Origin: Alicyclobacillus sp.
Lineage (GTDB): Bacteria; Bacillota; Bacilli; Alicyclobacillales; Alicyclobacillaceae
Assembly: GCA_023511725.1 (NCBI GenBank)
Contig: JAIMAY010000007.1
Location: forward strand, 1-64,000
Length of the DNA stretch: 64,000 bases
Reading direction: 5' to 3'
This document shows, piece by piece, positions 1 through 64,000 of this stretch; within the stretch, counting starts at the first letter, position 1, and each line of letters opens with the position of its first letter. The translations under genes were made by a program, and so were the position numbers. The notes under the pieces were generated by a model, which did no database searches, was not told the origin of the DNA, and worked only from the letters and a program-made list of their open reading frames with translations.

Positions 1-341
1 TCAATGATGTTTGCCCTGAAGATGTTTGCTGTCTCTACTACCTCTGCCCGTTTGTCTGGTGGCGCATTTACTTTAATTAAAACCAGCTCGCGCTCAACCG
101 AATCCTTAGGGTCTAAATCGCTAATCTTTAATACATTTACTAATTTATGTAATTGCTTGGTTATCTGCTCTAACTTAAGATCATCTGCATCTATGACAAT
201 CGTCATGCGTGAGATATTTGGATCTTCTGTTGGCCCAACAGCAAGACTTTCAATATTAAACCCGCGCCTGCTAAAGAGGCCGGAGACTCTTGCTAGGACA
301 CCTGGTTTATTTTCCACTAGAACTGATAAGATGTGCTTCAC
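1..341 (-). CDS. ilvN: Acetolactate synthase small (regulatory) subunit, 3'-truncated by window edge
   Basis: Reading the minus strand from a GTG at 341 gives an open frame to the left edge (113 codons, no stop). It begins with the ACT-domain signature of Ilv[21 protein letters not shown], then [17 protein letters not shown], then SRMTIVID. IlvN binds valine and controls the catalytic subunit IlvB. The start is supported by a purine-rich Shine-Dalgarno run (GAGGAGG) a few bases upstream. The gene overlaps the 3' end of ilvB by 35 nt, the usual ilvBN coupling. Codon use (TTA, ATA, AAA) and GC content of about 40-45% differ sharply from everything right of about 1.19 kb, so this gene belongs to the AT-richer tract. 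The C-terminal part lies outside the window. Confidence 0.93.
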
Positions 342-2124
342 TCCCTACCTCCTCCTCTTCTTCATCAATCATCTGACTTAAAGAAGCCCCAGGTATTCCG
401 CCAAGCATTTCATCAATTGAGGCACCAGGCGCAACCATCGGGAATACATTTTCTTCTCTTGCAACCATAAAATCAATTAGGATGGGTTTCCTGTCTTTAA
501 TTGCTTTCTTTAGTATCTTTGAGACATCACCTACATCGGTTACTCTTACGCCCTTAATACCATATGCTTCCGCCAGCTTTACAAAATCCGGCGTGCCAAC
601 ATTTAAATCAACCTGTGAATACCTCTTCTTATAGAAAAGCTCCTGCCACTGGCGAACCATTCCAAGATATCCGTTATTCAGGATTGCAATTATAATTGGG
701 AGTTTATTGGCTGCAACCGTTGCCAGTTCTTGCGATACCATCTGAATGCTTCCGTCGCCGTCGATATCAATAACTACTGCATCTGGCCGGCCGATTTGCG
801 CACCAATAGCAGCTGGAAGGCCAAAACCCATGGTTCCCAAGCCGCCGGAAGAAATAAAACTTCTTGGCCTGTTTGCACTATAGAACTGAGCAGCCCACAT
901 CTGGTTTTGACCAACACCAGTAGTTACTATAACATCCATGTCTTTGGTGAGTTTATTAATTGTTTCAACAACATATTCCGGCCTTATAGCACCATCTTGG
1001 TGGTAATGAAGCGGATACTTTTTCTTCCAGCTCGCAATTAGCTCGTGCCATCTGGTTTTATCGGAATGAGGCGTTTTTCCTTTCTTAATCTCTGCCACCA
1101 GGTCTTTCAGTACTATCTTTGCATCACCAACAATCGGTAGATGGGCTGGTATATTTTTGCTTATCTCTGCCGGATCGATATCGATATGAACGACCTTGGC
1201 CTGCCGCGCGAAGTGGGCCAGATTGCCCGTCACCCGATCATCGAAGCGGGCGCCGATGTTGATCAGGAGGTCGCACTCGTACAGCGCCATGTTGGCCGCG
1301 TACGTGCCGTGCATCCCGGCCATACCGAGGAACAGCGGATGCTGGCCCGGAAAGCCCCCGAGCCCGAGCAGCGTGTTCGTCACCGGGATGCCGAGGCGCT
1401 CGGCGAACGCCACCAAAAGCTCCGCCGCACGCGCGTGGATGATGCCCGCGCCGGCCAGGATCACGGGCCGCTCGGCTTCCCGCAGCGCCGCGGCAATCTT
1501 GCGGATCTGCAGCCGGTTGGGGACGTACGTCGGCTGATAGCCGGGGATGTGGACCTTCTGGTCATAGTCGAACGGCCCCACCGCCGTCGCGATGTCCTTC
1601 GGCAGGTCAATCAGCACCGGCCCGGGCCGACCCGTCGCCGCGATGTGGAACGCCTCCTTGATCACCCCCGGCAACTCCGCCACATCCCGCACCTGGTAGT
1701 TGTGCTTGGTGATGGGCATGGTGATGCCGAGCACGGATGCCTCTTGGAAGGCATCGGTGCCGATCACGCTCGTCGCCACCTGCCCGGTGAACACCACGAG
1801 CGGGAGGGAATCCATCATCGCATCGGTCAGGCCGGTGACCAGGTTGGTCGCGCCCGGGCCGGAGGTGGCGATGACCACGCCGGGCCGCCCGCTGACGCGC
1901 GCGTAGCCCTCCGCGGCATGGATGGCACCCTGCTCGTGTCGCGTCAGCACATGGCGGATGCCGCACTGATACAGGGCGTCGTAGACGGGCAGGACGGCGC
2001 CGCCGGGGTAGCCGAAGACGACCTCCACCTGCTCCCGCCGCAGCGCCTCCACCAGCATCTGTGCTCCCGTGATCATCGCGGGCGCAGCGGCTCGCGCCCC
2101 TTCGCGCCTCAGGTTCACGCTCAT
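307..2124 (-). CDS. ilvB: Acetolactate synthase large (catalytic) subunit, compositionally chimeric
   Basis: ThDP enzyme joining two pyruvates, or pyruvate and 2-oxobutyrate, in the first step of valine/leucine/isoleucine synthesis. The 605-residue product has the family's usual length. It has the N-terminal motif [16 protein letters not shown], the catalytic-Glu segment [15 protein letters not shown], and a C-terminal ThDP/Mg motif GDGS...LNN. The ATG at 2124 follows AAAGGAGGG and is chosen over an upstream in-frame TTG at 2145. ilvD ends 25 nt upstream; ilvN overlaps the end. The first ~311 codons are GC-rich like the rest of the window, while the last ~294 are AT-rich. The frame stays open across the switch, which falls in the highly conserved [11 protein letters not shown] segment. 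The protein may therefore be a true recombinant or an assembly artefact. Confidence 0.95.
1160..1205. other. Abrupt base-composition junction inside ilvB
   Basis: Left of about 1170 the sequence is AT-rich with T/A-ending codons. Right of about 1195 it is GC-rich with G/C-ending codons, and it stays so to the end of the window. The change takes place within a few tens of bases, over codons for the conserved HIDIDPAEI motif. No direct repeat, insertion sequence or frameshift is visible at the junction. A conserved stretch of this kind is where homologous recombination, or a false k-mer join in assembly, would occur. Confidence 0.85.
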
Positions 2125-2149
2125 CTCGGATTCCCTCCTTTGCACAAGC

Positions 2150-3817
2150 TCAAATTTTGAGAACGCCGCCAGTGTTGGCGGACGTCACCAGCTTGGCGTA
2201 ACGGCCCAGCCAGCCGTGCCGGATCTTCGGCTCCGGCGCCTGCCACGCCGCGCGCCGCTGGGCCAGTTCCGCATCGTCCACGAGCAGCTCGATGCGGCGT
2301 TCATCGAGATCGATCCGGATCCGGTCGCCGTTTTCCACCAGCGCCAGCGGCCCGCCCTCCGCGGCCTCCGGTGAGATATGGCCGACGCAGATGCCGCGCG
2401 TGGCCCCGGAGAAGCGCCCGTCCGTGATCAGCGCCACCTCGGTGCTGAGCCCGCGGCCGACAATCTCCGATGTCGGCGCAAGCATCTCTGGCATGCCCGG
2501 TCCGCCCTTCGGGCCCTCGTAGCGGATCACCACCGCATGGCCAGGTTGCACGGCGCCGCTGCGGATGCCTTCGATGGCCTCGTCCTGCGAGTCGAACACG
2601 ATGGCCTCGCCCTCGAAGCGGCGAATGGATGGGTCCACCGCGCCCACCTTGATCACCGCCCCGTCCGGCGCCAGGTTGCCGTACAGGATGGAGAGGCCCC
2701 CCACCGGGCTGTAGGCGTTCTCCACCGGGCGGATCACATCGGGATTGCGGATGTCGGCGCCCGCGACATTCTCCGCCAGCGTCCGACCGGTCACGGTGAT
2801 GCGGTCCGGATGCAGCGCTTCCGGCACCCTCAGCAACTCCTTGAGGATGGCGCTGATGCCGCCGGCAAGGTGCACGTCGTGGATGGAGTAGTCGGACGCC
2901 GGGCTGATCTTCGCCAGATACGGCACACGTCTGGCGATCTCGTTGATCCGCTCGAGGTCATACTCAATCCCGGCCTCGTGCGCGATGGCCAGCAGATGCA
3001 GCACGGTGTTGGTGGAGCCGCCCATCGCCATGTCGAGGGCGAAGGCGTCGTCGATGGCTTCCCTGGTGATGATGTCGCGCGGGCGGATGTTCTGCTCGAC
3101 CATCCGCATCAGATGCTGAGCGGCCTCGCGGATGAGTTGGTGCCGCTCGGGCGAGGTGGCGAGGATGGTGCCATTGCCCGGCGGGGCGATGCCGAGCACC
3201 TCCATGATGCAGTTCATCGAATTGGCGGTGAACATGCCGGAACACGACCCACAGGTGGGACAGGCATTGCGCTCGATGTCGGTGAGTTCCTCCTCGCTCA
3301 TCTTGCCGGACAGATAGCTGCCCACGCCTTCAAACACGGACGACAGCGACAGCGGCCTGCCGCTGCTGCTGCGGCCCGCTGCCATCGGTCCGCCTGAGAC
3401 AAAGACACAGGGCACGTTGACCCGCACCGCGGCCATCAGCATGCCGGGCGTGATCTTGTCGCAGTTGGGGATAAAGAAGATGCCGTCGAACCAATGGGCG
3501 TTGATCATCGTCTCGGCGCTGTCGGCGATGAGCTCGCGGCTCGGCAGCGAATAGCGCATGCCGATGTGGCCCATGGCGATACCGTCGTCGACACCGATGG
3601 TGTTGAACTCAAACGGGACGCCGCCGGCCTCGCGAATGGCTTCTTTCACCACCTCCGCAAATTCACGCAGGTGCTTGTGGCCGGGAACGATATCGACGTA
3701 GGAGTTGCAGACGCCGATGAACGGCTTGGGCAGATCGGTGGGCCGCACGCCTGTCGCGTACAGCAGGCTTCGGTGCGGTGCCCGGTCCACGCCCTTTTTG
3801 ATCATGTCACTGCGCAT
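2150..3817 (-). CDS. ilvD: Dihydroxy-acid dehydratase
   Basis: Iron-sulfur dehydratase converting 2,3-dihydroxy acids to 2-oxo acids in branched-chain amino acid synthesis. The 555-residue protein has the family landmarks in order: [15 protein letters not shown] near the N-terminus, [29 protein letters not shown] (cluster-ligand cysteines), [14 protein letters not shown], and [10 protein letters not shown] near the C-terminus. The ATG at 3817 follows GGAGGGAGCGTAC. It lies 33 nt downstream of ilvE and 25 nt upstream of ilvB on the same strand, so the three are almost certainly cotranscribed. Nothing is missing or unusual. Confidence 0.97.
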
Positions 3818-3850
3818 GTACGCTCCCTCCCTCCGGATCCGTTTGGCGCG

Positions 3851-4744
3851 TCAGGACACCGTGAGCTCGGGGTACACCCGGACCCCGTCCTCGCGCACCA
3901 GTTTCCGGAACCCCTCGAGCAACCGGTGCGTGTGCGGGCCGGGTTTGCCATCGCCAATCACCCGCCCATCCACCTTGACCACCGGCACCACCTCCGCGGC
4001 CGTACCGGTCAGGAAGACCTCCTCCGCGACGTACACGTCGTGCCGGGTAAAGGGCTCTTCGTGAACGACGTAGCCGAGTTCACGCGCGAGATCGATGATG
4101 GCGTTGCGCGTGATGCCCTCCAGCGCCCCCAGATAGCTGGGCGGCGTCCACAGTTCACCACGCCGGACGATGAAGATGTTGTCACCGGAGCACTCCGCCA
4201 CATAACCCTCGCTGTTCAGCATCAATGCTTCGCCGACCCCGGCCAGGTGCGCTTCGATTTTCACCAACACGTTGTTGAGATAGTTGAGCGACTTGATCTT
4301 TGGATTCAGCACATCGGACCGGTTCCGGCGTGTCGGTACGGTCACAATCTCCATGCCGTTGTCGTAGAACTCCTTGGGATACAGCGCCAGCTGCTCGGCG
4401 ATGCAGATCACCTGCGGCCTCCCACAGGTGAACGGATCCAGGCCGAGATTCCCCACACCACGCGAGACCACGAGCCGGATGTAGGCATCCTGCAGTTCGT
4501 TCTTGCGCACCGTGTCGACGACAATCTGTTGCATCTCCTCCAAGCTGTACGGGATCTCGAGGAGAATCGACTTGGCGGACTCGTACAGCCGCACGAGGTG
4601 CTCGTGCAGCTTGAAGACGTTGCCCGCGTACGCGCGAATGCCTTCAAACACGCCGTCGCCGTAGAGAAAACCGTGATCATACACCGAGACCTTGGCGTCC
4701 TCTTTCGCCACGAACTCGCCGTTCATGAAGATCCACTGTGTCAA
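3851..4744 (-). CDS. ilvE: Branched-chain amino acid aminotransferase
   Basis: Class IV PLP aminotransferase that interconverts 2-oxo acids and Val/Leu/Ile. Motifs are YDHGFLYGDGVFEGIRAY near the N-terminus, the PLP-lysine segment NPKIKSLNYLNN, and the C-terminal EVFLTGTAAEVVPV. The start is ambiguous. An open frame extends to 4852 and includes ATG at 4762 and GTG at 4753. I prefer TTG at 4744 because AGGGAG lies 8 nt upstream and the product then begins MTQWIFMNGEF, like most homologues (297 aa). This leaves a ~155-nt leader from the promoter at 4907-4936, with short GC-rich hairpins but no recognisable T-box. First gene of ilvEDBN. Confidence 0.93.
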   Translation of the reverse strand: MTQWIFMNGEFVAKEDAKVSVYDHGFLYGDGVFEGIRAYAGNVFKLHEHLVRLYESAKSILLEIPYSLEEMQQIVVDTVRKNELQDAYIRLVVSRGVGNLGLDPFTCGRPQVICIAEQLALYPKEFYDNGMEIVTVPTRRNRSDVLNPKIKSLNYLNNVLVKIEAHLAGVGEALMLNSEGYVAECSGDNIFIVRRGELWTPPSYLGALEGITRNAIIDLARELGYVVHEEPFTRHDVYVAEEVFLTGTAAEVVPVVKVDGRVIGDGKPGPHTHRLLEGFRKLVREDGVRVYPELTVS

Positions 4745-4906
4745 CGTTCCCACTCCCTGCATCTCAGCGCTTCTTGTTCCATCACGAGAAGGGATTGATA
4801 GACCTGAGATTGGTAGAAACAAACAGAGCATTCGATCCGCCGAAGGCGGCATGAGGCCGGCCCGCGCCGCATGGCGCCGGGCAAAGTGCGGTTCGAATTT
4901 TCGGTC

Positions 4907-4936
4907 ATTCTAATACGCTTGTTCCCAGACTGTCAA
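4907..4936 (-). promoter_or_regulatory. Sigma-A promoter of the ilvEDBN operon
   Basis: On the minus strand TTGACA (4931-4936) and TAGAAT (4907-4912) are separated by 18 bp, a near-consensus vegetative promoter. Transcription should start near 4900, giving a ~155-nt leader before the TTG of ilvE. The paired palindromes at 4963-4997 lie just upstream of the -35 box. Confidence 0.8.
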
Positions 4937-4962
4937 TACGCCGGATTCCCAAATGCAAGTTT

Positions 4963-4997
4963 GTAAGCGTTTACCTGAATCCCTCGTAAACGCTTAC
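4963..4997. promoter_or_regulatory. Paired cre/LacI-type operator boxes upstream of ilvE
   Basis: GTAAGCGTTTAC (4963-4974) and GTAAACGCTTAC (4986-4997) are exact reverse complements, and each is a near-palindrome about a central CG, as in CcpA/LacI-family sites. Their centres are 23 bp apart, about two helical turns, and lie near -68 and -91 from the predicted start. In Bacillus subtilis CcpA activates ilv-leu from an upstream cre, so activation is the likely role here. A further perfect palindrome, GCCAATATTGGC, lies at 5004-5015. The inverted pair could also fold as a hairpin, but its place upstream of the promoter favours protein binding. Confidence 0.6.
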
Positions 4998-5125
4998 TTA
5001 CGCGCCAATATTGGCTTGTTAAATTTTTTTGAACACACCGCCCGCGCAAGGGCCTGAAGGCATGTCCCGGCGGCGTGCTTCAAACCGCAACTGCGTGCCG
5101 CTCGCCGCCGGGCCTGCGCCTTGGC

Positions 5126-5335
5126 TCACGGTTTGCCGGTGGGCCGCTTGGGCTGCCGGGCATACACGCTGTTCTCCAGCCCGTCGATACTGGCGTTGAT
5201 GGCGCCCTGGATGTACGCATCATTCACCTGCTCCTGGGTGACCTCCGTGCCCGTCATCTCGTCCACAGCCTCCGCGCCCGCAGCCTCGCTGTAGGCGTCC
5301 GGGAGCCGCAGTTCACGGTCCGCCGGCGTGGCCAT
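5126..5335 (-). CDS. Small DUF4025-like protein (YozQ type), function unknown
   Basis: A 69-residue acidic protein. ATG at 5335 follows AAGGGGAG, which makes this start preferable to the upstream in-frame codon at 5419. The core EVTQEQVNDAYIQGAI resembles the short conserved block of DUF4025/YozQ-like Bacillales proteins, recalled from memory and not searched. There is no membrane segment, cysteine or obvious ligand site. The N-terminus is Ala/Glu-rich and probably disordered, and the tail is basic (RQPKRPTGKP). It is divergently placed to trxB and about 0.4 kb upstream of ilvE. I can assign no function. Confidence 0.6.
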   Translation of the reverse strand: MATPADRELRLPDAYSEAAGAEAVDEMTGTEVTQEQVNDAYIQGAINASIDGLENSVYARQPKRPTGKP

Positions 5336-5427
5336 CTCCCCTTGCCCCCCTTTCCTCGCAGATACTCTTACTGTGCCCGCTTCCTGGATTTCCATGCTGC
5401 GCGTCCGATGGATACCCATTTGTCCAT

Positions 5428-5456
5428 TTGGCTTTGCCTGCCGCTTTGGGTATGAT
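5428..5456 (+). promoter_or_regulatory. Promoter of trxB
   Basis: TTGGCT (5428-5433), a 17-bp spacer and TATGAT (5451-5456) form a good vegetative promoter. It lies 71 bp upstream of the trxB ATG. Confidence 0.6.
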
Positions 5457-5527
5457 CAAGCTGGCGGCCCTGCCACGGCACGCTCCGTCGGCAGCCGGTG
5501 CACCTTAACGCAGAGAGGTGGATACCC

Positions 5528-6496
5528 ATGGCACACCATCGGTTGATCATCTTGGGGACCGGCCCGGCCGGACTGACGGCGGCCATCTACGCGGCGCGCG
5601 CCAACCTGGAGCCGCTGGTGGTCGAGGGAACGGAGCCCGGCGGGCAACTGACTACCACCACCGAGGTTGAGAACTTCCCGGGCTTCCCGGATGGCATCCT
5701 GGGACCCGAATTGATGGACAACATGCGCAAGCAGGCCGAACGCTTTGGTGCGCGCTTCATGCAGGGCTGGGTGACGGAGGTGGATCTCAGCCAGCGCCCC
5801 TTCCGCGTCACCATCGGGGGCGGCGATGTGCATGAGGCGGACGCGCTGATCATTGCGACGGGGGCGTCGGCGAAGAAACTGGGCATCCCGGGCGAGGCCG
5901 AACTCACCGGGCGCGGCGTGTCCACATGCGCGACGTGCGATGGCTTCTTCTTCCGCGGCAAGCGCGTGATTGTCGTCGGCGGTGGCGATTCGGCGATGGA
6001 GGAAGCCACCTTCCTCACCAAGTTCGCCACGGAGGTCACCATCGTCCATCGCCGGAACGAGCTCCGCGCATCGAAGGTGATGCAGGAGCGCGCGCGCAAC
6101 AACCCGAAGATAAGCTGGGTGATGAATGTGACGCCGGTGAGCGTGATTGGCGAGGGGAACAAGGTGAAGGCACTCGAGGTACGCGACAACGCCACCGGCG
6201 AGGTCAGACAACTGGAGACAGACGGTGTGTTCGTCGCCATCGGCCACACGCCCAACACCGGCTTCCTGCAGGGTCAACTGGAGTTGAATGAACTGGGGTA
6301 CATCCAAACGCGCGGCGTGAGCACCGCCACCAGTGTCGAGGGCGTGTTCGCGTGCGGCGATGTGATGGACCCCCATTATCGGCAGGCCATCACCGCCGCC
6401 GGTTCGGGATGCAAAGCGGCGATGGATGCAGAGCGCTTCCTTGAAGGCTCCAGCAGCCACGATTGGTCGGTGTCCGCGGGGAGCGCCCGCGCCTGA
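5528..6496 (+). CDS. trxB: Thioredoxin-disulfide reductase
   Basis: NADPH-dependent flavoprotein (322 aa) that reduces thioredoxin. It has the FAD fingerprint LGTGPAGLTAAIYAARA at the N-terminus, EPGGQLTTTTEVENFPGFP, the redox-active CATC pair (residues ~134-137), the NADPH fold VVGGGDSAMEEATFL, and the C-terminal FAD motif GVFACGDVMDPHYRQAITAAGSG. ATG at 5528 follows AGAGGTGG and is chosen over an in-frame upstream codon at 5498. Single-gene unit with its own promoter, ending in a shared hairpin terminator. Distant homologues reduce ferredoxin-type partners, but the CATC motif supports true TrxB. Confidence 0.95.
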   Translation: MAHHRLIILGTGPAGLTAAIYAARANLEPLVVEGTEPGGQLTTTTEVENFPGFPDGILGPELMDNMRKQAERFGARFMQGWVTEVDLSQRPFRVTIGGGDVHEADALIIATGASAKKLGIPGEAELTGRGVSTCATCDGFFFRGKRVIVVGGGDSAMEEATFLTKFATEVTIVHRRNELRASKVMQERARNNPKISWVMNVTPVSVIGEGNKVKALEVRDNATGEVRQLETDGVFVAIGHTPNTGFLQGQLELNELGYIQTRGVSTATSVEGVFACGDVMDPHYRQAITAAGSGCKAAMDAERFLEGSSSHDWSVSAGSARA

Positions 6497-6520
6497 GCCC
6501 GGTCCGGAGTCATGCATGCG

Positions 6521-6563
6521 AAAGGCCGCGTGCGGAGGTCAGCCACCTCCGTCCGCGGCCTTT
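6521..6563. terminator. Bidirectional hairpin between trxB and the thiolase gene
   Basis: Arms at 6521-6539 and 6545-6563 pair over 19 bp with two mismatches around a 5-nt loop. It lies between convergent genes. A short T stretch ends the stem on either strand, so it probably terminates both transcripts. Confidence 0.7.
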
Positions 6564-6603
6564 ACCGTTCGTACGCCGTGGGTCGGCAAGGATGAGGCCC
6601 GCA

Positions 6604-7770
6604 TCAACCCCGCTCAAACAGCGTCGCGATGCCCTGGCCACCACCGATGCACGCGGTGAGCAGCCCGTAGCGCGCGCCCCGGCGCTTCATCTCGTACAGC
6701 AGCTTCGTGGCCAGGATGGCGCCGGTCCCCGCAATGGGATGGCCGTGGGCGATGGCGCCGCCGTTCACGTTGAGCTTGGCGGGATCGAAATGCAATTCCC
6801 TGTCACACGCCAGCACCTGTGCCGCAAACGCCTCGTTGATCTCCACCAGGTCCATGTCATCCAGTGTGAGCCCCGTCTGCTTCAGCAGCTTCCGCACGGC
6901 GGGCACGGGTCCGATGCCCATGATGTTGGGATCCACCCCGGCAACGCTCATCGCCCGCACGGTGCCGAGGATCTCCAGTCCGAGTTGCTCCGCCCGTCGG
7001 CGCGACATCAGCACCAGCGCCGCCGCACCGTCGTTGATGCCGGAGCTGTTTCCCGCCGTCACGGTGCCGCCAGGCTTGAATGCGGGTTTGAGCTTGGCCA
7101 GCCCCTCCATCGTGGTGTCCGGCCGTGGGTGCTCATCCGTGTCGAACACCCGCGTGCCACCCTTGCCGTCCGGCACCTCGAGCGGCAGGATCTGCTCCTT
7201 GAAGCGGCCTTCGCGCATGGCCTCGGCCATCTTGCGCTGGCTATGGTAGGCGAACTCATCCTGCTCTTCCCGGGAAATGTTGTACCGCTCGGCCAGATTC
7301 TCAGCCGTGATGCCCATCGGCGGGTTGCCGATGCTGAGCGGCGCCAGCGGCGGCGTGAAGAACTCGGGCGGGGTGCGCTGAAACGCCTTGGTCGGACGGG
7401 CCATCAGATACGGCCGCCGCGTCAGACTTTCCGCGCCGCCCGCGACGAACACCTCGCCAACGCCCGCCATGATGGCCTGCGCAGCCAGATTCACCGCATT
7501 CATGCCCGATCCGCATTGTCTGTCCAGCGTCATGCCGGGCACGGTGATGGGCAGGCCCGCCTCCAGCGCGGCCAGACGCGCAAAGTTGCCACCACCGCCA
7601 AAGCAGTTGCCGAAGATCACATCGTCGATTTCCGCCGGATCAATGCCGGCCCGTCGGACCGCCTCGCGAATGACGGCGGCCGCGAACTGATAGGCGTGCA
7701 GGTCCTTGAGCGCACCGCCTTCGCGCGCGATGGCCGTGCGGACCGCCGAGACCACCACGGCTTCCGCCAT
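6604..7770 (-). CDS. Acetyl-CoA C-acyltransferase (beta-ketothiolase)
   Basis: Catalyses thiolytic cleavage or Claisen condensation of 3-oxoacyl-CoA. The 388-residue protein has the nucleophilic Cys86 in [13 protein letters not shown], the [18 protein letters not shown] histidine motif, and the C-terminal catalytic cysteine in TACIGGGQG, so it should be a fully active thiolase. ATG at 7770 follows GAAAGGATG and is preferred over an upstream in-frame start at 7818. It lies 66 nt downstream of an IclR regulator and the MaoC hydratase pair, which fits a beta-oxidation role. Biosynthetic and degradative thiolases cannot be told apart from this alone. Confidence 0.93.
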
Positions 7771-7836
7771 ATCTGTATCATCCTTTCTCGTCCTGTGGAC
7801 GCTGTGCTCTTTCCCCATGGCTGGTGCCCGGCGAAC

Positions 7837-8619
7837 TCAGCCCCAACTCGGCCGGTGCTGATATCCGCTCCATTCCGACAGCTTGCGCGTGCTTTCCAGC
7901 AGCGTCTGGATGGCGAGTTGCTCGCGCTCAGCTGTCAGCTGCGAGGTCATGACCAAACAGGCCATGACGAGCTCGACCTCGCCGGCCCGGTTGAAGATGG
8001 GCGCGGCGATGGCCGAGATGCCGGGCGTGAGTTCCGCGTGCGAGACGGCATAGCCCTGCCGCCTCACCTCGCGCAGGATTTCGATAAATTTGTCCGCATC
8101 CGTCACCGTGTACGGTGTGTAGGCGCGCAGACCCGCCTGAATGAAGCGCTGCCACGCGTCCTCCGAGTCGAATGCGAGAAAGCAGCGGCCGAACGCCGCG
8201 CCTGTGATGGGAAACTGCTGCCCCACGGAAACGGCGATCCTCACCCCTTCCCCGGGCGGTTCCGCCGATCCGATGTAGATCAGCCGGTCATCCTTCAGCC
8301 GTTTGACGAGCACAGTCGTCATGCCCGTCACCGCCGCCACCTGGCGGATCTCGCTCATGGCGCTGGCCACCGTGTCATTCAACTCGCTGGCGCGCGTGCC
8401 GAGCGGGATCAGGTACGGTCCCAGCGAGTATTTGCGCGTGTCCGGATCATACTTGACAAAATCCTCTTTCTCGAGGGTGCGCAACACCCGCAGGCAGGTG
8501 GTCTTGTTGACCTCCAGCTTCTCGGCGATCTCTTTTAACGAGCAGCTCCTGTACTTGTAGCGGCTGAGCATCTTGAGAATGCGCGCCGCGAGCGCAACCG
8601 AAGGCACCTGATAGTCCAC
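7837..8619 (-). CDS. IclR-family transcriptional regulator
   Basis: A 260-residue regulator. The N-terminal winged helix-turn-helix covers about residues 5-65 (SLKEIAEKLEVNKTTCLRVLRTLEKEDFV), followed by an effector-binding GAF-like IclR domain with GTRASELNDTVASAMSEI and GISAIAAPIFNRAGE. IclR proteins usually sense a small carboxylate or aromatic acid and control adjacent catabolic genes. The gene sits between the MaoC pair and the thiolase on the same strand, so it probably controls this cluster and perhaps the Liv transporter. GTG at 8619 follows GAGGATGAG. The inducer cannot be deduced. Confidence 0.92.
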   Translation of the reverse strand: MDYQVPSVALAARILKMLSRYKYRSCSLKEIAEKLEVNKTTCLRVLRTLEKEDFVKYDPDTRKYSLGPYLIPLGTRASELNDTVASAMSEIRQVAAVTGMTTVLVKRLKDDRLIYIGSAEPPGEGVRIAVSVGQQFPITGAAFGRCFLAFDSEDAWQRFIQAGLRAYTPYTVTDADKFIEILREVRRQGYAVSHAELTPGISAIAAPIFNRAGEVELVMACLVMTSQLTAEREQLAIQTLLESTRKLSEWSGYQHRPSWG

Positions 8620-8660
8620 AACTCATCCTCATTCCGCGACCAGATTTCACCTTATCCACA

Positions 8661-9074
8661 TCACACAGGCACGCGGAAACGCGCCTGGCCCGCGACGACA
8701 CGATTGCCGCCGCTCGACTTGGTCGCCCAGATGTCACACTCGACGGTTTGCCAGCCGCCCGCTTCCTCGACGGCCTTGACCTCGCCCTCACAGGTGATGA
8801 CATCCCCGGGCCGGACCATATCGATGAAACGCACGCCGAACTTTTCCAGTGCGCCCTCGTCCCCGATGGTTTCCGTAAGCATCTGCCCAACGAACGCCAT
8901 CGTCAACATCCCGTGGGCAATGACGCCTCCCAGCCCCGCTTGGACAGCGAACTCCTCCACCGTGTGGATGGGATTGAAATCGCCCGAGGCTCCGGAGTAC
9001 ATGACAAGCTGCGTCTTCGTTACCGGAGGCTTCACCAACGGTCCTATGCGGTCTCCCACCTGAAAACGCGCCAT
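8661..9074 (-). CDS. MaoC-type (R)-enoyl-CoA hydratase, catalytic subunit
   Basis: A 137-residue single hot-dog protein. It keeps the hydratase-2 catalytic pair in SGDFNPIHTVEEFA and the following GGVIAHGML block, so it should hydrate or dehydrate acyl-CoA esters. ATG at 9074 shares one base with the stop of the preceding gene and lies 7 nt after GGAGGGCG, so the two are translationally coupled. The partner (9074-9526) is a MaoC N-half-like protein without the histidine. The pair matches the heteromeric hydratases made of two half-size chains, as in steroid side-chain ChsH1/ChsH2. The substrate is unknown. Confidence 0.88.
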   Translation of the reverse strand: MARFQVGDRIGPLVKPPVTKTQLVMYSGASGDFNPIHTVEEFAVQAGLGGVIAHGMLTMAFVGQMLTETIGDEGALEKFGVRFIDMVRPGDVITCEGEVKAVEEAGGWQTVECDIWATKSSGGNRVVAGQARFRVPV

Positions 9075-9526
9075 CACGCACCGCCCTCCTGTCCGCGATA
9101 GATGACGACAGAACGGGCTTTCTGCACCAGATCACCAGCTTCGTCCATAACCCGTTGCTCGAAGACGAGAAAGATCATCCGGCCCAGCTTGCCATGCTTC
9201 TCGAAGGCATCGACCAGCGTAGTCGTGCAGTACACGACATCTCCTGCGAGCAGGGGCTTCACATATTCAAACGACTGCTCGCCGTGAATCAGCCCGGCAT
9301 GCGGAAACTCGAGCCCCTCAATGGCACCGTAGTCGAACGTCCGGCTGAACGTGGGCGGCGCCACCAAACGGCCGAAGCGGCTCTGACTCGCCGCCTCCTC
9401 GTCGCGGTAGAGCGGGTTGGGGTCGCCGATGGCCTGCGCGAACTTGCGAATGGCACCCTTCTCGACCTCATTCTTCACCGGCTTGGACGACTTGCCGATG
9501 AACTGTTGAAAATACGCCAGATCCAT
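9074..9526 (-). CDS. MaoC-N (FAS1-like) hydratase partner subunit
   Basis: A 150-residue hot-dog protein resembling the N-terminal half of fused hydratase-2 proteins (MaoC_dehydrat_N). It keeps the fold signature IGDPNPLYRDEEAA and FGRLVAPPTF, but the catalytic histidine of the D-x4-H pair is Tyr here. It is therefore probably the non-catalytic, substrate-tunnel subunit of a heterodimer with the downstream MaoC. ATG at 9526 follows GGAAGGAGGCTTCGC. It follows the Liv substrate-binding protein gene by ~126 nt, which contain a hairpin. Confidence 0.85.
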   Translation of the reverse strand: MDLAYFQQFIGKSSKPVKNEVEKGAIRKFAQAIGDPNPLYRDEEAASQSRFGRLVAPPTFSRTFDYGAIEGLEFPHAGLIHGEQSFEYVKPLLAGDVVYCTTTLVDAFEKHGKLGRMIFLVFEQRVMDEAGDLVQKARSVVIYRGQEGGA

Positions 9527-9615
9527 GCGAAGCCTCCTTCCCGGGCCGCGGGCGCCGCACCTGAGCGCGGCGCCGGCCCTGGTCTTGCCCGGGGCAGCGT
9601 CATTCCCATTCTAGC

Positions 9616-9640
9616 GGTTTTTCCGCCTGTCGGAAAAGCC
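9616..9640. terminator. Hairpin between the substrate-binding protein gene and the MaoC pair
   Basis: GGTTTTTCCG (9616-9625) and CGGAAAAGCC (9631-9640) pair with one G-T wobble around a 5-nt loop, shortly downstream of the binding-protein stop. The stem is A/T-rich with no following T run, so it is a weak terminator or a processing site. A TAGAAT box on the minus strand just beyond it could start the MaoC-IclR-thiolase transcript. Confidence 0.4.
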
Positions 9641-9652
9641 CCGGGCGCCGGA

Positions 9653-10870
9653 TTATTCAATCGGCGGGATGTCCAGCTTGGTGTACTGGCCGTTGTCGAT
9701 GTAGGTGGCAATGACAGGACCTGTCAGATGGCCCTGCGGCGTGATGCCCGTCACGCCATATGGCTGATCCTCCGCCGGCACCTGCTTGATGGCATCCGCC
9801 ATCTTGGCCATGATCTGCTTCGGATCCGTCGAGTTCGCCAGCTTGATGGCCTCCGCGAATACCCACATGGTCTGGTAGTTGAGCGCATTCTCCGAGTTCG
9901 GGGTCTTATCCGCGCCCTGCGTCTGGTGCCACAGATTCACGAAGTTTTGGATGCCCGGACCCGGATAGTTGACCGTGGGCATCACCCCGACGGCGCCGTT
10001 GAGCTGGTCCATCGTCACGATACCCTGCATGCTCTCAAACTTGGCTTGATCCATGACGACGAACCCGCCCTTGAAGCCCTGCTGCCGCGCCGCCTTAATC
10101 ACCAGTGCCGTGGGCTGCGACGGACCGCCGATGAACAGCACGTCCGGATGCTCCGACAATGCCTTGCTCACCACGCTCGAGAAGTCGGTCGTGGTGTTGT
10201 AGTCGACCGCATTGTTGGACAGCACCGTGCCGCCGAGCTGCTGCCACACCTTGGTGAAGCCCGCCGTCCATTCCTGTCCGTAGGCGGTGTTGGTCGGGAT
10301 CAGGCCCAGCCGATTGCCGAACTTCTGCATCTCGGTCTTGGCGAACGGCTTGAAGTAGGCGTCGTAGCGCGGCGGGATCATGACCAACAGCGGATCATTC
10401 TTGGTCAGGATGGCCGGCTCACTGGTGTACGCCGCCAGGATGAAGTTGGGCTGCTGCGTCGCATTGAACTGCTCGATACCCAGCACACCGCCACTATGCG
10501 GGCAGAAGATGATGGGCGTATGATATTGTTGGGCGAGCCGCTTGGCGTTGGTTGCGGCATTCGGCGGCAGGTATTGGTCGTCCAGCGAGACCACCTTGAA
10601 CGTGACCTGCTTGCCGTCGACCGTGATGTCCCCCGACTTATTGATCTGATCGACGGCCAGCTTGATGCCATTGAGCACGTCCTCGCCGTAGAAAGCCGCA
10701 CCGCCGCTGAGCGGCCCCGTATACCCAATGTCCACCTCCATCGTGCCTGATCCGCCGCCGGATCCCCCTGTCGCGGTGTTTCCTCCGCCGCCCGACGTAC
10801 CGCAGGCGACGAGCATCATCGGCGCCGCCACAAGTCCGGCCAGCGCCAGCCACTTCTGGGCGAGCTTCAT
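9653..10870 (-). CDS. Liv-type ABC importer substrate-binding lipoprotein
   Basis: A 405-residue periplasmic-binding-protein fold (peripla_BP_6) that presents a solute to LivHMGF. The N-terminus is a lipoprotein signal peptide ending in LVACGTSGGGG (lipobox Cys), followed by a Gly/Ser/Thr-rich tether, then IGYTGPLSGGAAFYGEDVLNGIKLAVDQIN. ATG at 10870 is 10 nt after AAGGGGG; the upstream ATG at 10879 is too close to it. The gene lies 123 nt after livF on the same strand. Family members bind branched-chain amino acids, amides, urea or aromatic acids. Fatty/aromatic acid neighbours make a carboxylate plausible here (inference). Confidence 0.92.
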   Translation of the reverse strand: MKLAQKWLALAGLVAAPMMLVACGTSGGGGNTATGGSGGGSGTMEVDIGYTGPLSGGAAFYGEDVLNGIKLAVDQINKSGDITVDGKQVTFKVVSLDDQYLPPNAATNAKRLAQQYHTPIIFCPHSGGVLGIEQFNATQQPNFILAAYTSEPAILTKNDPLLVMIPPRYDAYFKPFAKTEMQKFGNRLGLIPTNTAYGQEWTAGFTKVWQQLGGTVLSNNAVDYNTTTDFSSVVSKALSEHPDVLFIGGPSQPTALVIKAARQQGFKGGFVVMDQAKFESMQGIVTMDQLNGAVGVMPTVNYPGPGIQNFVNLWHQTQGADKTPNSENALNYQTMWVFAEAIKLANSTDPKQIMAKMADAIKQVPAEDQPYGVTGITPQGHLTGPVIATYIDNGQYTKLDIPPIE

Positions 10871-10993
10871 ACAGCACATGCCCCCTTCACACTCTGCATG
10901 GATTTGACGTTATGGATTCAGGCTGTACCACAGACCCATCGAGACCTGCGTCTGCCAACGACAACTTTCCCCGCACATCACCCCTTTCTCGCG

Positions 10994-11701
10994 TCAGACC
11001 CCCAGGTACGCTTCCTGAACGCGCGGGCTGCGCAGCAGCTCGTCACGGGTACCCTCCATGACCACCCGCCCGTTCTCAATCACGTAACCCCGGTCAGCTA
11101 TCTCCAGTGCCGCGCGCGCGTTCTGTTCCGCGAGCAGCACCATGACACCCGTCTCATGGATGCGCCGGATGGCCTCCAGCACCTGCTCCACCACCAGCGG
11201 CGCGAGCCCAAGCGACGGTTCATCGAGCAACAGCAGCCGCGGATTCGCCATCAGCGCGCGGCCGATGGCCACCATCTGCTGCTGGCCACCGCTCAGGGAA
11301 CCGGCCGGCGCGTGCTGCTTGTCGCGCAGCACCGGGAACAACTCGAACACCTGTTCCAACCGTGCCTGCATGGCCCTCTTGTCACGACGCTCGGTGTACG
11401 CGCCGAGGAGCAGGTTCTTCTGCACCGAAAGCTGCGGGAACAACATGCGGCCCTCCGGACAATGCGCAATCCCTTCGCGCACCGCGCGGTGCGCGGCAAG
11501 CCCCGTCACGTCCTTGCCAAACAGCTCGATCCGTCCCGCCGTCGGCCGCGTCAGTCCGCTGAGGGTGCGGAAGATGGTGCTCTTGCCCGCACCATTGGCG
11601 CCGAGCAATACCACGAGTTCGCCGTTATCGACGGTGATGTTCACGCCTTGCACGGCCGGGTTCGGTCCGTAGCGAACCGTCAGCTCACTCACCCGCAGCA
11701 T
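10994..11701 (-). CDS. livF: Liv-type ABC importer ATPase (LivF-like)
   Basis: A 235-residue ATPase of a branched-chain-amino-acid-type importer. Walker [10 protein letters not shown], signature [16 protein letters not shown], Walker [11 protein letters not shown] and the switch-histidine segment VLLAEQN are present. ATG at 11701 follows GGGAGGTG and overlaps livG by 17 nt; longer in-frame starts lack a ribosome site. The symbol reflects family, not proven substrate. It forms a heterodimeric ATPase with the adjacent livG product. Confidence 0.93.
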
Positions 11702-12455
11702 GCGCCGCACCTCCCAGATACGCCTCAATCACATCTGGATTCCTCCGGACCTCGTCCGGCGTGCCCTCAGCTATCTTGCGGCCGTGGTGCAGCACAATGA
11801 TGCGATCCGCCAAGGACATCACCATGTGCATCTTGTGTTCCACGAAGCACACCGTGTAGCCGTGCTCCACCAGCTTGCGGATGAGCCCCATCACGCGCTG
11901 AGTCTCCTCCGGGTTGAGGCCGCCCGCAATTTCGTCAAGCAGGAGCAATTTCGGCTGCGTCGCCAGGCCGAGGGCAATGGCCGCACGTTTTTTTGCCTCT
12001 TGAGAAATCAGGCGAACCGGCATGTCCGCCAACGACTCGATGCCCACAAAGCGTAGCGCTTCGTACGCCCGCTCTCGGCACTCGCGCTCCTCGGCGCGGT
12101 GCCGGCGGGACCTGACCACGGCGTCCCACAGGCCGGATCGGGTACGGAGCCGGTGGCCGATGATCACATTGTCGAGCACCGTATCCTCCTCGAACAGATG
12201 CGTGGTTTGGAAGGTACGGGCGATACCCAGCCGCGCCATCTCGTGGGCCGGGGCGTGCGTGACGTCGCGGCCCTCAAACTCAATCCGTCCGGCGGTGGGC
12301 GGAAGAGCACCGGCAATCAGGTTGAATAGCGTGGACTTGCCCGCCCCGTTGGGGCCGATGATGGCCGTGATGGTGTTCGGCTCAACATGGAAGGACACAT
12401 CGTCCACCGCCTTCAGCCCTCCGAACTGCTTGGTGAGCCCCTCCACATTCAGCAT
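11685..12455 (-). CDS. livG: Liv-type ABC importer ATPase (LivG-like) with atypical signature motif
   Basis: A 256-residue ATPase with Walker [11 protein letters not shown]-loop RTFQTTHLF, Walker [16 protein letters not shown] (catalytic Glu present) and switch [11 protein letters not shown]. The usual LSGGQ/LSYGQ signature is replaced by [13 protein letters not shown], so this site probably relies on LivF for the canonical half. LivG proteins often vary here, but complete loss of the Gly-Gly/Gln core deserves note. It overlaps livM by 1 nt; ATG at 12455 follows GGAGGGCGCCTG. Confidence 0.92.
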
Positions 12456-13474
12456 CAGGCGCCCTCCTTTGCACTGCCGCTGCCTTCAATCGCTGCCGCC
12501 TCCGCCATCGCCACCGCAGCCGCATGATCACGGGCGCGGCGCCGCCGGATCAGGCGAGGCACGCTGGCCAGACCACCTGGGAAGAAGATGATCAGCAGCA
12601 CCAGCACCGGCCCGAAGATCAGCATCTGATAGTCCTGGAAAATCTGCAGGAACTGTGTGAGAAAGGACACAATCAGCGCCCCAAGCAGTGGTCCGGCGAT
12701 GGAACCGATGCCGCCGATGAGCAGATAGAGCAGCATGTTGAAGGTCATGTTGATGCTCGTCACATCCGGACCCAGGTAGCCCATGTAGCCGGCGAACAGC
12801 GCCCCCGCCACCCCGGCGAACGCCGTGGACAGCACGAACGCCAGGCGTTTGAAGCGCATCACCGGCGTGCCGATGGCCTCGGCCAGGTCCTCACTGTTGC
12901 GGATGGCCAGCAGGGCCCGCCCGGGCAGCGAGTGCCGGAGGCTCCACGCTATCCACACGGCCACCACCAGGAACACGTAGACCACGTAGTACTTCCCGAG
13001 GTCGGAATCGAGTGACACCGGGCCGATGGAACCCGGCCCTGGCACGCCAACCAGGCCGACCTCGCCGTTGGTCAGTCCATTCCACCGGTCGATCACGAGA
13101 TTCAAGATGACACCGACGGCCATCGTGAAGATGGCGAAGTAATGGCCGCGCGTGCGCAGAGAGACGATGGCCACCAGATACCCAAGCACAAGGCTGACCA
13201 CCAGCGCCGCGAGCAGCGCCGGCCAGAAATTCCAATTCAGCTTCAGCATCAGCAGCGCCGCGGTGTACGCGCCGACGCCGAAAAAGCCCGCCTGACCGAG
13301 CGACAACAGACCCGTGTAGCCGAGGATGATGTTCATCCCGTAAGTGGCGATGGCCCAGATGTACGCGAGCACAATCACCTGCTGATAGTAGCCGTTGCTG
13401 ACCACCAGCGGCAGCGCAAGACCGAGCACCAACAGCAGCGACACGCCTGCGCGGCGCCAGACCTGTGGCTTCAT
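12455..13474 (-). CDS. livM: Liv-type ABC importer permease (LivM-like)
   Basis: A 339-residue integral membrane protein with many hydrophobic segments. The LivM landmarks are YGMNIILGYTGLLSLGQAGFFGVGAY and the LAFVLSTAFAGVAGALFAGYMGY permease loop. It pairs with LivH to form the translocation path. ATG at 13474 follows GAGGAGGG. It lies 3 nt after livH, and the C-terminal tail is basic then Ala-rich. Confidence 0.93.
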   Translation of the reverse strand: MKPQVWRRAGVSLLLVLGLALPLVVSNGYYQQVIVLAYIWAIATYGMNIILGYTGLLSLGQAGFFGVGAYTAALLMLKLNWNFWPALLAALVVSLVLGYLVAIVSLRTRGHYFAIFTMAVGVILNLVIDRWNGLTNGEVGLVGVPGPGSIGPVSLDSDLGKYYVVYVFLVVAVWIAWSLRHSLPGRALLAIRNSEDLAEAIGTPVMRFKRLAFVLSTAFAGVAGALFAGYMGYLGPDVTSINMTFNMLLYLLIGGIGSIAGPLLGALIVSFLTQFLQIFQDYQMLIFGPVLVLLIIFFPGGLASVPRLIRRRRARDHAAAVAMAEAAAIEGSGSAKEGA

Positions 13475-13477
13475 GCG

Positions 13478-14338
13478 TCACGCCCTCCTCGCGAACAGGC
13501 CGGCGGGCCGAATCGACAGGATCAGGACCAGGACGGCGAACGCAATCAGGTCCTGATAGTTGGTGGAGATGTACGCGCCGCCGATGCTCTCCGCCAGCGC
13601 CAGGATGTAGCCGCCGAGAATAGCGCCTGGGATGCTGCCCATCCCTCCGAGGACGATGATGACAAACGCCTTCATGATCACCATCGTGCCCATGGCCGGG
13701 AATAGCAGGTTGATGGGGGTCACCAGCACCGCCGCCAGCGCCGCCAAACCCGATGCGATGGCGAACGTCAGCATGGCGATCCGGCCGCTGGGGATACCCA
13801 CCAGCAGTGCCCCCTCCCGGTGCTGAGCCACGGCCTCAATGGCGGCGCCTATCATGGTTCGCTTCAAGAACAGGTTGAGCAGGACCATCATCACGATGGC
13901 CGCCACCACCACCAAGAGCTGCTGCTGGGTAACGGATAACGCGCCAATGTGCAGCACGTTGCCGTAAGGCGTAGGCATCTGCAGATAGTTGGGTCCCCAG
14001 ATGGCCTGCGCCAAGGCTTCCAGGAACAACATGACGCCGACCGAGGCAATCATGGCATTGACCTGGGGCGCCTTCCGCAGCGGATTGAACACCAGCCGCT
14101 CGACCAGCAACCCCACCACCACAAGCACGACCACGGCCCCCAGGAGCGCTGGCCAGTAGGAGAAGTGCGCTGAGGTGAGCAGGAAGAACGCGATGTAAGC
14201 CCCGAGCATATAGAGATGACCGTGCGCGAAATTGGGGATCTCCATCACGCCGTAGACCAGCGTGAGTCCCAGCGCCACCAGGCTGTAGATGCTCCCCACC
14301 ACAATACCGTTGAGGATCTCCTGCAACAGAAGGGTCAT
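13478..14338 (-). CDS. livH: Liv-type ABC importer permease (LivH-like)
   Basis: A 286-residue permease with multiple membrane helices and the LivH signature GSIYSLVALGLTLVYGVMEIPNFAHG and VIIVLGGMGSIPGAILGG. ATG at 14338 gives the normal LivH start (MTLLLQEILNG); an in-frame start at 14359 would add seven residues. It is the first gene of livHMGF plus binding protein. Upstream lie a hairpin (14422-14443) and ~100 bp with no convincing promoter. Confidence 0.93.
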   Translation of the reverse strand: MTLLLQEILNGIVVGSIYSLVALGLTLVYGVMEIPNFAHGHLYMLGAYIAFFLLTSAHFSYWPALLGAVVVLVVVGLLVERLVFNPLRKAPQVNAMIASVGVMLFLEALAQAIWGPNYLQMPTPYGNVLHIGALSVTQQQLLVVVAAIVMMVLLNLFLKRTMIGAAIEAVAQHREGALLVGIPSGRIAMLTFAIASGLAALAAVLVTPINLLFPAMGTMVIMKAFVIIVLGGMGSIPGAILGGYILALAESIGGAYISTNYQDLIAFAVLVLILSIRPAGLFARRA

Positions 14339-14421
14339 GGCGACACCCCACTCGTCCATCCAGAGTATGGGAATTAAACTTCAATTGTTGCTATTCGGAA
14401 ATCACCAATTACAGGCAGGCC

Positions 14422-14443
14422 GCCGTCCGATGCCCCGGACGGC
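14422..14443. terminator. GC hairpin between the SDR gene and livH
   Basis: GCCGTCCG and CGGACGGC form an 8-bp perfect stem with a 6-nt loop, just after the SDR stop on the minus strand. There is no T run, so termination is likely partial. It separates the acyl-CoA gene group from the transporter operon. Confidence 0.5.
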
Positions 14444-14459
14444 ACCGCCCCTGCGGATA

Positions 14460-15215
14460 TCAGCGCTTGAACGATGCTGCACCGTCATCGACGAAGATGA
14501 CGCTGCCATTGACGAACGACGCCTCGTCACTGGCCAGGAACGTCACCACATCCGCGACCTCCTCCGGCGTCCCCGCCCGTCTCCGCATCTGCGCACTTTG
14601 CACCGTCGCCCAGACCTCGGGGTGCGCCTTCCAACCGGTGACAATCCCGGTATCAATCAATCCCGGCGCGATGGCGACCACGCGGATGTTGTAGCGCGCC
14701 AACTCCAGCGCCGCAGCCTTCGTCATCATCACCACCGCCGCTTTGCTGGCGTGGTACGGGATGTGTCGCCGATCCGCCACAAACCCGTACACGGAAGCCG
14801 TGTTGACGATGACCCCACCGCTGTCTCGCATCGCCTGCGCCGCGGCACGGATCCCGTAGAACACCCCGTGCTGGTTGACCGCGATGGTGCGGTGATACGC
14901 CTCCAGCGACAGCTCGAGCAAACTCTGCGGCGGATTGCCGATGCCCGCGTTGTTGAACATGACGTCCAATCGGCCCCAGCGGCTCACCGTGTCCTGCACC
15001 AGCGCCTCCACCTGCGACCACTCGGACACATCCACCGGATGCGCGATGGCTGTGCCGCCCTCGGCTTCAATCTGCCGCACCGTTTCCTGTGCCGCCGCCT
15101 CGTTCACGTCCGCCACGGTGACCCGCGCGCCTTCGCGGGCAAAGCGGAGGGCGCTGGCCCTGCCAATGCCACTGCCCGCCCCCGTGACAATAACCACCTT
15201 GTTTTCAAACCTCAC
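14460..15215 (-). CDS. SDR-family NAD(P)-dependent oxidoreductase
   Basis: A 251-residue classical short-chain dehydrogenase: TGAGSGIG cofactor motif, NNAG at residues ~90, catalytic Ser in NTASVYGF, and YHASK as the Tyr/Lys pair. GTG at 15215 overlaps the comB stop by 4 nt (GTGA) and follows AAAGGAGAGG, so the two proteins are translationally coupled. The substrate could be a 3-hydroxyacyl-CoA or, given the ComB neighbour, a sulfolactate-like hydroxy acid; the sequence does not decide this. Confidence 0.9.
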   Translation of the reverse strand: MRFENKVVIVTGAGSGIGRASALRFAREGARVTVADVNEAAAQETVRQIEAEGGTAIAHPVDVSEWSQVEALVQDTVSRWGRLDVMFNNAGIGNPPQSLLELSLEAYHRTIAVNQHGVFYGIRAAAQAMRDSGGVIVNTASVYGFVADRRHIPYHASKAAVVMMTKAAALELARYNIRVVAIAPGLIDTGIVTGWKAHPEVWATVQSAQMRRRAGTPEEVADVVTFLASDEASFVNGSVIFVDDGAASFKR

Positions 15216-15964
15216 GGTTTCCTCTCCTTTGCTCCCGCCGTCTCCCGAGCATGCCCGCTTACCAGCCTGAGCTGGCGGCCCTCCACCGCCACCACCGCGT
15301 CGCTCGCTCCGACGTCAGCGGCGAAAGCCACGAGATCCGCCTGATCATGTCGCGTGAGCCAACGTCCTACGCGCCCCTGCTTCAGCCAGACCAGCGGGGA
15401 CTGCTGTTCCGCCAGCGCCATCGCCGCCAGCGCGGCGTCATTGTAGGACTCCGCCGCGGGTAACAGGCGTGCCAACACGCCCGCACACACGAAATCCTCC
15501 AACGAGAGATGGCCGCCGGATCCGGCACAGATCAGGTACACGTCGTCGACCCCGAGCGATGCCACGTGCTCGGCCGTTGCGGGGGCGTTCCGCAAGGACG
15601 CGATGAACAGTTCCCCCGCATTCTCCGCCCGAACGATGGCCCGCGTGCCGTTGGTGGTGACGAACACCACATCCCGCCCGCCGACGGCCTCTGGCGTGTA
15701 GAGGGTGGGGAGAGGGCCGAGATCGAACCCTGGAATCTCGCGACCTCCCTCCTCACCGCCCTTGATCACGGGCGCATCGAGGAGACTGGCGAGACGCAGC
15801 GCGTCTTCCACGCTGCCGACCGGGAACACGCGCCTGGCGCCGCTCTCCATCATCGTCACCAGCGTCGTGGTGGCCATCAACACGTCCATGACCACCGCCG
15901 CCGAATCCTGCAGACGCGACACCTCGATTTCATCCTTGGTGGTCCAGACGTGCACCCGCTTCAT
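15212..15964 (-). CDS. ComB-family 2-phosphosulfolactate phosphatase-like protein
   Basis: A 250-residue protein matching the ComB fold (2-phosphosulfolactate phosphatase). Landmarks are VVMDVLMATTTLVTMMESGA near the N-terminus, FVTTNGTRAIVRAENA (Thr/Asn/Gly phosphate-site segment) and ICAGSGGHLSLEDFVCAGVL. The family acts in coenzyme M synthesis in archaea and in sulfolactate formation in Bacillus spores (YitC). No ComA/phosphosulfolactate synthase is in the window, and the gene lies between a CoA ligase (18 nt) and an SDR (4-nt overlap). Its true substrate may therefore be a different phospho-acid. ATG at 15964 follows GAAGGAGGC. Confidence 0.82.
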   Translation of the reverse strand: MKRVHVWTTKDEIEVSRLQDSAAVVMDVLMATTTLVTMMESGARRVFPVGSVEDALRLASLLDAPVIKGGEEGGREIPGFDLGPLPTLYTPEAVGGRDVVFVTTNGTRAIVRAENAGELFIASLRNAPATAEHVASLGVDDVYLICAGSGGHLSLEDFVCAGVLARLLPAAESYNDAALAAMALAEQQSPLVWLKQGRVGRWLTRHDQADLVAFAADVGASDAVVAVEGRQLRLVSGHARETAGAKERKP

Positions 15965-15982
15965 GGCGCGCCTCCTTCGCCC

Positions 15983-17608
15983 TCAGGACGTCAGCCGGCC
16001 CTGCTCCCACTGCTCGCGCAGCGTTTTCTTGGAGAACTTGCCCACGCTCGTCTTCGGGATCTCGTCGATGAACACAACCTCATCCGGGATCCACCACTTC
16101 GCGACCTTATCCTGAAGGAACGTCAGGATATCCTCCTTGGTCACCCTGCCGCGCGCTTCGGGTCGGAGCACCACGCAGGCGAGCGGACGCTCCTGCCACT
16201 TCTCGTTGGGAATGGGGATGACGGCCGCCTCCAGCACATCCGGGTGACCCATGATGGCGTTCTCCAAGTCGACGGACGAGATCCATTCGCCGCCGCTCTT
16301 GATCAGGTCCTTGGTCCGATCAACGACCTGCAGATACCCATGCTCGTCGATAGTGGCAATGTCCCCGGTGCGGAACCAGCCATCGATGAACGCTTCCTTG
16401 GTCTTCTCCGGGTCCTTGTAATAGGAATCGATGATCCACGGACCGCGCAGCAACAGCTCGCCCATCTCCTTGCCGTCGTGGGCCACCTCGCGGCCGTCGC
16501 TACCCACAATCTTCATCTCCAACCCAGGCAGCAGCAGACCCGTCTTGGTGCGCAGCCGATACTTGTCGGGCTCCGGTAGATCCTGCAGATAAGACTTGGG
16601 ATAGCAGACAAACGTCACCGGACTCGTCTCCGTCTGGCCATAGCCCTGATACAGTTTGACGCCGAGCTCTTTCTCAAACGCCTCGGTCAGCGACTGTGGC
16701 AGCGCCGACCCGCCCGACATGAAGAAACGCACGCAGCTGAAATCGTACTTGCCCGGATTCGCACGCACGTGATTGAGAATGCCCATCCAGATGGTCGGCA
16801 CGCCCGCACTGTAGGTAACGCGCTCGTTGTGGATCAACTCGCAAAAGTCCTGCGGCTGCGGACGCGCGCCAGGATAGACCTGCTTGGCGCCAACCCAGGT
16901 ATCGGAGAACGGGCGACCCCACGCATTGACGTGGAACATGGGGACGATGGGCATCGTGACGTCGCTCTCATCGGTGCCCAGTTCACCCACCAGTGTGGTC
17001 AGGCAGTGCAGATAGAGGCCGCGATGGGTGTACACAACGCCCTTCGGATTGCCGGTGGTGGCGGAGGTATAGGCGATGATGGCCGGCGTGTTCTCGTCGA
17101 AGGTCGGGAATTCGTAGAAGGGCTCCTCGTCCGCCAGGAGTTCTTCGTACAGGTACACGGGGCTGAGTTTGGTCTGCGGAAGCGCCTTCTTGTCGGTCAT
17201 GATCACGTAGGCCCGGACCGTCGTCAACTGATCCGCCACGGCCTCAATCAGCGGCACCAGGTCCTCGTCGATGAACAGCACCTGATCTTCCGCGTGGTTG
17301 ATGGTGTACACAATCTGCTCCTGGAAGAGGCGAATATTCACGGTGTGCAGAACGCGTTGCGAGCACGGCACCGCATAATACAGTTCCAGATGACGGTGGT
17401 TGTTCCATGCGAACGAACCGATGTGTTCGCCGGGCGCGACGCCGAGCTTGTGCTCCAGCGCGTTCGCCAAGCGGCACACGCGCTCGTACATGTCCTTGTA
17501 CGTGTAGCGGAAGATGCCCGAGTAGTCGCGCGACACAATCTCCTTCTCCGGGAATACCGTGCGCGCCCGGTAGAGGATGGTTTTGAGCAACAGCGGATAG
17601 TCCATCAT
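15983..17608 (-). CDS. AMP-forming acyl-CoA synthetase
   Basis: A 541-residue adenylate-forming enzyme that activates a carboxylic acid with ATP and CoA. It contains the P-loop-like YTSATTGNPKGVVYTH (Ala in place of the common Gly), the core YQGYGQTETSP, the hinge/adenine segment DGWFRTGDIATID, and the C-terminal catalytic lysine in KTSVGKFSKK. The ATG pair at 17608/17605 follows AAAGGAG. It resembles medium/long-chain fatty acyl-CoA ligases, but the substrate is open. The gene follows a thioesterase and acyl-CoA dehydrogenase and precedes comB. Confidence 0.92.
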   Translation of the reverse strand: MMDYPLLLKTILYRARTVFPEKEIVSRDYSGIFRYTYKDMYERVCRLANALEHKLGVAPGEHIGSFAWNNHRHLELYYAVPCSQRVLHTVNIRLFQEQIVYTINHAEDQVLFIDEDLVPLIEAVADQLTTVRAYVIMTDKKALPQTKLSPVYLYEELLADEEPFYEFPTFDENTPAIIAYTSATTGNPKGVVYTHRGLYLHCLTTLVGELGTDESDVTMPIVPMFHVNAWGRPFSDTWVGAKQVYPGARPQPQDFCELIHNERVTYSAGVPTIWMGILNHVRANPGKYDFSCVRFFMSGGSALPQSLTEAFEKELGVKLYQGYGQTETSPVTFVCYPKSYLQDLPEPDKYRLRTKTGLLLPGLEMKIVGSDGREVAHDGKEMGELLLRGPWIIDSYYKDPEKTKEAFIDGWFRTGDIATIDEHGYLQVVDRTKDLIKSGGEWISSVDLENAIMGHPDVLEAAVIPIPNEKWQERPLACVVLRPEARGRVTKEDILTFLQDKVAKWWIPDEVVFIDEIPKTSVGKFSKKTLREQWEQGRLTS

Positions 17609-17685
17609 GGTTTCTCGTCTCCTTTGTCGAAATCGTGCGTATGAAGATAGCGTGGACCGGCTCATCCGGCTCGCCCTCACTCACC

Positions 17686-18174
17686 CTAGCGCCGGTGATA
17701 AAAGGTACCGCTCGCGGAGGCAATCAGCGTGCCGTGCTCGTCACGCACCTCGCACCGCGCCGAGTTCAGCAGAGATCCGGCATGCACCAGCTCTCCGGTG
17801 GCAATCAGCCTTTCACCGCGGCCAGGCTTGTGGTAGCGCACGCTCATCTCCAGCGTCACACCCGGCCGCCCTTTTTCCAGCGCACTCGCCATGCCCATGG
17901 CGTTGTCGCAGAGGAACGCCGTGACCCCGCCGTGTACCATCCCGCCCGGGTTCATCAGCCACGGCGTGACGGGCAAGGTGACCACCGGTCGGCGCGGATC
18001 CGATAGGTCACGGCCCTCCTCAAAAAAGTGGTGGAGAAAGTAGAATCCGTGACGCGTCTGCTGTACCGCCCGCGCCGCCTGTACCGCCAGACGCAGCGCC
18101 TCGTCATCCGCCTCGCTCAGTTCCGCCAGTAGCGCTGCGCGGTCGAGCGTTTCCACGGGAGCCGGCCGGTTCAC
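17686..18174 (-). CDS. PaaI-type hot-dog thioesterase
   Basis: A 162-residue acyl-CoA thioesterase family protein. The PaaI/YdiI block NPGGMVHGGVTAFLCDNAMG is present, with the Gly-Gly helix and the acidic residue downstream that serves catalysis in this family. The GTG start at 18174 overlaps the acyl-CoA dehydrogenase stop by 4 nt (GTGA). It probably releases CoA from dead-end or excess thioesters in this degradation operon. Confidence 0.88.
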   Translation of the reverse strand: MNRPAPVETLDRAALLAELSEADDEALRLAVQAARAVQQTRHGFYFLHHFFEEGRDLSDPRRPVVTLPVTPWLMNPGGMVHGGVTAFLCDNAMGMASALEKGRPGVTLEMSVRYHKPGRGERLIATGELVHAGSLLNSARCEVRDEHGTLIASASGTFYHRR

Positions 18175-19940
18175 AGCGGATACCCCCCGGCCTCCATCAC
18201 CCAGCGCGCCGCTTGACGCCTGTGGGCGATGGCCTGCGGATCATAGAGCCGGGCGAGATCGCGGAGTGCATCCAACGCCTGCTCCCGAACCCCGCGGTGA
18301 TCTCCGACCGCCGCCAGGACCGCCAGGGCTGCGCGCTGCCCCGCCGCAATGGCGTCGTCGGCGCAGATACCCGCGAGCACCGTCAGCCGCTCGCGACGAG
18401 CCGCATCCTCGCCGGCCAGGTGTGCGCGCACCGCGCGAAGGACAGCACTCTCCGCCGCGTACAGGGGAATGGCGAGATCGGCCAGGTGCATGGCGAGCTC
18501 CTGCTCATCGTCCAACCGGCCCGAGAAACGGTCCGCCACAAGCGCGCTGCCGGCCAGGAACAGTCTGCGCAGCGCCTCCACCACCGTGCGTTCGCGGCGC
18601 AGTGGACCGTCCTCCACATCCAACGGCCGGCCCAATGCATCGACCGCCGCGGACAGCCTGGCGAGCGCCTCAGGCTCCTTGCTGATCCGCCGCAGGAAGT
18701 GCGTCGGGATGAGCAGCCGGTTGATCTCATTGGTCCCCTCGAAGATGCGCTGAATGCGCGCGTCGCGCAGCATCTGTTCCACGTGGTACTCCTTGATGTA
18801 GCCGTACCCGCCGTGGATCTGCACGGCCTCGTCCGCGACGGACCACAGCGTCTCCGATCCAAACACCTTGCACACCGCGCACTCGATGGCGTGCTCGCGA
18901 AGCCTCGCCTCGGTCTCGCGCAGCCCCGGTTCCTCGTACAGCGGGCCCAGCGCCGCCTCGAGCAGCGCCGCCGTCCGATACTGCAGCGATTCGCCAGTGT
19001 AGATGCGCGCCGCCATGCTCGCCAGCTTCTCCTGCGTCGCCGGGAACTCGGCGATGGCTCGGCCGAACTGTCGCCGCTCCAGCGCGTAGCGCGCCGCCAC
19101 CTGCAGAGCGCGCTTGGCACCGCCGATGTTGCCGCTGCCGAGATTGAAGCGGCCGAGATTCAGCACGCCGAGCGCCACCGCGTGACCGCGTCCAACCTCG
19201 CCAATGACGTTCTCTACCGGTACCGGGCAGTCTTCAAAGTAGACCTGACGCGTGGATGAACCCTTGATGCCCATCTTGTTCTCCTCAGGACCGAGCGACA
19301 CACCGGGGAAGTTGCGCTCGACCAGGAACGCGGTGAAGCGCTCACCGTCGACCTTGGCGTAGACAATGAACGTATCCGCGAAGGCCGCATTGGTGATGAA
19401 CTGCTTCGTCCCATTCAGCAGATAGTGGGTGCCCGCGTCGTTGAGACGCGCCGTGGTTTTGGCGTTCAGCGCATCGGATCCCGCCGCCGGCTCCGTCAGG
19501 CAATACGCGCCCAGAAACTCGCCGCTCGCCATCTTGGGCAGGACACGCCGCTTCACCTCGGGCGTCGCAAAATAGGTGATGGGCAGCGTCGCGATGCACG
19601 TATGATTGGAATGTGCCACGCCGTAGCTGCCGGTCATGCCCACCGCCTCACCGACGATGGCCTTGCTGACCTTATCCAGCCCCAGCCCGCCGTATTGCTC
19701 CGGTACGCTGTGCGCAAGCAACCCCAGTTCGCCGGCCTGCTTCAGCAACCGCACCACCACATCGAAATCCTGCGCCTCAATGGCTTCGTTTTGCGGCAAC
19801 ACTTCCTTCTCCACGAAGTCCAGTGCCGTTTTGCGGATCAGGCGGTGCTCCTCGGTGAACTGCTCCGGCGTGAACACCGCCTCCGGCTCCGTCGCCTGCA
19901 GCAGGAACTCTCCCCCGCGTGGATACGCTGTGGACTCCAC
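18171..19940 (-). CDS. Long acyl-CoA dehydrogenase with C-terminal extension (FadE/YusJ-like)
   Basis: A 589-residue FAD enzyme introducing the alpha-beta double bond into acyl-CoA. The core (residues ~30-410) has YCLTEPAAGSDA, the FAD loop FITNAAFADTFIVYAKV, RRQFGRAIAEF, QIHGGYGYIKEYHVEQMLRDARI, and the catalytic Glu in IFEGTNEINRLL. A ~170-residue helical C-terminal extension, as in VLCAD/ACAD9 and Bacillus FadE, suggests long-chain substrates. GTG at 19940 follows GAGGAGGATGACCG. It heads the operon with thioesterase, ligase, comB and SDR, behind a promoter and palindromic operator at 20026-20097. Confidence 0.94.
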   Translation of the reverse strand: MESTAYPRGGEFLLQATEPEAVFTPEQFTEEHRLIRKTALDFVEKEVLPQNEAIEAQDFDVVVRLLKQAGELGLLAHSVPEQYGGLGLDKVSKAIVGEAVGMTGSYGVAHSNHTCIATLPITYFATPEVKRRVLPKMASGEFLGAYCLTEPAAGSDALNAKTTARLNDAGTHYLLNGTKQFITNAAFADTFIVYAKVDGERFTAFLVERNFPGVSLGPEENKMGIKGSSTRQVYFEDCPVPVENVIGEVGRGHAVALGVLNLGRFNLGSGNIGGAKRALQVAARYALERRQFGRAIAEFPATQEKLASMAARIYTGESLQYRTAALLEAALGPLYEEPGLRETEARLREHAIECAVCKVFGSETLWSVADEAVQIHGGYGYIKEYHVEQMLRDARIQRIFEGTNEINRLLIPTHFLRRISKEPEALARLSAAVDALGRPLDVEDGPLRRERTVVEALRRLFLAGSALVADRFSGRLDDEQELAMHLADLAIPLYAAESAVLRAVRAHLAGEDAARRERLTVLAGICADDAIAAGQRAALAVLAAVGDHRGVREQALDALRDLARLYDPQAIAHRRQAARWVMEAGGYPL

Positions 19941-20025
19941 CGGTCATCCTCCTCGCTCTCTGTCTCATTCACGATGTCCGCGCCTGACCGGGCACCGCGG
20001 GGATCTCGGGCTGTAAGCCCTTTCA

Positions 20026-20041
20026 GTTTCACATGCGAAAC
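20026..20041. promoter_or_regulatory. Operator copy A of the shared 16-bp palindrome
   Basis: GTTTCACATGCGAAAC matches the perfect palindrome GTTTCACATGTGAAAC at 15 of 16 positions. It lies at about +21 to +36 of the acyl-CoA dehydrogenase transcript (minus strand), a repressor road-block position, and upstream of divergent fadH. Related copies are at 29835-29850 and 45038-45053. Confidence 0.7.
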
Positions 20042-20049
20042 AACATTTC

Positions 20050-20078
20050 TGGATTCCTGATAGTGTTTAAGATAATAT
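20050..20078 (+). promoter_or_regulatory. Possible promoter of fadH
   Basis: TGGATT (20050-20055) and TAATAT (20073-20078) are 17 bp apart. The -10 is fair and the -35 weak. It overlaps the divergent promoter, so one bound protein could control both directions. Confidence 0.35.
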
Positions 20079-20097
20079 ACTGAAGAGTCTTCGTCAA
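20069..20097 (-). promoter_or_regulatory. Promoter of the acyl-CoA dehydrogenase operon
   Basis: On the minus strand TTGACG (20092-20097), a 17-bp spacer and TATCTT (20069-20074) give a start near 20062, about 120 nt before the GTG of the dehydrogenase. Operator copy A lies just downstream of the start. Confidence 0.6.
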
Positions 20098-20153
20098 CTC
20101 GAATCTCGCACGGCTCGCAGGTTTTCATATTTCCTCGGAAAGGACGGATACGG

Positions 20154-20942
20154 ATGCTGCCGAAAGAGACACTCGCGGGGCAAACGGTTTTGATCACAGG
20201 CGGAGGGACCGGCATCGGCAAGGGTATTGCGGTGGAGGCGGCCCGGCTGGGGGCGAATATCGTGATCGCCAGCCGGAAGCGGGAGCACCTGGACCCCGCT
20301 GCGCAGGAACTCCAGGATCTCGGCGCGAAGGTCCTGGCGCTGACGCTGGACGTTCGCGACCCCGACGCGGTGGCGCAGGTGTTCGACACGGCGGTGCAGC
20401 ACTTCGGCCGGGTCGATCACGTGGTCAACAACGCCGCCGGCAACTTCATCTGCCCGGCCGAGAAGCTGTCCGTCAACGGGTGGCGCGCGGTGGTCGGGAT
20501 TGTGCTCGACGGTACGTTTTACATGAGCCAGACGGCGGGCAAGTACTGGATCCGCGAAGGACTGCGCGGCACCATTACGAATATCGTCGCCACCTATGCC
20601 TGGGGGGCCGGACCCGGCGTGGTGCACTCCGCGTCCGCGAAAGCCGGTGTGCTCGCCATGACACGCACACTCGCCGTAGAGTGGGGGCCGCTGGGTATCC
20701 GTGTCAACGCCATCGCGCCCGGACCCATCGAGGGTACCGGCGCGGCGCCACAGCTGTGGCCGACGGAGGAAGACAGGCAGCGCGTCTTGCGCGGTGTGCC
20801 GCTCGGCCGGTTTGGCAGGGTCGAGGAAATCGCCCACGCCGCTTGCTATCTGATGTCACCTTACGCCGATTACATCAGCGGCGAATGCCTCACCATCGAC
20901 GGTGCCGCCTGGCTCAATAACCGGCGGTTTGCACGCGATTGA
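20154..20942 (+). CDS. fadH: 2,4-dienoyl-CoA reductase, SDR type
   Basis: A 262-residue NADPH-dependent reductase of polyunsaturated acyl-CoA. It has TGGGTGIGKGIA, NNAAGNFICPAEKLSVNGW and RVNAIAPGPIEGTG. The usual YxxxK is replaced by HSASAKAGV, exactly the replacement seen in peroxisomal/mitochondrial-type dienoyl-CoA reductases (SASAKAGV). That distinguishes it from ordinary SDRs here. ATG at 20154 follows GGAAAGGACGG. It is divergent from the acyl-CoA dehydrogenase operon and shares its regulatory region, so unsaturated fatty acids are probably among the substrates. Confidence 0.88.
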   Translation: MLPKETLAGQTVLITGGGTGIGKGIAVEAARLGANIVIASRKREHLDPAAQELQDLGAKVLALTLDVRDPDAVAQVFDTAVQHFGRVDHVVNNAAGNFICPAEKLSVNGWRAVVGIVLDGTFYMSQTAGKYWIREGLRGTITNIVATYAWGAGPGVVHSASAKAGVLAMTRTLAVEWGPLGIRVNAIAPGPIEGTGAAPQLWPTEEDRQRVLRGVPLGRFGRVEEIAHAACYLMSPYADYISGECLTIDGAAWLNNRRFARD

Positions 20943-21017
20943 ACCCTTGGGAGGATGACGGCATGTACGTATTTTGAATGACAGATTTGATCACCGCGTA
21001 ACGGAGAGATAAGCCGC

Positions 21018-21061
21018 GGAGGCCGGCCATCCCGGATGAACACCGTGACCATCCGGCCTCC
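21018..21061. terminator. Inverted repeat downstream of fadH and of the carboxyltransferase
   Basis: GGAGGCCGG (21018-21026) and CCGGCCTCC (21053-21061) are exact complements enclosing a second short stem (GGATG/CATCC). It lies between convergent genes. No T run follows, so intrinsic termination is uncertain. Nothing else is recognisable in 20943-21139. Confidence 0.4.
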
Positions 21062-21139
21062 GGCCGTGTACGACCTGCGCTTGCCGCTGCTCAGCACCTC
21101 GCCACCGTATCCCTCACGAGCCCTTCACGGCCGCATCCC

Positions 21140-22696
21140 TCACGGCCGCATGCCGTGTAAGGAGGGTCCCAACTGCGTAGGCAAGAGGCGGTATGCATCG
21201 TATACCCATTCGCACAGCAGCGGCCGGGTGTCGCGCGGATCAATGATCTCCTCGATTCCGAACGCTTCCGCCGTGCGGAAGGGCGACCGGACCGCCTCCA
21301 GCCGCTGCAGGATCTGCTCGAATAGTGCCTTCGGGTCCTCGGCGGCCTCGAGTTCGCGGCGATACGCCACCTGCAGTCCCCCCTCTATCGGCAGGGAACC
21401 CCAGTCCCCCGACGGCCACGCATACCGGAAGTGCAGCCCATGCCCGTTGATCATTCCAGCGCCACCCACACCGTACACTCGCCGCAGGATGATCTCTATC
21501 ATCGGCACCGTCGCCTGATAGACCGCCGCGATGGCGCGTACGCCGCGGCGGACGGTGCCGCGCAATTCCGCCTGCAAGCCGATGGCGAGCCCAGGCTGGT
21601 CCACCAGGTTGACGATGGGCAGATGGAACGTCTGGCAAAGGTCGACGAACCGCTCCAGCTTCTCGCACGCCTCCGCCGTCAGCGCGCCGCCCGACACAAA
21701 CGGATCCGGCGCAATCACGCCCACCGGGTGGCCGTCGAGACGCGCCAACAACGTCACGATGGACCCGCCGAACGTGCGGCCCAGCTCAAACAGAGAATCA
21801 TGATCAAAGATGAGCGGCAGGATCTCGCGAATCCGGTACGGCTGGCGGCGGTTGCGAGGAATGGCGTGGATCAGCTTGTCCTCGCGCCGCTGCGGATCAT
21901 CCTGAGAAGGCTGCACGGGCGGCACCTCCCACACGTTCTGCGGCAGGTAGGACAGGAAGCGCCGGATCTGTTGAAACGCATCGTCCTCCGATTCGGCAAT
22001 GTTGTCGATCACGCCGCTCTGCCGATGCACCTGCACCCCGCCCAACTCTTCCTTGCTCAGGTCCTGGCCAATGCCGGCCTTCACCACCGCGGGGCCCGCG
22101 ACGAACAACTGGGACGTACCCGCCACCATCACCGAGAAATGTGATGCTGCCACGCGGGCCGCACCTAGCCCCGCCACGGATCCGAGGCAAGCCGCCACCA
22201 CCGGCACGCGGGAAAGGTTCGCCACGACCAGGTCCCACGCGGGGTTCACCGGTACATACGTGTATCCCCAATCCTCCAGGGTCTTGACGGACCCGCCACC
22301 GCCCGTGCCGTCCACCAAACGGATGATGGGGATGCGAAAATCGTGCGCCATGCGCTCCGCGTATTCCTGCTTCCCGCGGATGGCGCCGTCCGCCGCGCCA
22401 CCGCGCACGGTGAAATCGTCGCCCGCCACCACCACCTTGCGGCCGTTGATACGCCCCGTACCGAAGATGAAGTTGGCCGGGCGAAAATCCTGAAGACGCC
22501 CGTCCTCGTCGTACACGGCCTTGCCCGCCAAGGCGCCCGTCTCATGGAAGCTGCCGGGATCCAGAAGTCGCTCGATCCGCTCTCGCACCGTCAGCCGCCC
22601 GGCGGCATGTTGGCGCGCCACTCGCTCAGGCCCACCCATCTGCTGAGCCAACGCCATCCGGCGGTGAAGTTCCTCCACTTCCGGTTGCCAACTCAC
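21140..22696 (-). CDS. Acyl-CoA carboxylase carboxyltransferase (beta) subunit
   Basis: A 518-residue carboxyltransferase of the propionyl-/methylcrotonyl-/acetyl-CoA carboxylase class. It has RERIERLLDPGSFHETG at the N-terminus, VVVAGDDFTVRGGAAD, the acyl-CoA pocket GTGGGGSVKTLEDWG and SVAGLGAARVAASHFSVMV, and the biotin-side PIVNLVDQPGLAIG and GVGGAGMINGHG. GTG at 22696 follows GGAGGAGACAGC. It is last in a seven-gene acyl-CoA operon. Neither a biotin carboxylase nor a BCCP is in the window, so the partner is elsewhere or the protein acts as a decarboxylase subunit. Confidence 0.9.
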   Translation of the reverse strand: MSWQPEVEELHRRMALAQQMGGPERVARQHAAGRLTVRERIERLLDPGSFHETGALAGKAVYDEDGRLQDFRPANFIFGTGRINGRKVVVAGDDFTVRGGAADGAIRGKQEYAERMAHDFRIPIIRLVDGTGGGGSVKTLEDWGYTYVPVNPAWDLVVANLSRVPVVAACLGSVAGLGAARVAASHFSVMVAGTSQLFVAGPAVVKAGIGQDLSKEELGGVQVHRQSGVIDNIAESEDDAFQQIRRFLSYLPQNVWEVPPVQPSQDDPQRREDKLIHAIPRNRRQPYRIREILPLIFDHDSLFELGRTFGGSIVTLLARLDGHPVGVIAPDPFVSGGALTAEACEKLERFVDLCQTFHLPIVNLVDQPGLAIGLQAELRGTVRRGVRAIAAVYQATVPMIEIILRRVYGVGGAGMINGHGLHFRYAWPSGDWGSLPIEGGLQVAYRRELEAAEDPKALFEQILQRLEAVRSPFRTAEAFGIEEIIDPRDTRPLLCEWVYDAYRLLPTQLGPSLHGMRP

Positions 22697-22726
22697 GCTG
22701 TCTCCTCCTTCACCGCATCTGCATCG

Positions 22727-24451
22727 TCAAGATGGAAGCCACTCGCGCAGCTTCTCCTTTTGCACCTTCCCCGTCGTGGTCAACGGTAGAGCGTCCACCA
22801 CCCGGACCTCCGGCACTTTGTGCGGCGACATCTCCGCCCGGCACCACGCCGCGATGGAAGCCTCGTCCCACTGGTGTCGCAGCACAGGGTCGAGTTCGAC
22901 AAACGCCACCGGGACCTCGCCCTTGTCCGCGTCCGACCGTCCAATGACTGCGCACTTGCGCACGGCGGGATGGCGGCTGAGGAGCACCTCAATCTCCGCC
23001 GGAAATACGCTCACGCCTTTCACCTTCAGCATCTCTTTGCGTCTCCCGAGGTAGTGCAGGCAGCCCCGTTCATCGAGCCGACCGATGTCCCCCGTGTGCA
23101 TCCACCCGTCGACGATGGCCGCCGCCGTCTCCTCTGGACGCCGCCAGTAGCCCTTGCACAAGGAGGGCGTGCGGATGACGATCTCGCCCGCCTCCCCGAG
23201 CGGCAGCGGCTGCCGCGTTTCAAAGTCGACAATCACGATATCCGTGCCTGGCATCGGCAAACCGACAAACACCGGCTCGCCGGTCAGATCCCCATCATTC
23301 TCCTGGAACCCGAGCGTGATAGTATCCCCGGTGTGCGTCTCGGTCATACCGTAGGCGGCCTCGCGCAGCATCACATGCGCACCCACGAGCGCCTGCCAGC
23401 GCCGCCGCTCCGCTACGCTGACCTTCTTGATAAACGACATGCCGAGGACGGATCGGATGCTGGCGAGGTCCTCCACGCGCCCCGCGCGCTCAGCCAGGTC
23501 CAGCAGTTCCACCAGATTGTCCATGACACCCAGCAGATGCGTGACACGGTGATGCCGGATGGCGGTCAGAACCGCCTCCGCGTCCCAGCGCGTCAACAGC
23601 ACCGTCGGCCGGCCGCTGAACACCGGGTGCAGCAACCCGTTGTTCTCCCCAGCGATCCAAAATATCGGCACGTAGGTGAGCCCCACCGCGTCGTCCGCGC
23701 GGCCCGTCATGAACGTGGCGGCGCATGCGGCGGTGTAGACCATATCGCGCTGGGTGTGGATGCAGCCCTTGGGCAACCCCGTGGTGCCGCCGGTGTAGTT
23801 GAGTGCCGCCGGCGCATCGAGATCGTCCGCCATCGGAAACGGCGTCGCCGGCATCGCATGCAGGACCCGCAGCAGATCAGCCTCCTGGGGGGATGGTGGT
23901 TCATCGCGTAGCGCCGCCGGAACGGGGATGGCCGGGTCCGCCGGGAGAAAATCCGCGACGCGTGTCCATATGAGCTGCGGATCGCCCTTCTCAACGACCG
24001 CCTGCAGCAGCGATTGCAGCGAGGTCATCGCCACCATCAGCCTCGGTTCGCTATCCGCCAGCACGTGCTCCAGCTCCAGCGCCCTGTACATGGGATTGAC
24101 GGGAACATGGACGCACCCCGCCTTGAGAATGCCGTAGAACGCGATGTGGAACTGCGGGCAGTTGGGCAGCATCACCGCGACCCGATCCCCCGGCATCAGC
24201 CCGCGCTCCCGCAGGAGATGTGCAAACCGGTCGCTGAGGGCATCAAGCTCGGCGAACGTGAGCGGTCTGCCGTAAAACCACACCGCGGGCACGTTCGGCG
24301 CGTGCTGGGCCCAGTGCCGGAGGTACTGCGTGAGCGGCACCATCCCCAGGGGGTATTCGGGTTCGCGCGGCAGGCCGCTCGGCCAGTGGCGCTGTTGCAG
24401 CGCGCGCCACTGTGCGGCCGCCGCTTCATATGCAGTCGTCCACGCTGACAT
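22727..24451 (-). CDS. AMP-forming acyl-CoA synthetase
   Basis: A 574-residue adenylating enzyme. Motifs are NYTGGTTGLPKGCIHTQ (ATP loop), AYGMTETHTGD, DGWMHTGDIGRLDERG, KEMLKVKGVSVFPAEIE and the C-terminal lysine segment LTTTGKVQKEKL. ATG at 24451 follows GGGAGGCGCGGC. It lies 12 nt after the phosphotriesterase-family gene and 30 nt before the carboxyltransferase. One of four AMP-forming ligases here; sequence divergence among them suggests different acids. Confidence 0.92.
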   Translation of the reverse strand: MSAWTTAYEAAAAQWRALQQRHWPSGLPREPEYPLGMVPLTQYLRHWAQHAPNVPAVWFYGRPLTFAELDALSDRFAHLLRERGLMPGDRVAVMLPNCPQFHIAFYGILKAGCVHVPVNPMYRALELEHVLADSEPRLMVAMTSLQSLLQAVVEKGDPQLIWTRVADFLPADPAIPVPAALRDEPPSPQEADLLRVLHAMPATPFPMADDLDAPAALNYTGGTTGLPKGCIHTQRDMVYTAACAATFMTGRADDAVGLTYVPIFWIAGENNGLLHPVFSGRPTVLLTRWDAEAVLTAIRHHRVTHLLGVMDNLVELLDLAERAGRVEDLASIRSVLGMSFIKKVSVAERRRWQALVGAHVMLREAAYGMTETHTGDTITLGFQENDGDLTGEPVFVGLPMPGTDIVIVDFETRQPLPLGEAGEIVIRTPSLCKGYWRRPEETAAAIVDGWMHTGDIGRLDERGCLHYLGRRKEMLKVKGVSVFPAEIEVLLSRHPAVRKCAVIGRSDADKGEVPVAFVELDPVLRHQWDEASIAAWCRAEMSPHKVPEVRVVDALPLTTTGKVQKEKLREWLPS

Positions 24452-24463
24452 GCCGCGCCTCCC

Positions 24464-25444
24464 TCAGCCGCCAAAGATGCGGCGTGGGTTGTCGACGAAG
24501 ATACGCTCAATCTGCTCCTCGGAGATCCCGGCCTTCCGCAGCACCGGGATGACGTGGTCGAAGATGTGGGTCGGGTGCCAGTTCTCCATCAGCGCGGCGG
24601 CCTGCGGCGGCGGACTCAGCGGCCGTCCGCACCAGCAGTTCACCGTGTCGTGCGAGAGCACGATGCGGTCGCCATAGCCCATGCCGATGAGGCCGATGAG
24701 GACCGTCTCGCGGTGGAAATCCATCGGGCAGCCGGCGATGACCTGCAGGCCGAACCGGTCGAAGGCGATGTTCACACCCTTCTCCAGCGTCGCATAGTGG
24801 TAGCGTACGTCGGTGTTGCCGTCCATATGGCCAATGACGACCCGCGTCGGGTCGGCCCCCTCCGACACGAGAAGCTCGGCCTGTTCCGGTCCCATCGTCC
24901 CCTCCTGGGTGTGGGTGACGATGGTGATGCCCGTCTCCCGCTGGACACGCGCAGCCTGCCGGAAGAACATCTGTTCATACGGCGTGATCTCACCCCGGCT
25001 GGAACCGAGCTTGATGATCCCCGGTTTGATCCCGGTCCGGCCGATGCCCTCGGTGATCTCCGTCATGAACATCTCGTAGATCTCTTTCTCCGCATCGCCG
25101 AACGATGCCCGGAACTTGAAGTAGGCTGGAGCACCCTCGCCCTCGTAGTAGTAGCCGGTGGCGCAGATGATCTGCAGCCCGGTGCGCTCGGAGATCTCCC
25201 GCAACAGCTCCGGGTTGCGGCCGCAGTCGTTGGGGGTCGGATCGACCACCGTCTTCACACCGTGCGCCAAAAGCCTTTTGGCAACGCCAATCCCGATGTC
25301 CAGGGACGCCCTGTGGTCAAACGCACCCAGCGTGATATCCCCCTGATAACCCGGGTAGCCGAAGACGAAGTGCTCGTGCATGAGCGTTTTCCCCAGTTGA
25401 TCCACAGGGACCGGACCCGTTACCGTGTTCACCATCCGCGTCAT
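24464..25444 (-). CDS. Phosphotriesterase-family (amidohydrolase fold) metal hydrolase
   Basis: A 326-residue (beta/alpha)8 hydrolase. All metal and catalytic residues of the PTE family can be seen: H23-x-H25 in LMHEHFVF, the bridging Lys145 in GIIKLGSS, His178 in THTQEG, His206 in GHMDGN and Asp266 in LSHDT. ATG at 25444 is 8 nt after GAGGAGGG. Family members are lactonases, phosphotriesterases or carboxyl-ester/amide hydrolases. Embedded between a CoA ligase and an acyl-CoA dehydrogenase, lactone opening to give a free acid is the most natural role (inference). A hairpin separates it from the upstream gene. Confidence 0.9.
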   Translation of the reverse strand: MTRMVNTVTGPVPVDQLGKTLMHEHFVFGYPGYQGDITLGAFDHRASLDIGIGVAKRLLAHGVKTVVDPTPNDCGRNPELLREISERTGLQIICATGYYYEGEGAPAYFKFRASFGDAEKEIYEMFMTEITEGIGRTGIKPGIIKLGSSRGEITPYEQMFFRQAARVQRETGITIVTHTQEGTMGPEQAELLVSEGADPTRVVIGHMDGNTDVRYHYATLEKGVNIAFDRFGLQVIAGCPMDFHRETVLIGLIGMGYGDRIVLSHDTVNCWCGRPLSPPPQAAALMENWHPTHIFDHVIPVLRKAGISEEQIERIFVDNPRRIFGG

Positions 25445-25528
25445 GGCAAACCCTCCTCGTGCGACGTGGTTGCTGAGGCGTCCGCCTTCAAAGCAGACGG
25501 ACCATTCTGACATGCGGACGTGCAGAAG

Positions 25529-25557
25529 CGGGGCCGGGAGGATGACTCCCCGCCCCG
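25529..25557. terminator. Strong GC hairpin inside the acyl-CoA operon
   Basis: Arms at 25529-25539 and 25547-25557 pair over 10 of 11 bp with a 7-nt loop, between the acyl-CoA dehydrogenase stop and the PTE-family gene (minus strand). With no T run, it is more likely an attenuator or mRNA-processing site than a full terminator. Confidence 0.45.
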
Positions 25558-25567
25558 TGTTGGATCG

Positions 25568-26770
25568 TCACTCGCCGCGCAGCTCGAGCCTGGCCACCTG
25601 CCGCTTGTGCACCTCGTCCGGCCCGTCGGCGATGCGGATGGTGCGCGCATGCGCCCACATCGACGCGAGCGGGAAATCCTGGCTGACGCCCGCGGCGCCA
25701 TGCGCCTGGATGGCCCGATCGATCACGCGCAGGGCCACGTTCGGCGCCACCACCTTGATCATGGCAATCTCCTTCTGCGCCACCTTGTTGCCGACCGTAT
25801 CCATCATGTAGGCGGCCTTGAGCACCAGCAGCCGCGCCTGCTCAATCTCAATCCGAGACTCGGCAATCCACTCGCGGATCACGCCCTGTTCCGCCAGGGG
25901 ACGACCAAAGGCCACACGCTCCTTGACGCGCTTGACCATGAGCTCCAGCGCGCGTTCGGCCATGCCGATCTGGCGCATGCAGTGATGGATCCGGCCCGGA
26001 CCCAGGCGACCCTGCGCGATGGCAAAGCCCTTGCCCTCGCCCCAGATGAGGTTGGACGCCGGAACCCGCACGTTGTCGAAGGTGATCTCGGCGTGGCCAT
26101 GCGGCGCATCGTCGTATCCGAAGACCGACAGCATCCGCTCAATCTTCACGCCCGGCGTGTCGAGCGGGACGATGATCATCGACTGCTGCTCATGACGCGG
26201 CGCATCCGGGTTGGTCTTCCCCATGACGATGGCGAACTTGCAGCGCGGGTCCCCGGCGCCGGACGACCACCACTTGCGCCCGTTGATGACGTACTCGTCA
26301 CCATCGCGCACGATGCTGGCCTGAATGTTGGTGGCGTCCGAAGAAGCGACGTCGGGTTCCGTCATGGAGAAGCACGACCTGATCTCACCGTTCAGCAGCG
26401 GAATCAGCCACTTCTCCTGTTGCTCCTTGCTGCCGTAGCGCACGAGCACCTCCATGTTTCCGGTGTCCGGCGCGCTGCAGTTGAACACCTCCGGTGCAAT
26501 CGGAGAACGGCCCATGATCTCGGCCAGCGGCGCGTATTCCAGATTGGTCAGCCCGGCGCCCCACTCGCTGTCTGGGAGAAACAGGTTCCACAGGCCGGCC
26601 GCCTTCGCCTTGGCCTTCATCTCCTCCATCACCGGCGGGATGTACCAGCGCGTTGGTGCACTTGCCAACTGCTCGGCATACACGCGCTCGCCTGGGTAAA
26701 CGACCTCTTCCATGAACTCCAACAGTTGCGCTCGCAGCCGTTTCACTTTGTCGGAGTACTCGAAATCCAC
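25568..26770 (-). CDS. Acyl-CoA dehydrogenase (ACAD10/11-like)
   Basis: A 400-residue FAD-linked dehydrogenase: [43 protein letters not shown] and the C-terminal [10 protein letters not shown]. The last replaces the FEGTNEI segment and is typical of the ACAD10/11 branch, which handles branched, hydroxylated or aromatic-side-chain acyl-CoA. GTG at 26770 follows GGAGGGTG. It lies 12 nt after a CoA ligase, so the two very likely act on the same acid. Confidence 0.92.
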
Positions 26771-26782
26771 CTTTCACCCTCC

Positions 26783-28459
26783 TCACGCGAGCCCGCGCTT
26801 TTTTCGTTCCTCTTCCTGCAACACGCGCCACAGGATCTTGCCGCTGCCCGACATCGGCAGGCTGTCCACGAACTCCACCTCGCGCGGATATTTGTAGGCC
26901 GCCATCTGCTCCTTCGCCCAGTCGATGATCTCCTGCGGCGTGACCTTGCCCTTGGCGTCCGCGCGCAGAATGATGAATGCCTTCACCGTCTCCCCGCGCC
27001 GCGGGTCTGGCACGCCGATGACGCACGCCTGCTCCACCGCCGGGTGTTTGTACAGGATGGATTCCACTTCCGTCGGCCAAACCTTGAAGCCGGAGGCGTT
27101 GATCATGCGTTTGACCCTATCGACGATGAAGAAATAGCCTTCCTCGTCGTACTTGCCGATGTCACCCGTTCGGAAGAAACGTTTGCCGTCGATCTCGACA
27201 AAAGCCTTGTCATTCTCCTCCGGCCGATTCCAGTAGCCCCGGAACACCTGCGGCCCGCTGACGATGATCTCGCCTTCTTCGCCCGGCCCGAGTTCCCGCA
27301 GCGTCTCCGGATCCACCACGCGCGCATCGACGTCAAACGACGGTACGCCTGCGCACTGCAACTTCGGCCGGTCCGGCGGATTCATGTGCGTCTGCGAAAT
27401 GGTCTCGGACAGGCCGTAGCCTTCCGCGTAGCGCACCCCGGTCAACTCGTACAGCCGCTCGCCCACCGCGGCTGGCAGCGGCGCACCACCGCCTCCCACT
27501 AGCATCAACGAGGAGATATCGTACTTCGACAGATCCGGATTCGCGAGAAAATCAACCACCATCGTCGAAATGTTGGTCCAGTGGGTGATGCGCAGGTCCT
27601 GGATCAACTGCGCCGCCGTGGTCCGGTCCCAGCGCGTCATCAGAGCGAAGGTGTTGCCCGCATAGATGGGTGCGTTCATGCTGTGCTGCATCCCGGTCAC
27701 ATGGAACAGCGGCAGGGCCGTCAGTCCCACGGCATCCGGGGTCACTCCGTTCCACACGACGGCGCCGACGATGTTGGCCTGCACCGTGCGGTGGGTGTGC
27801 ACACAGCCCTTCGGCTTGCCCGTGGTACCGGACGTGTACGGCATCACTGCCACGTCATCCGCCTTGGCGTGGCTGGGCGCGGGCGTGCAGCCCGCCGCCA
27901 GCGCATCCTGCCACCACACGAGGTGTGGCGCGGAATCCAGCGCCCGCCTCGGCTGGGCCACCACGTCCGGCAGCGCGTACGGCGAGGAGGATGGGGCGTA
28001 AGCGGAGTAATTACAGACCACCACGTGCCGAAGCAGACCTTTCTCCACCAGCGGGAGCACTCGGTCGTACAACTCCTGCCCGACGACGGCACAGGTGGCA
28101 CCGGAGTCCTGCACGTAGAATTCGAGCTCACTCGTCACGTGCATGGGATTCATGGGCACCACCATGGCGTCTGCCCGAAGCACCCCGTAGAACGCCACCA
28201 CGAATTGCGGAGAATTCTGCAGGTAGAGGATCACCCGCTCCCCGGGCTGCACACCCAGGCGCTGCTGCAGATAGCCCGCAAACGCTTCCGCCTCGTCGTA
28301 CAAGCGCCGATAGGAAATCTCCGTTCCGTAATAGAAAATGGCCGTCTTGTTCGGATAGCGGCGGGCGGAGACCGCCAGGTTGTCATGGATGGGCGTCTCC
28401 GGCACCGTCAGTGTCCGCGGGACCCGTTTCGGCCAGAAACGGAAATGGAGGTCGGTCAT
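26783..28459 (-). CDS. AMP-forming long-chain acyl-CoA synthetase-like protein
   Basis: A 558-residue ligase with PYTSGTTGKPKGCVHTH, EGYGLSETISQTHMNPP, FFRTGDIGKYDEEGYFF, KRMINASGFKVWPTEVE and C-terminal PMSGSGKILWRVL. ATG at 28459 is preceded by AAAGGTCGTG. The gap of 89 nt to the SDR contains nothing recognisable. Substrate unknown. Confidence 0.92.
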   Translation of the reverse strand: MTDLHFRFWPKRVPRTLTVPETPIHDNLAVSARRYPNKTAIFYYGTEISYRRLYDEAEAFAGYLQQRLGVQPGERVILYLQNSPQFVVAFYGVLRADAMVVPMNPMHVTSELEFYVQDSGATCAVVGQELYDRVLPLVEKGLLRHVVVCNYSAYAPSSSPYALPDVVAQPRRALDSAPHLVWWQDALAAGCTPAPSHAKADDVAVMPYTSGTTGKPKGCVHTHRTVQANIVGAVVWNGVTPDAVGLTALPLFHVTGMQHSMNAPIYAGNTFALMTRWDRTTAAQLIQDLRITHWTNISTMVVDFLANPDLSKYDISSLMLVGGGGAPLPAAVGERLYELTGVRYAEGYGLSETISQTHMNPPDRPKLQCAGVPSFDVDARVVDPETLRELGPGEEGEIIVSGPQVFRGYWNRPEENDKAFVEIDGKRFFRTGDIGKYDEEGYFFIVDRVKRMINASGFKVWPTEVESILYKHPAVEQACVIGVPDPRRGETVKAFIILRADAKGKVTPQEIIDWAKEQMAAYKYPREVEFVDSLPMSGSGKILWRVLQEEERKKRGLA

Positions 28460-28548
28460 GATCTCACGACCTTTTCGGTGATTTCGCGAGCGTCAGGAGA
28501 ACATCGGCAGCGCGGATCTCAGCCTGTATGAACGCAGGTGATGACAAC

Positions 28549-29322
28549 TCAGCGCGCGGTCGATCCACCGTCCACCGCGAGCACTTGCCCCGTGACGAAA
28601 TCCGAGGCTGCGGACGCAAAGTACAGCGCAGCGCCCTGCAGGTCCCGCTCGCCGCCGACGCGGTGCAATGGCGTCGCCCGGAGAATGAGATCCCCGCCGC
28701 GCTCCAGCACGACTTTCGTCATTTTCGTCGGGAAGAAGCCCGGCGCGATAGCGTTTACATAAATGTTGTAGCGAGCCCACTTGACGGCCAGGTCCTTCGT
28801 CAGCGTGATCACGCCGCCCTTGCTGGCGTTGTAGCCAACCGCGTCCAGCGCTTCCGGTTCCGAGCCGCGCAGCCCTGCGACCGAAGCGATGTTGATGATC
28901 TTCCCGCCGCCGTGATCCTTCATGAAGCGCGCCACGGCCTGCGACATCAAGAACGTGCCCGTGAGATTGGTCTGGATCACCTTCATCCATGCGTCATACG
29001 GCATCTCCAGCGCCGGCGCGCCCCACGACGTCCCCGAATTGTTGACGAGGATGTCGATCTTGCCGAAGTGCTCCAGCGTCTTATCGACCACCTCCTGCAC
29101 CGACGTGGGATTCGTCACGTCGAGCGGCAGCGCCAGCGCCTCGCCACCCTGCGCCTCCAGCTCCTGCTTCACCTGCTCGCAGTTCTCCACGCGCCGCGAG
29201 CAAAGCACCACCTTGGCACCGGCCTCCACGTAGGCCTGCGCAATCTGTTGACCCAGTCCACGTCCTCCGCCCGTGACGATGGCCACCTTGCCATCCAAAC
29301 GGAACAGATCAAAGACCGTCAC
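28549..29322 (-). CDS. SDR-family oxidoreductase
   Basis: A 257-residue classical SDR: TGGGRGLG, NNSGTSWGAPA, NIASVAGL with catalytic Ser, YNASKGG as the Tyr-Lys pair and NAIAPGFFPTKMT. GTG at 29322 overlaps the thioesterase stop by 4 nt and follows GGGGGAG. Probably a 3-hydroxyacyl-CoA or related alcohol dehydrogenase in the same degradation path. Confidence 0.9.
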   Translation of the reverse strand: MTVFDLFRLDGKVAIVTGGGRGLGQQIAQAYVEAGAKVVLCSRRVENCEQVKQELEAQGGEALALPLDVTNPTSVQEVVDKTLEHFGKIDILVNNSGTSWGAPALEMPYDAWMKVIQTNLTGTFLMSQAVARFMKDHGGGKIINIASVAGLRGSEPEALDAVGYNASKGGVITLTKDLAVKWARYNIYVNAIAPGFFPTKMTKVVLERGGDLILRATPLHRVGGERDLQGAALYFASAASDFVTGQVLAVDGGSTAR

Positions 29323-29774
29323 TTCACATCTCCCCCTTGTTGCCCCGCCTCTCCCTGCGCGGGCGCAATCTCCTCCGGCTTGCGCGAGATCACGGCCACC
29401 GTGCAGCGCGAGACGCAGATCAGCCGGCCCTCCTCATCCTGAATCCGGATGTCCCACACCATCGTCGTGCGTCCTCGGTGCAGCGGCACGCCGATGGCGG
29501 TGACCACACCGTCGCGCTTGGCGCGAATGTGATTGGCGTTGATCTCCAGCCCCACCGCGGCCTGCGTTTCTCGATCAATCAGGTTGGCCGTACCCACGCT
29601 CGCCACGGTCTCCGCGAGCACCACCGAGGCGCCGCCGTGAAGAATACCGTACGGTTGGCGTGTGGCGTCGTGCACTGGCATGGTGGCCACCACGCGTTCT
29701 GGTGTGACCTCCACCAGGCGAATCCCCAGCGCGTCCACGATGGTTCCCCGGGTGCTTACCTGTAGCTCGCTCAT
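29319..29774 (-). CDS. Hot-dog fold thioesterase (PaaI/MenI-like)
   Basis: A 151-residue protein with QPYGILHGGASVVLAETVAS, the HGG block and catalytic acidic residue of PaaI/MenI-type thioesterases. ATG at 29774 lies 5 nt after GGAGGTG, so the longer in-frame extension to 29828 is rejected. It is the first gene of the operon running to 21140, controlled by the promoter at 29875-29904 and operator copy B. Confidence 0.88.
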   Translation of the reverse strand: MSELQVSTRGTIVDALGIRLVEVTPERVVATMPVHDATRQPYGILHGGASVVLAETVASVGTANLIDRETQAAVGLEINANHIRAKRDGVVTAIGVPLHRGRTTMVWDIRIQDEEGRLICVSRCTVAVISRKPEEIAPAQGEAGQQGGDVK

Positions 29775-29834
29775 CCTGCACCTCCGCCGGACTGCCGTGG
29801 ACCGGTACGCACCGGCCACGAGCCCCACTGCTTT

Positions 29835-29850
29835 GATTCAAATATGAAAC
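29835..29850. promoter_or_regulatory. Operator copy B of the shared 16-bp palindrome
   Basis: GATTCAAATATGAAAC agrees with GTTTCACATGTGAAAC at 13 of 16 positions. It lies at about +18 to +33 of the predicted transcript, almost the same position as copy A. A different imperfect palindrome, TGTGGCTAGCTACACA (29861-29876), overlaps the start point and may bind a second regulator. Confidence 0.6.
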
Positions 29851-29874
29851 CTCATTACAATGTGGCTAGCTACA

Positions 29875-29904
29875 CAATAACACACCGCTGCCTCGGCATG
29901 TCAA
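29875..29904 (-). promoter_or_regulatory. Promoter of the thioesterase-SDR-ligase operon
   Basis: On the minus strand TTGACA (29899-29904) is 18 bp from TTATTG (29875-29880). The -35 is perfect and the -10 weak, as expected of a regulated promoter. The start would be near 29868. The -35 region lies right after the E2 gene. Confidence 0.55.
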
Positions 29905-29933
29905 GGGAAGCCGCGACAGGGTTGCGACTCTTC

Positions 29934-31187
29934 TCAGAGTTCGAGCATCAAACGCTCTGGATGCTCCAATCGCTCCACCACATGGCGCATGAAGCGTGCC
30001 GTGTATCCCCCGTCGAGCACGCGATGATCAAAGGTGAGCGACAGAGCCATCAACCAGCGCGGTACCACCTCGTCATTCGGGCCGAACATCGGCCTTCGGG
30101 CGATGCGCCCCATCGCCAAAATGGCCACCTCCGGCGGGTTGATGATGGGGGTGGCGAAGGTGCCGCCGAACGAACCCACGTTGGAGATGGTGAAGGTGCT
30201 GCCCTGTACGTCCTCGAGCGCGATGGTGCGTGATCGGGCAGCCTCGGACAGGCGCTGAACCTCCTGCGCCAAGTCCAACAGACTCTTCTGGTCCGCGTCG
30301 CGGATCACCGGCACCATCAGACCATCGGGTGTGTCCACGGCGATGCCGATGTGGTACCGCTTCTTCAACAGGATCTCGCCATGCTCCGCATCCATGCTGG
30401 CGTTCAGATACGGGAATCTCCGCAGACCGGACACGACGGCGCGGATCACGAACGGGAGATAGGTCAACTTGATCCCTTGCTCGCGCGCCCAGGGATCCAG
30501 CTTCTCCCGCAACGCCACCAGTTCCGTGACGTCCGCTTCGTCCATCCCTGTCACGTGAGGCGCGGTGAACTTGGAGGCCACCATACGCCCAGCGATGACC
30601 CGCCGCAGTCCGGCGAGAGGCACACGCTCCACATCAGCTTCCGACGACATCGACCCGGCCACCGCCTTCGCACCAGGTGGCTGTCCCTGCCGTACCGTGC
30701 CCATCCCGGCCTCCACCGCAGCGGACGGCGCCACGGACATGCCGACAGTCTGCCCGGTCGCGGCCTGCCCAATCGCAGTCTGCCCGGTCGCAGCCTGCCG
30801 AGCGGCCTCCTCCACATCCCGCATGGTGATGCGGCCGCCGCGCCCCGTGCCACGCACATCCGCCAGGTCCACGCCGAGTTCGCGTGCGCGACGGCGCACT
30901 GCAGGAGCCGCGAGCGGGCGCGGGATGGCGCTAGGCGAATTCGTCATCGCCGTGTCAATCTCAATCAGCACCGTCCCGACAGGCACCACCTGACCCGGAA
31001 CACCGTACAGGTGCAGGACCCGTCCGGCCACGGGCGACGGGATCTCCGTCAATGCTTTGTCCGTCTGCACCTCCAACAGCGGTTGATCCGGGGCGACCAC
31101 GTCCCCTTCCTGCACCAACCAGCGGACGATCTCGGCCTCGTGCATGCCCTCTCCCAAATCCGGCAGCGCCCACCGATACGTCGTCAC
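29934..31187 (-). CDS. 2-oxoacid dehydrogenase E2 (dihydrolipoyl acyltransferase)
   Basis: A 417-residue acyltransferase. It has an N-terminal lipoyl domain (LPDLGEGMHEAEIVRWLVQ, lipoyl-lysine in VQTDKALTEI), a linker, an E1/E3-binding domain (AAPAVRRRARELGVDLADV...GRGGRITMRDVE), a repeat-bearing linker, and the catalytic domain with TFTISNVGSFGG and FDHRVLDGG. It accepts an acyl group from E1 and passes it to CoA. The start, probably GTG at 31187, overlaps the E1beta stop by 4 nt. The specificity (pyruvate, branched-chain or acetoin) is not resolved. No E3 gene is present in the window. Confidence 0.93.
   Translation of the reverse strand: MTTYRWALPDLGEGMHEAEIVRWLVQEGDVVAPDQPLLEVQTDKALTEIPSPVAGRVLHLYGVPGQVVPVGTVLIEIDTAMTNSPSAIPRPLAAPAVRRRARELGVDLADVRGTGRGGRITMRDVEEAARQAATGQTAIGQAATGQTVGMSVAPSAAVEAGMGTVRQGQPPGAKAVAGSMSSEADVERVPLAGLRRVIAGRMVASKFTAPHVTGMDEADVTELVALREKLDPWAREQGIKLTYLPFVIRAVVSGLRRFPYLNASMDAEHGEILLKKRYHIGIAVDTPDGLMVPVIRDADQKSLLDLAQEVQRLSEAARSRTIALEDVQGSTFTISNVGSFGGTFATPIINPPEVAILAMGRIARRPMFGPNDEVVPRWLMALSLTFDHRVLDGGYTARFMRHVVERLEHPERLMLEL
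30746..30799. repeat. 30-bp imperfect tandem repeat in the E2 linker
   Basis: Two copies with a 30-bp period (30746-30769 and 30776-30799) encode the Gly/Ala/Gln/Thr-rich stretch around GQTAIGQAATGQTVG. This is a flexible inter-domain linker, so copy-number variation should be tolerated. Confidence 0.7.
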
Positions 31188-32161
31188 TCCTCCATCACCT
31201 CCGCGATGGCGCGCAGGATCCGCGGAACGCTCGGCAGCCAGGCATCCTCCACCAGCGGCGGCGGATACGGCGTGTCGTAGCCCGTCACGCGTTGAATGGG
31301 CGCGAGCAGCGAATAGAACACCGCGTCGTTCAGCGAAGCCACAATCTCCGCGCCGACACCCGCCGTCCGCACCGCTTCGTGAATCACCACCGCACGGCCT
31401 GTCTTTTGCACGGAGGCCGCCAGTGTATCCAGATCCAACGGCGCCAGTGTGCGCACATCGATGACCTCGCAGGAGACATCGGTGGACGCTGCCTGTTCCG
31501 CCGCCTGAAGTGCGAGCGGCACCGTCGGTCCCCAGGCCAGGAGCGTCACGTCACGCCCGTCCCGAACCACCTGCGCCGTACCGATGGGCACCGTGTAGCG
31601 TTCGTCGGGCACCTCCATGCGCTGGGCGCGATACAAGCGCATCGGTTCCAGGAACAGGACCGGGTCTTCGCTGTCGATGGCCGCGAGCAGCAGGCCCTTC
31701 GCGTCGTATGGGTTGCTGGGCATCACCACCTGCAGCCCCGGGGTGTGCACGAACAGCGCTTCCAGACTGTCGGAATGCAACTCCGGTGTGCGTACGCCGC
31801 CGCCGAAGGGTGATCGGATCACCAGCGGCACATGAAACCGCCCCTGGGTTCGAAAGCGGATGCGTGCAGCCTGTGAAGCAATCTGGTCCATCGTTTCATA
31901 GATAAAGCCGAGGAACTGGATCTCGGCGACAGGCCGCATGCCTGCGACGGCGAGGCCGATGGCCGTGCCGACGATTCCCGACTCGGCCAGCGGCGTATCC
32001 ACCACCCGGTGCTCTCCGAACTCTGCCTGCAAGCCCTCGGTCGCGCGGAAGACGCCGCCGTTTTTCCCCACGTCCTCACCCAGGATGATGACGCGCGGGT
32101 CTTCGGCCAAGGCGGTCCACAGCGCGTGCTGGATGGCCGCAATCATCGTTCGCTCCGCCAT
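31184..32161 (-). CDS. 2-oxoacid dehydrogenase E1 beta subunit
   Basis: A 325-residue transketolase-type subunit: LGEDVGKNGGVFRATEGLQAEFG, DTPLAESGIVGTAIGLAVAG, FHVPLVIRSPFGGGVRTPELHS and the C-terminal IQRVTGYDTPYPPP. With E1alpha it makes the alpha2beta2 decarboxylase. ATG at 32161 follows GGGGGAGG, one base after the E1alpha stop. Sequence features are shared by pyruvate and branched-chain complexes. Confidence 0.94.
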   Translation of the reverse strand: MAERTMIAAIQHALWTALAEDPRVIILGEDVGKNGGVFRATEGLQAEFGEHRVVDTPLAESGIVGTAIGLAVAGMRPVAEIQFLGFIYETMDQIASQAARIRFRTQGRFHVPLVIRSPFGGGVRTPELHSDSLEALFVHTPGLQVVMPSNPYDAKGLLLAAIDSEDPVLFLEPMRLYRAQRMEVPDERYTVPIGTAQVVRDGRDVTLLAWGPTVPLALQAAEQAASTDVSCEVIDVRTLAPLDLDTLAASVQKTGRAVVIHEAVRTAGVGAEIVASLNDAVFYSLLAPIQRVTGYDTPYPPPLVEDAWLPSVPRILRAIAEVMEE

Positions 32162-32162
32162 C

Positions 32163-33236
32163 TCACACCCTCCCCCGCAGGTCCGTCAACTCCTGCTTCT
32201 GTCTCCGTAACGCTGGTGGCATCTGCGCGTACACGTGATCGAATACGCTCGCAGGATCGGGCATGGGTGTCTGCTCCATGCGCTCCGTGGCCTCCGCCAA
32301 GCGGGTATCCACCTCGGCAGTCCATGCGCGCTCCTGGTCCTCGTCCCACAGCCCCTGTCGCTCCAACCAGCGGCGAAGGCGAAGCAGCGGATCCTTGGCC
32401 CGAGCCCACGCATCGTGCACCTCCGGGTCGCGGTAACGGGTCGGATCGTCCGAGGTTGTGTGCGGACCCAGGCGATACGTGACCGCCTCAATCAGCACCG
32501 GACCTCCTCCGGACCGGGCGTGCTCCACCGCGTAGCGCATGGCGTCGTACACCGCAAAGATATCGTTGCCGTCGACGCGGATACCCTCGATTTGATAAGC
32601 GATGGCCTTTTGCGCCACGGTGGGCGTGGCCATCTGACGCGTGACGGGAACACTGATGGCGTACTGGTTGTTCTGGCAGAAGAACACCACCGGCAACTGG
32701 AACACCGATGCGAAGTTGAGCGCTTCGTGAAAGTCCCCCTGCGACGTGGCGCCGTCGCCGAAGAAGGCGGCGGCCACCCGGTCCTCGCCGCGGAGTTTGC
32801 ACGCCCAGGCCGCCCCGGTCGCGTGCAGCAACTGCGCACCGATGATGATCTGCCCCGGAAACATCGCCAGTTCCTTGGGCATGTATCCCGCCGCCGGATG
32901 CCCGCGGCTGAACAGGAGGGCATGCGCCGGATCCAAGCCATGGTACATCATCCCCGCCAATTCGCGGTAGCTGGGAAACACCCAGTCATCCCGGCGCAAG
33001 GCGGCAAAGCTGCCAATCTGCGCCGCCTCCTGGCCGCTGAACGGGGCATACGTGCCCAGCCGCCCCTGCCGCTGCAGGTTCAACGCCTTCTGGTCAAAAC
33101 GCCGGCAGAACACCATGAATCGGTACCATGCCTGCGCCTGATCCTGCACACCCGGCGGTTCCTCTCGTGCCAATGTGCCGTCCTCGCGCAGGATCTGATG
33201 CAGTGTGGGCTCTCCCGGCCAACGATAGATCTCCAC
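32163..33236 (-). CDS. 2-oxoacid dehydrogenase E1 alpha subunit
   Basis: A 357-residue ThDP-binding subunit: FSRGHPAAGYMPKEL, the ThDP motif FFGDGATSQGDFHEALNFA ending in CQNNQYAISVP, and the phospho-loop-like TYRLGPHTTSDDPTRYRD. GTG at 33236 lies 8 nt after AAAGGAGG, so it is chosen over an in-frame start at 33254, although that one would overlap the upstream stop. The YRLGPHTTSDD segment is typical of branched-chain/acetoin-type E1alpha. Confidence 0.92.
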   Translation of the reverse strand: MEIYRWPGEPTLHQILREDGTLAREEPPGVQDQAQAWYRFMVFCRRFDQKALNLQRQGRLGTYAPFSGQEAAQIGSFAALRRDDWVFPSYRELAGMMYHGLDPAHALLFSRGHPAAGYMPKELAMFPGQIIIGAQLLHATGAAWACKLRGEDRVAAAFFGDGATSQGDFHEALNFASVFQLPVVFFCQNNQYAISVPVTRQMATPTVAQKAIAYQIEGIRVDGNDIFAVYDAMRYAVEHARSGGGPVLIEAVTYRLGPHTTSDDPTRYRDPEVHDAWARAKDPLLRLRRWLERQGLWDEDQERAWTAEVDTRLAEATERMEQTPMPDPASVFDHVYAQMPPALRRQKQELTDLRGRV

Positions 33237-33250
33237 CGCGTGCCCTCCTT

Positions 33251-34933
33251 TCACTCCAAGTACGGCTTGACCTCCCGCTCAATCCTGACGTCCACCACGA
33301 CGGGTCCCCTCGACGCGAACGCCGCCTCCAGCGCAGGCCGCACCTGCGCCGGCTCGTCGACGCGCAGCCCTTCCGCGCCGAACGCCCGCGCGATGGCGGC
33401 GAAATCCGGTTCCGGCACGAGGTCCATGCCCGGATACACACCGCGTGCCGCCGCCGGTCCCTGCATGCGCAACAGACCGCCTTTGAGGATCATGTAGCTG
33501 GCATTGTTGAAGATGACGAAGATCACCGGCAGCCCGTACTTCACCGCGGTCCAGAGCGCCTGGATGTAATACAGTGCGGAGCCGTCGCCGATACAGGCCA
33601 CCACCCGCCGGTGCGGTGCGGCCAACTGAGCCCCGAGAGCCGCCGGGAAGCCGAAGCCGAGACCGCCGCCCTTGAGCGCTATCAGGCCGTGCGGGTCGCG
33701 CAGCGGCAGATGGCCGTGCACGAATCGCCCGGATGTCACCGACTCGTCCACGACGATGGCGTCATCCGGCAGCAACTCCGCCAGCACCGACGCCAGATAC
33801 GCGCCCGACACCGGTGTCTGCGCCCTGCCGGCCTCCACCTCCTGCAGCCTCCGCTCGGCGCGCCTGCGCTGCCGCTCGGCCAGCGCCCCCCGCCTGTCTG
33901 CCACCCGCTCCATGAGTTCGGAATCCGCAGCCAGCCGCTGTCGCACGCGCTCCAACAGCGCCTTGGCCACACCCGCCAGGTCGGCCTGGATGGCCAGGTC
34001 CACCGGCATGTTCTTGCCGATCTCCCAGGCGTCGCAGTCGATGTGCACCACGCGCGCTCCGCAGGGAACCACGGAGTCCGGGAAATAAAGCAGCGGCGCC
34101 TGGCTGGTCACACCGAACCACAGGATGAGGTCCTTGCCCTCGAGAATCTTTTTCAGATAGGGGCCATTGGGCAGACAGCGCCCGAAACAGAGGGGGTGGT
34201 CATAAGGGAAGCCGAGACCAGCGCTCTGATGCTCGATGTACACGGGGATGGCGAGTTGCTCGACGAGGCGCGCCAGCGCCGGGATGGCACCGGTTCTCCC
34301 CGCGCGGTCACCGACAAGGATGACCGGCTGCTTCGCTTCGGCGAGCCATGCCGTCAACCGGTCGAGCACTTGTGCTTCCGGAAGTCCAGCCTGGACGATC
34401 TCGGTGAGCGGCCACGGCCTGGCGTCCATCTCCGCCATCATCACGTCCGACGGCAGCGACAGGAACACCGGACCGCACGGCTCGGTTTGCGCGGTCTTGA
34501 ACGCGCGGTGCAGCACCAGCGGAAGTTCGTCCACGTGCCGAACTTCGTGCGCCCACTTGGTGAAAGGCCTGGCCATCTGGACGAGATCGCCCATCAAAGC
34601 CGGCTCCTGCACCGCCAGCCGGCTGTCGTGCTGGCCTGCCGTCACCACCAGCGGGATTCCGGCCCGCCAAGCGTCGTACAAGTTGCCCAGTCCATGCGCG
34701 AGGCCCGGTGTGATATGCAGGTTAACCACGGCCGGCCGGCCGGTCACCTGCGCATAGCCCGCGGCCATTGCCACGGAGATATCCTCGTGCAGAGCGAGGA
34801 TGTACTCGATGTCCTCGCGCGCTGCCAGCCCGTCCATCAGGGGCAGCTCCGTCGTGCCGGGATTGCCGAACAGATGCCTCACGCCGTACTGATGCAACGC
34901 CTCCAACACGAAATCGCGACCCTTCACCGGCAT
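33251..34933 (-). CDS. ThDP enzyme of the benzoylformate decarboxylase/acetolactate synthase fold
   Basis: A ~560-residue three-domain ThDP enzyme. The N-terminus has FGNPGTTELPLMDGL, then LHEDISVAMAAGYAQ with the cofactor-activating Glu, and NLHITPGLAHGLGN with the His equivalent to H70 of benzoylformate decarboxylase. The ThDP motif is GDGSALYYIQ...FNNASY. The second active-site His (H281 in that enzyme) seems absent, since the region reads LWFGVTSQAPLLYFPD. Start is ATG 34933 or GTG 34927 (6 nt after GAGGG). First gene of an operon with E1alpha, E1beta and E2. Substrate and reaction are open. Confidence 0.85.
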   Translation of the reverse strand: MPVKGRDFVLEALHQYGVRHLFGNPGTTELPLMDGLAAREDIEYILALHEDISVAMAAGYAQVTGRPAVVNLHITPGLAHGLGNLYDAWRAGIPLVVTAGQHDSRLAVQEPALMGDLVQMARPFTKWAHEVRHVDELPLVLHRAFKTAQTEPCGPVFLSLPSDVMMAEMDARPWPLTEIVQAGLPEAQVLDRLTAWLAEAKQPVILVGDRAGRTGAIPALARLVEQLAIPVYIEHQSAGLGFPYDHPLCFGRCLPNGPYLKKILEGKDLILWFGVTSQAPLLYFPDSVVPCGARVVHIDCDAWEIGKNMPVDLAIQADLAGVAKALLERVRQRLAADSELMERVADRRGALAERQRRRAERRLQEVEAGRAQTPVSGAYLASVLAELLPDDAIVVDESVTSGRFVHGHLPLRDPHGLIALKGGGLGFGFPAALGAQLAAPHRRVVACIGDGSALYYIQALWTAVKYGLPVIFVIFNNASYMILKGGLLRMQGPAAARGVYPGMDLVPEPDFAAIARAFGAEGLRVDEPAQVRPALEAAFASRGPVVVDVRIEREVKPYLE

Positions 34934-34980
34934 CCCTCTTTCCACTCGTGCCTGTCCGAAGACTGGTACAAGTTATACTC

Positions 34981-35009
34981 ATCTTATCGGTTCCGGATGA
35001 TAGAGACAA
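34981..35009 (-). promoter_or_regulatory. Promoter of the ThDP enzyme-E1-E2 operon
   Basis: Minus-strand TTGTCT (35004-35009), 17-bp spacer, TAAGAT (34981-34986). The start would be near 34974, ~40 nt upstream of the first gene. Confidence 0.6.
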
Positions 35010-35010
35010 C

Positions 35011-35040
35011 TGGACGAAAAAAGACCCTCCGCATGGGCGG
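35011..35040 (-). terminator. Terminator after the MFS gene
   Basis: Reading the minus strand, a GC-rich imperfect stem (35026-35040) is followed by TCTTTTTT (35015-35023). It would end the long MBL-fold-to-MFS transcript just before the next promoter. Confidence 0.5.
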
Positions 35041-35058
35041 GCCTGCACATCGCGTTGC

Positions 35059-36396
35059 TCAACCTTCCGCACCGGCCGATGGGGCCACAGGCGCGCGCGG
35101 CAAACGCCGCCGGAACCACGGGATGCTGCGCATGAATAGAAGCACCAAGCCGTAGACGAAGACTCCAAACCAACAGAACGAAAACCATCCCTGAAACCCT
35201 GCCTGCGCAACAACGACGAAGGTGGCGATGGCAAAGCCCCCCGCCAGCACGTACGCGGCACAGGAATAGACGGCCCAGCCCGAAGCCTGCAAGGTAGGAT
35301 GGATGTCCTCCAAGAATTCCGAGAACATCGCCATCCACGGGCCGTAACCGATGGCCAGGAAGAACCCAAGCAGAGACGCATAGACTTCCATCATCCCGAT
35401 GGACACCGGCCGGCCAATCAGACCAATCCAGAAGTACATGTAGCAAAACAATCCGATTACGCCGACAAACGAGCAGATCTTGCGGAGCTGTAGCCGATCC
35501 GACACCCAACCCACGGCGAGCAGCGTGCCGAGATTCACCAGCCAGAAATAGCTGGACACGCTGGCGGCGGTGGCAGGATCGTAATGGAACGCCATCGTGA
35601 AATACAGCGGTCCGAACGCTTGCACAAAGAAGTAGATGGCAAGAAACAGGACGATGCCAACGGCGAGCGACCATACCCGACCCGACCTGTACACCAGTCG
35701 CGTGGGCGCAATCTCGCCATCACGCCCGGCACCTGCGGTGTTGAGCCGGTTCGCTGCCTGTTCGTCGTGCACAATTTCCGCACGCAGTTCAGGTGCAAGA
35801 TCCCGGATGAAGAGGGCCACCAGGATGGTGACCACGAGGCAAAAGATACCCATGATGACGAACTGCGACTGCCACGCGTTGTGGAACATGGGAAGTGTCC
35901 AACCTGCCACCCAGGCGGCCAGATAGTTGGCGCCAACGGGACCGAACGTCCACAGTCCATAGCCGAAGGCGCGCCCTACGCGAGGCGTGAAATCGCGAAC
36001 CAAACCGGTCGTCGCGGGCAGGGTCATGGCAAGAATCATGGACATGACAAAACGCACCAGGATGAATTCACCCACGGTGTGGACCAGAGCCATGCACAAG
36101 ACCATCAGCGCCGTGATTCCGGTGCCCACGACGACGAAGAAGACGCGGCCAATCCGGTCCACCAACGGGCCCAGGAAGATGGCCGCAAACCCGGTGACCA
36201 TGGCCGTAAGACCGCCTATCAATCCGTACACCTGCGTCGACATGTGCAGATAGGGCAAGAGCAACGGCGCCACTGGAGCAATCTGCCCCTCGTAATTAGC
36301 AACGATGTTGGCGATGACAACGAGCGTCAGTAACCCGGCCCGGAGCCAGCGCTGAGGATACACGCGAATCACGCGTGATCTGTACCAACTCACCAT
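35059..36396 (-). CDS. MFS transporter, probably for an organic acid
   Basis: A 445-residue protein with about 12 hydrophobic segments. The first inter-helix loop has the MFS motif GPLVDRIGRVFFVV; a second copy appears as VGWVSDRLQLRKI in the middle. A longer cytosolic loop (EIVHDEQAANRLNTAGAGRDGE) lies between helices 6 and 7. ATG at 36396 follows AAAGGAGGGG. As last gene of the catabolic operon it likely imports the growth substrate; the solute cannot be read from sequence. Confidence 0.9.
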   Translation of the reverse strand: MVSWYRSRVIRVYPQRWLRAGLLTLVVIANIVANYEGQIAPVAPLLLPYLHMSTQVYGLIGGLTAMVTGFAAIFLGPLVDRIGRVFFVVVGTGITALMVLCMALVHTVGEFILVRFVMSMILAMTLPATTGLVRDFTPRVGRAFGYGLWTFGPVGANYLAAWVAGWTLPMFHNAWQSQFVIMGIFCLVVTILVALFIRDLAPELRAEIVHDEQAANRLNTAGAGRDGEIAPTRLVYRSGRVWSLAVGIVLFLAIYFFVQAFGPLYFTMAFHYDPATAASVSSYFWLVNLGTLLAVGWVSDRLQLRKICSFVGVIGLFCYMYFWIGLIGRPVSIGMMEVYASLLGFFLAIGYGPWMAMFSEFLEDIHPTLQASGWAVYSCAAYVLAGGFAIATFVVVAQAGFQGWFSFCWFGVFVYGLVLLFMRSIPWFRRRLPRAPVAPSAGAEG

Positions 36397-36504
36397 CTCG
36401 TACCCCTCCTTTCATCGCGCGAGAACCAAGACGACTCGCTTGCTCTGCCGGAGTGCTCCTGCCTGCCCGTCCATCCCCCCCTTTCACGCCGCGAGCACGG
36501 GAGG

Positions 36505-38673
36505 TCATACCCGCCAGCGGATGAGCGCGTCGAGGACCTCCACCTGCGTTCCCGACACCCACAGCGGGTTGACCTCCAGCGCGGCGAGACCCGGACCCGC
36601 TTCCACGGCGATCTCGCCCAACCGCCGCACCACACCAGCCACCCGGCCCAAGTCCGCCGGTTCGCGACCGCGGGCGCCCAACAGCAGCGGTGCTCCGCGC
36701 AGCGATCTCAACATGCCGACGATCTCATCCTCGGTCACCGGCCATACGGCCAAGCGCGTGTCCCGCAGCACCTCGACGAAAATGCCGCCCGTGCCGACAG
36801 CCAATACCCAGCCCCAGACTGGATCGGGCATCATTCCGACCATCAGTTCCACGCCACCCGCTCGCTGAGGACTCACCAACACGCCCTCGAGCCGCACGTG
36901 CGGATGCATCTGTCGGATGCGCGTCCACATGTCCTGCCACGCTGCTCGCGCCGCGTCCGGCCCTTGCACGCCCAGGACCACGCCACCGACGTCACTCTTG
37001 TGCGGCAGGTCTGGAGACTGAATTTTAAGAACCAACGGACCACAAAATTCCTCCGCCGCCTGTGCCGCGTCCTCCGGTGTTCGCGCCAAGCGCCCGGGGA
37101 CGAGCGGGATCCCTCGCTCGGCCAAGTACGCACGCGCACGCCATTCGCTCCAGTCATCCGGCCTGGGGACGGCATCATCACCGCTGCGGCCCCTCGCCAA
37201 CGTCCGAACCAGCGCGGGGCGCCACGGGCGACCTCCCTCCGCGTGGGCGCGCAGCCACTGCTCCCGCCGCTCGCGCCAGCGAACAGCGTGGCCGAGCGCG
37301 GTTAGGGCATGCTCCATCCCTCCCGCAAAGTGCAATCCCAGCTCCGCCACCAGCGCTCGCGCCGGCTCGGGAATATCCGTCATGGCGTTGGACATCAGCA
37401 GCACGGGGTGGGCAGATGCGCGACTCAGCGCCGACCACGCGGCCAGCGAGGCCCGCACGGTCTCGGCGTCCGGCAGCAGCGCCCGCGGGGGCTCCAGCAC
37501 CACCGCCAGAAAATCGCAGGCCGTATCCTCTGCCACAATCTCCGCCGCACGGCGCTGCAGCGTCCGGTCCATCAACACGTAGCCGGTCACGTCCAGCGGA
37601 TTCTGCGGTGTGGCGAAGGCGGGCAGCTCCTGCCTCAGCCGCTCGACCGTGGCCGGGGTAAACGGCGGGAGTTCGAGCCCTTCGTCCGCAGCCCGATCCG
37701 CAATCACATCGCAAGCGCCGCCGGACGCGGTGACGACCGCCATCCGCCGGCCCGGCGGCGGACCCACGGCGTCCAACAGGGCAGCGGTCGTGATCAGATC
37801 CTCGAGCGAGCGAACGCGGATCACCCCTAATCTCTGCAGCGCCGCATCATGCACCGCATCGTCGCCGACGAGTGCACCTGTGTGCGCCAGGGCGGATTTT
37901 GCCCCCGCCGCACTTCGACCCGTCTTCAGGACCACCAGCGGCTTCCCTGCCTGCAGCGCTCGCTGCGCCACCTCCGCGAAGGCATCCGCATCCCGGATCC
38001 CCTCGAGAAAGCAGGCGATGACGCGTGTGGCCGGATCGGCCACAAGATAGTCCATCACGTCTGTCGCACGCACCTGCCCCTCATTGCCCATCGACACAAG
38101 CAGCGAGATCCCCGCCATCCGCGCCTGCGCCAACGCCAGCACGGCACTGGCGAGGGCGCCGCTCTGCAGCACCACGCCGATGCCGCCGCGCACCAGGGGC
38201 AACGGCAGCGGCAGGCCGTACGGCATGATGCCGTCGGCCGCGTTCACAAAGCCGTTGCCGTTGGGCCCGAGCACCGTGATCCCCGCCGCTCGCACACGCT
38301 CCTCCAGCGCACGTTCCAAAGCGCGGCCCGCGTCGCCCGTCTCGGAGAAGCCCGCGGTGAGCACCACCATCTGGCGGACGCCCGCCGCGGCTGCGTCGTC
38401 CACCACATCGAGGATGTGATCAGGTCCCACCATCACATAGGCCAGGTCCACCGGCGAATCCAGCGAGCGGAGCGAGGGGACGGCCGGCTCCCCATGCACC
38501 ACACGGCGCCGCGGATTCACCATCACCATCCGGCCCGTGAACCCTCCCGCCCGCAAATTCATGTAGGTGTTCAAAGACCAGCGGGAGTCGTCGCTGGCAC
38601 CGACCAGGGCAATGCTGCTGGGACGAAACAACTCCCTCAGCGCCTGCAGCCGCGGTGTTCTCTCCATGCACAT
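36505..38673 (-). CDS. ADP-forming acyl-CoA synthetase, alpha-beta fusion
   Basis: A 722-residue NDP-forming ligase. Order of domains: CoA-binding (residues ~15-110; RPSSIALVGASDD), Succ-CoA-ligase-like (~160-300; VLQSGALASAVLALAQ) with the phospho-histidine segment SALAHTGALVGDDAV, and a C-terminal ATP-grasp domain (~500-720; PLVLKIQSPDLPHKSDVGGV). It forms or splits acyl-CoA with ATP/ADP plus phosphate, reversibly. Start is ATG 38673 or 38667. It lies 18 nt after the DUF35 gene. Having both AMP- and ADP-forming ligases in one operon suggests that one activates the substrate and the other recovers ATP from a product thioester. Confidence 0.92.
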   Translation of the reverse strand: MCMERTPRLQALRELFRPSSIALVGASDDSRWSLNTYMNLRAGGFTGRMVMVNPRRRVVHGEPAVPSLRSLDSPVDLAYVMVGPDHILDVVDDAAAAGVRQMVVLTAGFSETGDAGRALERALEERVRAAGITVLGPNGNGFVNAADGIMPYGLPLPLPLVRGGIGVVLQSGALASAVLALAQARMAGISLLVSMGNEGQVRATDVMDYLVADPATRVIACFLEGIRDADAFAEVAQRALQAGKPLVVLKTGRSAAGAKSALAHTGALVGDDAVHDAALQRLGVIRVRSLEDLITTAALLDAVGPPPGRRMAVVTASGGACDVIADRAADEGLELPPFTPATVERLRQELPAFATPQNPLDVTGYVLMDRTLQRRAAEIVAEDTACDFLAVVLEPPRALLPDAETVRASLAAWSALSRASAHPVLLMSNAMTDIPEPARALVAELGLHFAGGMEHALTALGHAVRWRERREQWLRAHAEGGRPWRPALVRTLARGRSGDDAVPRPDDWSEWRARAYLAERGIPLVPGRLARTPEDAAQAAEEFCGPLVLKIQSPDLPHKSDVGGVVLGVQGPDAARAAWQDMWTRIRQMHPHVRLEGVLVSPQRAGGVELMVGMMPDPVWGWVLAVGTGGIFVEVLRDTRLAVWPVTEDEIVGMLRSLRGAPLLLGARGREPADLGRVAGVVRRLGEIAVEAGPGLAALEVNPLWVSGTQVEVLDALIRWRV

Positions 38674-38691
38674 CCCGCCTTCCCGCCGTGT

Positions 38692-39108
38692 TCACGATGC
38701 GGTAGCCTCGTCCATCACCCGAAAGTACGGCAACACCAGCCCCTCATCCGCCTCGACGAACTCGACGCGGACGCGCGCGCCTATGCGCACCGAGGATCTG
38801 TCGCCGAGGATGCGCGTCATCATGCGCACGCCCTCGTCCAGGTCCACCAGCGCCACCACGTACGGCACGTCGGCCTGAAACGGACCAAACGCCCGATGGA
38901 CGACGGTGTAGGTGTGGATGCGGCCTGCGCCGCTGGCCTCCACCCATGAGAGCTGATCCGAGAAGCAGTGAGGACAGAGAAGCCGCGGGTAGAAGACGTG
39001 ACGGCCGCATGACGCACAGCGCTGAATACGAAGCACCCCTTCGCGGCAACCCTCCCAAAACGGACGAGAGTCCGCATCCTCGACCGGTCGCGGTATCCCA
39101 TGTGCCAT
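38692..39108 (-). CDS. DUF35 OB-fold/zinc-ribbon acyl-CoA-associated protein
   Basis: A 138-residue protein: rubredoxin-like zinc ribbon CASCGRHVFYPRLLCPHC (four cysteines), then an OB-fold with HTYTVVHRAFGPF and VPYVVALVDLDEGVRMMTRI. DUF35 proteins bind CoA esters and partner thiolase-like enzymes; the DUF35 part of ChsH2 is needed by the aldolase Ltp2. ATG at 39108 lies 1 nt after the thiolase-like stop, an almost fixed arrangement for this pair. Long upstream in-frame extension is rejected because it would run into the partner gene. Confidence 0.93.
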   Translation of the reverse strand: MAHGIPRPVEDADSRPFWEGCREGVLRIQRCASCGRHVFYPRLLCPHCFSDQLSWVEASGAGRIHTYTVVHRAFGPFQADVPYVVALVDLDEGVRMMTRILGDRSSVRIGARVRVEFVEADEGLVLPYFRVMDEATAS

Positions 39109-39109
39109 C

Positions 39110-40255
39110 TCAATCCCTCCCCAGGATGACGGTGGCGGTGGACGAGAGCACGCCGCCTGTGCCGTGCACCAGCGCCAGGCGCGCGTCCGGCACCTGTCTT
39201 GAGCCACACTCACCGCGGAGTTGGCGCACCGCCTCAATCAGCAGAAAGATCCCGTACATGCCAGGATGGCAATAGGACAATCCGCCGCCGTTGGTGTTCA
39301 TCGGGAACGGCCCCCCTGGAGCCGTGCGCTGACCGCTCACAAACGGCCCGCCCTCACCCGGTTTGCAGAAGCCCAGTGCCTCCAGCGTGAGCAGGACGGT
39401 GATGGTGAACGAATCGTAGATCTCCACCACGTCAATCTCGTCATGCCGCACGCCCGCCATCTCCATCGCTCGCCGGCCAGACACCGCCGCGCCGGTTGTG
39501 GTGAGATCCGGCATGTTCGCGATGGTGTGGTGCGTGTGCGTTTCGCCATGACCAAGCACCCACACCGGCCGCGTCCGGCAGCGCTGCGCCACCCGCTCCG
39601 AGACCACCACCACCGCGCCACCGCCGTCGGTCACGAGGCAGCAGTCCAAAAGATGCAGCGGTTCGCAGATCAGGCGAGAGTTCAGCACATCCTCGATGGT
39701 GATGGGCTCGCGCATGAACGCCTTGTCATTGAGCGTCGCCCACTTGCGCGTCGCGACCGCAATCTCCGCCAACTGCTCGGACGTCGTCCCATACTCATGC
39801 ATGTGCCGCATCGCCGCCAGAGCATAGGCGCCGACCGGCGTCGGAAGTCCAAACGGCCGCTCGAACTGCTCCGTGAGCGGCGCATCCGGCGGCACGTGCC
39901 CGCGCAGCCGTTGCGAACGTTGGGTGCTCCCGTAGCAGATGAGCGCCACATCGAACAGCCCCGCCTGAATCCCCGCCACGGCGTGACCCACGTGGGCTTC
40001 GAACGAGGAGCCGCCGATGTTGGTGGTATCCGTGTACCGCGGCGTGATCCCCAGATACTCGGCCAGCATCAGATTGGTTGACCACGCCCAGTTGCCGGCG
40101 CAGAACAGTGCGTCGACGTCGCCCTTCTCGAGCCCCGCCTCCGCGAGCGCCGCCTTCGCCGCCTGCGCCTGGAGTTGCAGGACTGTCCGGTGCGGCGTTT
40201 CCCCCAGCTCCGACTCCGCCACGCCGACAATCGCCGCCAGCCGATCCCGCCTCAT
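39110..40255 (-). CDS. SCP2-thiolase-like protein lacking the nucleophilic cysteine
   Basis: A 381-residue thiolase-fold protein of the SCP2/lipid-transfer branch. The position that carries the acyl-accepting Cys in true thiolases reads TTNIGGSSFEAHVGHA, with no Cys. Other landmarks are VTDGGGAVVVVS, VEIYDSFTITVLLTLEALGF, NTNGGGLSYCHPGMYG and LVHGTGGVLSS. Together with the adjacent DUF35 gene this matches Ltp2-type retro-aldolases rather than thiolases. ATG overlaps the ligase stop by 4 nt. The aldol product is probably acetyl- or propionyl-CoA plus a ketone or aldehyde (inference). Confidence 0.9.
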   Translation of the reverse strand: MRRDRLAAIVGVAESELGETPHRTVLQLQAQAAKAALAEAGLEKGDVDALFCAGNWAWSTNLMLAEYLGITPRYTDTTNIGGSSFEAHVGHAVAGIQAGLFDVALICYGSTQRSQRLRGHVPPDAPLTEQFERPFGLPTPVGAYALAAMRHMHEYGTTSEQLAEIAVATRKWATLNDKAFMREPITIEDVLNSRLICEPLHLLDCCLVTDGGGAVVVVSERVAQRCRTRPVWVLGHGETHTHHTIANMPDLTTTGAAVSGRRAMEMAGVRHDEIDVVEIYDSFTITVLLTLEALGFCKPGEGGPFVSGQRTAPGGPFPMNTNGGGLSYCHPGMYGIFLLIEAVRQLRGECGSRQVPDARLALVHGTGGVLSSTATVILGRD

Positions 40256-41802
40256 GACGCCTCCCCCTGTCCTGCCGGCCGCAGTTCCACATCCTTGGCC
40301 ATCTCCCGCAGCACCGTCTTCAGCACCTTGCCCACGCCGTTGCGCGGCAAATCGTCCAGGAACAGCACGCGGCGCGGCGTTTTGTACTTGGCGAGCCGAT
40401 CCTGACAGAAGGTGATGAGTTCCTGCTCGGTCACCTCCGCGCCGGGTCTGCGAACCACGTACGCGACCACCTCTTCGCCCATCCGCTCGTCCGGCACGCC
40501 AATCACGGCGGCCTCCGCCACTGCGGGATGCTCCGTCAGCAATTCTTCGATGTCCCGCGGATAGATGTTGAAGCCGCCGCGGATGATCAAATCCTTCTTA
40601 CGGCCGACGATGTACAGGTATCCGTCTTCGTCGAGCTTGGCAAGATCGCCCGTATGAAGCCAACCGCCGCGCAGCGCTCGGCGCGTCTCCTCCTCATTCT
40701 GGAAGTAACCCGGCGTGACGTTTTCCCCCCGCACAATCAACTCGCCCACCTCGCCCGGCGGGAGTTCGCGGTCCTCGTCGTCGACAATGCGAACCTCGAC
40801 GCTGGGAATCGGCTTGCCGACGGAACCGGGTCGATACTCCATATCCTTCCGGTAGGAGGCGACAATCGGCGCCGCCTCCGACAGGCCGTAGCCGTCGTAC
40901 ACATCCGCACCAAATTTCTGCTTGAACGCCTCCACCAGGGTGAGCGGCAGCGGTGCGGATCCCGATCCCACGCGCTCGAGGCTGGACAGGTCAAACTGAT
41001 CTGCCTGCGGATGCGTCACCATGGCATGGAGCATTGCCGGGACGGCCGAAAAGAAACGCACGCGGTGGCGTTCGATGGCGCGGAACACCTCCACCGGGTC
41101 AAACTTCGGAAAGACCACGATGCTGCTGCCGGTCAGAAGCAGCACGTTGGAGACGGTGAGGCCGTAGACATGCGCCAACGGGAGCACTCCGATGGTGGTG
41201 TCGCGCTCACCATCGTTCTCGGCGGCGGTGGTGGCGGCGTTGGAATAGAGATTGCGATGCGTGAGGATCACGCCCTTGGGGCGACCGGTGGTGCCGGAGG
41301 TGTAAAGGATCACGGCGGTATCGTCCGGCTGAATCGAGATCTCGGGTTCGGGTGGGTCCGCTGGCACATCCGCCAGCCAGTCGCTGATGCTCACCGCCCC
41401 GTCACCGGTGGGCGCATCCACGACCACGACCAGCGGCGGGTTCGGCAGGTCCTGAATGGCCTCGCGGATCTTGGGCAACACCAGGGAACCGGTGAAGATC
41501 AGCTTGGTCCCCGAGTTGCGGGCGATGTATGCGATTTCATGCGCGTGCAGCAAAAACAGGATGGGCACGATCACGGCACCCGTACGGCTGATCCCGTGAT
41601 ATGCGAAGATCACCTCAGGGCTGTTCGGCATACAGACCATCACGCGATCTCCCGGTTGCACGCCCGTCTTGCGCAGTGCCGCCGCGATGCGACGCGCCTG
41701 GCGCAGGGTTTCGACGTTGGTGTACTCCCGGCCCTGGTAGTACAGCAGTGTGTATTCCCCAAACGTTTCGATATTTTGTTGCAGAATCGCCGGCAGGATC
41801 AC
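40252..41802 (-). CDS. AMP-forming long-chain acyl-CoA synthetase-like protein
   Basis: A 516-residue ligase with LYTSGTTGRPKGVILTH, DGYGLSEAAPIV, GGWLHTGDLAKLDEDGY, KDLIIRGGFNIYPRDIEE and C-terminal RNGVGKVLKTVL. GTG at 41802 follows AAGGGATG. It lies ~100 nt after the acyl-CoA dehydrogenase, across a strong hairpin, and overlaps the thiolase-like gene by 4 nt. Substrate unknown. Confidence 0.92.
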   Translation of the reverse strand: MILPAILQQNIETFGEYTLLYYQGREYTNVETLRQARRIAAALRKTGVQPGDRVMVCMPNSPEVIFAYHGISRTGAVIVPILFLLHAHEIAYIARNSGTKLIFTGSLVLPKIREAIQDLPNPPLVVVVDAPTGDGAVSISDWLADVPADPPEPEISIQPDDTAVILYTSGTTGRPKGVILTHRNLYSNAATTAAENDGERDTTIGVLPLAHVYGLTVSNVLLLTGSSIVVFPKFDPVEVFRAIERHRVRFFSAVPAMLHAMVTHPQADQFDLSSLERVGSGSAPLPLTLVEAFKQKFGADVYDGYGLSEAAPIVASYRKDMEYRPGSVGKPIPSVEVRIVDDEDRELPPGEVGELIVRGENVTPGYFQNEEETRRALRGGWLHTGDLAKLDEDGYLYIVGRKKDLIIRGGFNIYPRDIEELLTEHPAVAEAAVIGVPDERMGEEVVAYVVRRPGAEVTEQELITFCQDRLAKYKTPRRVLFLDDLPRNGVGKVLKTVLREMAKDVELRPAGQGEAS

Positions 41803-41865
41803 GGTGTCATCCCATCCCTTCCCCAGGGACCTCTCCTCGGCCCCGCATCGAGATTCGTGATCACA

Positions 41866-41895
41866 CCCGGGCGTGGGCTCTGGCCCGCGCCCGGG
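41866..41895. terminator. 13-bp hairpin between acyl-CoA dehydrogenase and ligase genes
   Basis: CCCGGGCGTGGGC and GCCCGCGCCCGGG pair with a single G-T, loop of 4 nt, directly after the dehydrogenase stop on the minus strand. It lacks a T run. It may stabilise the upstream mRNA part or attenuate downstream expression. Confidence 0.5.
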
Positions 41896-41901
41896 ATAGG
41901 A

Positions 41902-43071
41902 TCAGGCCAACAGGTCTCCGACCTTGACGTGACCCTTGAGCAGGTTGCGGGAGATGATGTACCGCTGGATCTCGTCCGTGCCCTCGAAGATCCGCCAGAC
42001 GCGCATCTCGCGGTACCAGCGCTCAATCGGCAACTCCTTCGTGTAGCCCATACCGCCATGGATCTGCAGGACGCGGTCGACGACGCGGTTGGCCATGTTG
42101 GCACCGAACAGCTTGGATACCGACGCATAGTGCCGCGTGTCCTGACCGGTTTCCGCGAGCCATGCCGCATAGAGCACCAACCAGCGGGTTGCCTCAATCT
42201 CAACATGCGAGTCGGCGATCATCCACTGGATGGCCTGCCGCTCGGCGATGGGTTTGCCGAAGGTGACGCGCTGCTTGGCGTGATCGATGGCCATCTGCAG
42301 CAGGCGCTCGGCTGCACCGACAGCGCGTGCGGCAATCATCCAGCGCCCTTGGCCAATCCACTTCATGCCGAGCTTGAAGCCGCCGCCGACCTCACCGAGC
42401 ACGTTCTCCTCCGGCACGCGCACATCCTCGAAGATGAGCGAGGCCGGGCCCCACTCTCCCATGGTATGAATGTACTCGGATCGCCAACCCATCTCCCGGT
42501 CCACCAGGAAGCAGGTGATACCGCCGTTGGCGCCCTTCTCTTTATCCGTCACGGCGAACACCATCGCGAAATCGGCCTCGTTGCCATTGGTGATGAAGAT
42601 CTTCTCGCCATTGAGCACCCAGTACTTGCCGTCCTTCACCGCGCTCATGCGGATGTTGGCGGCGTCGGAACCCGCGCCGGGCTCGGTGAGGGCAAAGCAG
42701 GAAATGCGCTCGCCGTTGATCACCGGGATGAGGTACTTCTTCTTCTGCTCCTCATTGCAGTAGTAGAGGATGTTGTCCGCACTGCCGCCGAAGCTGAACG
42801 GCACGAACGTCCGTGCCAGCTCCATCTGGATCAGCGCCGTCATGATGGGCCCGAGATTCGCACCCCCATACTCCTCCGGCGTGTTGATTCCCCAAAACCC
42901 GAGCTCCTTGGCCTTCAACTGCAGCGCCCGGATCTCCTCACGCGTCATGCCCCGCTTGCCCTCACGCTCGCGCCGGAGCACCTCGGGTTCCAAGGGCATC
43001 AGTTCATTTTTCACGAACTCGCGCACCGTGCGCTGAATCATCTTTTGCTCTTCTGTCAGCCGAAAATCCAA
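41902..43071 (-). CDS. Acyl-CoA dehydrogenase
   Basis: A 389-residue FAD enzyme: CFALTEPGAGSDAANIR, LNGEKIFITNGNEADF, RVTFGKPIAERQAI, QIHGGMGYTKELPIERWYRE and RIFEGTDEIQRYI with the catalytic Glu. Start is TTG at 43071, 7 nt after AGGAGG. It follows the SDR by 82 nt and shares the operon with an AMP ligase and the thiolase-like/DUF35 pair. Confidence 0.93.
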   Translation of the reverse strand: MDFRLTEEQKMIQRTVREFVKNELMPLEPEVLRREREGKRGMTREEIRALQLKAKELGFWGINTPEEYGGANLGPIMTALIQMELARTFVPFSFGGSADNILYYCNEEQKKKYLIPVINGERISCFALTEPGAGSDAANIRMSAVKDGKYWVLNGEKIFITNGNEADFAMVFAVTDKEKGANGGITCFLVDREMGWRSEYIHTMGEWGPASLIFEDVRVPEENVLGEVGGGFKLGMKWIGQGRWMIAARAVGAAERLLQMAIDHAKQRVTFGKPIAERQAIQWMIADSHVEIEATRWLVLYAAWLAETGQDTRHYASVSKLFGANMANRVVDRVLQIHGGMGYTKELPIERWYREMRVWRIFEGTDEIQRYIISRNLLKGHVKVGDLLA

Positions 43072-43153
43072 ACGGCATCCTCCTCTGGCCCCTTGTGGGG
43101 AGGTATCGCAGGCGGCCGGGCATCGCCGGCCACCGAATGCGCGGATGGGATGG

Positions 43154-43918
43154 TCACTCGGCCGCGCGGCCGCCGTGCACGTAGATCACCTGGCCGGACA
43201 CATAACTGGCGTCATCGCTGACGAGGAACGCAATGACGTTGGCAATATCCTCGGGCCGGCCCACGCGCCGCAGCGGGATGCGTTCGGCCGCCGCCTTCTG
43301 GAACGCCTCGAAGTCGACGCCGATGCGCTCGGCCGTCTGACGCGTCATCTCCGTCACGATGAAACCCGGTGCCACCGCGTTGACGTTGATGTTGAACGGC
43401 CCAAGCTCGATGGCCAGCGTCTTCGTGAAGCCCTGCAGCCCCGCCTTGGCCGCCGAGTAGTTGGCCTGCCCGCGGTTGCCCAGCGCCGATGTGCTGGAGA
43501 GATTGACAATCTTGCCGTACTTCTGCTGCACCATGTAGCGCTGCGCCGCCCTGCTGCACAGGAAGGCGCCCTTCAGGTGCACGTTCATCACCATGTCCCA
43601 ATCGTCTTCCGTCATCTTGAACAGGAGGTTGTCACGGATGATGCCGGCATTGTTGACGAGGATGTCGAGCCGCCCGAAGCGCTCCGCCACACTCGAGATG
43701 GCCTGTTCCACCTGGTCCGCGTTGGAGACATCGCAACCGTAGCCCACGGCCTCGCCGCCGGCGGCGCGGATGGCCTCCACCGTGTCGCGGGTGAATTCTT
43801 CCTTGAGGTCAAATACCGCCACCTTGGCCCCATCCGCGGCCAGGCGCTTGGCCGTCGCAGCGCCGATACCCCGCGCCGCACCCGTCACCACTGCCACACG
43901 TCCATCCAATCGACCCAC
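43154..43918 (-). CDS. SDR-family 3-oxoacyl reductase (FabG-like)
   Basis: A 254-residue SDR with TGAARGIGAATAKRL, NNAGIIRDNLLFKMTEDDW, NLSSTSALGNRGQANYSAAKAG (Ser, Tyr and Lys) and VAPGFIVTEMT. It is close to FabG in motif detail, but its setting points to oxidation of a 3-hydroxyacyl-CoA. GTG at 43918 lies 8 nt after AAGGAGG. A GGCCGG/CCGGCC stem follows in the 82-nt gap downstream. Confidence 0.92.
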   Translation of the reverse strand: MGRLDGRVAVVTGAARGIGAATAKRLAADGAKVAVFDLKEEFTRDTVEAIRAAGGEAVGYGCDVSNADQVEQAISSVAERFGRLDILVNNAGIIRDNLLFKMTEDDWDMVMNVHLKGAFLCSRAAQRYMVQQKYGKIVNLSSTSALGNRGQANYSAAKAGLQGFTKTLAIELGPFNINVNAVAPGFIVTEMTRQTAERIGVDFEAFQKAAAERIPLRRVGRPEDIANVIAFLVSDDASYVSGQVIYVHGGRAAE

Positions 43919-43952
43919 ACGTCATTCCTCCTTGTACATTCCCATCCGTTGT

Positions 43953-44978
43953 TCACTCGGCCGCGTCCTGTGCCGGCGCCTGCGGCAGGTCCTGGCGACC
44001 GTCCTGTCGATGTGCGGCGGCCTCCTGCCAGTACCGAACGCCGCCTCGCAGCACCGACGTCACTTCACCGCGGCTCTCCATCAGGTCGAGGTGCCCTTGA
44101 ACCTCTGACAAGCCCAGGAACACCGCGCCATCTGCCAACCTCGGGAAGAGCTGGCGGCTGATCTCATACACCGTCTGCGCACCGGCGCGCAGCGCATCGC
44201 GGATCTGCTGGCAGCGTGCCTCTTGCTCGGCGAGACGCCGATCAATGAGCGCACGGTGATCCTGAAACGACGCACCATGGCCCGGATGAACCACCGTCCA
44301 CGGCAGCTCACGCGTGCGCCGCATCGACTCGCGATACTCGAGCAGCGGCCGTGGTCGCGGTGCCCTGGCACGGACCGGCGGTTCCACAAAAGCGTTGGCG
44401 GAGATGTCCGGCAACAGGTGGTCCCCCACCAGCGCTTCGCCGGACGCCGCGTCCCACAGGCAGATGTCGGTTCGGCTGTGACCCGGCGTGTACAGTACCT
44501 GCCACTCGCGGCCGCCGGCCAGGATCCTGTCGCCGTCGCGGAGATAGTTCACATCGCGCCATCCCCACGGCCGAAATGGCCGATCCCGGTGCCACACCGT
44601 CCCAGCCCCGGCCTCGATGGCGAACGCGCGGTAAAACGCCTCCATCCTCTCCCACTCGCGGGGGTCATCGGACAGCACCGAGCGCGCCGCTTCCGACACC
44701 CAAACGCGGGCGTTCGTCCGCTTTTGCAGCTCCGCCACACCGCCGGAGTGATCCGTGTGCATATGCGTCACCACAATCTGCTCGATGTCCGCGATGGACA
44801 GCCCCAGATCCGCCAACCCCGCTTCCAACTGCGCCACCGACTCAGGCCGGCGCAAACCGGCGTCAATCAGTGTCACCGGTGGCTCCGGCAAGACGTAAAC
44901 GTTTACACTGCCCTCCGGATACGGTGTCCGGATGCGGATTTGCGCTGTCGGCGTGATGTGCGGCCTCCCCTCCAGCAA
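43953..44978 (-). CDS. MBL-fold metallo-hydrolase
   Basis: A metallo-beta-lactamase-fold hydrolase of ~334-341 residues. It has THMHTDHSGG (HxHxDH), TPGHSRTD, GDHLLPD and VVHPGHG, the complete two-metal site, followed by a ~110-residue winged-helix-like C-terminus. Such proteins include thioesterases and lactonases. The start is unclear: TTG at 44978 has no ribosome site, while a perfect GGAGGGGAGG (44964-44973) lies 6 nt before an in-frame ATC at 44957. It heads the eight-gene catabolic operon and carries a cre-like palindrome in its 5' codons. Confidence 0.88.
   Translation of the reverse strand: MLEGRPHITPTAQIRIRTPYPEGSVNVYVLPEPPVTLIDAGLRRPESVAQLEAGLADLGLSIADIEQIVVTHMHTDHSGGVAELQKRTNARVWVSEAARSVLSDDPREWERMEAFYRAFAIEAGAGTVWHRDRPFRPWGWRDVNYLRDGDRILAGGREWQVLYTPGHSRTDICLWDAASGEALVGDHLLPDISANAFVEPPVRARAPRPRPLLEYRESMRRTRELPWTVVHPGHGASFQDHRALIDRRLAEQEARCQQIRDALRAGAQTVYEISRQLFPRLADGAVFLGLSEVQGHLDLMESRGEVTSVLRGGVRYWQEAAAHRQDGRQDLPQAPAQDAAE
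44894..44907. promoter_or_regulatory. cre-like box within the 5' end of the MBL-fold gene
   Basis: Minus-strand TGTAAACGTTTACG contains the perfect palindrome GTAAACGTTTAC and fits the CcpA cre consensus except for the last base. Intragenic cre sites near the 5' end commonly act as road-blocks, so glucose repression of the operon is plausible. Confidence 0.55.
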
Positions 44979-45002
44979 AAACTTTGGCGTTTTAATATTT
45001 AG

Positions 45003-45031
45003 ATACTAGCATACCGGCACGTCCATGACCA
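45003..45031 (-). promoter_or_regulatory. Weak candidate promoter of the MBL-fold operon
   Basis: TGGTCA (45026-45031), 17 bp, TAGTAT (45003-45008) on the minus strand, four matches in each box. Operator copy C lies 7 bp further upstream. An activator-dependent promoter would look like this. Confidence 0.35.
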
Positions 45032-45037
45032 GCGTTT

Positions 45038-45053
45038 GTCTCACTTGTGAAAC
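45038..45053. promoter_or_regulatory. Operator copy C of the shared 16-bp palindrome
   Basis: GTCTCACTTGTGAAAC matches GTTTCACATGTGAAAC at 14 of 16 positions; symmetry extends to a 22-bp repeat (45035-45056) with one mismatched pair. It lies upstream of the MBL-fold operon. Confidence 0.65.
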
Positions 45054-45130
45054 AAAATTTTTTTCTTGAACCGAAAGGCATGCGCCTCTCCAGGGAGGTC
45101 CATCCGCGGTAGCCGGCGACGACGTCTCCC

Positions 45131-45173
45131 CAAACAAAAGGGGTGGCGCAGGCCCACACGCCCGCCCCACCCC
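45131..45173 (-). terminator. Intrinsic terminator of nadCBA
   Basis: GGGGTGG (45140-45146) pairs with CCACCCC (45167-45173). On the minus strand the stem is followed by TTTTGTTTG (45131-45139). It lies ~22 nt beyond the nadA stop. Confidence 0.75.
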
Positions 45174-45195
45174 GGACAGGGAATGGGATGAATCC

Positions 45196-46152
45196 TCAAC
45201 CGATCTGGATCATGCGCTCAATCGCCACACGCGCCCGCGCCGCAATCTCCTCCGGCACCTGGATCACGTGACGCCCGTCGCGCAAAGCCTCGTACACCTT
45301 CTCCAAGGTGATGCGCTTCATGAAGGGACACACCGCATCCGGATTGGCGGGAATGAAGCGTTTGTCCGGGTGCCGCCGCTGCATCTGATGCAGAATCCCC
45401 GTCTCCGTGGCAACGACAAACTCCTTCGCCGGCGATTCATCCGCGTGTTTGAGCATCCCGCCCGTCGAGAGGATCCGCGTACGCTCCTGCGGCAGCATCC
45501 CTTCCGCTGCCAGGTACAGATTGGACGTGGAGCAGCCGCACTCCGGGTGTACCAGCAGTTCCGCGTCGGGGTGGCTGCGCAAAACGGACTGGACGTCGGT
45601 CGGCCGGATACCCGCGTGGACATGACACTCCCCCATCCAGATGTGCATGCGCCGCCCCGTCACCCGCTGCACATAGGAGCCCAGAAACATGTCCGGCAAA
45701 AACAAAATCTCTCGGTCCTCAGGGATGGACGCCACGACCTCCACCGCGTTGGACGAGGTGCAGCAGTAATCACTCTCCGCCTTGACCTCCGCCGAGGTAT
45801 TGACGTAGGCCACCACCACCGCGCCGGGGTGCTCGGCCTTCCACGCGCGGAGCTGCTCCGCCGTGATGCTGTCCGCCAGCGAACACCCCGCCTCGAGGTC
45901 CGGGAGCAGCACGGTCTTGCCGGGATTCAGCAGCGCGGCCGTCTCGGCCATGAAGTGCACGCCGCAGAACACAATCACCTGTGCGTCCGTGCGCGCCGCC
46001 GCCCGCGCGAGGGCCAGCGAATCGCCGAGCACGTCGGCCACATCCTGCACCTCTGGACGCTGATAGTTATGCGCCAGGATGACCGCGTTACGCTCCCGCT
46101 TCAGTTCCATGATCCGTTCGGTGAGTTCCATCACCGACGCCGGTACCGCCAT
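45196..46152 (-). CDS. nadA: Quinolinate synthase
   Basis: A 318-residue [4Fe-4S] enzyme condensing iminoaspartate with dihydroxyacetone phosphate to quinolinate. The cluster ligands are Cys90 (LEAGCSLAD), Cys176 (GECHVHAGI) and Cys275 (DAVCPFMKR). [16 protein letters not shown] at the N-terminus and [18 protein letters not shown] complete the signature. ATG at 46152 follows GAAGGAGGG. It is the last gene of nadC-nadB-nadA and ends before a good terminator. Confidence 0.97.
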
Positions 46153-46185
46153 CGATATTCCCTCCTTCGGGGCCCGTGCCCCTTC

Positions 46186-47781
46186 TCATGCCCTTGTCGC
46201 CACCTGAAACCGAGGCCGAGCCGCCACCGGCACAAAACTGGCGTCCGCGCCCGGCCATACCTCCGTCGCCATCCCGTCCAGCGCCGCGTCCCGCTGCGGT
46301 GCGTCCGCTCGCCAATGGGCGCCGCGGCTCTCGCGGCGCGCCAGCGCACAGCGGATGATCAGCAGCGCCACGTCGATCTCGCCCGCACCCGGAAACTTCT
46401 CCGCCCACGCCTCCAGCTGGGCCTCGGCCGCCTTCAGCCGATCCGCCTCGCGCACGACCCCCGCGCTCTCCCACAGCAGGCTGCCCAGCGCGCGCCGCAC
46501 CTCCGCTGGTAGCGGCTGCAGCGAGCGGTCCTGCGCCTGTGCAATGTCGGCCGCGCCAGGGCCGGACACGGGGTCCAGCGCGGCGGCCGCCATGGCGGCG
46601 CGACGCGCACCGACCACGCATTCCAGCAGCGAGTTACTGGCGAGGCGGTTGCCGCCGTGCACGCCCGTGCACGCCGTCTCACCAATGGCCAGCAGGTGGG
46701 GGATGGCCGTTTGACCGGACAGATCCGCCGCCACACCGCCCATGACGAAGTGCGCCGCGGGCGCCACCGGCAGCGGCTGACGCGCAGGGTCCAGACCCGC
46801 CTGCTTCAGCTGCGCCCAGATACTCGGGAAGCGCCGCGCAAAGTCGCGAACCTCTCGCGCATCCAGAAACACCTGATGCCCCTGTTGCCACGCCGCGTAC
46901 ACCGCGCGAGCGACCACATCGCGCGGCGCCAACTCGCCCAACGGATGAGGGATGGGCAGCCGCAGGCCGTGTTCATCGATGAGCACGGCACCCGCGCCGC
47001 GCACCGCTTCCGAGATGAGGAACATGGTTCCGTCCGGCCGCAGCCACACCGTGGGGTGAAACTGGACAAACTCCATGTTTCGCACCGGCGCGCCGGCCCG
47101 CCACGCGAGCGCTATCCCGTCCCCGGTGGCCCCCGGCGGATTCGTGGTCCGCGCGTACAATGCGCCGGCGCCCCCGCACGCGACGATTACGGCCCGGCGC
47201 GCCCGCACCACCAGCGCCTCGCTCGCCGCGGTGGTGAAGTCCGCCGTGACGCGGACGGCGTACACGCCACAGCCGTCACCGTGGTCATTCACCAGCAGCG
47301 CCCCCGCCCGGTACGGGAGTAAAACCCTGATCTCCGGCGCCCTCTGCACGCGCTCCCACAGTGCGCGGACCACGGCGCGGCCGCTGGCGTCGCCCTCCGC
47401 GTGGACGATGCGCGGCCGGCTGTGCGCCGCTTCCAGGCCGAGCCTGGGGCGACCCGACGAGTCGTGATCGAAATGGACACCGTGAGCCCCGAGCCAACGG
47501 ATGGCGTCGGGTGCGTCCGCCACCAACGCCGCCACGGCCGCTTCATCGCACAGGCCCGCACCCGCGGCCTCGGTGTCGGCCGCGTGCAGCGCGGGCGCGT
47601 CATCCTCACCGATGGCCGCCGCGATGCCGCCCTGCGCATGCGCGGAATTGCTGGCTTCGGGCGGAGCCTTGGCAATCAGCGCCACGCGACCCGCCCCCGC
47701 GAGTTCCAACGCCGCCACGAGCCCCGCCAACCCGGCCCCGACGACCACGTAATCGAACGCCAGCCCCGCATCTCCCCTCAT
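46186..47781 (-). CDS. nadB: L-aspartate oxidase
   Basis: A 531-residue FAD enzyme oxidising aspartate to iminoaspartate for NadA. It has the FAD fingerprint VVVGAGLAGLVAALELA, SNSAHAQGGIAAAIG, ATGG-like CGGAGALYARTTNPPGATGDG, QFHPT, and AAHFVMGGVAADLSGQTAIP with the active-site His/Arg region, then GETACTGVHGGNRLASNSLLE. ATG at 47781 overlaps the nadC stop by 4 nt. The C-terminal helical domain is present. Confidence 0.96.
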   Translation of the reverse strand: MRGDAGLAFDYVVVGAGLAGLVAALELAGAGRVALIAKAPPEASNSAHAQGGIAAAIGEDDAPALHAADTEAAGAGLCDEAAVAALVADAPDAIRWLGAHGVHFDHDSSGRPRLGLEAAHSRPRIVHAEGDASGRAVVRALWERVQRAPEIRVLLPYRAGALLVNDHGDGCGVYAVRVTADFTTAASEALVVRARRAVIVACGGAGALYARTTNPPGATGDGIALAWRAGAPVRNMEFVQFHPTVWLRPDGTMFLISEAVRGAGAVLIDEHGLRLPIPHPLGELAPRDVVARAVYAAWQQGHQVFLDAREVRDFARRFPSIWAQLKQAGLDPARQPLPVAPAAHFVMGGVAADLSGQTAIPHLLAIGETACTGVHGGNRLASNSLLECVVGARRAAMAAAALDPVSGPGAADIAQAQDRSLQPLPAEVRRALGSLLWESAGVVREADRLKAAEAQLEAWAEKFPGAGEIDVALLIIRCALARRESRGAHWRADAPQRDAALDGMATEVWPGADASFVPVAARPRFQVATRA

Positions 47782-48623
47782 GGCGCGACCTCCTCCACAT
47801 CGAGGCCGACGTCCACGCTTACGGCGCTGTGCGTGAGCGCCCCCATGGAGATGTAGTCGACGCCTGTCTCAGCGATGGCGCGCAGCCGCTCCAGCGTGAC
47901 ACCCCCCGACGCCTCCAGCGGTACGCGCCCTGCGGTTCGCTCGACAGCAGCCGCCATGGCAGGGAGGGACATGTTGTCGAGCAGGATCATGTCCGCACCT
48001 GCGGCGAGCGCTTCGTCCAGCTGCGCCAACGTCTCCACCTCCACCTCAATGCGGTACGCCGGACCCACCGCCGCGCGCGCCCGCTCAACGGCCTGGGCGA
48101 CACCCCCGCAGATGGCGATGTGGTTGTCCTTGATCAGCACGAGATGGTCCAATCCGTACCGATGGTTGAGGCCACCCCCCACGCGCACGGCGTACTTCTC
48201 AAGCCAGCGCCAACCGGGCGTGGTTTTGCGGGTGTCGAGCAGACGGGCGCGCGTCCCTGCCAGTTCCGCCACCGCGCGCCGGGTGAGCGTTGCAACGCCC
48301 GTGAGCCGGGCCAGTACGTTCAGCGCCGTACGTTCTGCGCTCAGCACAGCGCGCGCCGGACCCTCCACGCGCATGACGGCGCTGGGGCCGTCCACATCGG
48401 CGCCCTCCTGCACCAACCGCTGGCATTCCACTTCGCGGTCCATCATGCGGAAGACAGCCTCCGCCATCGGGAGGCCGCAGACGCGAGCCGCCTCCTTCAC
48501 CCGGACCACGGCCGCCGCCCGCAGGTGCGGTGGGATGACGGCCTCGCTGGTGATATCGCCACGGCCGACGTCCTCCTCCAGTGCCCATTGCAACAACCGG
48601 TCGACCGCCGCCGGCCACATCAT
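47778..48623 (-). CDS. nadC: Nicotinate-nucleotide pyrophosphorylase (carboxylating)
   Basis: A 281-residue quinolinate phosphoribosyltransferase: ALEEDVGRGDITSEAV, LNVLARLTGVATLTRRAV, DTRKTTPGWRWLEKYAVRVGG, HRYGLDHLVLIKDNHIA and EASGGVTLERLRAIAETGVD. ATG at 48623 lies 9 nt after AGGAG, preferred over 48632. It is first in the order nadC-nadB-nadA, with a promoter and palindrome immediately upstream. Confidence 0.96.
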   Translation of the reverse strand: MMWPAAVDRLLQWALEEDVGRGDITSEAVIPPHLRAAAVVRVKEAARVCGLPMAEAVFRMMDREVECQRLVQEGADVDGPSAVMRVEGPARAVLSAERTALNVLARLTGVATLTRRAVAELAGTRARLLDTRKTTPGWRWLEKYAVRVGGGLNHRYGLDHLVLIKDNHIAICGGVAQAVERARAAVGPAYRIEVEVETLAQLDEALAAGADMILLDNMSLPAMAAAVERTAGRVPLEASGGVTLERLRAIAETGVDYISMGALTHSAVSVDVGLDVEEVAP

Positions 48624-48643
48624 CGACATCATCTCCTGACTGC

Positions 48644-48653
48644 TGTATATACA
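48644..48653. promoter_or_regulatory. Palindrome in the nadC leader, candidate NAD-repressor site
   Basis: TGTATATACA is a perfect 10-bp palindrome about 15-25 nt downstream of the predicted nad start. In Bacillus the NiaR/YrxA repressor binds near nadB; linking it to this box is inference. Confidence 0.35.
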
Positions 48654-48669
48654 CCTGATTCTACTACCG

Positions 48670-48698
48670 ATTCTGCCCGGAAGCTATGGTGGAGGCAA
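48670..48698 (-). promoter_or_regulatory. Promoter of nadCBA
   Basis: Minus-strand TTGCCT (48693-48698), 17-bp spacer, CAGAAT (48670-48675). It gives a ~40-nt leader before nadC that contains the TGTATATACA palindrome. Confidence 0.55.
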
Positions 48699-48737
48699 GA
48701 GGGAATGGACGGCACAAGGGGCGTGGGATGAATGGGC

Positions 48738-48743
48738 TATAAT
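48738..48743 (+). promoter_or_regulatory. -10 box of tcdA
   Basis: A perfect TATAAT, 41 bp upstream of the tcdA ATG. No good -35 is visible at the right distance. Confidence 0.5.
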
Positions 48744-48783
48744 GAGAAACGTGTGAGCACGACGGTTGGAGGTTCTCGGACGG

Positions 48784-49548
48784 ATGCTGACCCAATTCTC
48801 TCGTACGGAACTCGTGTTTGGCCCCGAGGCCATCCGCCGGCTAGGGCAGTCGACGGTGGCGGTGCTGGGTGCGGGCGGTGTCGGATCCTACGCCATGGAA
48901 GCGCTGGCGCGCATGGGTGTGGGCACGCTGGTGCTGATCGACAAGGATGTCGTGGATGTGACCAACATCAACCGGCAGATTCCCGCGCTGCACAGCACCA
49001 TCGGCCGGCCGAAGGTGGAGGTGATGCGCGAGCGCATCCTCCAGATCAACCCGGACTGCGACGTTCGGGCGATGCAGATGTTCTTTTTGGAGGAGACCAA
49101 GGAGGCGCTGTTTGAGGAAAAACCGGATTACGTGATCGACGCGATGGATACCGTGACGGCCAAAATCCTGCTGATCCGCGAGTGTGTGACGCGCGGGATC
49201 CCCATCGTGTCGAGCATGGCGGCGGCCAACAAGATTGACCCCACGCGCTTTCGCGTCATGGATCTGAGCGAGACGCGCATGGATCCCATCGCCAAGGTGC
49301 TGCGCCGCGAACTCCGCAAGTACGGCATCACGCGCGGCGTAAAGACGGTGTGCTCCACCGAGCGGCCTCGCCGGCCGTTGGAGGCGGTGCGTCAGACCAT
49401 TGTCGATCCGGAGGTGGAAGCCACCTCCCGCGTTCGCAAGGCCAAGATGCCGCCGGGGAGCACGCCGTACGTGCCCCCGGTGGTCGGCATGATCCTGGCG
49501 AGCGTCGCCATCCATGACCTCCTGGGCGTCAACTGGCAAGGCGAGTAA
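48784..49548 (+). CDS. tcdA: tRNA threonylcarbamoyladenosine dehydratase
   Basis: A 254-residue ThiF/E1-like ATPase that cyclises t6A37 of ANN-decoding tRNAs. ATP site VAVLGAGGVGSYAMEALARMG, then DKDVVDVTNINRQIPAL, DAMDTVTAKILLI, and the C-terminal KTVCSTERPRRP and SVAIHDLL. ATG at 48784 follows GGAGGT; a TTG 18 nt upstream is rejected as it overlaps this ribosome site. Length equals the Bacillus YrvM family. Monocistronic, with a perfect hairpin terminator. Confidence 0.95.
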   Translation: MLTQFSRTELVFGPEAIRRLGQSTVAVLGAGGVGSYAMEALARMGVGTLVLIDKDVVDVTNINRQIPALHSTIGRPKVEVMRERILQINPDCDVRAMQMFFLEETKEALFEEKPDYVIDAMDTVTAKILLIRECVTRGIPIVSSMAAANKIDPTRFRVMDLSETRMDPIAKVLRRELRKYGITRGVKTVCSTERPRRPLEAVRQTIVDPEVEATSRVRKAKMPPGSTPYVPPVVGMILASVAIHDLLGVNWQGE

Positions 49549-49574
49549 GCGTCAGACCCGCGCCGCGAGAAAGT

Positions 49575-49608
49575 CGAAACGCCAGCCTGCATCCAGGCTG
49601 GCGTTTCG
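49575..49608. terminator. Perfect bidirectional hairpin between tcdA and ymfH
   Basis: CGAAACGCCAGCCTG and its exact complement (15 bp) flank a CATC loop. It ends two convergent genes. The A3/T3 inside the stem ends give only short U tracts. Confidence 0.8.
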
Positions 49609-49610
49609 CG

Positions 49611-50891
49611 TCATGTCGGCCACACGATGGACACCGCGCGGCGCTCCGACGCCAGGTGCTCGCGCAGGCGCGCGTTCGCTTCCTCCAGCGTGATCGACTC
49701 CAGTGCTGTGACGGTGTCGAGCAGATCCGCGCCCTTGAACGCGTAGCTGAGGATGCCGCGCCCAATGAACGGGGCGCTGTCGAGGGAAGTGATGAAGCGC
49801 CCGACGGCCTTGCGACGGCAGCGTTCGAACGCTTCACCGTCGAGGCCGCGCTCGCACGCTGTCGTCACCACGGCCTCCAGCTCCTGCTCCCAGCGCGCCG
49901 GATCTGGGATGGTCCCGCCGATCACGGTGTGCCCGTAGCCGGGCGTCACCTCGTACTCCCAAGAGAAGTGTTCATCCATCAACCCTTCATCGATCCACCG
50001 TTGATACGCCTCGCTGCTTCGCCCAAACAGGGTGTCGAGGATGACGCCCGTGAGCACCTCCTGGCGGAGCAGATCCGGTCCGGTCAGACCGGTACGGGCA
50101 TCCTTCCAGCCGACGAGAACGTACGGCTGGCTGAGCGCGAGCCGCACCTCCGCCCGGTCGCGCGCCACGGTGGGGGGTTCCGCTGGGTACTGGCGCTCGA
50201 CGTCGGGGGCGGGATCGAACGATTTCGCCGCCTGATTGGCGCGCACCACGTCCAACACCTGGTCGGCGTCGAAGCCCCCGACCACCACCAGCATCATCTG
50301 CGCGGGATGATAGAACGTGCCGTAGCACAGGTACAGGAGATCCGCCGTGATCTTCTGGATGCTCTCCACCGTCCCGGCGATCTCGATCCGCACCGGGTGC
50401 GCGTGGTACAGACTGCGCAACAACTCGAAGAAACCGCGCCGCTCCGGGCTGTCATCGTACATGCGGATCTCCTGCGCGATGATCCCCTTCTCCTTCTCCA
50501 CACTCTCCGGCGTGAAATACGGAGATTGCACAAAGTCGAGCAGCGTCTGCAGGTTCTCGGTCACCGCGTCGGTGCAGGAGAACAGATACGTGGTCTGGTC
50601 AAACGTCGTGAAGGCGTTCGCCGAGGCGCCGCGCCGCGCGAACTCTGAGAAGACGTCCCCCTCCGGAGACTCGAACATCTTGTGCTCCAGGAAATGCGCA
50701 ATGCCGTCCGGCACCACATGGAAGTCGCTCTCTCCGCGGCGGCGAAAGCTGTTGTCAATGGAGCCGTAGGGCGTGCCGAACGCCGCAAACACCTGCTGAA
50801 AACCCGGTTTGGGGACCAGGCACACGCGCAGCCCATTCGGCAGCTTCTCGAGGATCACGCGATGACCGAGCTTCTCCGCGGTATCAGCCAT
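49611..50891 (-). CDS. ymfH: M16-family zinc peptidase (YmfH-like)
   Basis: A 426-residue pitrilysin-type peptidase. The inverted zinc motif is complete: His66-x-x-Glu69-His70 in IAHFLEHKMFESPEGD, with the downstream acidic ligand region near EKEKGIIAQEIRMYDDSPERRG. ATG at 50891 follows GGAAGGGGG, and it overlaps the ymfF-like gene by 8 nt. A C-terminal M16 domain without a zinc site follows. The pair is probably an active/inactive heterodimer; the substrate is unknown. Confidence 0.9.
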   Translation of the reverse strand: MADTAEKLGHRVILEKLPNGLRVCLVPKPGFQQVFAAFGTPYGSIDNSFRRRGESDFHVVPDGIAHFLEHKMFESPEGDVFSEFARRGASANAFTTFDQTTYLFSCTDAVTENLQTLLDFVQSPYFTPESVEKEKGIIAQEIRMYDDSPERRGFFELLRSLYHAHPVRIEIAGTVESIQKITADLLYLCYGTFYHPAQMMLVVVGGFDADQVLDVVRANQAAKSFDPAPDVERQYPAEPPTVARDRAEVRLALSQPYVLVGWKDARTGLTGPDLLRQEVLTGVILDTLFGRSSEAYQRWIDEGLMDEHFSWEYEVTPGYGHTVIGGTIPDPARWEQELEAVVTTACERGLDGEAFERCRRKAVGRFITSLDSAPFIGRGILSYAFKGADLLDTVTALESITLEEANARLREHLASERRAVSIVWPT

Positions 50892-52179
50892 GACCTTGTC
50901 CCCCTTCCATAGCATCACCATGAAGGAAGTAGATGGTATCCACACGCATGGCTGCCGCGGCTGCCACCACCTCGTCGCGCGTGACCGCATCCAGCGCCTC
51001 TATCCAGTCCTCCGGCTCTTTGTCCACACCGGCGAGTTGTCCAGAGAAGTGCAGGTCCGCCAGCGACAGCGGCTGGTCCAGCGTCTGCAGATACTGATGA
51101 CGCAGCCCCTTGCGGGTGAACTCGAACTCATCGTCCGTGATCTCGCCCGCCTGCAGCGCGCGGATCTGCGCCTCGATGATCTCCAGCGCGCGATCCTTGT
51201 TGCGTGGGTCAATGCCGGTCTGCACATGGATCAGACCAGTCAGCGCATCCAGGCGGGCGGAGGCGTAATACGCGAGGCTATTCTTCTCGCGCACGTTGAT
51301 GAACAGTTTGGAATGCGGGAAGCCGCCGAGAATGCCGGTCGCCATGAGCAGAGCGGGATAGGTGGGATCCGCCATACCGATCCCGGTTTTCAGCACCACG
51401 TTCAGCTTCCCCTGGTGGATGGGCTGCGTCTCCTCATGGCTACGCGCCTCGCCGGCGCGGACCGGTACGGGCTGAACCTGCCGGCGCGTCTCCGCGTTCA
51501 CCGCGCCTTGGGGCAGACCGGTGAACCAACGCTCCACCTCGCGTTCCGCGGCCTCCATCGGTCCAATCCAGTAGACGTGAATATCGGCGTCCTCAAACAG
51601 ACGGGTCTGTGCCTGCCACAACCCCTCCGGTGTGACGCTATCCAAGTCGTCTGTGAACCCGAGCCGCGGCAGTCCCTCCGGACAGCCTTCCAGGGCCAGG
51701 GCGGCACAGCGCTCGAACGCGTACGCCATCTTATCGTCGTACACACTCTCCAGCCGCCGCTCGTGCAGGGTCCGCTGACGATGCACATGTCCCGGCACAA
51801 ACGCGTTGCCCTCGTGGGCCGGCGACGTGAGCACCTCAAGCGCGAGTTCCGCCACCCGTTGCGCCAGCTGAGGCTCGCGGGTGTGGGCGGGATCGGGAAA
51901 TAGCGCGTACAATTCCGCGATGTGCTGATCCGCGCGTTTGCTGATGCCGCTGCGCAGCACCGTACCGTACAGCGCGTCCGCCCGCCGCATCAAGGCGGCG
52001 GCATCCGGATAGCGCGTGGTCCCTTCCAACCACAGATAGGGAAGGATGGCGGTCGCGGTCAGCCCATCGCGCTGCAGGGTGTGATGACACTTCACATGGA
52101 GGTAGCGCGTGTGAAACTGGGAGGTCGGCCAGATGTGCACATGGCGACGTCCGTCGTGCCAACTTTGGAATCGAGTCAT
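50884..52179 (-). CDS. ymfF: M16-family peptidase-like partner (YmfF-like), no zinc motif
   Basis: A 431-residue protein with the two-domain M16 fold, including the C-terminal NVREKNSLAYYASARLDALTG typical of the family. No HxxEH is present, and the corresponding N-terminal region is shortened, so it is non-catalytic. It precedes ymfH and overlaps it. ATG at 52179 follows AGAGGTGACGC. Such partners complete the closed chamber with the active subunit. Confidence 0.88.
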   Translation of the reverse strand: MTRFQSWHDGRRHVHIWPTSQFHTRYLHVKCHHTLQRDGLTATAILPYLWLEGTTRYPDAAALMRRADALYGTVLRSGISKRADQHIAELYALFPDPAHTREPQLAQRVAELALEVLTSPAHEGNAFVPGHVHRQRTLHERRLESVYDDKMAYAFERCAALALEGCPEGLPRLGFTDDLDSVTPEGLWQAQTRLFEDADIHVYWIGPMEAAEREVERWFTGLPQGAVNAETRRQVQPVPVRAGEARSHEETQPIHQGKLNVVLKTGIGMADPTYPALLMATGILGGFPHSKLFINVREKNSLAYYASARLDALTGLIHVQTGIDPRNKDRALEIIEAQIRALQAGEITDDEFEFTRKGLRHQYLQTLDQPLSLADLHFSGQLAGVDKEPEDWIEALDAVTRDEVVAAAAAMRVDTIYFLHGDAMEGGQGHG

Positions 52180-52309
52180 GCGTCACCTCTTCTCTTCGTT
52201 CGCCGGGGACTCGAGCGTCGGCTGACATCGGTTTCATTATGAACCAAACCGCGGGCACGATTGCACGTGCGCCGCGGTTTTGGGAACGTTTCGAGAATTT
52301 ATGCCAGAT

Positions 52310-52549
52310 TTAACGCTTGCTGCGGCCCGGGTGACGGGCGGCCAGCTGCGGGGTATCGAAATCGGAACTCCTGATCATGACCTGCACCTCCCGCAGCCAT
52401 CGCTGAACCTCGCGATTGATCACCGGCGCGACGTATTTGGGCGGCCCGTACCGTTCGATGACCTCCCGCTTGGTGGCCTGGTGCAGCGTCATGCAGTGGA
52501 CATTCGTCAAAGCCTCCAACAACTGGCCGCATACCGGGCATTGGAACAA
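52310..52549 (-). CDS. Small zinc-ribbon-like protein, function unknown
   Basis: A 79-residue protein with a likely metal site CPVCGQ...HCMTLHQ, followed by a basic, helix-prone region (REVQRWLREVQVMI). TTG at 52549 is 5 nt after GGAAGGAAGGGA. It is between ndh and ymfF on the same strand, ~130 nt from ymfF. I do not recognise the family. The CxxC...HC...H pattern suggests one zinc ion and possible RNA or DNA binding (inference). Confidence 0.6.
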   Translation of the reverse strand: MFQCPVCGQLLEALTNVHCMTLHQATKREVIERYGPPKYVAPVINREVQRWLREVQVMIRSSDFDTPQLAARHPGRSKR

Positions 52550-52645
52550 CGAGATCCCTTCCTTCCGGGCGTTTTTGTTTCCATAAATATGGGCGTGGGT
52601 CGAACCATATGCCCCGGCCCGGTTTCACAGGTCTGGCGCGGTAAG

Positions 52646-52670
52646 CAAAAAGGGGCGCATACGCGCCCCT
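52646..52670 (-). terminator. Terminator of ndh, abutting its stop codon
   Basis: AGGGGCGC (52651-52658) and GCGCCCCT (52663-52670) form an 8-bp perfect stem with loop ATAC. On the minus strand TTTTT follows. The stem begins inside the stop codon. Confidence 0.85.
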
Positions 52671-53848
52671 CACGCGCGGGCGAACAGCCCGCCAATCTTC
52701 GACAGATAACGGATGTTGCTGGCTTCCTTCAACCAAGCGGCCGGCTTGCCCTTGACGTGCCACTTGCGCTCGCCAACCATCCCGATGGCATCCTTGCGTC
52801 CCAGCGATGCCAGCGTGCCCGCCATGTGCGGTACGAACCGCTCCATCTTGGCACCCTTGAGCAGCGCGTAGATCTGACGGCCCGCATGCACGCCCATCTG
52901 CCAGGAGATCTGCGCCGTCGGCGGATAGGGACGGCCTTCCCCGTTCATCACGACCGCGCTGTCGCCGACCACGAACACGTTCGGGTGGCTCTGCGACTGC
53001 AGGAACTCGTTGACCAGCGCCCGACCGCGCCGCTCCACGGCCAGACCGCTGGCCGCCACGACAGCGTTGCCGCGCACGCCGCCGGTCCAGATCATCGTGC
53101 GCGTCGGGATCACGCGTCCATCCTTGAGATGCACCGCGCCCGGCTCCATCTGCGTCACGGCCACACCCGTGATGAACTGCACGCCGCGTGACTCCAGGCT
53201 GGTTCGAGCGCGCTGGATCAGATCCTCCGGGAATCCGGGCAGGATGGAGGGCATGGCCTCCACCGAGTACAGGCGAATCGCCGATGGATCAATGCCGCGC
53301 GCTCGACACTGCGCTGGCATCATGTCGGCCAGCTCGCCTATCAGCTCGATCCCGGTCAACCCCGCACCCCCGACGACGAACGTCGCCGCGGCCTCATCCT
53401 TGGTCTTGGCGTATTCATCCAGGCAGGCGTGTACGTGCTCGCGGATTCGCCGCGCGTCGTCCACCGATTTGAGCACGAAGCTGTGCTCCGCCAATCCAGG
53501 AATACCGAAGAACTCGGTCTCACTGCCAAGCCCGACGACCAACACGTCGTAGCCCAGCCGTGCGCCATCCGCCATCTCGACCTCGTTCTGGTCGGGATGA
53601 ATGGCCTTCACTTCGCCGACGTACACATCGATCTTCTTCCCGCCCACCAGCTTGTCGAGCGGGATGCGCACATGCCGCTCATCGGCGCTCCCCGCCGCCG
53701 GCAGATGCAACTCGGTCACCAGTTGATGAAATGGATACCGATTCACCAAAGTGATGCGCGCCTGATCAGCGGTCAACAGCTTGCGCGTCTCCAGCGCCGC
53801 GCAGATGCCGCCGTAACCGGCGCCCAGGATCAAAACGTGCTTTGCCAT
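52670..53848 (-). CDS. ndh: Type II NADH:quinone dehydrogenase
   Basis: A 392-residue single-subunit flavoprotein feeding electrons from NADH to quinone at the membrane surface. It has the FAD fingerprint ILGAGYGGICAALE, NRYPFHQLVTELHLPAAG (quinone-side), the second Rossmann motif VVGGAGLTGIELIGELA, TMIWTGGVRGN and the C-terminal VVGDSAV...AQISWQMG. ATG at 53848 follows GGGAGAG; the upstream in-frame extension is discarded. It is the only respiratory enzyme in the window. Confidence 0.94.
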   Translation of the reverse strand: MAKHVLILGAGYGGICAALETRKLLTADQARITLVNRYPFHQLVTELHLPAAGSADERHVRIPLDKLVGGKKIDVYVGEVKAIHPDQNEVEMADGARLGYDVLVVGLGSETEFFGIPGLAEHSFVLKSVDDARRIREHVHACLDEYAKTKDEAAATFVVGGAGLTGIELIGELADMMPAQCRARGIDPSAIRLYSVEAMPSILPGFPEDLIQRARTSLESRGVQFITGVAVTQMEPGAVHLKDGRVIPTRTMIWTGGVRGNAVVAASGLAVERRGRALVNEFLQSQSHPNVFVVGDSAVVMNGEGRPYPPTAQISWQMGVHAGRQIYALLKGAKMERFVPHMAGTLASLGRKDAIGMVGERKWHVKGKPAAWLKEASNIRYLSKIGGLFARA

Positions 53849-53971
53849 ACGATGTCTCTCCCTGCTCCCAGACCGTGGAATATCTTTTGCAGGATTGCCC
53901 CACACTGGATCACAGCCCCGGTTCCGAGCTGCATTTGATCCGGCAAGAACGTGAGCCGTTACACACATTTC

Positions 53972-53999
53972 ATCTTAGCGAATGATGACGCCAAGTCAA
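53972..53999 (-). promoter_or_regulatory. Promoter of ndh
   Basis: Minus-strand TTGACT (53994-53999), 16-bp spacer, TAAGAT (53972-53977). The predicted leader is ~115 nt. It is divergent from the PAP2 gene. Confidence 0.6.
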
Positions 54000-54011
54000 T
54001 CAAACCCGCGC

Positions 54012-54017
54012 TATGAT
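54012..54017 (+). promoter_or_regulatory. -10 box upstream of the PAP2 gene
   Basis: TATGAT lies 43 bp before the ATG at 54061. No good -35 is seen. It is back to back with the ndh promoter. Confidence 0.35.
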
Positions 54018-54060
54018 CATAGAAAACGGGCAGGCGAAACCGGAGACGGAGGGGGCATCG

Positions 54061-55086
54061 ATGGAACACGGACGAAACCACCGCCGGCACTGGACAGGCT
54101 GGGTGTACCGTCTCGAACTCTACGAACTGGTCGGTGCATGCGCATCCGTGGCTGCGGTCATCGTCTTCTTCGCCTTCGCCAACCGATTGGATGCCCGCAT
54201 GGGGATCACCGGCTATCACTGGCGCGTCGTCGCGAACCTCGTCGCTCTCGGTCGCAGCCCGCTGACGTGGGCGTTCGTGGTCGTCATGGGCGCACTTCTT
54301 GTCGCGATGCACCACCTGCGGGCTTCATCCCGTCCGGGCGCGGAGAATGCCGCCTACGTCCTGCGCGTGCTGGCCTCGTTCTGCGTGTTGATGGGCATCT
54401 ACCGCATCGTGAATGCATACATCACCGTGTTCGATCCGTTCGACCGCGATACCATCCTGTGGAACCTGGACCGTGCGTGGTTCGGCCAGACACCGGCAGC
54501 CTGGTTCGACCAGATGGCCCCCCTGCCCTGGTTGACCTGGCTGATGAACGCGGCCTATCTGTCGTGGTACATCATGACCTGCGCCACCATCCTATGCATG
54601 CTCGCACACAGCCGAGGCGCAGCCATGGCGTACGTGTTCACGGCCATCCTCACGTTCTACCTCGGGTATATCGGCTATGTCCTGGTCCCAGCGGTCGGCC
54701 CGCTGTACACGGTGCCGTTCCGGCACGCGCTGGGTGGATTGACCGAGTGGTTTTTGCAGCAACGGTGGTTGGCACTGCACGATTGCTTCCCCAGCCTGCA
54801 CACCGCCATCTCGGTGGTGATGTGGACGTTCGTCTGGCGCTACCGGAGACGCCTCGTCTGGTTGTACACCCCCCTCTGCTCGCTGATCATCCTATCGACC
54901 ATGTACCTGCGTTTCCATTACGGCGTTGACGTGATCGCCGGTTTGGCACTGGCGGGCGTCACCACGCAGGTCGGACCATTGGCCGTCGCGGCCTGGGAAC
55001 GGCGGCGGCAGCAGGCGGCCTCCGCGACCTTCAGCAGACGGCTCTCCCGCGCGCTGCATCCATGGATCCGCTACAATCGTGGTTGA
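54061..55086 (+). CDS. PAP2-superfamily membrane phosphatase (PAP2_3 type)
   Basis: A 341-residue membrane protein with about seven hydrophobic segments. The PAP2 catalytic part is in the C-terminal half: CFPSLHTAIS (PSxH) and YLRFHYGVDVIAG (HxxxD). The first (Lys/Arg-Pro) motif is not evident, as in the inositol-phosphorylceramide-synthase-like branch. ATG at 54061 follows GGAGGGGG, so an in-frame ATG at 54013 is not used. Substrate is probably a lipid phosphate. It may share a transcript with fdxA. Confidence 0.88.
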   Translation: MEHGRNHRRHWTGWVYRLELYELVGACASVAAVIVFFAFANRLDARMGITGYHWRVVANLVALGRSPLTWAFVVVMGALLVAMHHLRASSRPGAENAAYVLRVLASFCVLMGIYRIVNAYITVFDPFDRDTILWNLDRAWFGQTPAAWFDQMAPLPWLTWLMNAAYLSWYIMTCATILCMLAHSRGAAMAYVFTAILTFYLGYIGYVLVPAVGPLYTVPFRHALGGLTEWFLQQRWLALHDCFPSLHTAISVVMWTFVWRYRRRLVWLYTPLCSLIILSTMYLRFHYGVDVIAGLALAGVTTQVGPLAVAAWERRRQQAASATFSRRLSRALHPWIRYNRG

Positions 55087-55112
55087 AATAGGATGGGACG
55101 CTGGTATATGAT
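55083..55112 (+). promoter_or_regulatory. Promoter of fdxA
   Basis: TTGAAA (55083-55088), 18 bp, TATGAT (55107-55112), overlapping the end of the PAP2 gene; the start codon is ~50 nt downstream. Confidence 0.6.
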
Positions 55113-55163
55113 GTGGATAGCATCTACGCCCTGGTGCTCAACCTGCCTTGAGGAGGAATCCGC

Positions 55164-55403
55164 GTGGCTTTCGTCATCACGTCGCCGTGCATCGGAGAAA
55201 AGGCCGCCGACTGCGTGGAGACCTGCCCAGTCGACGCCATCCACGAAGGTCCTGATCAGTACTACATCGACCCGGATACGTGCATTGACTGTGGTGCTTG
55301 CGAGCCGGTTTGCCCGGTGAGCGCCATCTATCAAGAGGACTTCGTTCCCGACGAGGAAAAGGAGTTCATCGAAAAGAACCGCGCATTCTTCCAGAACCGC
55401 TGA
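55164..55403 (+). CDS. fdxA: 7Fe ferredoxin (FdxA type)
   Basis: A 79-residue electron carrier. Cysteine spacing is the same as in Azotobacter ferredoxin I: Cys9, Cys17 and Cys50 for a [3Fe-4S] cluster; Cys21, Cys40, Cys43 and Cys46 (CIDCGACEPVCP) for a [4Fe-4S] cluster. GTG start follows GAGGAGGAA. The C-terminus is acidic and short. Single gene with its own promoter and terminator. Confidence 0.95.
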   Translation: MAFVITSPCIGEKAADCVETCPVDAIHEGPDQYYIDPDTCIDCGACEPVCPVSAIYQEDFVPDEEKEFIEKNRAFFQNR

Positions 55404-55430
55404 GTTCGGCCGAGCGGCTGACGAGCATGA

Positions 55431-55470
55431 GCAGGCGGGAGGCATGTCCACCTCCCGCCTGTGCTGTTTT
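55431..55470 (+). terminator. Terminator of fdxA
   Basis: CAGGCGGGAGG (55431-55441) and CCTCCCGCCTG (55450-55460) form an 11-bp perfect stem, followed by GTTTTT (55465-55470). Confidence 0.88.
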
Positions 55471-55516
55471 TCGTTCCTCTACACCCATCCGCCTTCGGGT
55501 GGCCATTTGCAACCCC

Positions 55517-56755
55517 TCACGCTTCCGACGCCACCTTCCTCCGCCATGCGCGCGCAATGCCGTCCCCGACCCGGCCGGCCGTGAGCAGACCACACACCAT
55601 CAGCTGAACCATGCCGAGGCCGAGGGCAAGTCTGGGGATGCCCGCGGTGCCGCTGGTCACCAACACCGCGAGAAAGAGCGCGATGCCTGCGACCCTGCCG
55701 AGGTTCGCGAAAGCCTCTCGGACGACGAAGGCAGCACCCGATTCATCGGCGGACCCGATGTGCACAATGCTGTCAAACACCAGGCTCTGCAGGGGAATGA
55801 GAAACATCGGAAGCGACACCGCAATGACCACACCGTACACGAACAGCGAAGAGGCGCGCAACGGCAGGGTGAACAACAGGGCCGCGGCCGCCATGCACAG
55901 CGCCCCCAGCCACTGCACGGTCCGGCGGTTGTCCGGACGCACCATCCGGCCCACGCCGTAGAACGAGATCGACGACAGGACGCTCTGCACGAACGTGAAC
56001 GCGCCGAGACGCCACTCGCTCCCAGCCTGGATGTAGAAGAGGATGGCGATGAGAAACAGAAAGACGCCCTCGCGCAACCCGTAGGTGGCGCAGGCCACGA
56101 GCAACAGCCGCCAACGCGGGCGGCGCAGGGAAGATAAAGCCCTGCGCAGGTTCACCGGACCGAGCGGCTGCGCGGGAATCCCGGCCGATACCCAGCCAGC
56201 CGCAAGAAACAGGAGCAGCGACAAACCGAACACCCAATGATAACCGCCCAGACCGCCCCAGCGGTCGAATCCTGAGATGAGAAACCCTGCGACGGGCGGA
56301 GCCACCATGCCGGCGACGGCGCCGAGTGTGCCGTTCCAACCGAAGAAACGGGCGCGCGTATCGGCGTCGGTGAGCGCCAGGCTCAGCACATTGTACGAAT
56401 ACCAGTACCAGCCGCCAGCGAGCCCCAGGATGACGCCAAGCAGCGCGGGATGATGGGCCACGCGCGTGCCCCCGAACAGCGTCAGCGCATAGAAGGCCGC
56501 GTGCCCGGCCAGGCCGCCGCAAAGCGTCCACGTCCCACCGTGCCTAGCGGCCATTCGCGCGGCCCACCAAAATCCGACCGGCATCAGCAGGTAATTCAGG
56601 AGATTGAACCAACCGATGGCCGCAAACGCCCTGTCCACCTTCCAAAGGTACACGTTGACGAAGGTCCCCGACAGTCCGACCGACAACGCGAAGAGGCCAC
56701 TGATGGCCAGCAGGCGCCGAGCCGCCGGCGAGAGGCCGCGTTGGGATGCGGACAC
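55517..56755 (-). CDS. MFS transporter (YqgE-like)
   Basis: A 412-residue integral membrane protein with about 12 helices. NVYLWKVDRAFAAIGWFNLLNY lies near the N-terminus, and a charged central loop (NLRRALSSLRRPRWR) separates the two halves. It lacks a strong RxGRR motif, as in the Bacillus YqgE group. GTG at 56755 lies in GAGGAGGTGGGGCA context. It follows a small anchored protein by 12 nt. Solute unknown. Confidence 0.85.
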   Translation of the reverse strand: MSASQRGLSPAARRLLAISGLFALSVGLSGTFVNVYLWKVDRAFAAIGWFNLLNYLLMPVGFWWAARMAARHGGTWTLCGGLAGHAAFYALTLFGGTRVAHHPALLGVILGLAGGWYWYSYNVLSLALTDADTRARFFGWNGTLGAVAGMVAPPVAGFLISGFDRWGGLGGYHWVFGLSLLLFLAAGWVSAGIPAQPLGPVNLRRALSSLRRPRWRLLLVACATYGLREGVFLFLIAILFYIQAGSEWRLGAFTFVQSVLSSISFYGVGRMVRPDNRRTVQWLGALCMAAAALLFTLPLRASSLFVYGVVIAVSLPMFLIPLQSLVFDSIVHIGSADESGAAFVVREAFANLGRVAGIALFLAVLVTSGTAGIPRLALGLGMVQLMVCGLLTAGRVGDGIARAWRRKVASEA

Positions 56756-56767
56756 TGCCCCACCTCC

Positions 56768-57220
56768 TCACAACCACTGTTTCAACCATGCGGCGAGCGC
56801 ACTGCCGCCGTCCAGCCAAGCCGTGCCCGTCCGGCATCGCCCGTCGTCGCTGCACGTGATCCGATCCACAATGCGACCAGCGTCGTCGTACAGCACGAGG
56901 GTGAAGGGCATCGCGACAGCGCTGGCTTCGGCCGGACGCGCCGCACGTAGTGCCTGCATGGCGGCCTCGATCCGACCGTCGGTACCCGGTGTCAGCACAG
57001 CCACCTGTCGATCCGTCCCGGCTCTCCGCAGCCACACGGCGAGCACAGCGGGCCGGGGCAGGGACGTCAGCCCCCCGGCGGTCGCCGCCCGCTGCCCGGA
57101 CGAGCCGAGGGTGGTGGCTCCGCCATGCAGATGCAGTGTGGCGAACGGAAGCGCGGAGGACAGGCACAGCATCAAGCCGGCGAGCGCCACCGCGGTCTGC
57201 TTGTGATCCAGTCGTTGCAT
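56768..57220 (-). CDS. Membrane-anchored hypothetical protein linked to an MFS gene
   Basis: A 150-residue protein with one N-terminal hydrophobic segment (TAVALAGLMLCLSSALPFA) and an extracytoplasmic domain of ~120 residues ending in RITCSDDGRCRTGTAWLDGG. Two cysteines in the ITCSDDGRC loop could form a disulfide. ATG at 57220 is 7 nt after GGGAGG. Cotranscription with the MFS gene is likely (12-nt gap). I cannot assign a family. Confidence 0.65.
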   Translation of the reverse strand: MQRLDHKQTAVALAGLMLCLSSALPFATLHLHGGATTLGSSGQRAATAGGLTSLPRPAVLAVWLRRAGTDRQVAVLTPGTDGRIEAAMQALRAARPAEASAVAMPFTLVLYDDAGRIVDRITCSDDGRCRTGTAWLDGGSALAAWLKQWL

Positions 57221-57260
57221 GGACATGCCTCCCGACATCGGGTAGTTTGACCCGCATCGT

Positions 57261-57296
57261 AAAAAACACGCGCCCCGCATGAAACGGAGCGCGTGT
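57261..57296 (-). terminator. Terminator of icmF
   Basis: Arms around ACACGCGC (57266-57273) and GCGCGTGT (57289-57296) extend to 11 of 12 paired bases. On the minus strand TTTTTT follows (57261-57266). It lies 36 nt after the icmF stop. Confidence 0.88.
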
Positions 57297-57331
57297 GTCT
57301 CAGCATGGTTTGGGCACTGGCGAGCAGATCC

Positions 57332-60300
57332 TCACATGTTGCGCCGGTACTGGCCGCCCACCTCATAGAGCGCGTGCGTGATCTGCCCGAGGCTCGCCAC
57401 CTTGACCGTCTCCATGAGCTCCGCGAAGATGTTCCCGCCGCTGCGTGCCACCTGCTTCAAACGCGCAAGCGCAGCCGGCGCCTCCTCCGCGTGGCGCGCC
57501 TGGAACGCCTTGAGGTTGGCAATCTGCTGCTCCTTCTCCTCCTTCGACGCCCGGGCCAACTCAATCTTCGGCGGGCGATAGCCCGGCTCCAGCGTCTTCG
57601 GATTGACGAACGTGTTGACGCCGATGATGGGCAACTGACCCGAATGCTTCAGTTGCTCGTAATACATCGATTCCTCCTGGATCTTGCTCCGCTGATACTG
57701 CAACTCCATCGCACCGAGCACGCCGCCGCGGTCATTCAGGCGCAGGAACTCCTGCAGCACCGCCTCTTCCACGAGGTCCGTGAGCTCCTCAATGATGAAC
57801 GCCCCCTGCAGCGGGTTCTCGTTCTTCGCCAGCCCAAACTCGCGGTTGATGATCATTTGAATCGCCATCGCCCGCCGTACCGACTCCTCCGTGGGCGTTG
57901 TGATGGCCTCATCATAGGCGTTGGTATGCAGCGAATTGCAGTTGTCATAGATGGCCAGCAGCGCCTGCAGCGTCGTCCGGATGTCGTTGAAGTCAATCTC
58001 CTGCGCGTGCAGCGAGCGGCCCGACGTCTGAATGTGATACTTCAACTTCTGGCTTCGCTCGTTGCCGCCGTAGAGCCGCCGGATCACCGTCGCCCAGATG
58101 CGGCGTGCCACCCGGCCAATCACGCTGTACTCTGGATCCATGCCGTTGCTGAAGAAGAACGACAGGTTCGGCGCAAACTCGTCGATCTTCATGCCCCGCG
58201 CCAGGTAATACTCGACGTAGGTGAAGGCGTTGGCCAGCGTGAAGGCGAGTTGCGTGATGGGATTCGCCCCCGCCTCGGCGATGTGATAGCCGCTGATGCT
58301 GACCGAATAGTAATTCCGCACCCTGTTCTCGATGAAGTAAGCCTGGATGTCCCCCATCATCTTCAGCGCGAACTCGGTGGAGAAGATGCAGGTGTTCTGT
58401 CCCTGATCCTCCTTGAGGATGTCCGCCTGCACCGTGCCGCGCACGGTTTGCAGGGTGTGCGCTTTGATCCGCTGGTACTCTTCCGCATCCGGCTGCCGCC
58501 CGTGCTCCGCCACAAACTTTTCCACCTGCTGGTCGATGGCCGTGTTCATGAACATCGCAAGCAGAATGGGTGCCGGACCGTTGATGGTCATCGACACGCT
58601 GGTGTTGGGTGCGCACAGGTCAAATCCAGCGTAGAGCGTCTTCATGTCATCCAGCGTGCACACGCTGACGCCGCTTTCGCCAATCTTGCCATAGATGTCT
58701 GGACGATAATCCGGGTCCTCACCGTAAAGGGTCACGCTGTCGAAGGCGGTGGACAGCCGCTTTGCCGAATCGTTGCGGCTCAGGTAGTGGAAGCGCCGGT
58801 TGGTTCGCTCCGGTGTGCCTTCGCCCGCAAACTGGCGGCGCGGCTCCTCCTCGGTCCGTTTAAACGGGAACACCCCCGCCGTGAAAGGAAACTCTCCCGG
58901 CACATTCTCCAGCATCGACCAACGGACAATTTCGCCCCAGTCCCGGAATTTGGGCAGACACACCTTGGGGATGCGCGTGCCCGACAGCGAGGTGGTGTAC
59001 AACTGCGTACGGACCTCCTTGTCCCGCACGCGCGCGACCAACTCATCCTGCTGATAGCGCTGTTTTTTCTCCTCCCAGCCGTCGAGGATCCGGCGGGTTT
59101 CCGGGTCCAGGTCCGCCACCGCTCGCTCCTGCAGCGTGCGCAGCTTCTCGACGAGGGCGGGATCCGTATCGGGATCGGCCGTGACGCTCTCCAATGCCCC
59201 CGTCAAGCGGTATGCCTTGCGCGCCTTCTCCGATTGCTCCTCCACAAACCGCCGGTAGTCGCGGACGGTGTTCACGATGTCGAGCAGATACTGCGAACGT
59301 TCGGGCGGGATGATGGGTTGCCGGCGGTCCTCCATCGCGCCCACCTCGAGGCTGCTCGCCCAAGCCGTTCCGCACTTGCGATTGATGGCGTCGATGACGG
59401 CGCGATACAGGCGATGCGTGCCGGGGTCGTTGAACTGGCTGGCCACCGTGCCGTACACCGGCATCTGATCCACCGGCACATCGAACGCATTCCGGTTGCG
59501 CTGGATCTGCTTGCGAACGTGGCGCAGCGCATCCTCCGCTCCGCGCCGGTCGAATTTGTTGATGGCAACGAGATCGGCATAGTCCAGCATGTCAATCTTC
59601 TCCAGCTGCGACGGTGCGCCGAACTCCGCCGTCATGACATACAGGGAGACATCCGCCACCGAGGCAATCTCGGCATCCCCTTGGCCGATGCCGCTCGTCT
59701 CGACGATGATCAGGTCGAAGCCCGCGGCCTTCAGCACCGCCAACACTTCGTGGATGGCCGCGGAGAGCTCGCTGCGAGACTGGCGGGTCGCCAAGCTACG
59801 CATGTAGGCACGCGGATGATGAATGGCGTTCATGCGGATCCGATCTCCCAGCAGAGCGCCACCCGTGCGCTGCTTCGACGGATCCACCGACACGACCGCA
59901 ACCGTCTTGTCCGCGAAGTCCTCCAGGTAACGGCGCACAAGCTCATCGGTGAGCGACGACTTACCGGCGCCGCCGGTGCCCGTGATGCCCAGCACCGGCA
60001 CCTGCTTAGCGCGCGCCCGCAACTGCCCCAGCACGCGGTCATATTCCTCTTGATCCGCGTTGGCCGGCGACTCCACATAGGAGATCAGCTGTGCGATACC
60101 AAGCCAGTTATCCGGCCGCAGGTCCGCTAGGGCCTGTTCCACCTGTTTCGGGGTGGGCCAGTCGCAGCGGCGGAGCATGTGGTTGATCATGCCCTGCAGA
60201 CCCAGCCGACGGCCGTCGTCTGGAGAAAAGATCTTGGCGATACCGTACCGCTCCAGTTCCTCAATCTCCTCGGGAATGATGACGCCCCCGCCGCCACCGA

Positions 60301-60670
60301 AGATCTGGATGTGGCCGGCACCCAGTTCATGGACCAGGTCGTACATGTATTTGAAGAATTCCATATGCCCGCCCTGATACGAACTGACGGCGATGCCCTG
60401 CGCATCCTCCTGAATGGCGGCGTGAACAATCTCCTGAACTGACCTGTTGTGTCCGAGGTGAATGACCTCGGCCCCCGACCGTTGCAGGATGCGGCGCATG
60501 ATGTTGATGGACGCGTCATGACCATCGAACAGGCTGGAGGCCGTGACGAAGCGCACCGGGTGCTTCGGCCGGTAGGGCTCCTTCTCCTGTCCCTCCAAGA
60601 TGGCTCGCTCGGCCTCGCGGGGATCAACAAGCGCGTCAGCGTTCGCCGTATCCTTCATCTCAACCGCCAT
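57332..60670 (-). CDS. icmF: Fused isobutyryl-CoA mutase (IcmF)
   Basis: A 1112-residue adenosylcobalamin enzyme interconverting isobutyryl- and n-butyryl-CoA. Domains in order: B12-binding (residues ~35-165; [19 protein letters not shown] and [12 protein letters not shown]), G-protein chaperone (~185-500; P-loop [17 protein letters not shown] near 225-240, NKFDRRG near 367), and the mutase TIM-barrel (~540-1112; [40 protein letters not shown]). ATG at 60670 follows GGAGGAG. It overlaps the tetR gene by 11 nt. It links valine/branched acid breakdown to straight-chain metabolism. Confidence 0.96.
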
Positions 60671-61313
60671 GGTGAACCGCTCCTCCCCCTGATTCCAGGC
60701 TGCATCCGCACGCCTGGAGCAACATCTGCGTTTGCACGCGCATGAACTGTTCCAGATCCATCCCGCGCAGCGCCCAGCGCCGGAAGGCCCACATCTCGCC
60801 GCAGACGACAATGTCGTGAGCCAAAAGCGGAATGGCCTCCGGATCCGGTGAGAGAGACCCGTCCGCTAGCCCAGCCCGCAGGATCTGTTCGAAGATCCCC
60901 GTGATGCGCACTTCGTCGGCCAGCACAGCGCGCAGTTGTTCCGGCGGCAACGCCTTCGACTGCTGGTAGATGAGCAAGATATCCTCCTGCATGGTATCGA
61001 TCACGCGGAAAAATGCTTCCACGGCGTTCCGCAGGCGGTCCGCCGCGCGCCCGCTCTGGGCGAGGCTGTCCATCAGCTTGCGCTCCATCTCGGCGTGGAT
61101 GGCTTGGCAGACGAGGTAGAGGATGTCTTCCTTGGACGCCACGTACTCGTAGACGGCCCCTGTCGAAAGGCCGCTCGCCTGGGCAATCTCCCGCGTGGTG
61201 GTCTTGTGAAATCCCTTCTCGGCAAACAATTGCACCGCGGCTCGGATGATCTGAGCCCGCCTTTGCCGCACCTTATCCGGATCCTTCACATTGGACGGCA
61301 CCTGAATGGTCAT
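60660..61313 (-). CDS. TetR-family regulator of icmF
   Basis: A 217-residue repressor. The N-terminal helix-turn-helix is [20 protein letters not shown] followed by [29 protein letters not shown]; the C-terminal ligand-binding half is FadR-like. ATG at 61313 lies after GGGAGGGG. It is cotranscribed with icmF, and its promoter contains an 18-bp palindrome expected to be its own operator. An acyl-CoA ligand is likely, by analogy with FadR-like TetR proteins. Confidence 0.93.
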
Positions 61314-61340
61314 GGTCCCCTCCCATCGGATACCCTTCCG

Positions 61341-61358
61341 ACTGAGCGCTCGTTCAGT
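61341..61358. promoter_or_regulatory. TetR operator in the tetR-icmF promoter
   Basis: ACTGAGCGCTCGTTCAGT is symmetrical at 7 of 8 positions on each side of a central CT. It covers the transcription start just downstream of the -10 box, so binding should repress tetR-icmF. Confidence 0.65.
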
Positions 61359-61361
61359 TTC

Positions 61362-61390
61362 AGTGTAGTGTAAGCGCATTCAGACGTCAA
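61362..61390 (-). promoter_or_regulatory. tetR-icmF promoter with a cre-like box in the spacer
   Basis: Minus-strand TTGACG (61385-61390), 17-bp spacer, TACACT (61362-61367). The spacer holds TGAATGCGCTTACA (61369-61382), one mismatch from the cre consensus. CcpA bound there would block polymerase. Confidence 0.65.
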
Positions 61391-61417
61391 TAGAAAACAG
61401 GCCCGTTCCCGGGCCTG
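61391..61417 (-). terminator. Terminator of the penicillin-binding protein gene
   Basis: CAGGCCCG (61398-61405) and CGGGCCTG (61410-61417) with a TTCC loop; on the minus strand TTTTCTA follows. It directly abuts the tetR -35 region. Confidence 0.82.
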
Positions 61418-61429
61418 TGCAGGGTACGC

Positions 61430-63520
61430 TCAGGGCTGGCGCTTCGGCACGGCATCCTCGACCGAGGTGTAAGCGGTCATCTGCTTCCAGTTGGACGGAA
61501 TCGCGGTGGATGTCCATTCGTTGGGCGGGAAGAACTCGTGGTGCTCCTTGAAGTACTCGTCCAGCACCTGCCGTGCTAACGGCACGGCCGCCTCACTACT
61601 CTCGCCGCCTCCCGGAACGCGTACCGCAATGGCCACCTGCGGGTTGTCGGCCGGCGCGTACCCGATGAACATGGAGATGTTCTGCATCTGACCATTCACC
61701 AGATACTGCGCGGTACCAGTTTTACCCGCCGCCTTGTACGGCGCGTCGTGGAAGCTTCCATACGCCGTCCCACCTGGCGCATTGCACACGTCGTACATGC
61801 CCTGTTTGACGACCTGCCAATACTGCGGTTTGACGTTGATGGTGTCAAGCACCACCGGTTGGACCTGTTGCTTCACGGAGCCGTCGGGATTCAGAATGGC
61901 GTCCAACACGTGTGGTTGTAGACGTTTCCCATTTGTGGCAAGTGTGAGCGCGTACTGCGCCAACTCAATCGGCGTGACGTACTGCTGCTGGCCAATCCCC
62001 GCGAGCGGCAGCACGGTAAGCTTGTAATCGGTGGGATTCACCACCCGGTCGTTGAACTTTCCTGTCTTTGCCATGCTCTGCATCGCCGTGAGCAACGGGT
62101 AGTCGTAGGAGATGACCTTTTTTGGATCCCTTTTGTCAATATTATCGTCGAAGAAATACCCGGCTTCCTCCCCCGGCAGGTCGATGCCGGTGAACTGCCC
62201 GAGGCCAAACAGCCATTCCCAGTAGAACAGCGTGTTGAGCCCCTTCACGCGGTCGGTATCGGACCATTCGGCGAGGGACTCTCCCGCAGGAACACCGCCA
62301 TGCCACTTGCCGAGCCAAAGCCCAAGATAGTAAAAGAACGTGTCGCACGACTCCTGAATGGCCTTGACAGGGTTGACCAGGCCGTGACCACCGGGTTGCC
62401 AGTCATGCCTGACATCATTCCCGATGCGCACATAACCCGGATCCGAAATGGTCGTGTCCGGCGTGATCACACCGCTCATCAGGCCCGCGATGGTGTTGAC
62501 AGGCTTGACCGTGGACCCAAGTTGCAGCTTCCCCATGATCGCGTAGTTGTAAAATGCATGGGTTTGGTTCATGTATTTATCCCGCTGCGCCTGATCCACC
62601 TGCGCGCCACCCGTGGGGACGAACCAATTCGGGTCGTAGTATGGGTAGCTCGCCATCGCCAGCACACCGCCCGTCTTCACATCCAGCACAACGACCTCGA
62701 CGTCCTGCGGGACGTATCCGTATTTCTCGCGAACCGTCTTGAGTTCATCGACGATGTACTGCTGCACCATGGCCTGCAGATGGCCGTCCACCGTGAGCCG
62801 GATGGAGGAGCCGCTCTGCGGCGCCGGATCATACCCGAGGTAACGAAGTGGCACTCCGAGGCTGTTGGTCTCCACCACCTGCTCTCCGAGCGTCCCCTGA
62901 AGGATCGACTCGTACTCGGCTTCGACGCCGGCCTTGCCAATCTTCTGCACCTGCGGATTGTACCCCTGGTACTGCGGCAGCTTCATGTCATCGGGTGAAG
63001 GGGAACCCAAATAGCCAAGGATGTGGCAGGCGAGATCACCATAAGGATAGACCCGCTCAGGTGTCGGCACGACCTCCAACCCCGGCAGTTCGGTTTGGTG
63101 CTCCTCGATGAACGAAATCTGCTCCGGCGTGGCCCCCTCCAGCAGTGTGATCTGTGTGAGGTAGCCCAGTTTGTTCGCCATCGTGTTCTCGAGATCCGAC
63201 GCCTTCATGTGAAACACGGGCGCCAGCAGTTGCGCCATCGCGTGATAGTCCTGCTGCTTGGAGCGAAGACGCGTCAAAATGACATCAAATGATGGTTGGT
63301 CATACGCCAACAATTGCCCGTTGGCATCGTAGATCCACCCGCGCGCCGGAGCCACCGGCAGCTTGGCCAGCATCGTGTTCTGCGCCTCCTGCCGGAGTTC
63401 CGCTCCCTGCCCGATTTGGACGTAGGCGAGGCGCAGGATCAGCGATGCGAGCGAGGCAAAGATCATCCCATACATCCACTGCACACGTCGCAGCCGCGGG
63501 TTCTGATCCTTGTCGTCCAT
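61430..63520 (-). CDS. Penicillin-binding protein 2-type transpeptidase
   Basis: A 696-residue class B penicillin-binding protein for peptidoglycan cross-linking. It has a short cytosolic N-terminus, one membrane helix (about residues 14-35), a dimerisation domain starting at ARGWIYDANGQLLAYD, and a C-terminal transpeptidase with the three active-site motifs STVK (LQLGSTVKP, ~335), SCD (~390) and KTG (AAGKTGTAQ, ~598). ATG follows GGGGGAGGG. It resembles PbpA/PbpH-like elongasome proteins. Monocistronic. Confidence 0.95.
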   Translation of the reverse strand: MDDKDQNPRLRRVQWMYGMIFASLASLILRLAYVQIGQGAELRQEAQNTMLAKLPVAPARGWIYDANGQLLAYDQPSFDVILTRLRSKQQDYHAMAQLLAPVFHMKASDLENTMANKLGYLTQITLLEGATPEQISFIEEHQTELPGLEVVPTPERVYPYGDLACHILGYLGSPSPDDMKLPQYQGYNPQVQKIGKAGVEAEYESILQGTLGEQVVETNSLGVPLRYLGYDPAPQSGSSIRLTVDGHLQAMVQQYIVDELKTVREKYGYVPQDVEVVVLDVKTGGVLAMASYPYYDPNWFVPTGGAQVDQAQRDKYMNQTHAFYNYAIMGKLQLGSTVKPVNTIAGLMSGVITPDTTISDPGYVRIGNDVRHDWQPGGHGLVNPVKAIQESCDTFFYYLGLWLGKWHGGVPAGESLAEWSDTDRVKGLNTLFYWEWLFGLGQFTGIDLPGEEAGYFFDDNIDKRDPKKVISYDYPLLTAMQSMAKTGKFNDRVVNPTDYKLTVLPLAGIGQQQYVTPIELAQYALTLATNGKRLQPHVLDAILNPDGSVKQQVQPVVLDTINVKPQYWQVVKQGMYDVCNAPGGTAYGSFHDAPYKAAGKTGTAQYLVNGQMQNISMFIGYAPADNPQVAIAVRVPGGGESSEAAVPLARQVLDEYFKEHHEFFPPNEWTSTAIPSNWKQMTAYTSVEDAVPKRQP

Positions 63521-63565
63521 CCCCGTCCCTCCCCCACCAGATTCTCGTCAATCCTCACCACAGGC

Positions 63566-63574
63566 ATTGTACCA
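63566..63574 (-). promoter_or_regulatory. Extended -10 promoter of the penicillin-binding protein gene
   Basis: Minus-strand TGGTACAAT is an extended -10 box (TG-N-TACAAT), ~45 nt upstream of the ATG. The -35 is poor. Confidence 0.5.
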
Positions 63575-63719
63575 CCCGGACGTAACGAAACCCACCGCGG
63601 AGGTGAGACTGTCAACATTTGTCCCGCCGCTGTCACGCGCGGGGAGCGCTTCGTCCCGGTTTCGGCACCGGTGAAAAATTGCTATGCTAGTCCCGAAGCC
63701 CTAAACGGGAGGTACGCGC

Positions 63720-64000
63720 ATGTCCCCAGTGAACGCCGTCCGTCCGAACACCATCCTGCTCGGCGCCAACGTATCGGTGGCCAAAACGGGACTGGTGGCG
63801 GCGGTGGAGGAAACCATTCGTTACGATGCGAACACCTTCATGATCTATACCCGCAGCAATCGCGGCGGCAAAGCCCGGCCCATTACCGAGTTCAACCGCG
63901 ACGAGGGTCTGCGCAGGATGGCGGAGCACGGCATCGTGGACCCCGTCGTGCATCTGTCCTATCTCGTCAATCTCGCCAGTCCCAAGGAGAGCACCTGGGA
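63720..64000 (+). CDS. nfo: Endonuclease IV, 5' part (runs off the right edge)
   Basis: Open frame from ATG 63720 to the window edge (93 codons). It reads ILLGANVSVAKTGLVAAVEE, then YDANTFMIYTRSNRGGKARP and VVHLSYLVNLASPKEST, the N-terminal pattern of AP endonuclease Nfo, including the first zinc-ligand histidine in VVHLSYL. The typical GAHVS motif has Asn for His. GGGAGG lies 7 nt before the start. The enzyme cleaves abasic sites in base excision repair. The remaining ~200 residues are outside. Confidence 0.9.
   Translation, partial: MSPVNAVRPNTILLGANVSVAKTGLVAAVEETIRYDANTFMIYTRSNRGGKARPITEFNRDEGLRRMAEHGIVDPVVHLSYLVNLASPKESTW

Follow-up and report, generated by a model that had tools for sequence, protein, structure and literature searches.

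A cysteine-less thiolase-like protein and its stand-alone DUF35 partner in Alicyclobacillus form a candidate acyl-CoA retro-aldolase

Thiolase-fold retro-aldolases are known from the degradation of steroid side chains and of ibuprofen. We analysed a stretch of 64,000 nucleotides from Alicyclobacillus sp. (the window), which encodes a thiolase-fold protein without the nucleophilic cysteine, P0001, next to a stand-alone DUF35 protein, P0002. We consider it likely that the two form a heteromeric acyl-CoA aldolase, which would split a 3-hydroxyacyl-CoA, yielding an aldehyde or ketone together with a shorter acyl-CoA. With less assurance, and only somewhat in preference to the contrary, we propose that their family, PRK06158, represents a third catalytic type among the thiolase-fold acyl-CoA retro-aldolases and acts on non-steroid 3-hydroxyacyl-CoAs together with a stand-alone DUF35 protein and a MaoC hydratase. 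This type would use a tyrosine base and the thiolase histidine as acid or oxyanion residue, with a serine replacing the histidine of Ltp2 or the cysteine of Sal.

Results

The gene pair and its operon

The features of the window on which the analysis bears are the following, all on the reverse strand.

39110..40255, reverse strand: P0001, thiolase-fold, Cys-less acyl-CoA (retro-)aldolase candidate, 381 aa (PRK06158/NF004811, alignment, tree, model and fold matches); key residues Gly82 (nucleophile position), Tyr280-Asp281-Ser282-Phe283, His330 and His364
38692..39108, reverse strand: P0002, stand-alone DUF35 partner with zinc ribbon and OB fold, 138 aa (PF01796, PF12172)
40252..41802, reverse strand: AMP-forming acyl-CoA ligase, a homologue of which adjoins the pair in L006, L016 and L021 (59-64%)
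41902..43071, reverse strand: acyl-CoA dehydrogenase (ACAD), conserved along with the pair (77-88% identical in Alicyclobacillaceae, Bacillaceae and Ktedonobacteria)
43154..43918, reverse strand: FabG-type SDR, conserved alongside the pair in some of the relatives, putative dehydrogenase of a 3-hydroxyacyl-CoA or of a product
43953..44978, reverse strand: MBL-fold hydrolase, homologues about 50-55% identical in A. fastidiosus-type loci
36505..38673, reverse strand: NDP-forming acyl-CoA synthetase, downstream of DUF35 in many relatives
35059..36396, reverse strand: MFS transporter that may import the substrate acid, a homologue lying downstream in L013, L015, L019 and L021
9074..9526, reverse strand: MaoC-type hydratase subunit, HadA-like, 150 aa, without the catalytic motif
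8661..9077, reverse strand: MaoC-type hydratase subunit, HadB-like, 138 aa, hydratase-2 motif SGDFNPIH

The 1-nt gap described by the first-pass annotation is real, base 39109 being all that separates the two reading frames. The stop codon of the CoA ligase overlaps the start of P0001 (ATGA, 40252-40255) and the operon is therefore wider than 38692-40255, comprising at least ligase, thiolase and DUF35 genes. P0001 scores 538.5 bits against PRK06158/NF004811 (curated cut-off 421), a family that carries the NCBIfam name 'acetyl-CoA acetyltransferase'. P0002 lies above the cut-offs for PF01796 and PF12172, the zinc ribbon and OB fold of ChsH2, presents a C4 zinc motif of the form CX2CX10CX2C, and matches both ChsH2(DUF35) (6OK1_B, E 4.5e-23) and Shy(DUF35) (9MYR_B).

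The heteromeric MaoC pair (9526-8661) is encoded on the same strand, 30 kb from the thiolase gene, and a search of the genome with each subunit found no other homologue of either. Only one of the two subunits carries SGDFNPIH, an arrangement also seen in ChsH1-ChsH2 and HadAB. In relatives, homologues of the HadB-like subunit immediately precede the thiolase/DUF35 pair. Next to the MaoC pair in the window lie an IclR regulator and an ABC transporter of the branched-chain type. A canonical thiolase is also encoded in the window, at 6604-7818.

In the Alicyclobacillus hesperidum group (L010-L012, approximately 3500-14200), a single compact locus unites orthologues (59-81%) of genes that lie dispersed over 8.6-44 kb of the window, namely the ACAD at 25568, the SDR at 28549, the ligase at 15983, the SDR at 43154, the thiolase/DUF35 pair and the MaoC pair. 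Three other observations, all on the reverse strand, concern the window itself: a benzoylformate-decarboxylase-like ThDP enzyme in a tight array with 2-oxo acid dehydrogenase E1 alpha, E1 beta and E2 genes and no E3 within the array (29934-34945); a 2-phosphosulfolactate-phosphatase-like gene, under the curated cut-offs of that family, inside the acyl-CoA island (15212-15964); and an mmdA-like carboxyltransferase with no adjoining biotin carboxylase gene (21140-22696).

Absence of the nucleophilic cysteine

The motif NIGGSSFEAH, at residues 79-88 of P0001, had been read as an acyl-Cys site without its cysteine, and that reading was borne out. Alignment with solved relatives places Gly82 in the nucleophile column, which holds a Cys in BbsB and in the Pyrococcus thiolase 7YVY and Gly89 in CtSal, and in the AlphaFold model this glycine sits at the N-terminal end of helix 81-97, where the thiolase Cys is usually found. 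No Cys occurs in this column in any of 95 sequences, i.e. P0001 and 94 homologues, mostly 56-83% identical; a few homologues (L104, L171, L175) have one at the next position, 83 (GGCS), outside the nucleophile column. The alignment thus holds no reactive cysteine at the catalytic site, and classical thiolysis, which the first-pass annotation did not expect, is indeed not to be expected of a protein without the nucleophile. Of the residues that mark SCP2-type and classical thiolases, P0001 lacks the Cys (Gly82) and the His of HDxF or Asn of NEAF (Tyr280), and has kept the His of the GHP motif (His330, in CHPG).

Tyr280 and His330 are conserved in at least 97% of the 95 sequences, which argues that the active site has not decayed. 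Cys206 and Cys297 are the only cysteines conserved to this degree (>=97%) and both are also found in TcLtp2. Since Tyr280, His330, Cys206 and Cys297 are conserved while the nucleophile is absent from all 95 sequences, the loss is a property of the family. The Cys-less family spans Bacillota, Chloroflexota, Actinomycetota, Pseudomonadota and a haloarchaeon, and the loss of Cys is a trait of an old and widespread family, PRK06158/NF004811. A phage search gave no match.

A true thiolase whose nucleophile has moved, for example to Cys329 beside His330 or to the conserved Cys206, is hardly credible: Cys329, present in P0001, gives way to Ala or Thr in roughly one homologue in three, and Cys206, like Cys297, is shared with the aldolase Ltp2. 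A relocated Cys nucleophile was therefore rejected on the conservation pattern of the cysteines.

Predicted structure

The AlphaFold model of P0001, built with 48 sequences, has a full SCP2-thiolase fold with a pLDDT of 92.5. Its best fold matches are CtSal (Z 54.6), 4U4E (54.0), Ltp2 (52.9) and TbSLP (52.2), small differences that carry no weight for function, whereas classical thiolases reach a Z of at most 37.4; Foldseek was concordant. The low-confidence stretch of the model, residues 110-135, coincides with the active-site loop that is reported to be disordered in Sal and Ltp2 (PMC12329534).

Phylogeny and coupling of the lost cysteine to a tyrosine

The retrieved loci and whole-genome searches together yielded 172 members of the superfamily. 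Among them, a Cys at position 82 goes with His (HDxF) or Asn (NEAF) at position 280, whereas the proteins without this Cys have Tyr (YDxF). The coupling holds after thinning at 60% identity (26:2 vs 3:24, Fisher p 3e-10) and at 45% identity (16:2 vs 3:15, p 3e-5), p-values that ignore shared ancestry, most of the Cys-less/Tyr proteins being one clade. This clade comprises 36 rows (support 100/100), all without the Cys and with Tyr280; its nearest outgroups are Cys/His thiolases, and the whole superfamily tree has three label changes.

The 36-row clade includes TcLtp2, the Ltp2-like protein of pIBU218, CtSal, IpfD and the subclade of P0001. Ltp2 and Sal have been shown to be retro-aldolases and IpfD has a genetic and metabolite assignment, so that P0001 falls in the clade of all members with experimental retro-aldolase evidence. 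The class assignment made by the first-pass annotation, a candidate retro-aldolase, is well supported. Within the clade, P0001 and 4U4E are placed in a separate subclade (19 rows, 100/99), apart from Ltp2; the branching order with respect to Sal, Ltp2 and IpfD is unsupported.

Loss of the nucleophile, taken alone, would also fit a catalytically inert pseudo-thiolase acting as scaffold or CoA-binding partner. We regard this as very unlikely, considering the identity of about 80% across phyla, the conservation of Tyr280 and His330, and the systematic appearance of Tyr280 together with the loss of Cys.

Exceptions to the Cys/His versus no-Cys/Tyr rule were seen in L123, L183, L119, L128 and L133, several of them on long branches, and some may be further repurposed thiolases. 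The superfamily profile gave 17 matches in an Actinomadura genome (G170, which holds L047), among them Cys-less proteins whose motifs are unusual (YDGF, YENF).

Active-site residues compared with known systems

The base of Ltp2 is Tyr294 and its acid Tyr344, with His296 in the oxyanion hole, while in Sal the base is Tyr302 and the acid Cys304, supported by Gln347 and Gln352; CtSal, which has Gly at the thiolase Cys position, loses its activity upon replacement of Tyr302 by Phe or of Cys304 by Ser (PMC12329534). In the alignment, Tyr280 of P0001 corresponds to Tyr294 of Ltp2 and Tyr302 of Sal, Ser282 to His296 and Cys304, and His330 to Tyr344 and Gln352, with Gly325 at the position of Sal Gln347. 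The search for the active-site tyrosines of Ltp2 was therefore only half successful: the base is present, while the second tyrosine is His330 and the oxyanion histidine is Ser282. Since Ser282 stands at the position of Sal Cys304, and the exchange of this Cys for Ser kills CtSal, the mechanism of P0001 cannot be that of Sal.

His330 is the retained histidine of the thiolase GHP motif, located at the position of the second Ltp2 tyrosine, and in this third residue P0001 is closer to thiolases than to Ltp2 or Sal. The pattern Tyr-(Ser/Ala)-His was found in all 19 subclade rows sampled for the tree. From the aligned residues, Tyr-Ser-His would be a third active-site set, a combination of catalytic residues not yet described.

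The steroid aldolase TcLtp2-ChsH2(DUF35) (6OK1) has in common with P0001 and P0002 a thiolase fold without the Cys, the base Tyr and a DUF35 with C4 zinc; it differs in Tyr344 (His330 in P0001), in His296 (Ser282), in its subclade and in its steroid substrate. Moreover, the DUF35 of ChsH2 is the C-terminal part of a MaoC hydratase, whereas P0002 is a DUF35 of 138 aa and nothing else. The likeness to Ltp2/ChsH2 that had been proposed thus stands as regards a DUF35 partner in a conserved pair; equivalence fails on the residues, the separate subclade and the stand-alone DUF35. The bile acid aldolase CtSal-Shy(DUF35) (9MYR), among the best structural matches, also lacks the Cys (Gly89) and has its base Tyr302 at Tyr280, but presents the catalytic Cys304 (YDCY) in place of Ser282, Gln352 in place of His330 and Gln347 in place of Gly325. 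Shy has a C3H1 zinc finger and its DUF35 is fused to MaoC, unlike the CX2CX10CX2C motif of the stand-alone P0002.

IpfD-IpfE of ibuprofen degraders (pIBU218) resembles our pair in the lack of Cys, the motif YDAF, the stand-alone DUF35 gene and the CoA ligase in the cluster. IpfD nevertheless has a Tyr at the position of His330, belongs to another subclade and scores 287 bits against the PRK06158 cut-off of 421; ipfD-ipfE are preceded by a dioxygenase, not by a hydratase. IpfDE has been assigned the retro-aldol release of propionyl-CoA from the ibuprofen-CoA diol, from genetics and metabolites (PMC9195938). A second set on pIBU218, about 10 kb from ipfDEF (L108:939-3388), encodes an Ltp2-like protein (YDHF), a DUF35 protein, an enoyl-CoA hydratase and a CoA transferase.

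BbsA-BbsB, the benzoylsuccinyl-CoA thiolase (7PXP), likewise combines a thiolase with a stand-alone DUF35, but BbsB keeps the Cys and HDAF and is a genuine thiolase. The SCP2-thiolase-like protein TbSLP (5AB4-5AB7), which has been proposed as an aldolase (PMC12329534), shares the thiolase fold without nucleophilic Cys; it is a more remote, eukaryotic protein with no DUF35 and with a Cys in its motif (YDCF).

The only structure found in the family of P0001 is 4U4E, a 'putative thiolase' of Sphaerobacter thermophilus from structural genomics. It belongs to the P0001 subclade, is about 62% identical and has the same Gly at the Cys position, YDSF, THP histidine and VHGTGG. A literature search for 4U4E, or for YDSF alongside thiolase, found no paper, and no known activity for any member of the P0001 subfamily was found in the literature searched.

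Identity with Ltp2 or Sal is ruled out by the residues and the tree; P0001 is a member of a widely distributed and probably misnamed family. Nothing in the window suggests ring degradation, or otherwise a steroid substrate.

Gene context in relatives

Neighbouring genes were counted on the strand of the thiolase gene and within 9.5 kb of it, in 71 loci that each span 18 kb or more; loci from related genera do not count as independent, and genes were identified by their similarity to a small set of references. A DUF35 gene is present in 70 of the 71 and adjoins the thiolase gene in 69, a pairing that is therefore not due to chance. CoA-activating enzymes occur in 63 loci, ACAD in 59 and a MaoC or ECH hydratase in 44, with all three in 40; an SDR occurs in 45 and a classical thiolase in 5. 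In 15/71 loci the first gene recognised upstream of the thiolase gene encodes MaoC, and L015 and L019 show the order ACAD-MaoC-MaoC-thiolase-DUF35. Steroid side-chain pathways follow the same sequence of ligase, ACAD, hydratase and aldolase.

Several features speak against a retro-aldolase, among them the thiolase-like His330 and, in the window, the 30 kb between the MaoC pair and the thiolase gene. An aldehyde dehydrogenase, expected after the release of an aldehyde, was recognised in only 1 of the 71 loci, and the FabG-type SDR that adjoins the pair in the window could make a 3-ketoacyl-CoA. This neighbouring SDR is the main weakness of our proposal, as together with an (R)-hydratase it might form the 3-ketoacyl-CoA. 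P0001 would then be a Cys-less retro-Claisen enzyme that cleaves this product without an acyl-enzyme, CoA or water attacking it directly while His330 and Tyr280 serve as base and oxyanion hole. The peroxisomal MFE-2/SCPx oxidation of branched chains, where hydratase and dehydrogenase yield the 3-ketoacyl-CoA, offers a parallel; the frequency of the SDR among the loci, its place directly upstream of the pair in L010-L012 and the thiolase His retained at position 330 also fit. We nevertheless judge this route unlikely, because the studied Cys-less/Tyr members, those with experimental evidence, act as retro-aldolases, because 8/71 loci have a hydratase without an SDR, and because the canonical thiolase at 6604-7818 could use the SDR product.

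The retro-aldolase reading also has to be weighed against the synthetic direction, in which P0001, as an aldolase or acyl-transfer enzyme, would join an acyl-CoA enolate to an aldehyde or ketone, similarly to the C-C forming thiolase/DUF35 systems of the HMG-CoA synthase complex and PhlABC. Aldol reactions are reversible and DUF35 pairs do occur in biosynthetic complexes (solved-structure matches 6ESQ and 5M3K). PhlC and the archaeal thiolase, however, rely on a Cys, and the neighbours of our pair are catabolic (ligases, ACAD, hydratases, importers and IclR regulators), which makes this direction improbable.

Substrates suggested by the neighbours (phenylpropanoids, branched dicarboxylates, terpenoids) were dropped, as the contexts vary between clades, with TRAP and MmgE/PrpD lying near the proteobacterial copies and MFS or ABC importers in Bacillota. 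In a comparison of loci L003-L036 with the window, identity is about 77-88% for the ACAD and thiolase proteins throughout Alicyclobacillaceae, Bacillaceae and Ktedonobacteria, and 50-65% for the DUF35 and ligase proteins; horizontal transfer of a tightly constrained unit is a possible explanation for this unevenness.

Discussion

In the pathway that we propose, an acid would be imported by the MFS transporter, activated to its CoA ester by the ligase or the NDP-forming synthetase, dehydrogenated at the alpha,beta position by the ACAD, hydrated by the heteromeric MaoC and cleaved by the retro-aldolase. P0001 and P0002 would probably assemble as alpha-beta-beta-alpha, as do Ltp2-ChsH2(DUF35) and Sal-Shy(DUF35). 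Judging from the aligned residues, Tyr280 would take the proton of the beta-hydroxyl of the CoA ester, like Tyr294 of Ltp2 and Tyr302 of Sal. By analogy, the C-C bond would then break, giving the aldehyde or ketone and a thioester enolate; His330 would stabilise and/or protonate the leaving acyl-CoA enolate, with His/Asn364 nearby, and DUF35 would shape the pocket.

The existing crystal structure 4U4E makes the retro-aldolase reading of PRK06158 directly testable. Should it be correct, the family would offer new biocatalysts for aldol chemistry on CoA esters, and the switch from thiolase to aldolase, by loss of the Cys and replacement of the motif His by Tyr, would have allowed the second catalytic residue to be chosen in at least three ways, as a Tyr (Ltp2), a Cys (Sal) and probably a His (P0001). 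The name acetyl-CoA acetyltransferase, which many genomes give to this family, would be wrong, and many catabolic clusters that resemble beta-oxidation would actually release aldehydes or ketones. Aldol cleavage would then be a common alternative end of beta-oxidation and not a steroid speciality.

Follow-up and report, generated by a model that had tools for sequence, protein, structure and literature searches.

The analysis of a 64-kb window, by which we mean the whole stretch of 64,000 nucleotides presented here, makes it reasonably probable that tetR and icmF form an autoregulated operon with a TetR repressor, release by a small acyl-CoA, and a lineage-specific CcpA brake. In the mechanism that we propose, a TetR dimer would bind GANNGAGCGCTCNNTC over the transcription start point and block its own gene as well as icmF, a step supported by the conservation of this site. 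Release of TetR would depend on a small acyl-CoA connected with the mutase, namely, butyryl-, isobutyryl-, isovaleryl-CoA, or a related compound. CcpA with HPr-Ser46-P would bind a box in the promoter spacer, centred near -20, and keep the operon low when sugar is plentiful, a step that has moderate support. The operator appears to be the conserved part of this arrangement, and the CcpA box appears to have been gained or lost by lineage.

The promoter of the operon reads TTGACG-17-TACACT on the minus strand (61390-61362), and its parts are compiled in Table 1. The sequence-only reading had proposed a -35/-10 promoter, an 18-bp palindrome, and a 14-bp cre-like box within the spacer, all of which were located as claimed on the minus strand. 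TTGACG was the chosen -35 element in 11 of the 21 tetR-icmF promoters assessed in the Alicyclobacillaceae. The two genes overlap by 11 nt on the minus strand, which makes their cotranscription a reasonable prediction, and icmF adjoins tetR in 22/22 close family orthologues. The gene upstream of the terminator-like hairpin at 61397-61418 appeared by eye to be penicillin-binding-protein-like. If judged by counting only, most of the promoter parts are weak: there was a single match to the promoter pattern compared to a shuffle mean of 1.0 (3.5 kb), and 4 terminator-like sites of that kind were found versus 2.2 expected.

Table 1. Features of the tetR-icmF locus in the 64-kb window
Feature	Position	Strand	Basis or structure
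-35 element, TTGACG	61390-61385	minus	sequence reading of the window
cre-like box TGAATGCGCTTACA (other strand TGTAAGCGCATTCA), -35/-10 spacer	61369-61382	minus	5/7 pairs palindromic
-10 element, TACACT	61367-61362	minus	sequence reading of the window
Putative TetR operator, 18-mer of the sequence-only reading, ACTGAACGAGCGCTCAGT	61358-61341	minus	7/9 pairs palindromic
Putative TetR operator, refined core, GANNGAGCGCTCNNTC	61340-61355	minus	dyad centre between 61347 and 61348; conservation
Terminator-like hairpin, boundary of upstream gene and promoter	61397-61418	minus	9 pairs, 7 G-C, loop 4, T-rich tail
tetR, first gene of the operon, 217 aa	60660-61313	minus	TetR_N and TetR_C_24
icmF, fused isobutyryl-CoA mutase with G-protein chaperone domain, 1112 aa	57332-60670	minus	IcmF profile

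Profile searches identified both proteins. IcmF scored 1953 bits against NCBIfam NF045497 (cut-off 1500) over positions 1-1076 of the 1076-position profile and is therefore full length; it aligned with PDB 4xc6 at 1518 bits (residues 34-1112). This enzyme is of interest because it naturally unites a B12 enzyme and its chaperone in one protein. The regulator matched TetR_N (PF00440) with 56.3 bits (cut-off 24) and TetR_C_24 with 45 bits (cut-off 26.4).

The TetR-operator half of our reading is strongly supported by the conservation of the putative binding site. Among 41 Alicyclobacillaceae genomes searched, this one included, 22 contained a close tetR orthologue, and the other 21 orthologues show an identity of 52-64%. 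The promoter counts refer to the 21 assessable promoters; locus L030 was left out because only 95 bp of its contig precede the tetR match. The operator was present before tetR in all 21 (at most two mismatches to CTGAGCGAGCGCTCAG, this genome included), and 20 of them contained GANNGAGCGCTCNNTC exactly. In the window the 18-mer ACTGAACGAGCGCTCAGT starts 3 nt past the -10 element, and the same distance from the chosen -10 was observed in 15/21 family promoters. The conservation extends far beyond the family. A scan of genome contigs resulted in 58 loci, mostly from Desulfobacterota, and the IcmF query matched at an identity of at least 59% in 48 of them, some of these matches being partial and at contig ends. 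After the removal of L120 and L121 (family members), L177 (a paralogue), and L169 and L172 (short upstream DNA), 53 distant loci were usable. In 42 of these, GAGCGCTC was found within 300 bases upstream, as compared to a mean of 0.19 and a maximum of 2 in single-base shuffles, and 39/53 had GAGCGNTC with TTGAC 34-45 nt ahead. The search of upstream DNA did not find the operator in four distant icmF-bearing loci (L122-L125). In an alignment of 29 sequences (the window and 28 of the 58 loci), the helix-turn-helix residues of TetR hardly vary, and such a constant reading head fits a constant operator.

The dyad common to the distant loci, GAGC^GCTC (61344-61351), lies 2 bp off the centre of ACTGAACGAGCGCTCAGT. 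The claim that a TetR operator overlies the start point thus stands with its centre moved by 2 bp, and the wider claim of dual control by TetR and CcpA is partly supported. The refined core (61340-61355) covers the predicted start point, which was placed near 61355 from the -10 element. We rejected the strength of the palindrome as evidence for an operator since the window contains 166 18-mers with at least 7/9 palindromic pairs; the case for a TetR site is therefore based on conservation among orthologues and not on the palindrome per se.

GANNGAGCGCTCNNTC occurs at a single place in the 64-kb window. In this assembly as a whole, one place was found with at most one mismatch to CTGARCGAGCGCTCAG, so that the regulator looks local and a wide TetR regulon is unsupported. 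A search with a 14-mer at up to three mismatches was uninformative, as it returned 200 places versus 185 in the control. As a separate observation, CTGAACGAGCCCTCAG is present in G018 and in G040, each time on contigs 1 and 2 (L066, L069, L070, and L071), as a repeated element would be.

An acyl-CoA inducer is suggested by the fold neighbours of the TetR protein and by its target enzymes. The closest neighbours of the structure model (mean pLDDT 87.5) include 3him (Z 23.4), PfmR (20.8), a putative fatty-acid regulator (19.4), and AibR with isovaleryl-CoA (18.9). DarR and EthR are near the model as well, and the fold therefore leaves the ligand unsettled. At locus L159 (4001-8606), an orthologous TetR and a like operator precede the genes for methylmalonyl-CoA mutase and succinate-CoA ligase beta, with no icmF there, and these target genes point to a short acyl-CoA. 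TetR relatives without icmF were also seen at L173-L175; the next gene in L174 scores as a member of the fumarylacetoacetate-hydrolase family, and a similar-looking next gene was noted by eye in L173 and L175. The Bacillus FadR profile NF053878 gave 57.5 bits for the TetR protein, below its cut-off of 200, and we consequently rejected its membership in FadR; it may nevertheless work like FadR plus CcpA.

We consider it unlikely that TetR responds to something other than an acyl-CoA, such as a free acid, cobalamin status, or a nucleotide. This alternative draws on the facts that the ligand cannot be read from the sequence, that the fold neighbours include DarR, which binds cyclic nucleotides, and EthR, which binds drug-like ligands, and that the FadR score is so far from its cut-off. 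It is opposed by the nature of the targets, which are acyl-CoA mutases (IcmF, and methylmalonyl-CoA mutase in L159), and by the titles of close fold neighbours, namely, AibR with isovaleryl-CoA and FadR with acyl-CoA. The presence of a specific operator in distant orthologues, mostly from Desulfobacterota, has a practical consequence: the ligand of TetR would reveal which acyl-CoA is served by the mutase in the cell.

The second half of the reading, namely, control by CcpA through a cre site, has moderate support. The spacer box TGAATGCGCTTACA differs by one mismatch from TGWAARCGYTWNCW, and its other strand is an exact match to TGNAANCGNNNNCA. With 3,000 local dinucleotide shuffles, P values of about 0.001, 0.01, and 0.03 were obtained for three forms of the consensus, and the window contains 10 strand-matches at 6 places with at most one mismatch to TGWAARCGYTWNCW, as compared to none for the backward pattern. 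By eye, the inner 14 bases on the plus strand fit the consensus WTGNNARCGNWWWCAW printed in PMC3463425, with both outer W bases unmatched; a table row in the same B. subtilis study lists TGAATGCGCTTTCT, which is close to TGAATGCGCTTACA. Passages of that article give -39, -26, -16, +5, and +15 as centres of cre sites at which CcpA acts, where repression is our own reading of this action.

We scored the recurrence of the box in a 45-bp stretch preceding the operator, using shuffles and 46 orthologous promoters from outside the family as comparators. Boxes with at most one mismatch were present in 4/21 family promoters, with 0.04 expected when the hexamers were kept fixed and 0.03 with dinucleotide shuffles. 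At up to two mismatches there were 6/21 (0.32 expected by either procedure), and the other consensus forms resulted in 4/21 (0.23 expected) and 3/21 (0.09 expected). The six box-bearing promoters are spread over 4 of 11 genera, with the box at varying positions; the box in L036 lacks the central CG. The remaining 15 family promoters have no box at this threshold. None of the 46 outside-family promoters carries a box at up to two mismatches. This control was drawn from the 53 distant loci by requiring the GAGCGNTC core and sufficient DNA upstream of it; compared to the family set, its 45-bp stretch reaches 3 nt closer to the core, and the two sets differ in base composition. The bacteria of these 46 promoters are not known to have CcpA. 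The comparison of both sets gave a Fisher P of 5e-4, which is optimistic because sister genomes are not independent.

Two further cre-like boxes, TGTAAGCGTTTACC and CGTAAACGCTTACT, are located at 4962-4998 of the window, upstream of TTGACA-18-TAGAAT, a promoter on the minus strand (4936-4907). The genes after this promoter encode class IV aminotransferase, IlvD/Edd, and TPP-enzyme domains and are ilvE-, ilvD-, and ilvB-like. An activating cre site upstream of the promoter is given for B. subtilis ilvB in PMC3463425.

The machinery for this type of control is partly visible in the assembly. HPrK is present (248 bits), as are two HPr-like proteins with a KSI-G-MSL motif, L099 (HAR, KSILGVMSL) and L110 (KSIMGIMSL), whose serine we take to be Ser46. 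L110 has a Leu in place of the His in the HAR of L099, as in a Crh-like protein. CcpA itself was not found in this assembly, where the best match reached 261 bits; an orthologue with 371-390 bits was retrieved from 13 of 13 relatives searched, in which the best paralogue reached 283 bits. None of the 14 genomes passed the curated CcpA cut-off of 442. The assembly comprises 76 contigs with a stated completeness of 97.7%, in which a helicase, pepV, the S1 protein located further along, and der had no good match either. The der gene is essential. The joint absence of ccpA, its neighbours, and this essential gene makes an assembly gap the more likely cause, so that the lack of ccpA was taken as uninformative with regard to the cre site. 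In the relative G036, ccpA is also close to a contig end.

There remain two other ways to read the spacer box. It might be a chance resemblance, with TetR acting on the operator alone and icmF outside CcpA control in this organism, which we regard as rather unlikely. In its favour are the lack of any box at exactly the window's position among the 21 family promoters, the missing ccpA, and the small number of exact cre matches in this genome (3 versus 1 in the backward control); in addition, Alicyclobacillus acidocaldarius is reported to depart from classical carbon catabolite repression (PMC5901876). However, the recurrence in 6/21 family promoters and 0/46 outside promoters with 0.32 expected, the absence of ccpA together with the helicase, pepV, the S1 protein, and der, which points to an assembly gap, and the two boxes before the ilv-like genes in the same window argue against a coincidence. 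Genome-wide counts of exact cre matches were not decisive as a test for CcpA: two genomes of genus g10 were below their controls (G031, 1 versus 9; G033, 0 versus 6), the latter despite having ccpA. Alternatively, the box could be the site of another LacI-family protein that conveys a sugar-specific signal. Seven LacI-family matches are present in the assembly, and the one that ranked first when CcpA was searched for, L085, aligns with CcpA structures at 232 bits, so that a cre-like site could be recognised by a paralogue. We nevertheless consider this highly improbable, as the box-bearing genomes G007, G008, G028, and G038 carry a CcpA orthologue with 372-390 bits (G039 was outside this search), and the DNA-binding head of the G008 protein (L072) closely follows that of the solved CcpA in PDB 3oqm, which we take to be the B. 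subtilis protein.

We tentatively advance a broader view, which is possible but falls short of being the expected outcome. The tetR-operator-icmF unit would be a self-contained cassette that occurs across phyla with its geometry largely kept. Within the family, a CcpA box would have arisen independently in several lineages, in the free spacer and around -35 and -10 elements that stay fixed, so that control by glucose was added while the TetR site was left untouched. The same type of TetR would also guard methylmalonyl-CoA mutase at one locus and would then act generally as a sensor for acyl-CoA mutases that depend on B12. A fixed operator next to a drifting CcpA box would make a compact and testable example of the way in which a promoter acquires a second layer of control.

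The regulation of IcmF is not described in the portions of one IcmF structure paper (PMC10481361) in which an operon and a regulator were looked for. The portions of the literature searched, which did not extend to the original description of IcmF (Cracan et al. 2010), mention no TetR regulator of icmF, and such a regulator may be in print elsewhere. The target enzyme of the operon matches the IcmF of PDB 4xc6 over residues 34-1112. The TetR protein shares the fold of AibR (PDB 5k7h and 5k7z; Z 18.9, rmsd 2.5 over 182 residues), whose ligand is a short branched acyl-CoA according to the entry title; the identity is 16%. The spacer box is like B. subtilis cre boxes in its inner 14 bases and differs in its outer W bases, as far as the consensus in PMC3463425 goes, and in that CcpA was not found in this assembly.

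The closest known design is that of B. subtilis, where the fad operons are under double repression, by CcpA and by FadR, a repressor of the TetR family that long-chain acyl-CoA inhibits (PMC4525379, PMC6529636, and PMC7732839, the last of which also ties FadR to CcpA). In the lcfA-fadR-fadB-etfB-etfA operon, fadR lies inside its own operon, which is among those repressed (PMC4525379, in a passage citing Tojo et al. 2011). With this precedent, the design as such is already known. The operon proposed here would share with it the position of the TetR repressor gene inside its own operon, release by an acyl-CoA, and repression by CcpA. In contrast, the target is a B12-dependent acyl-CoA mutase, the TetR protein scores below the FadR cut-off, and its ligand is expected to be short; target and regulator lineage thus differ from the known FadR/CcpA design.
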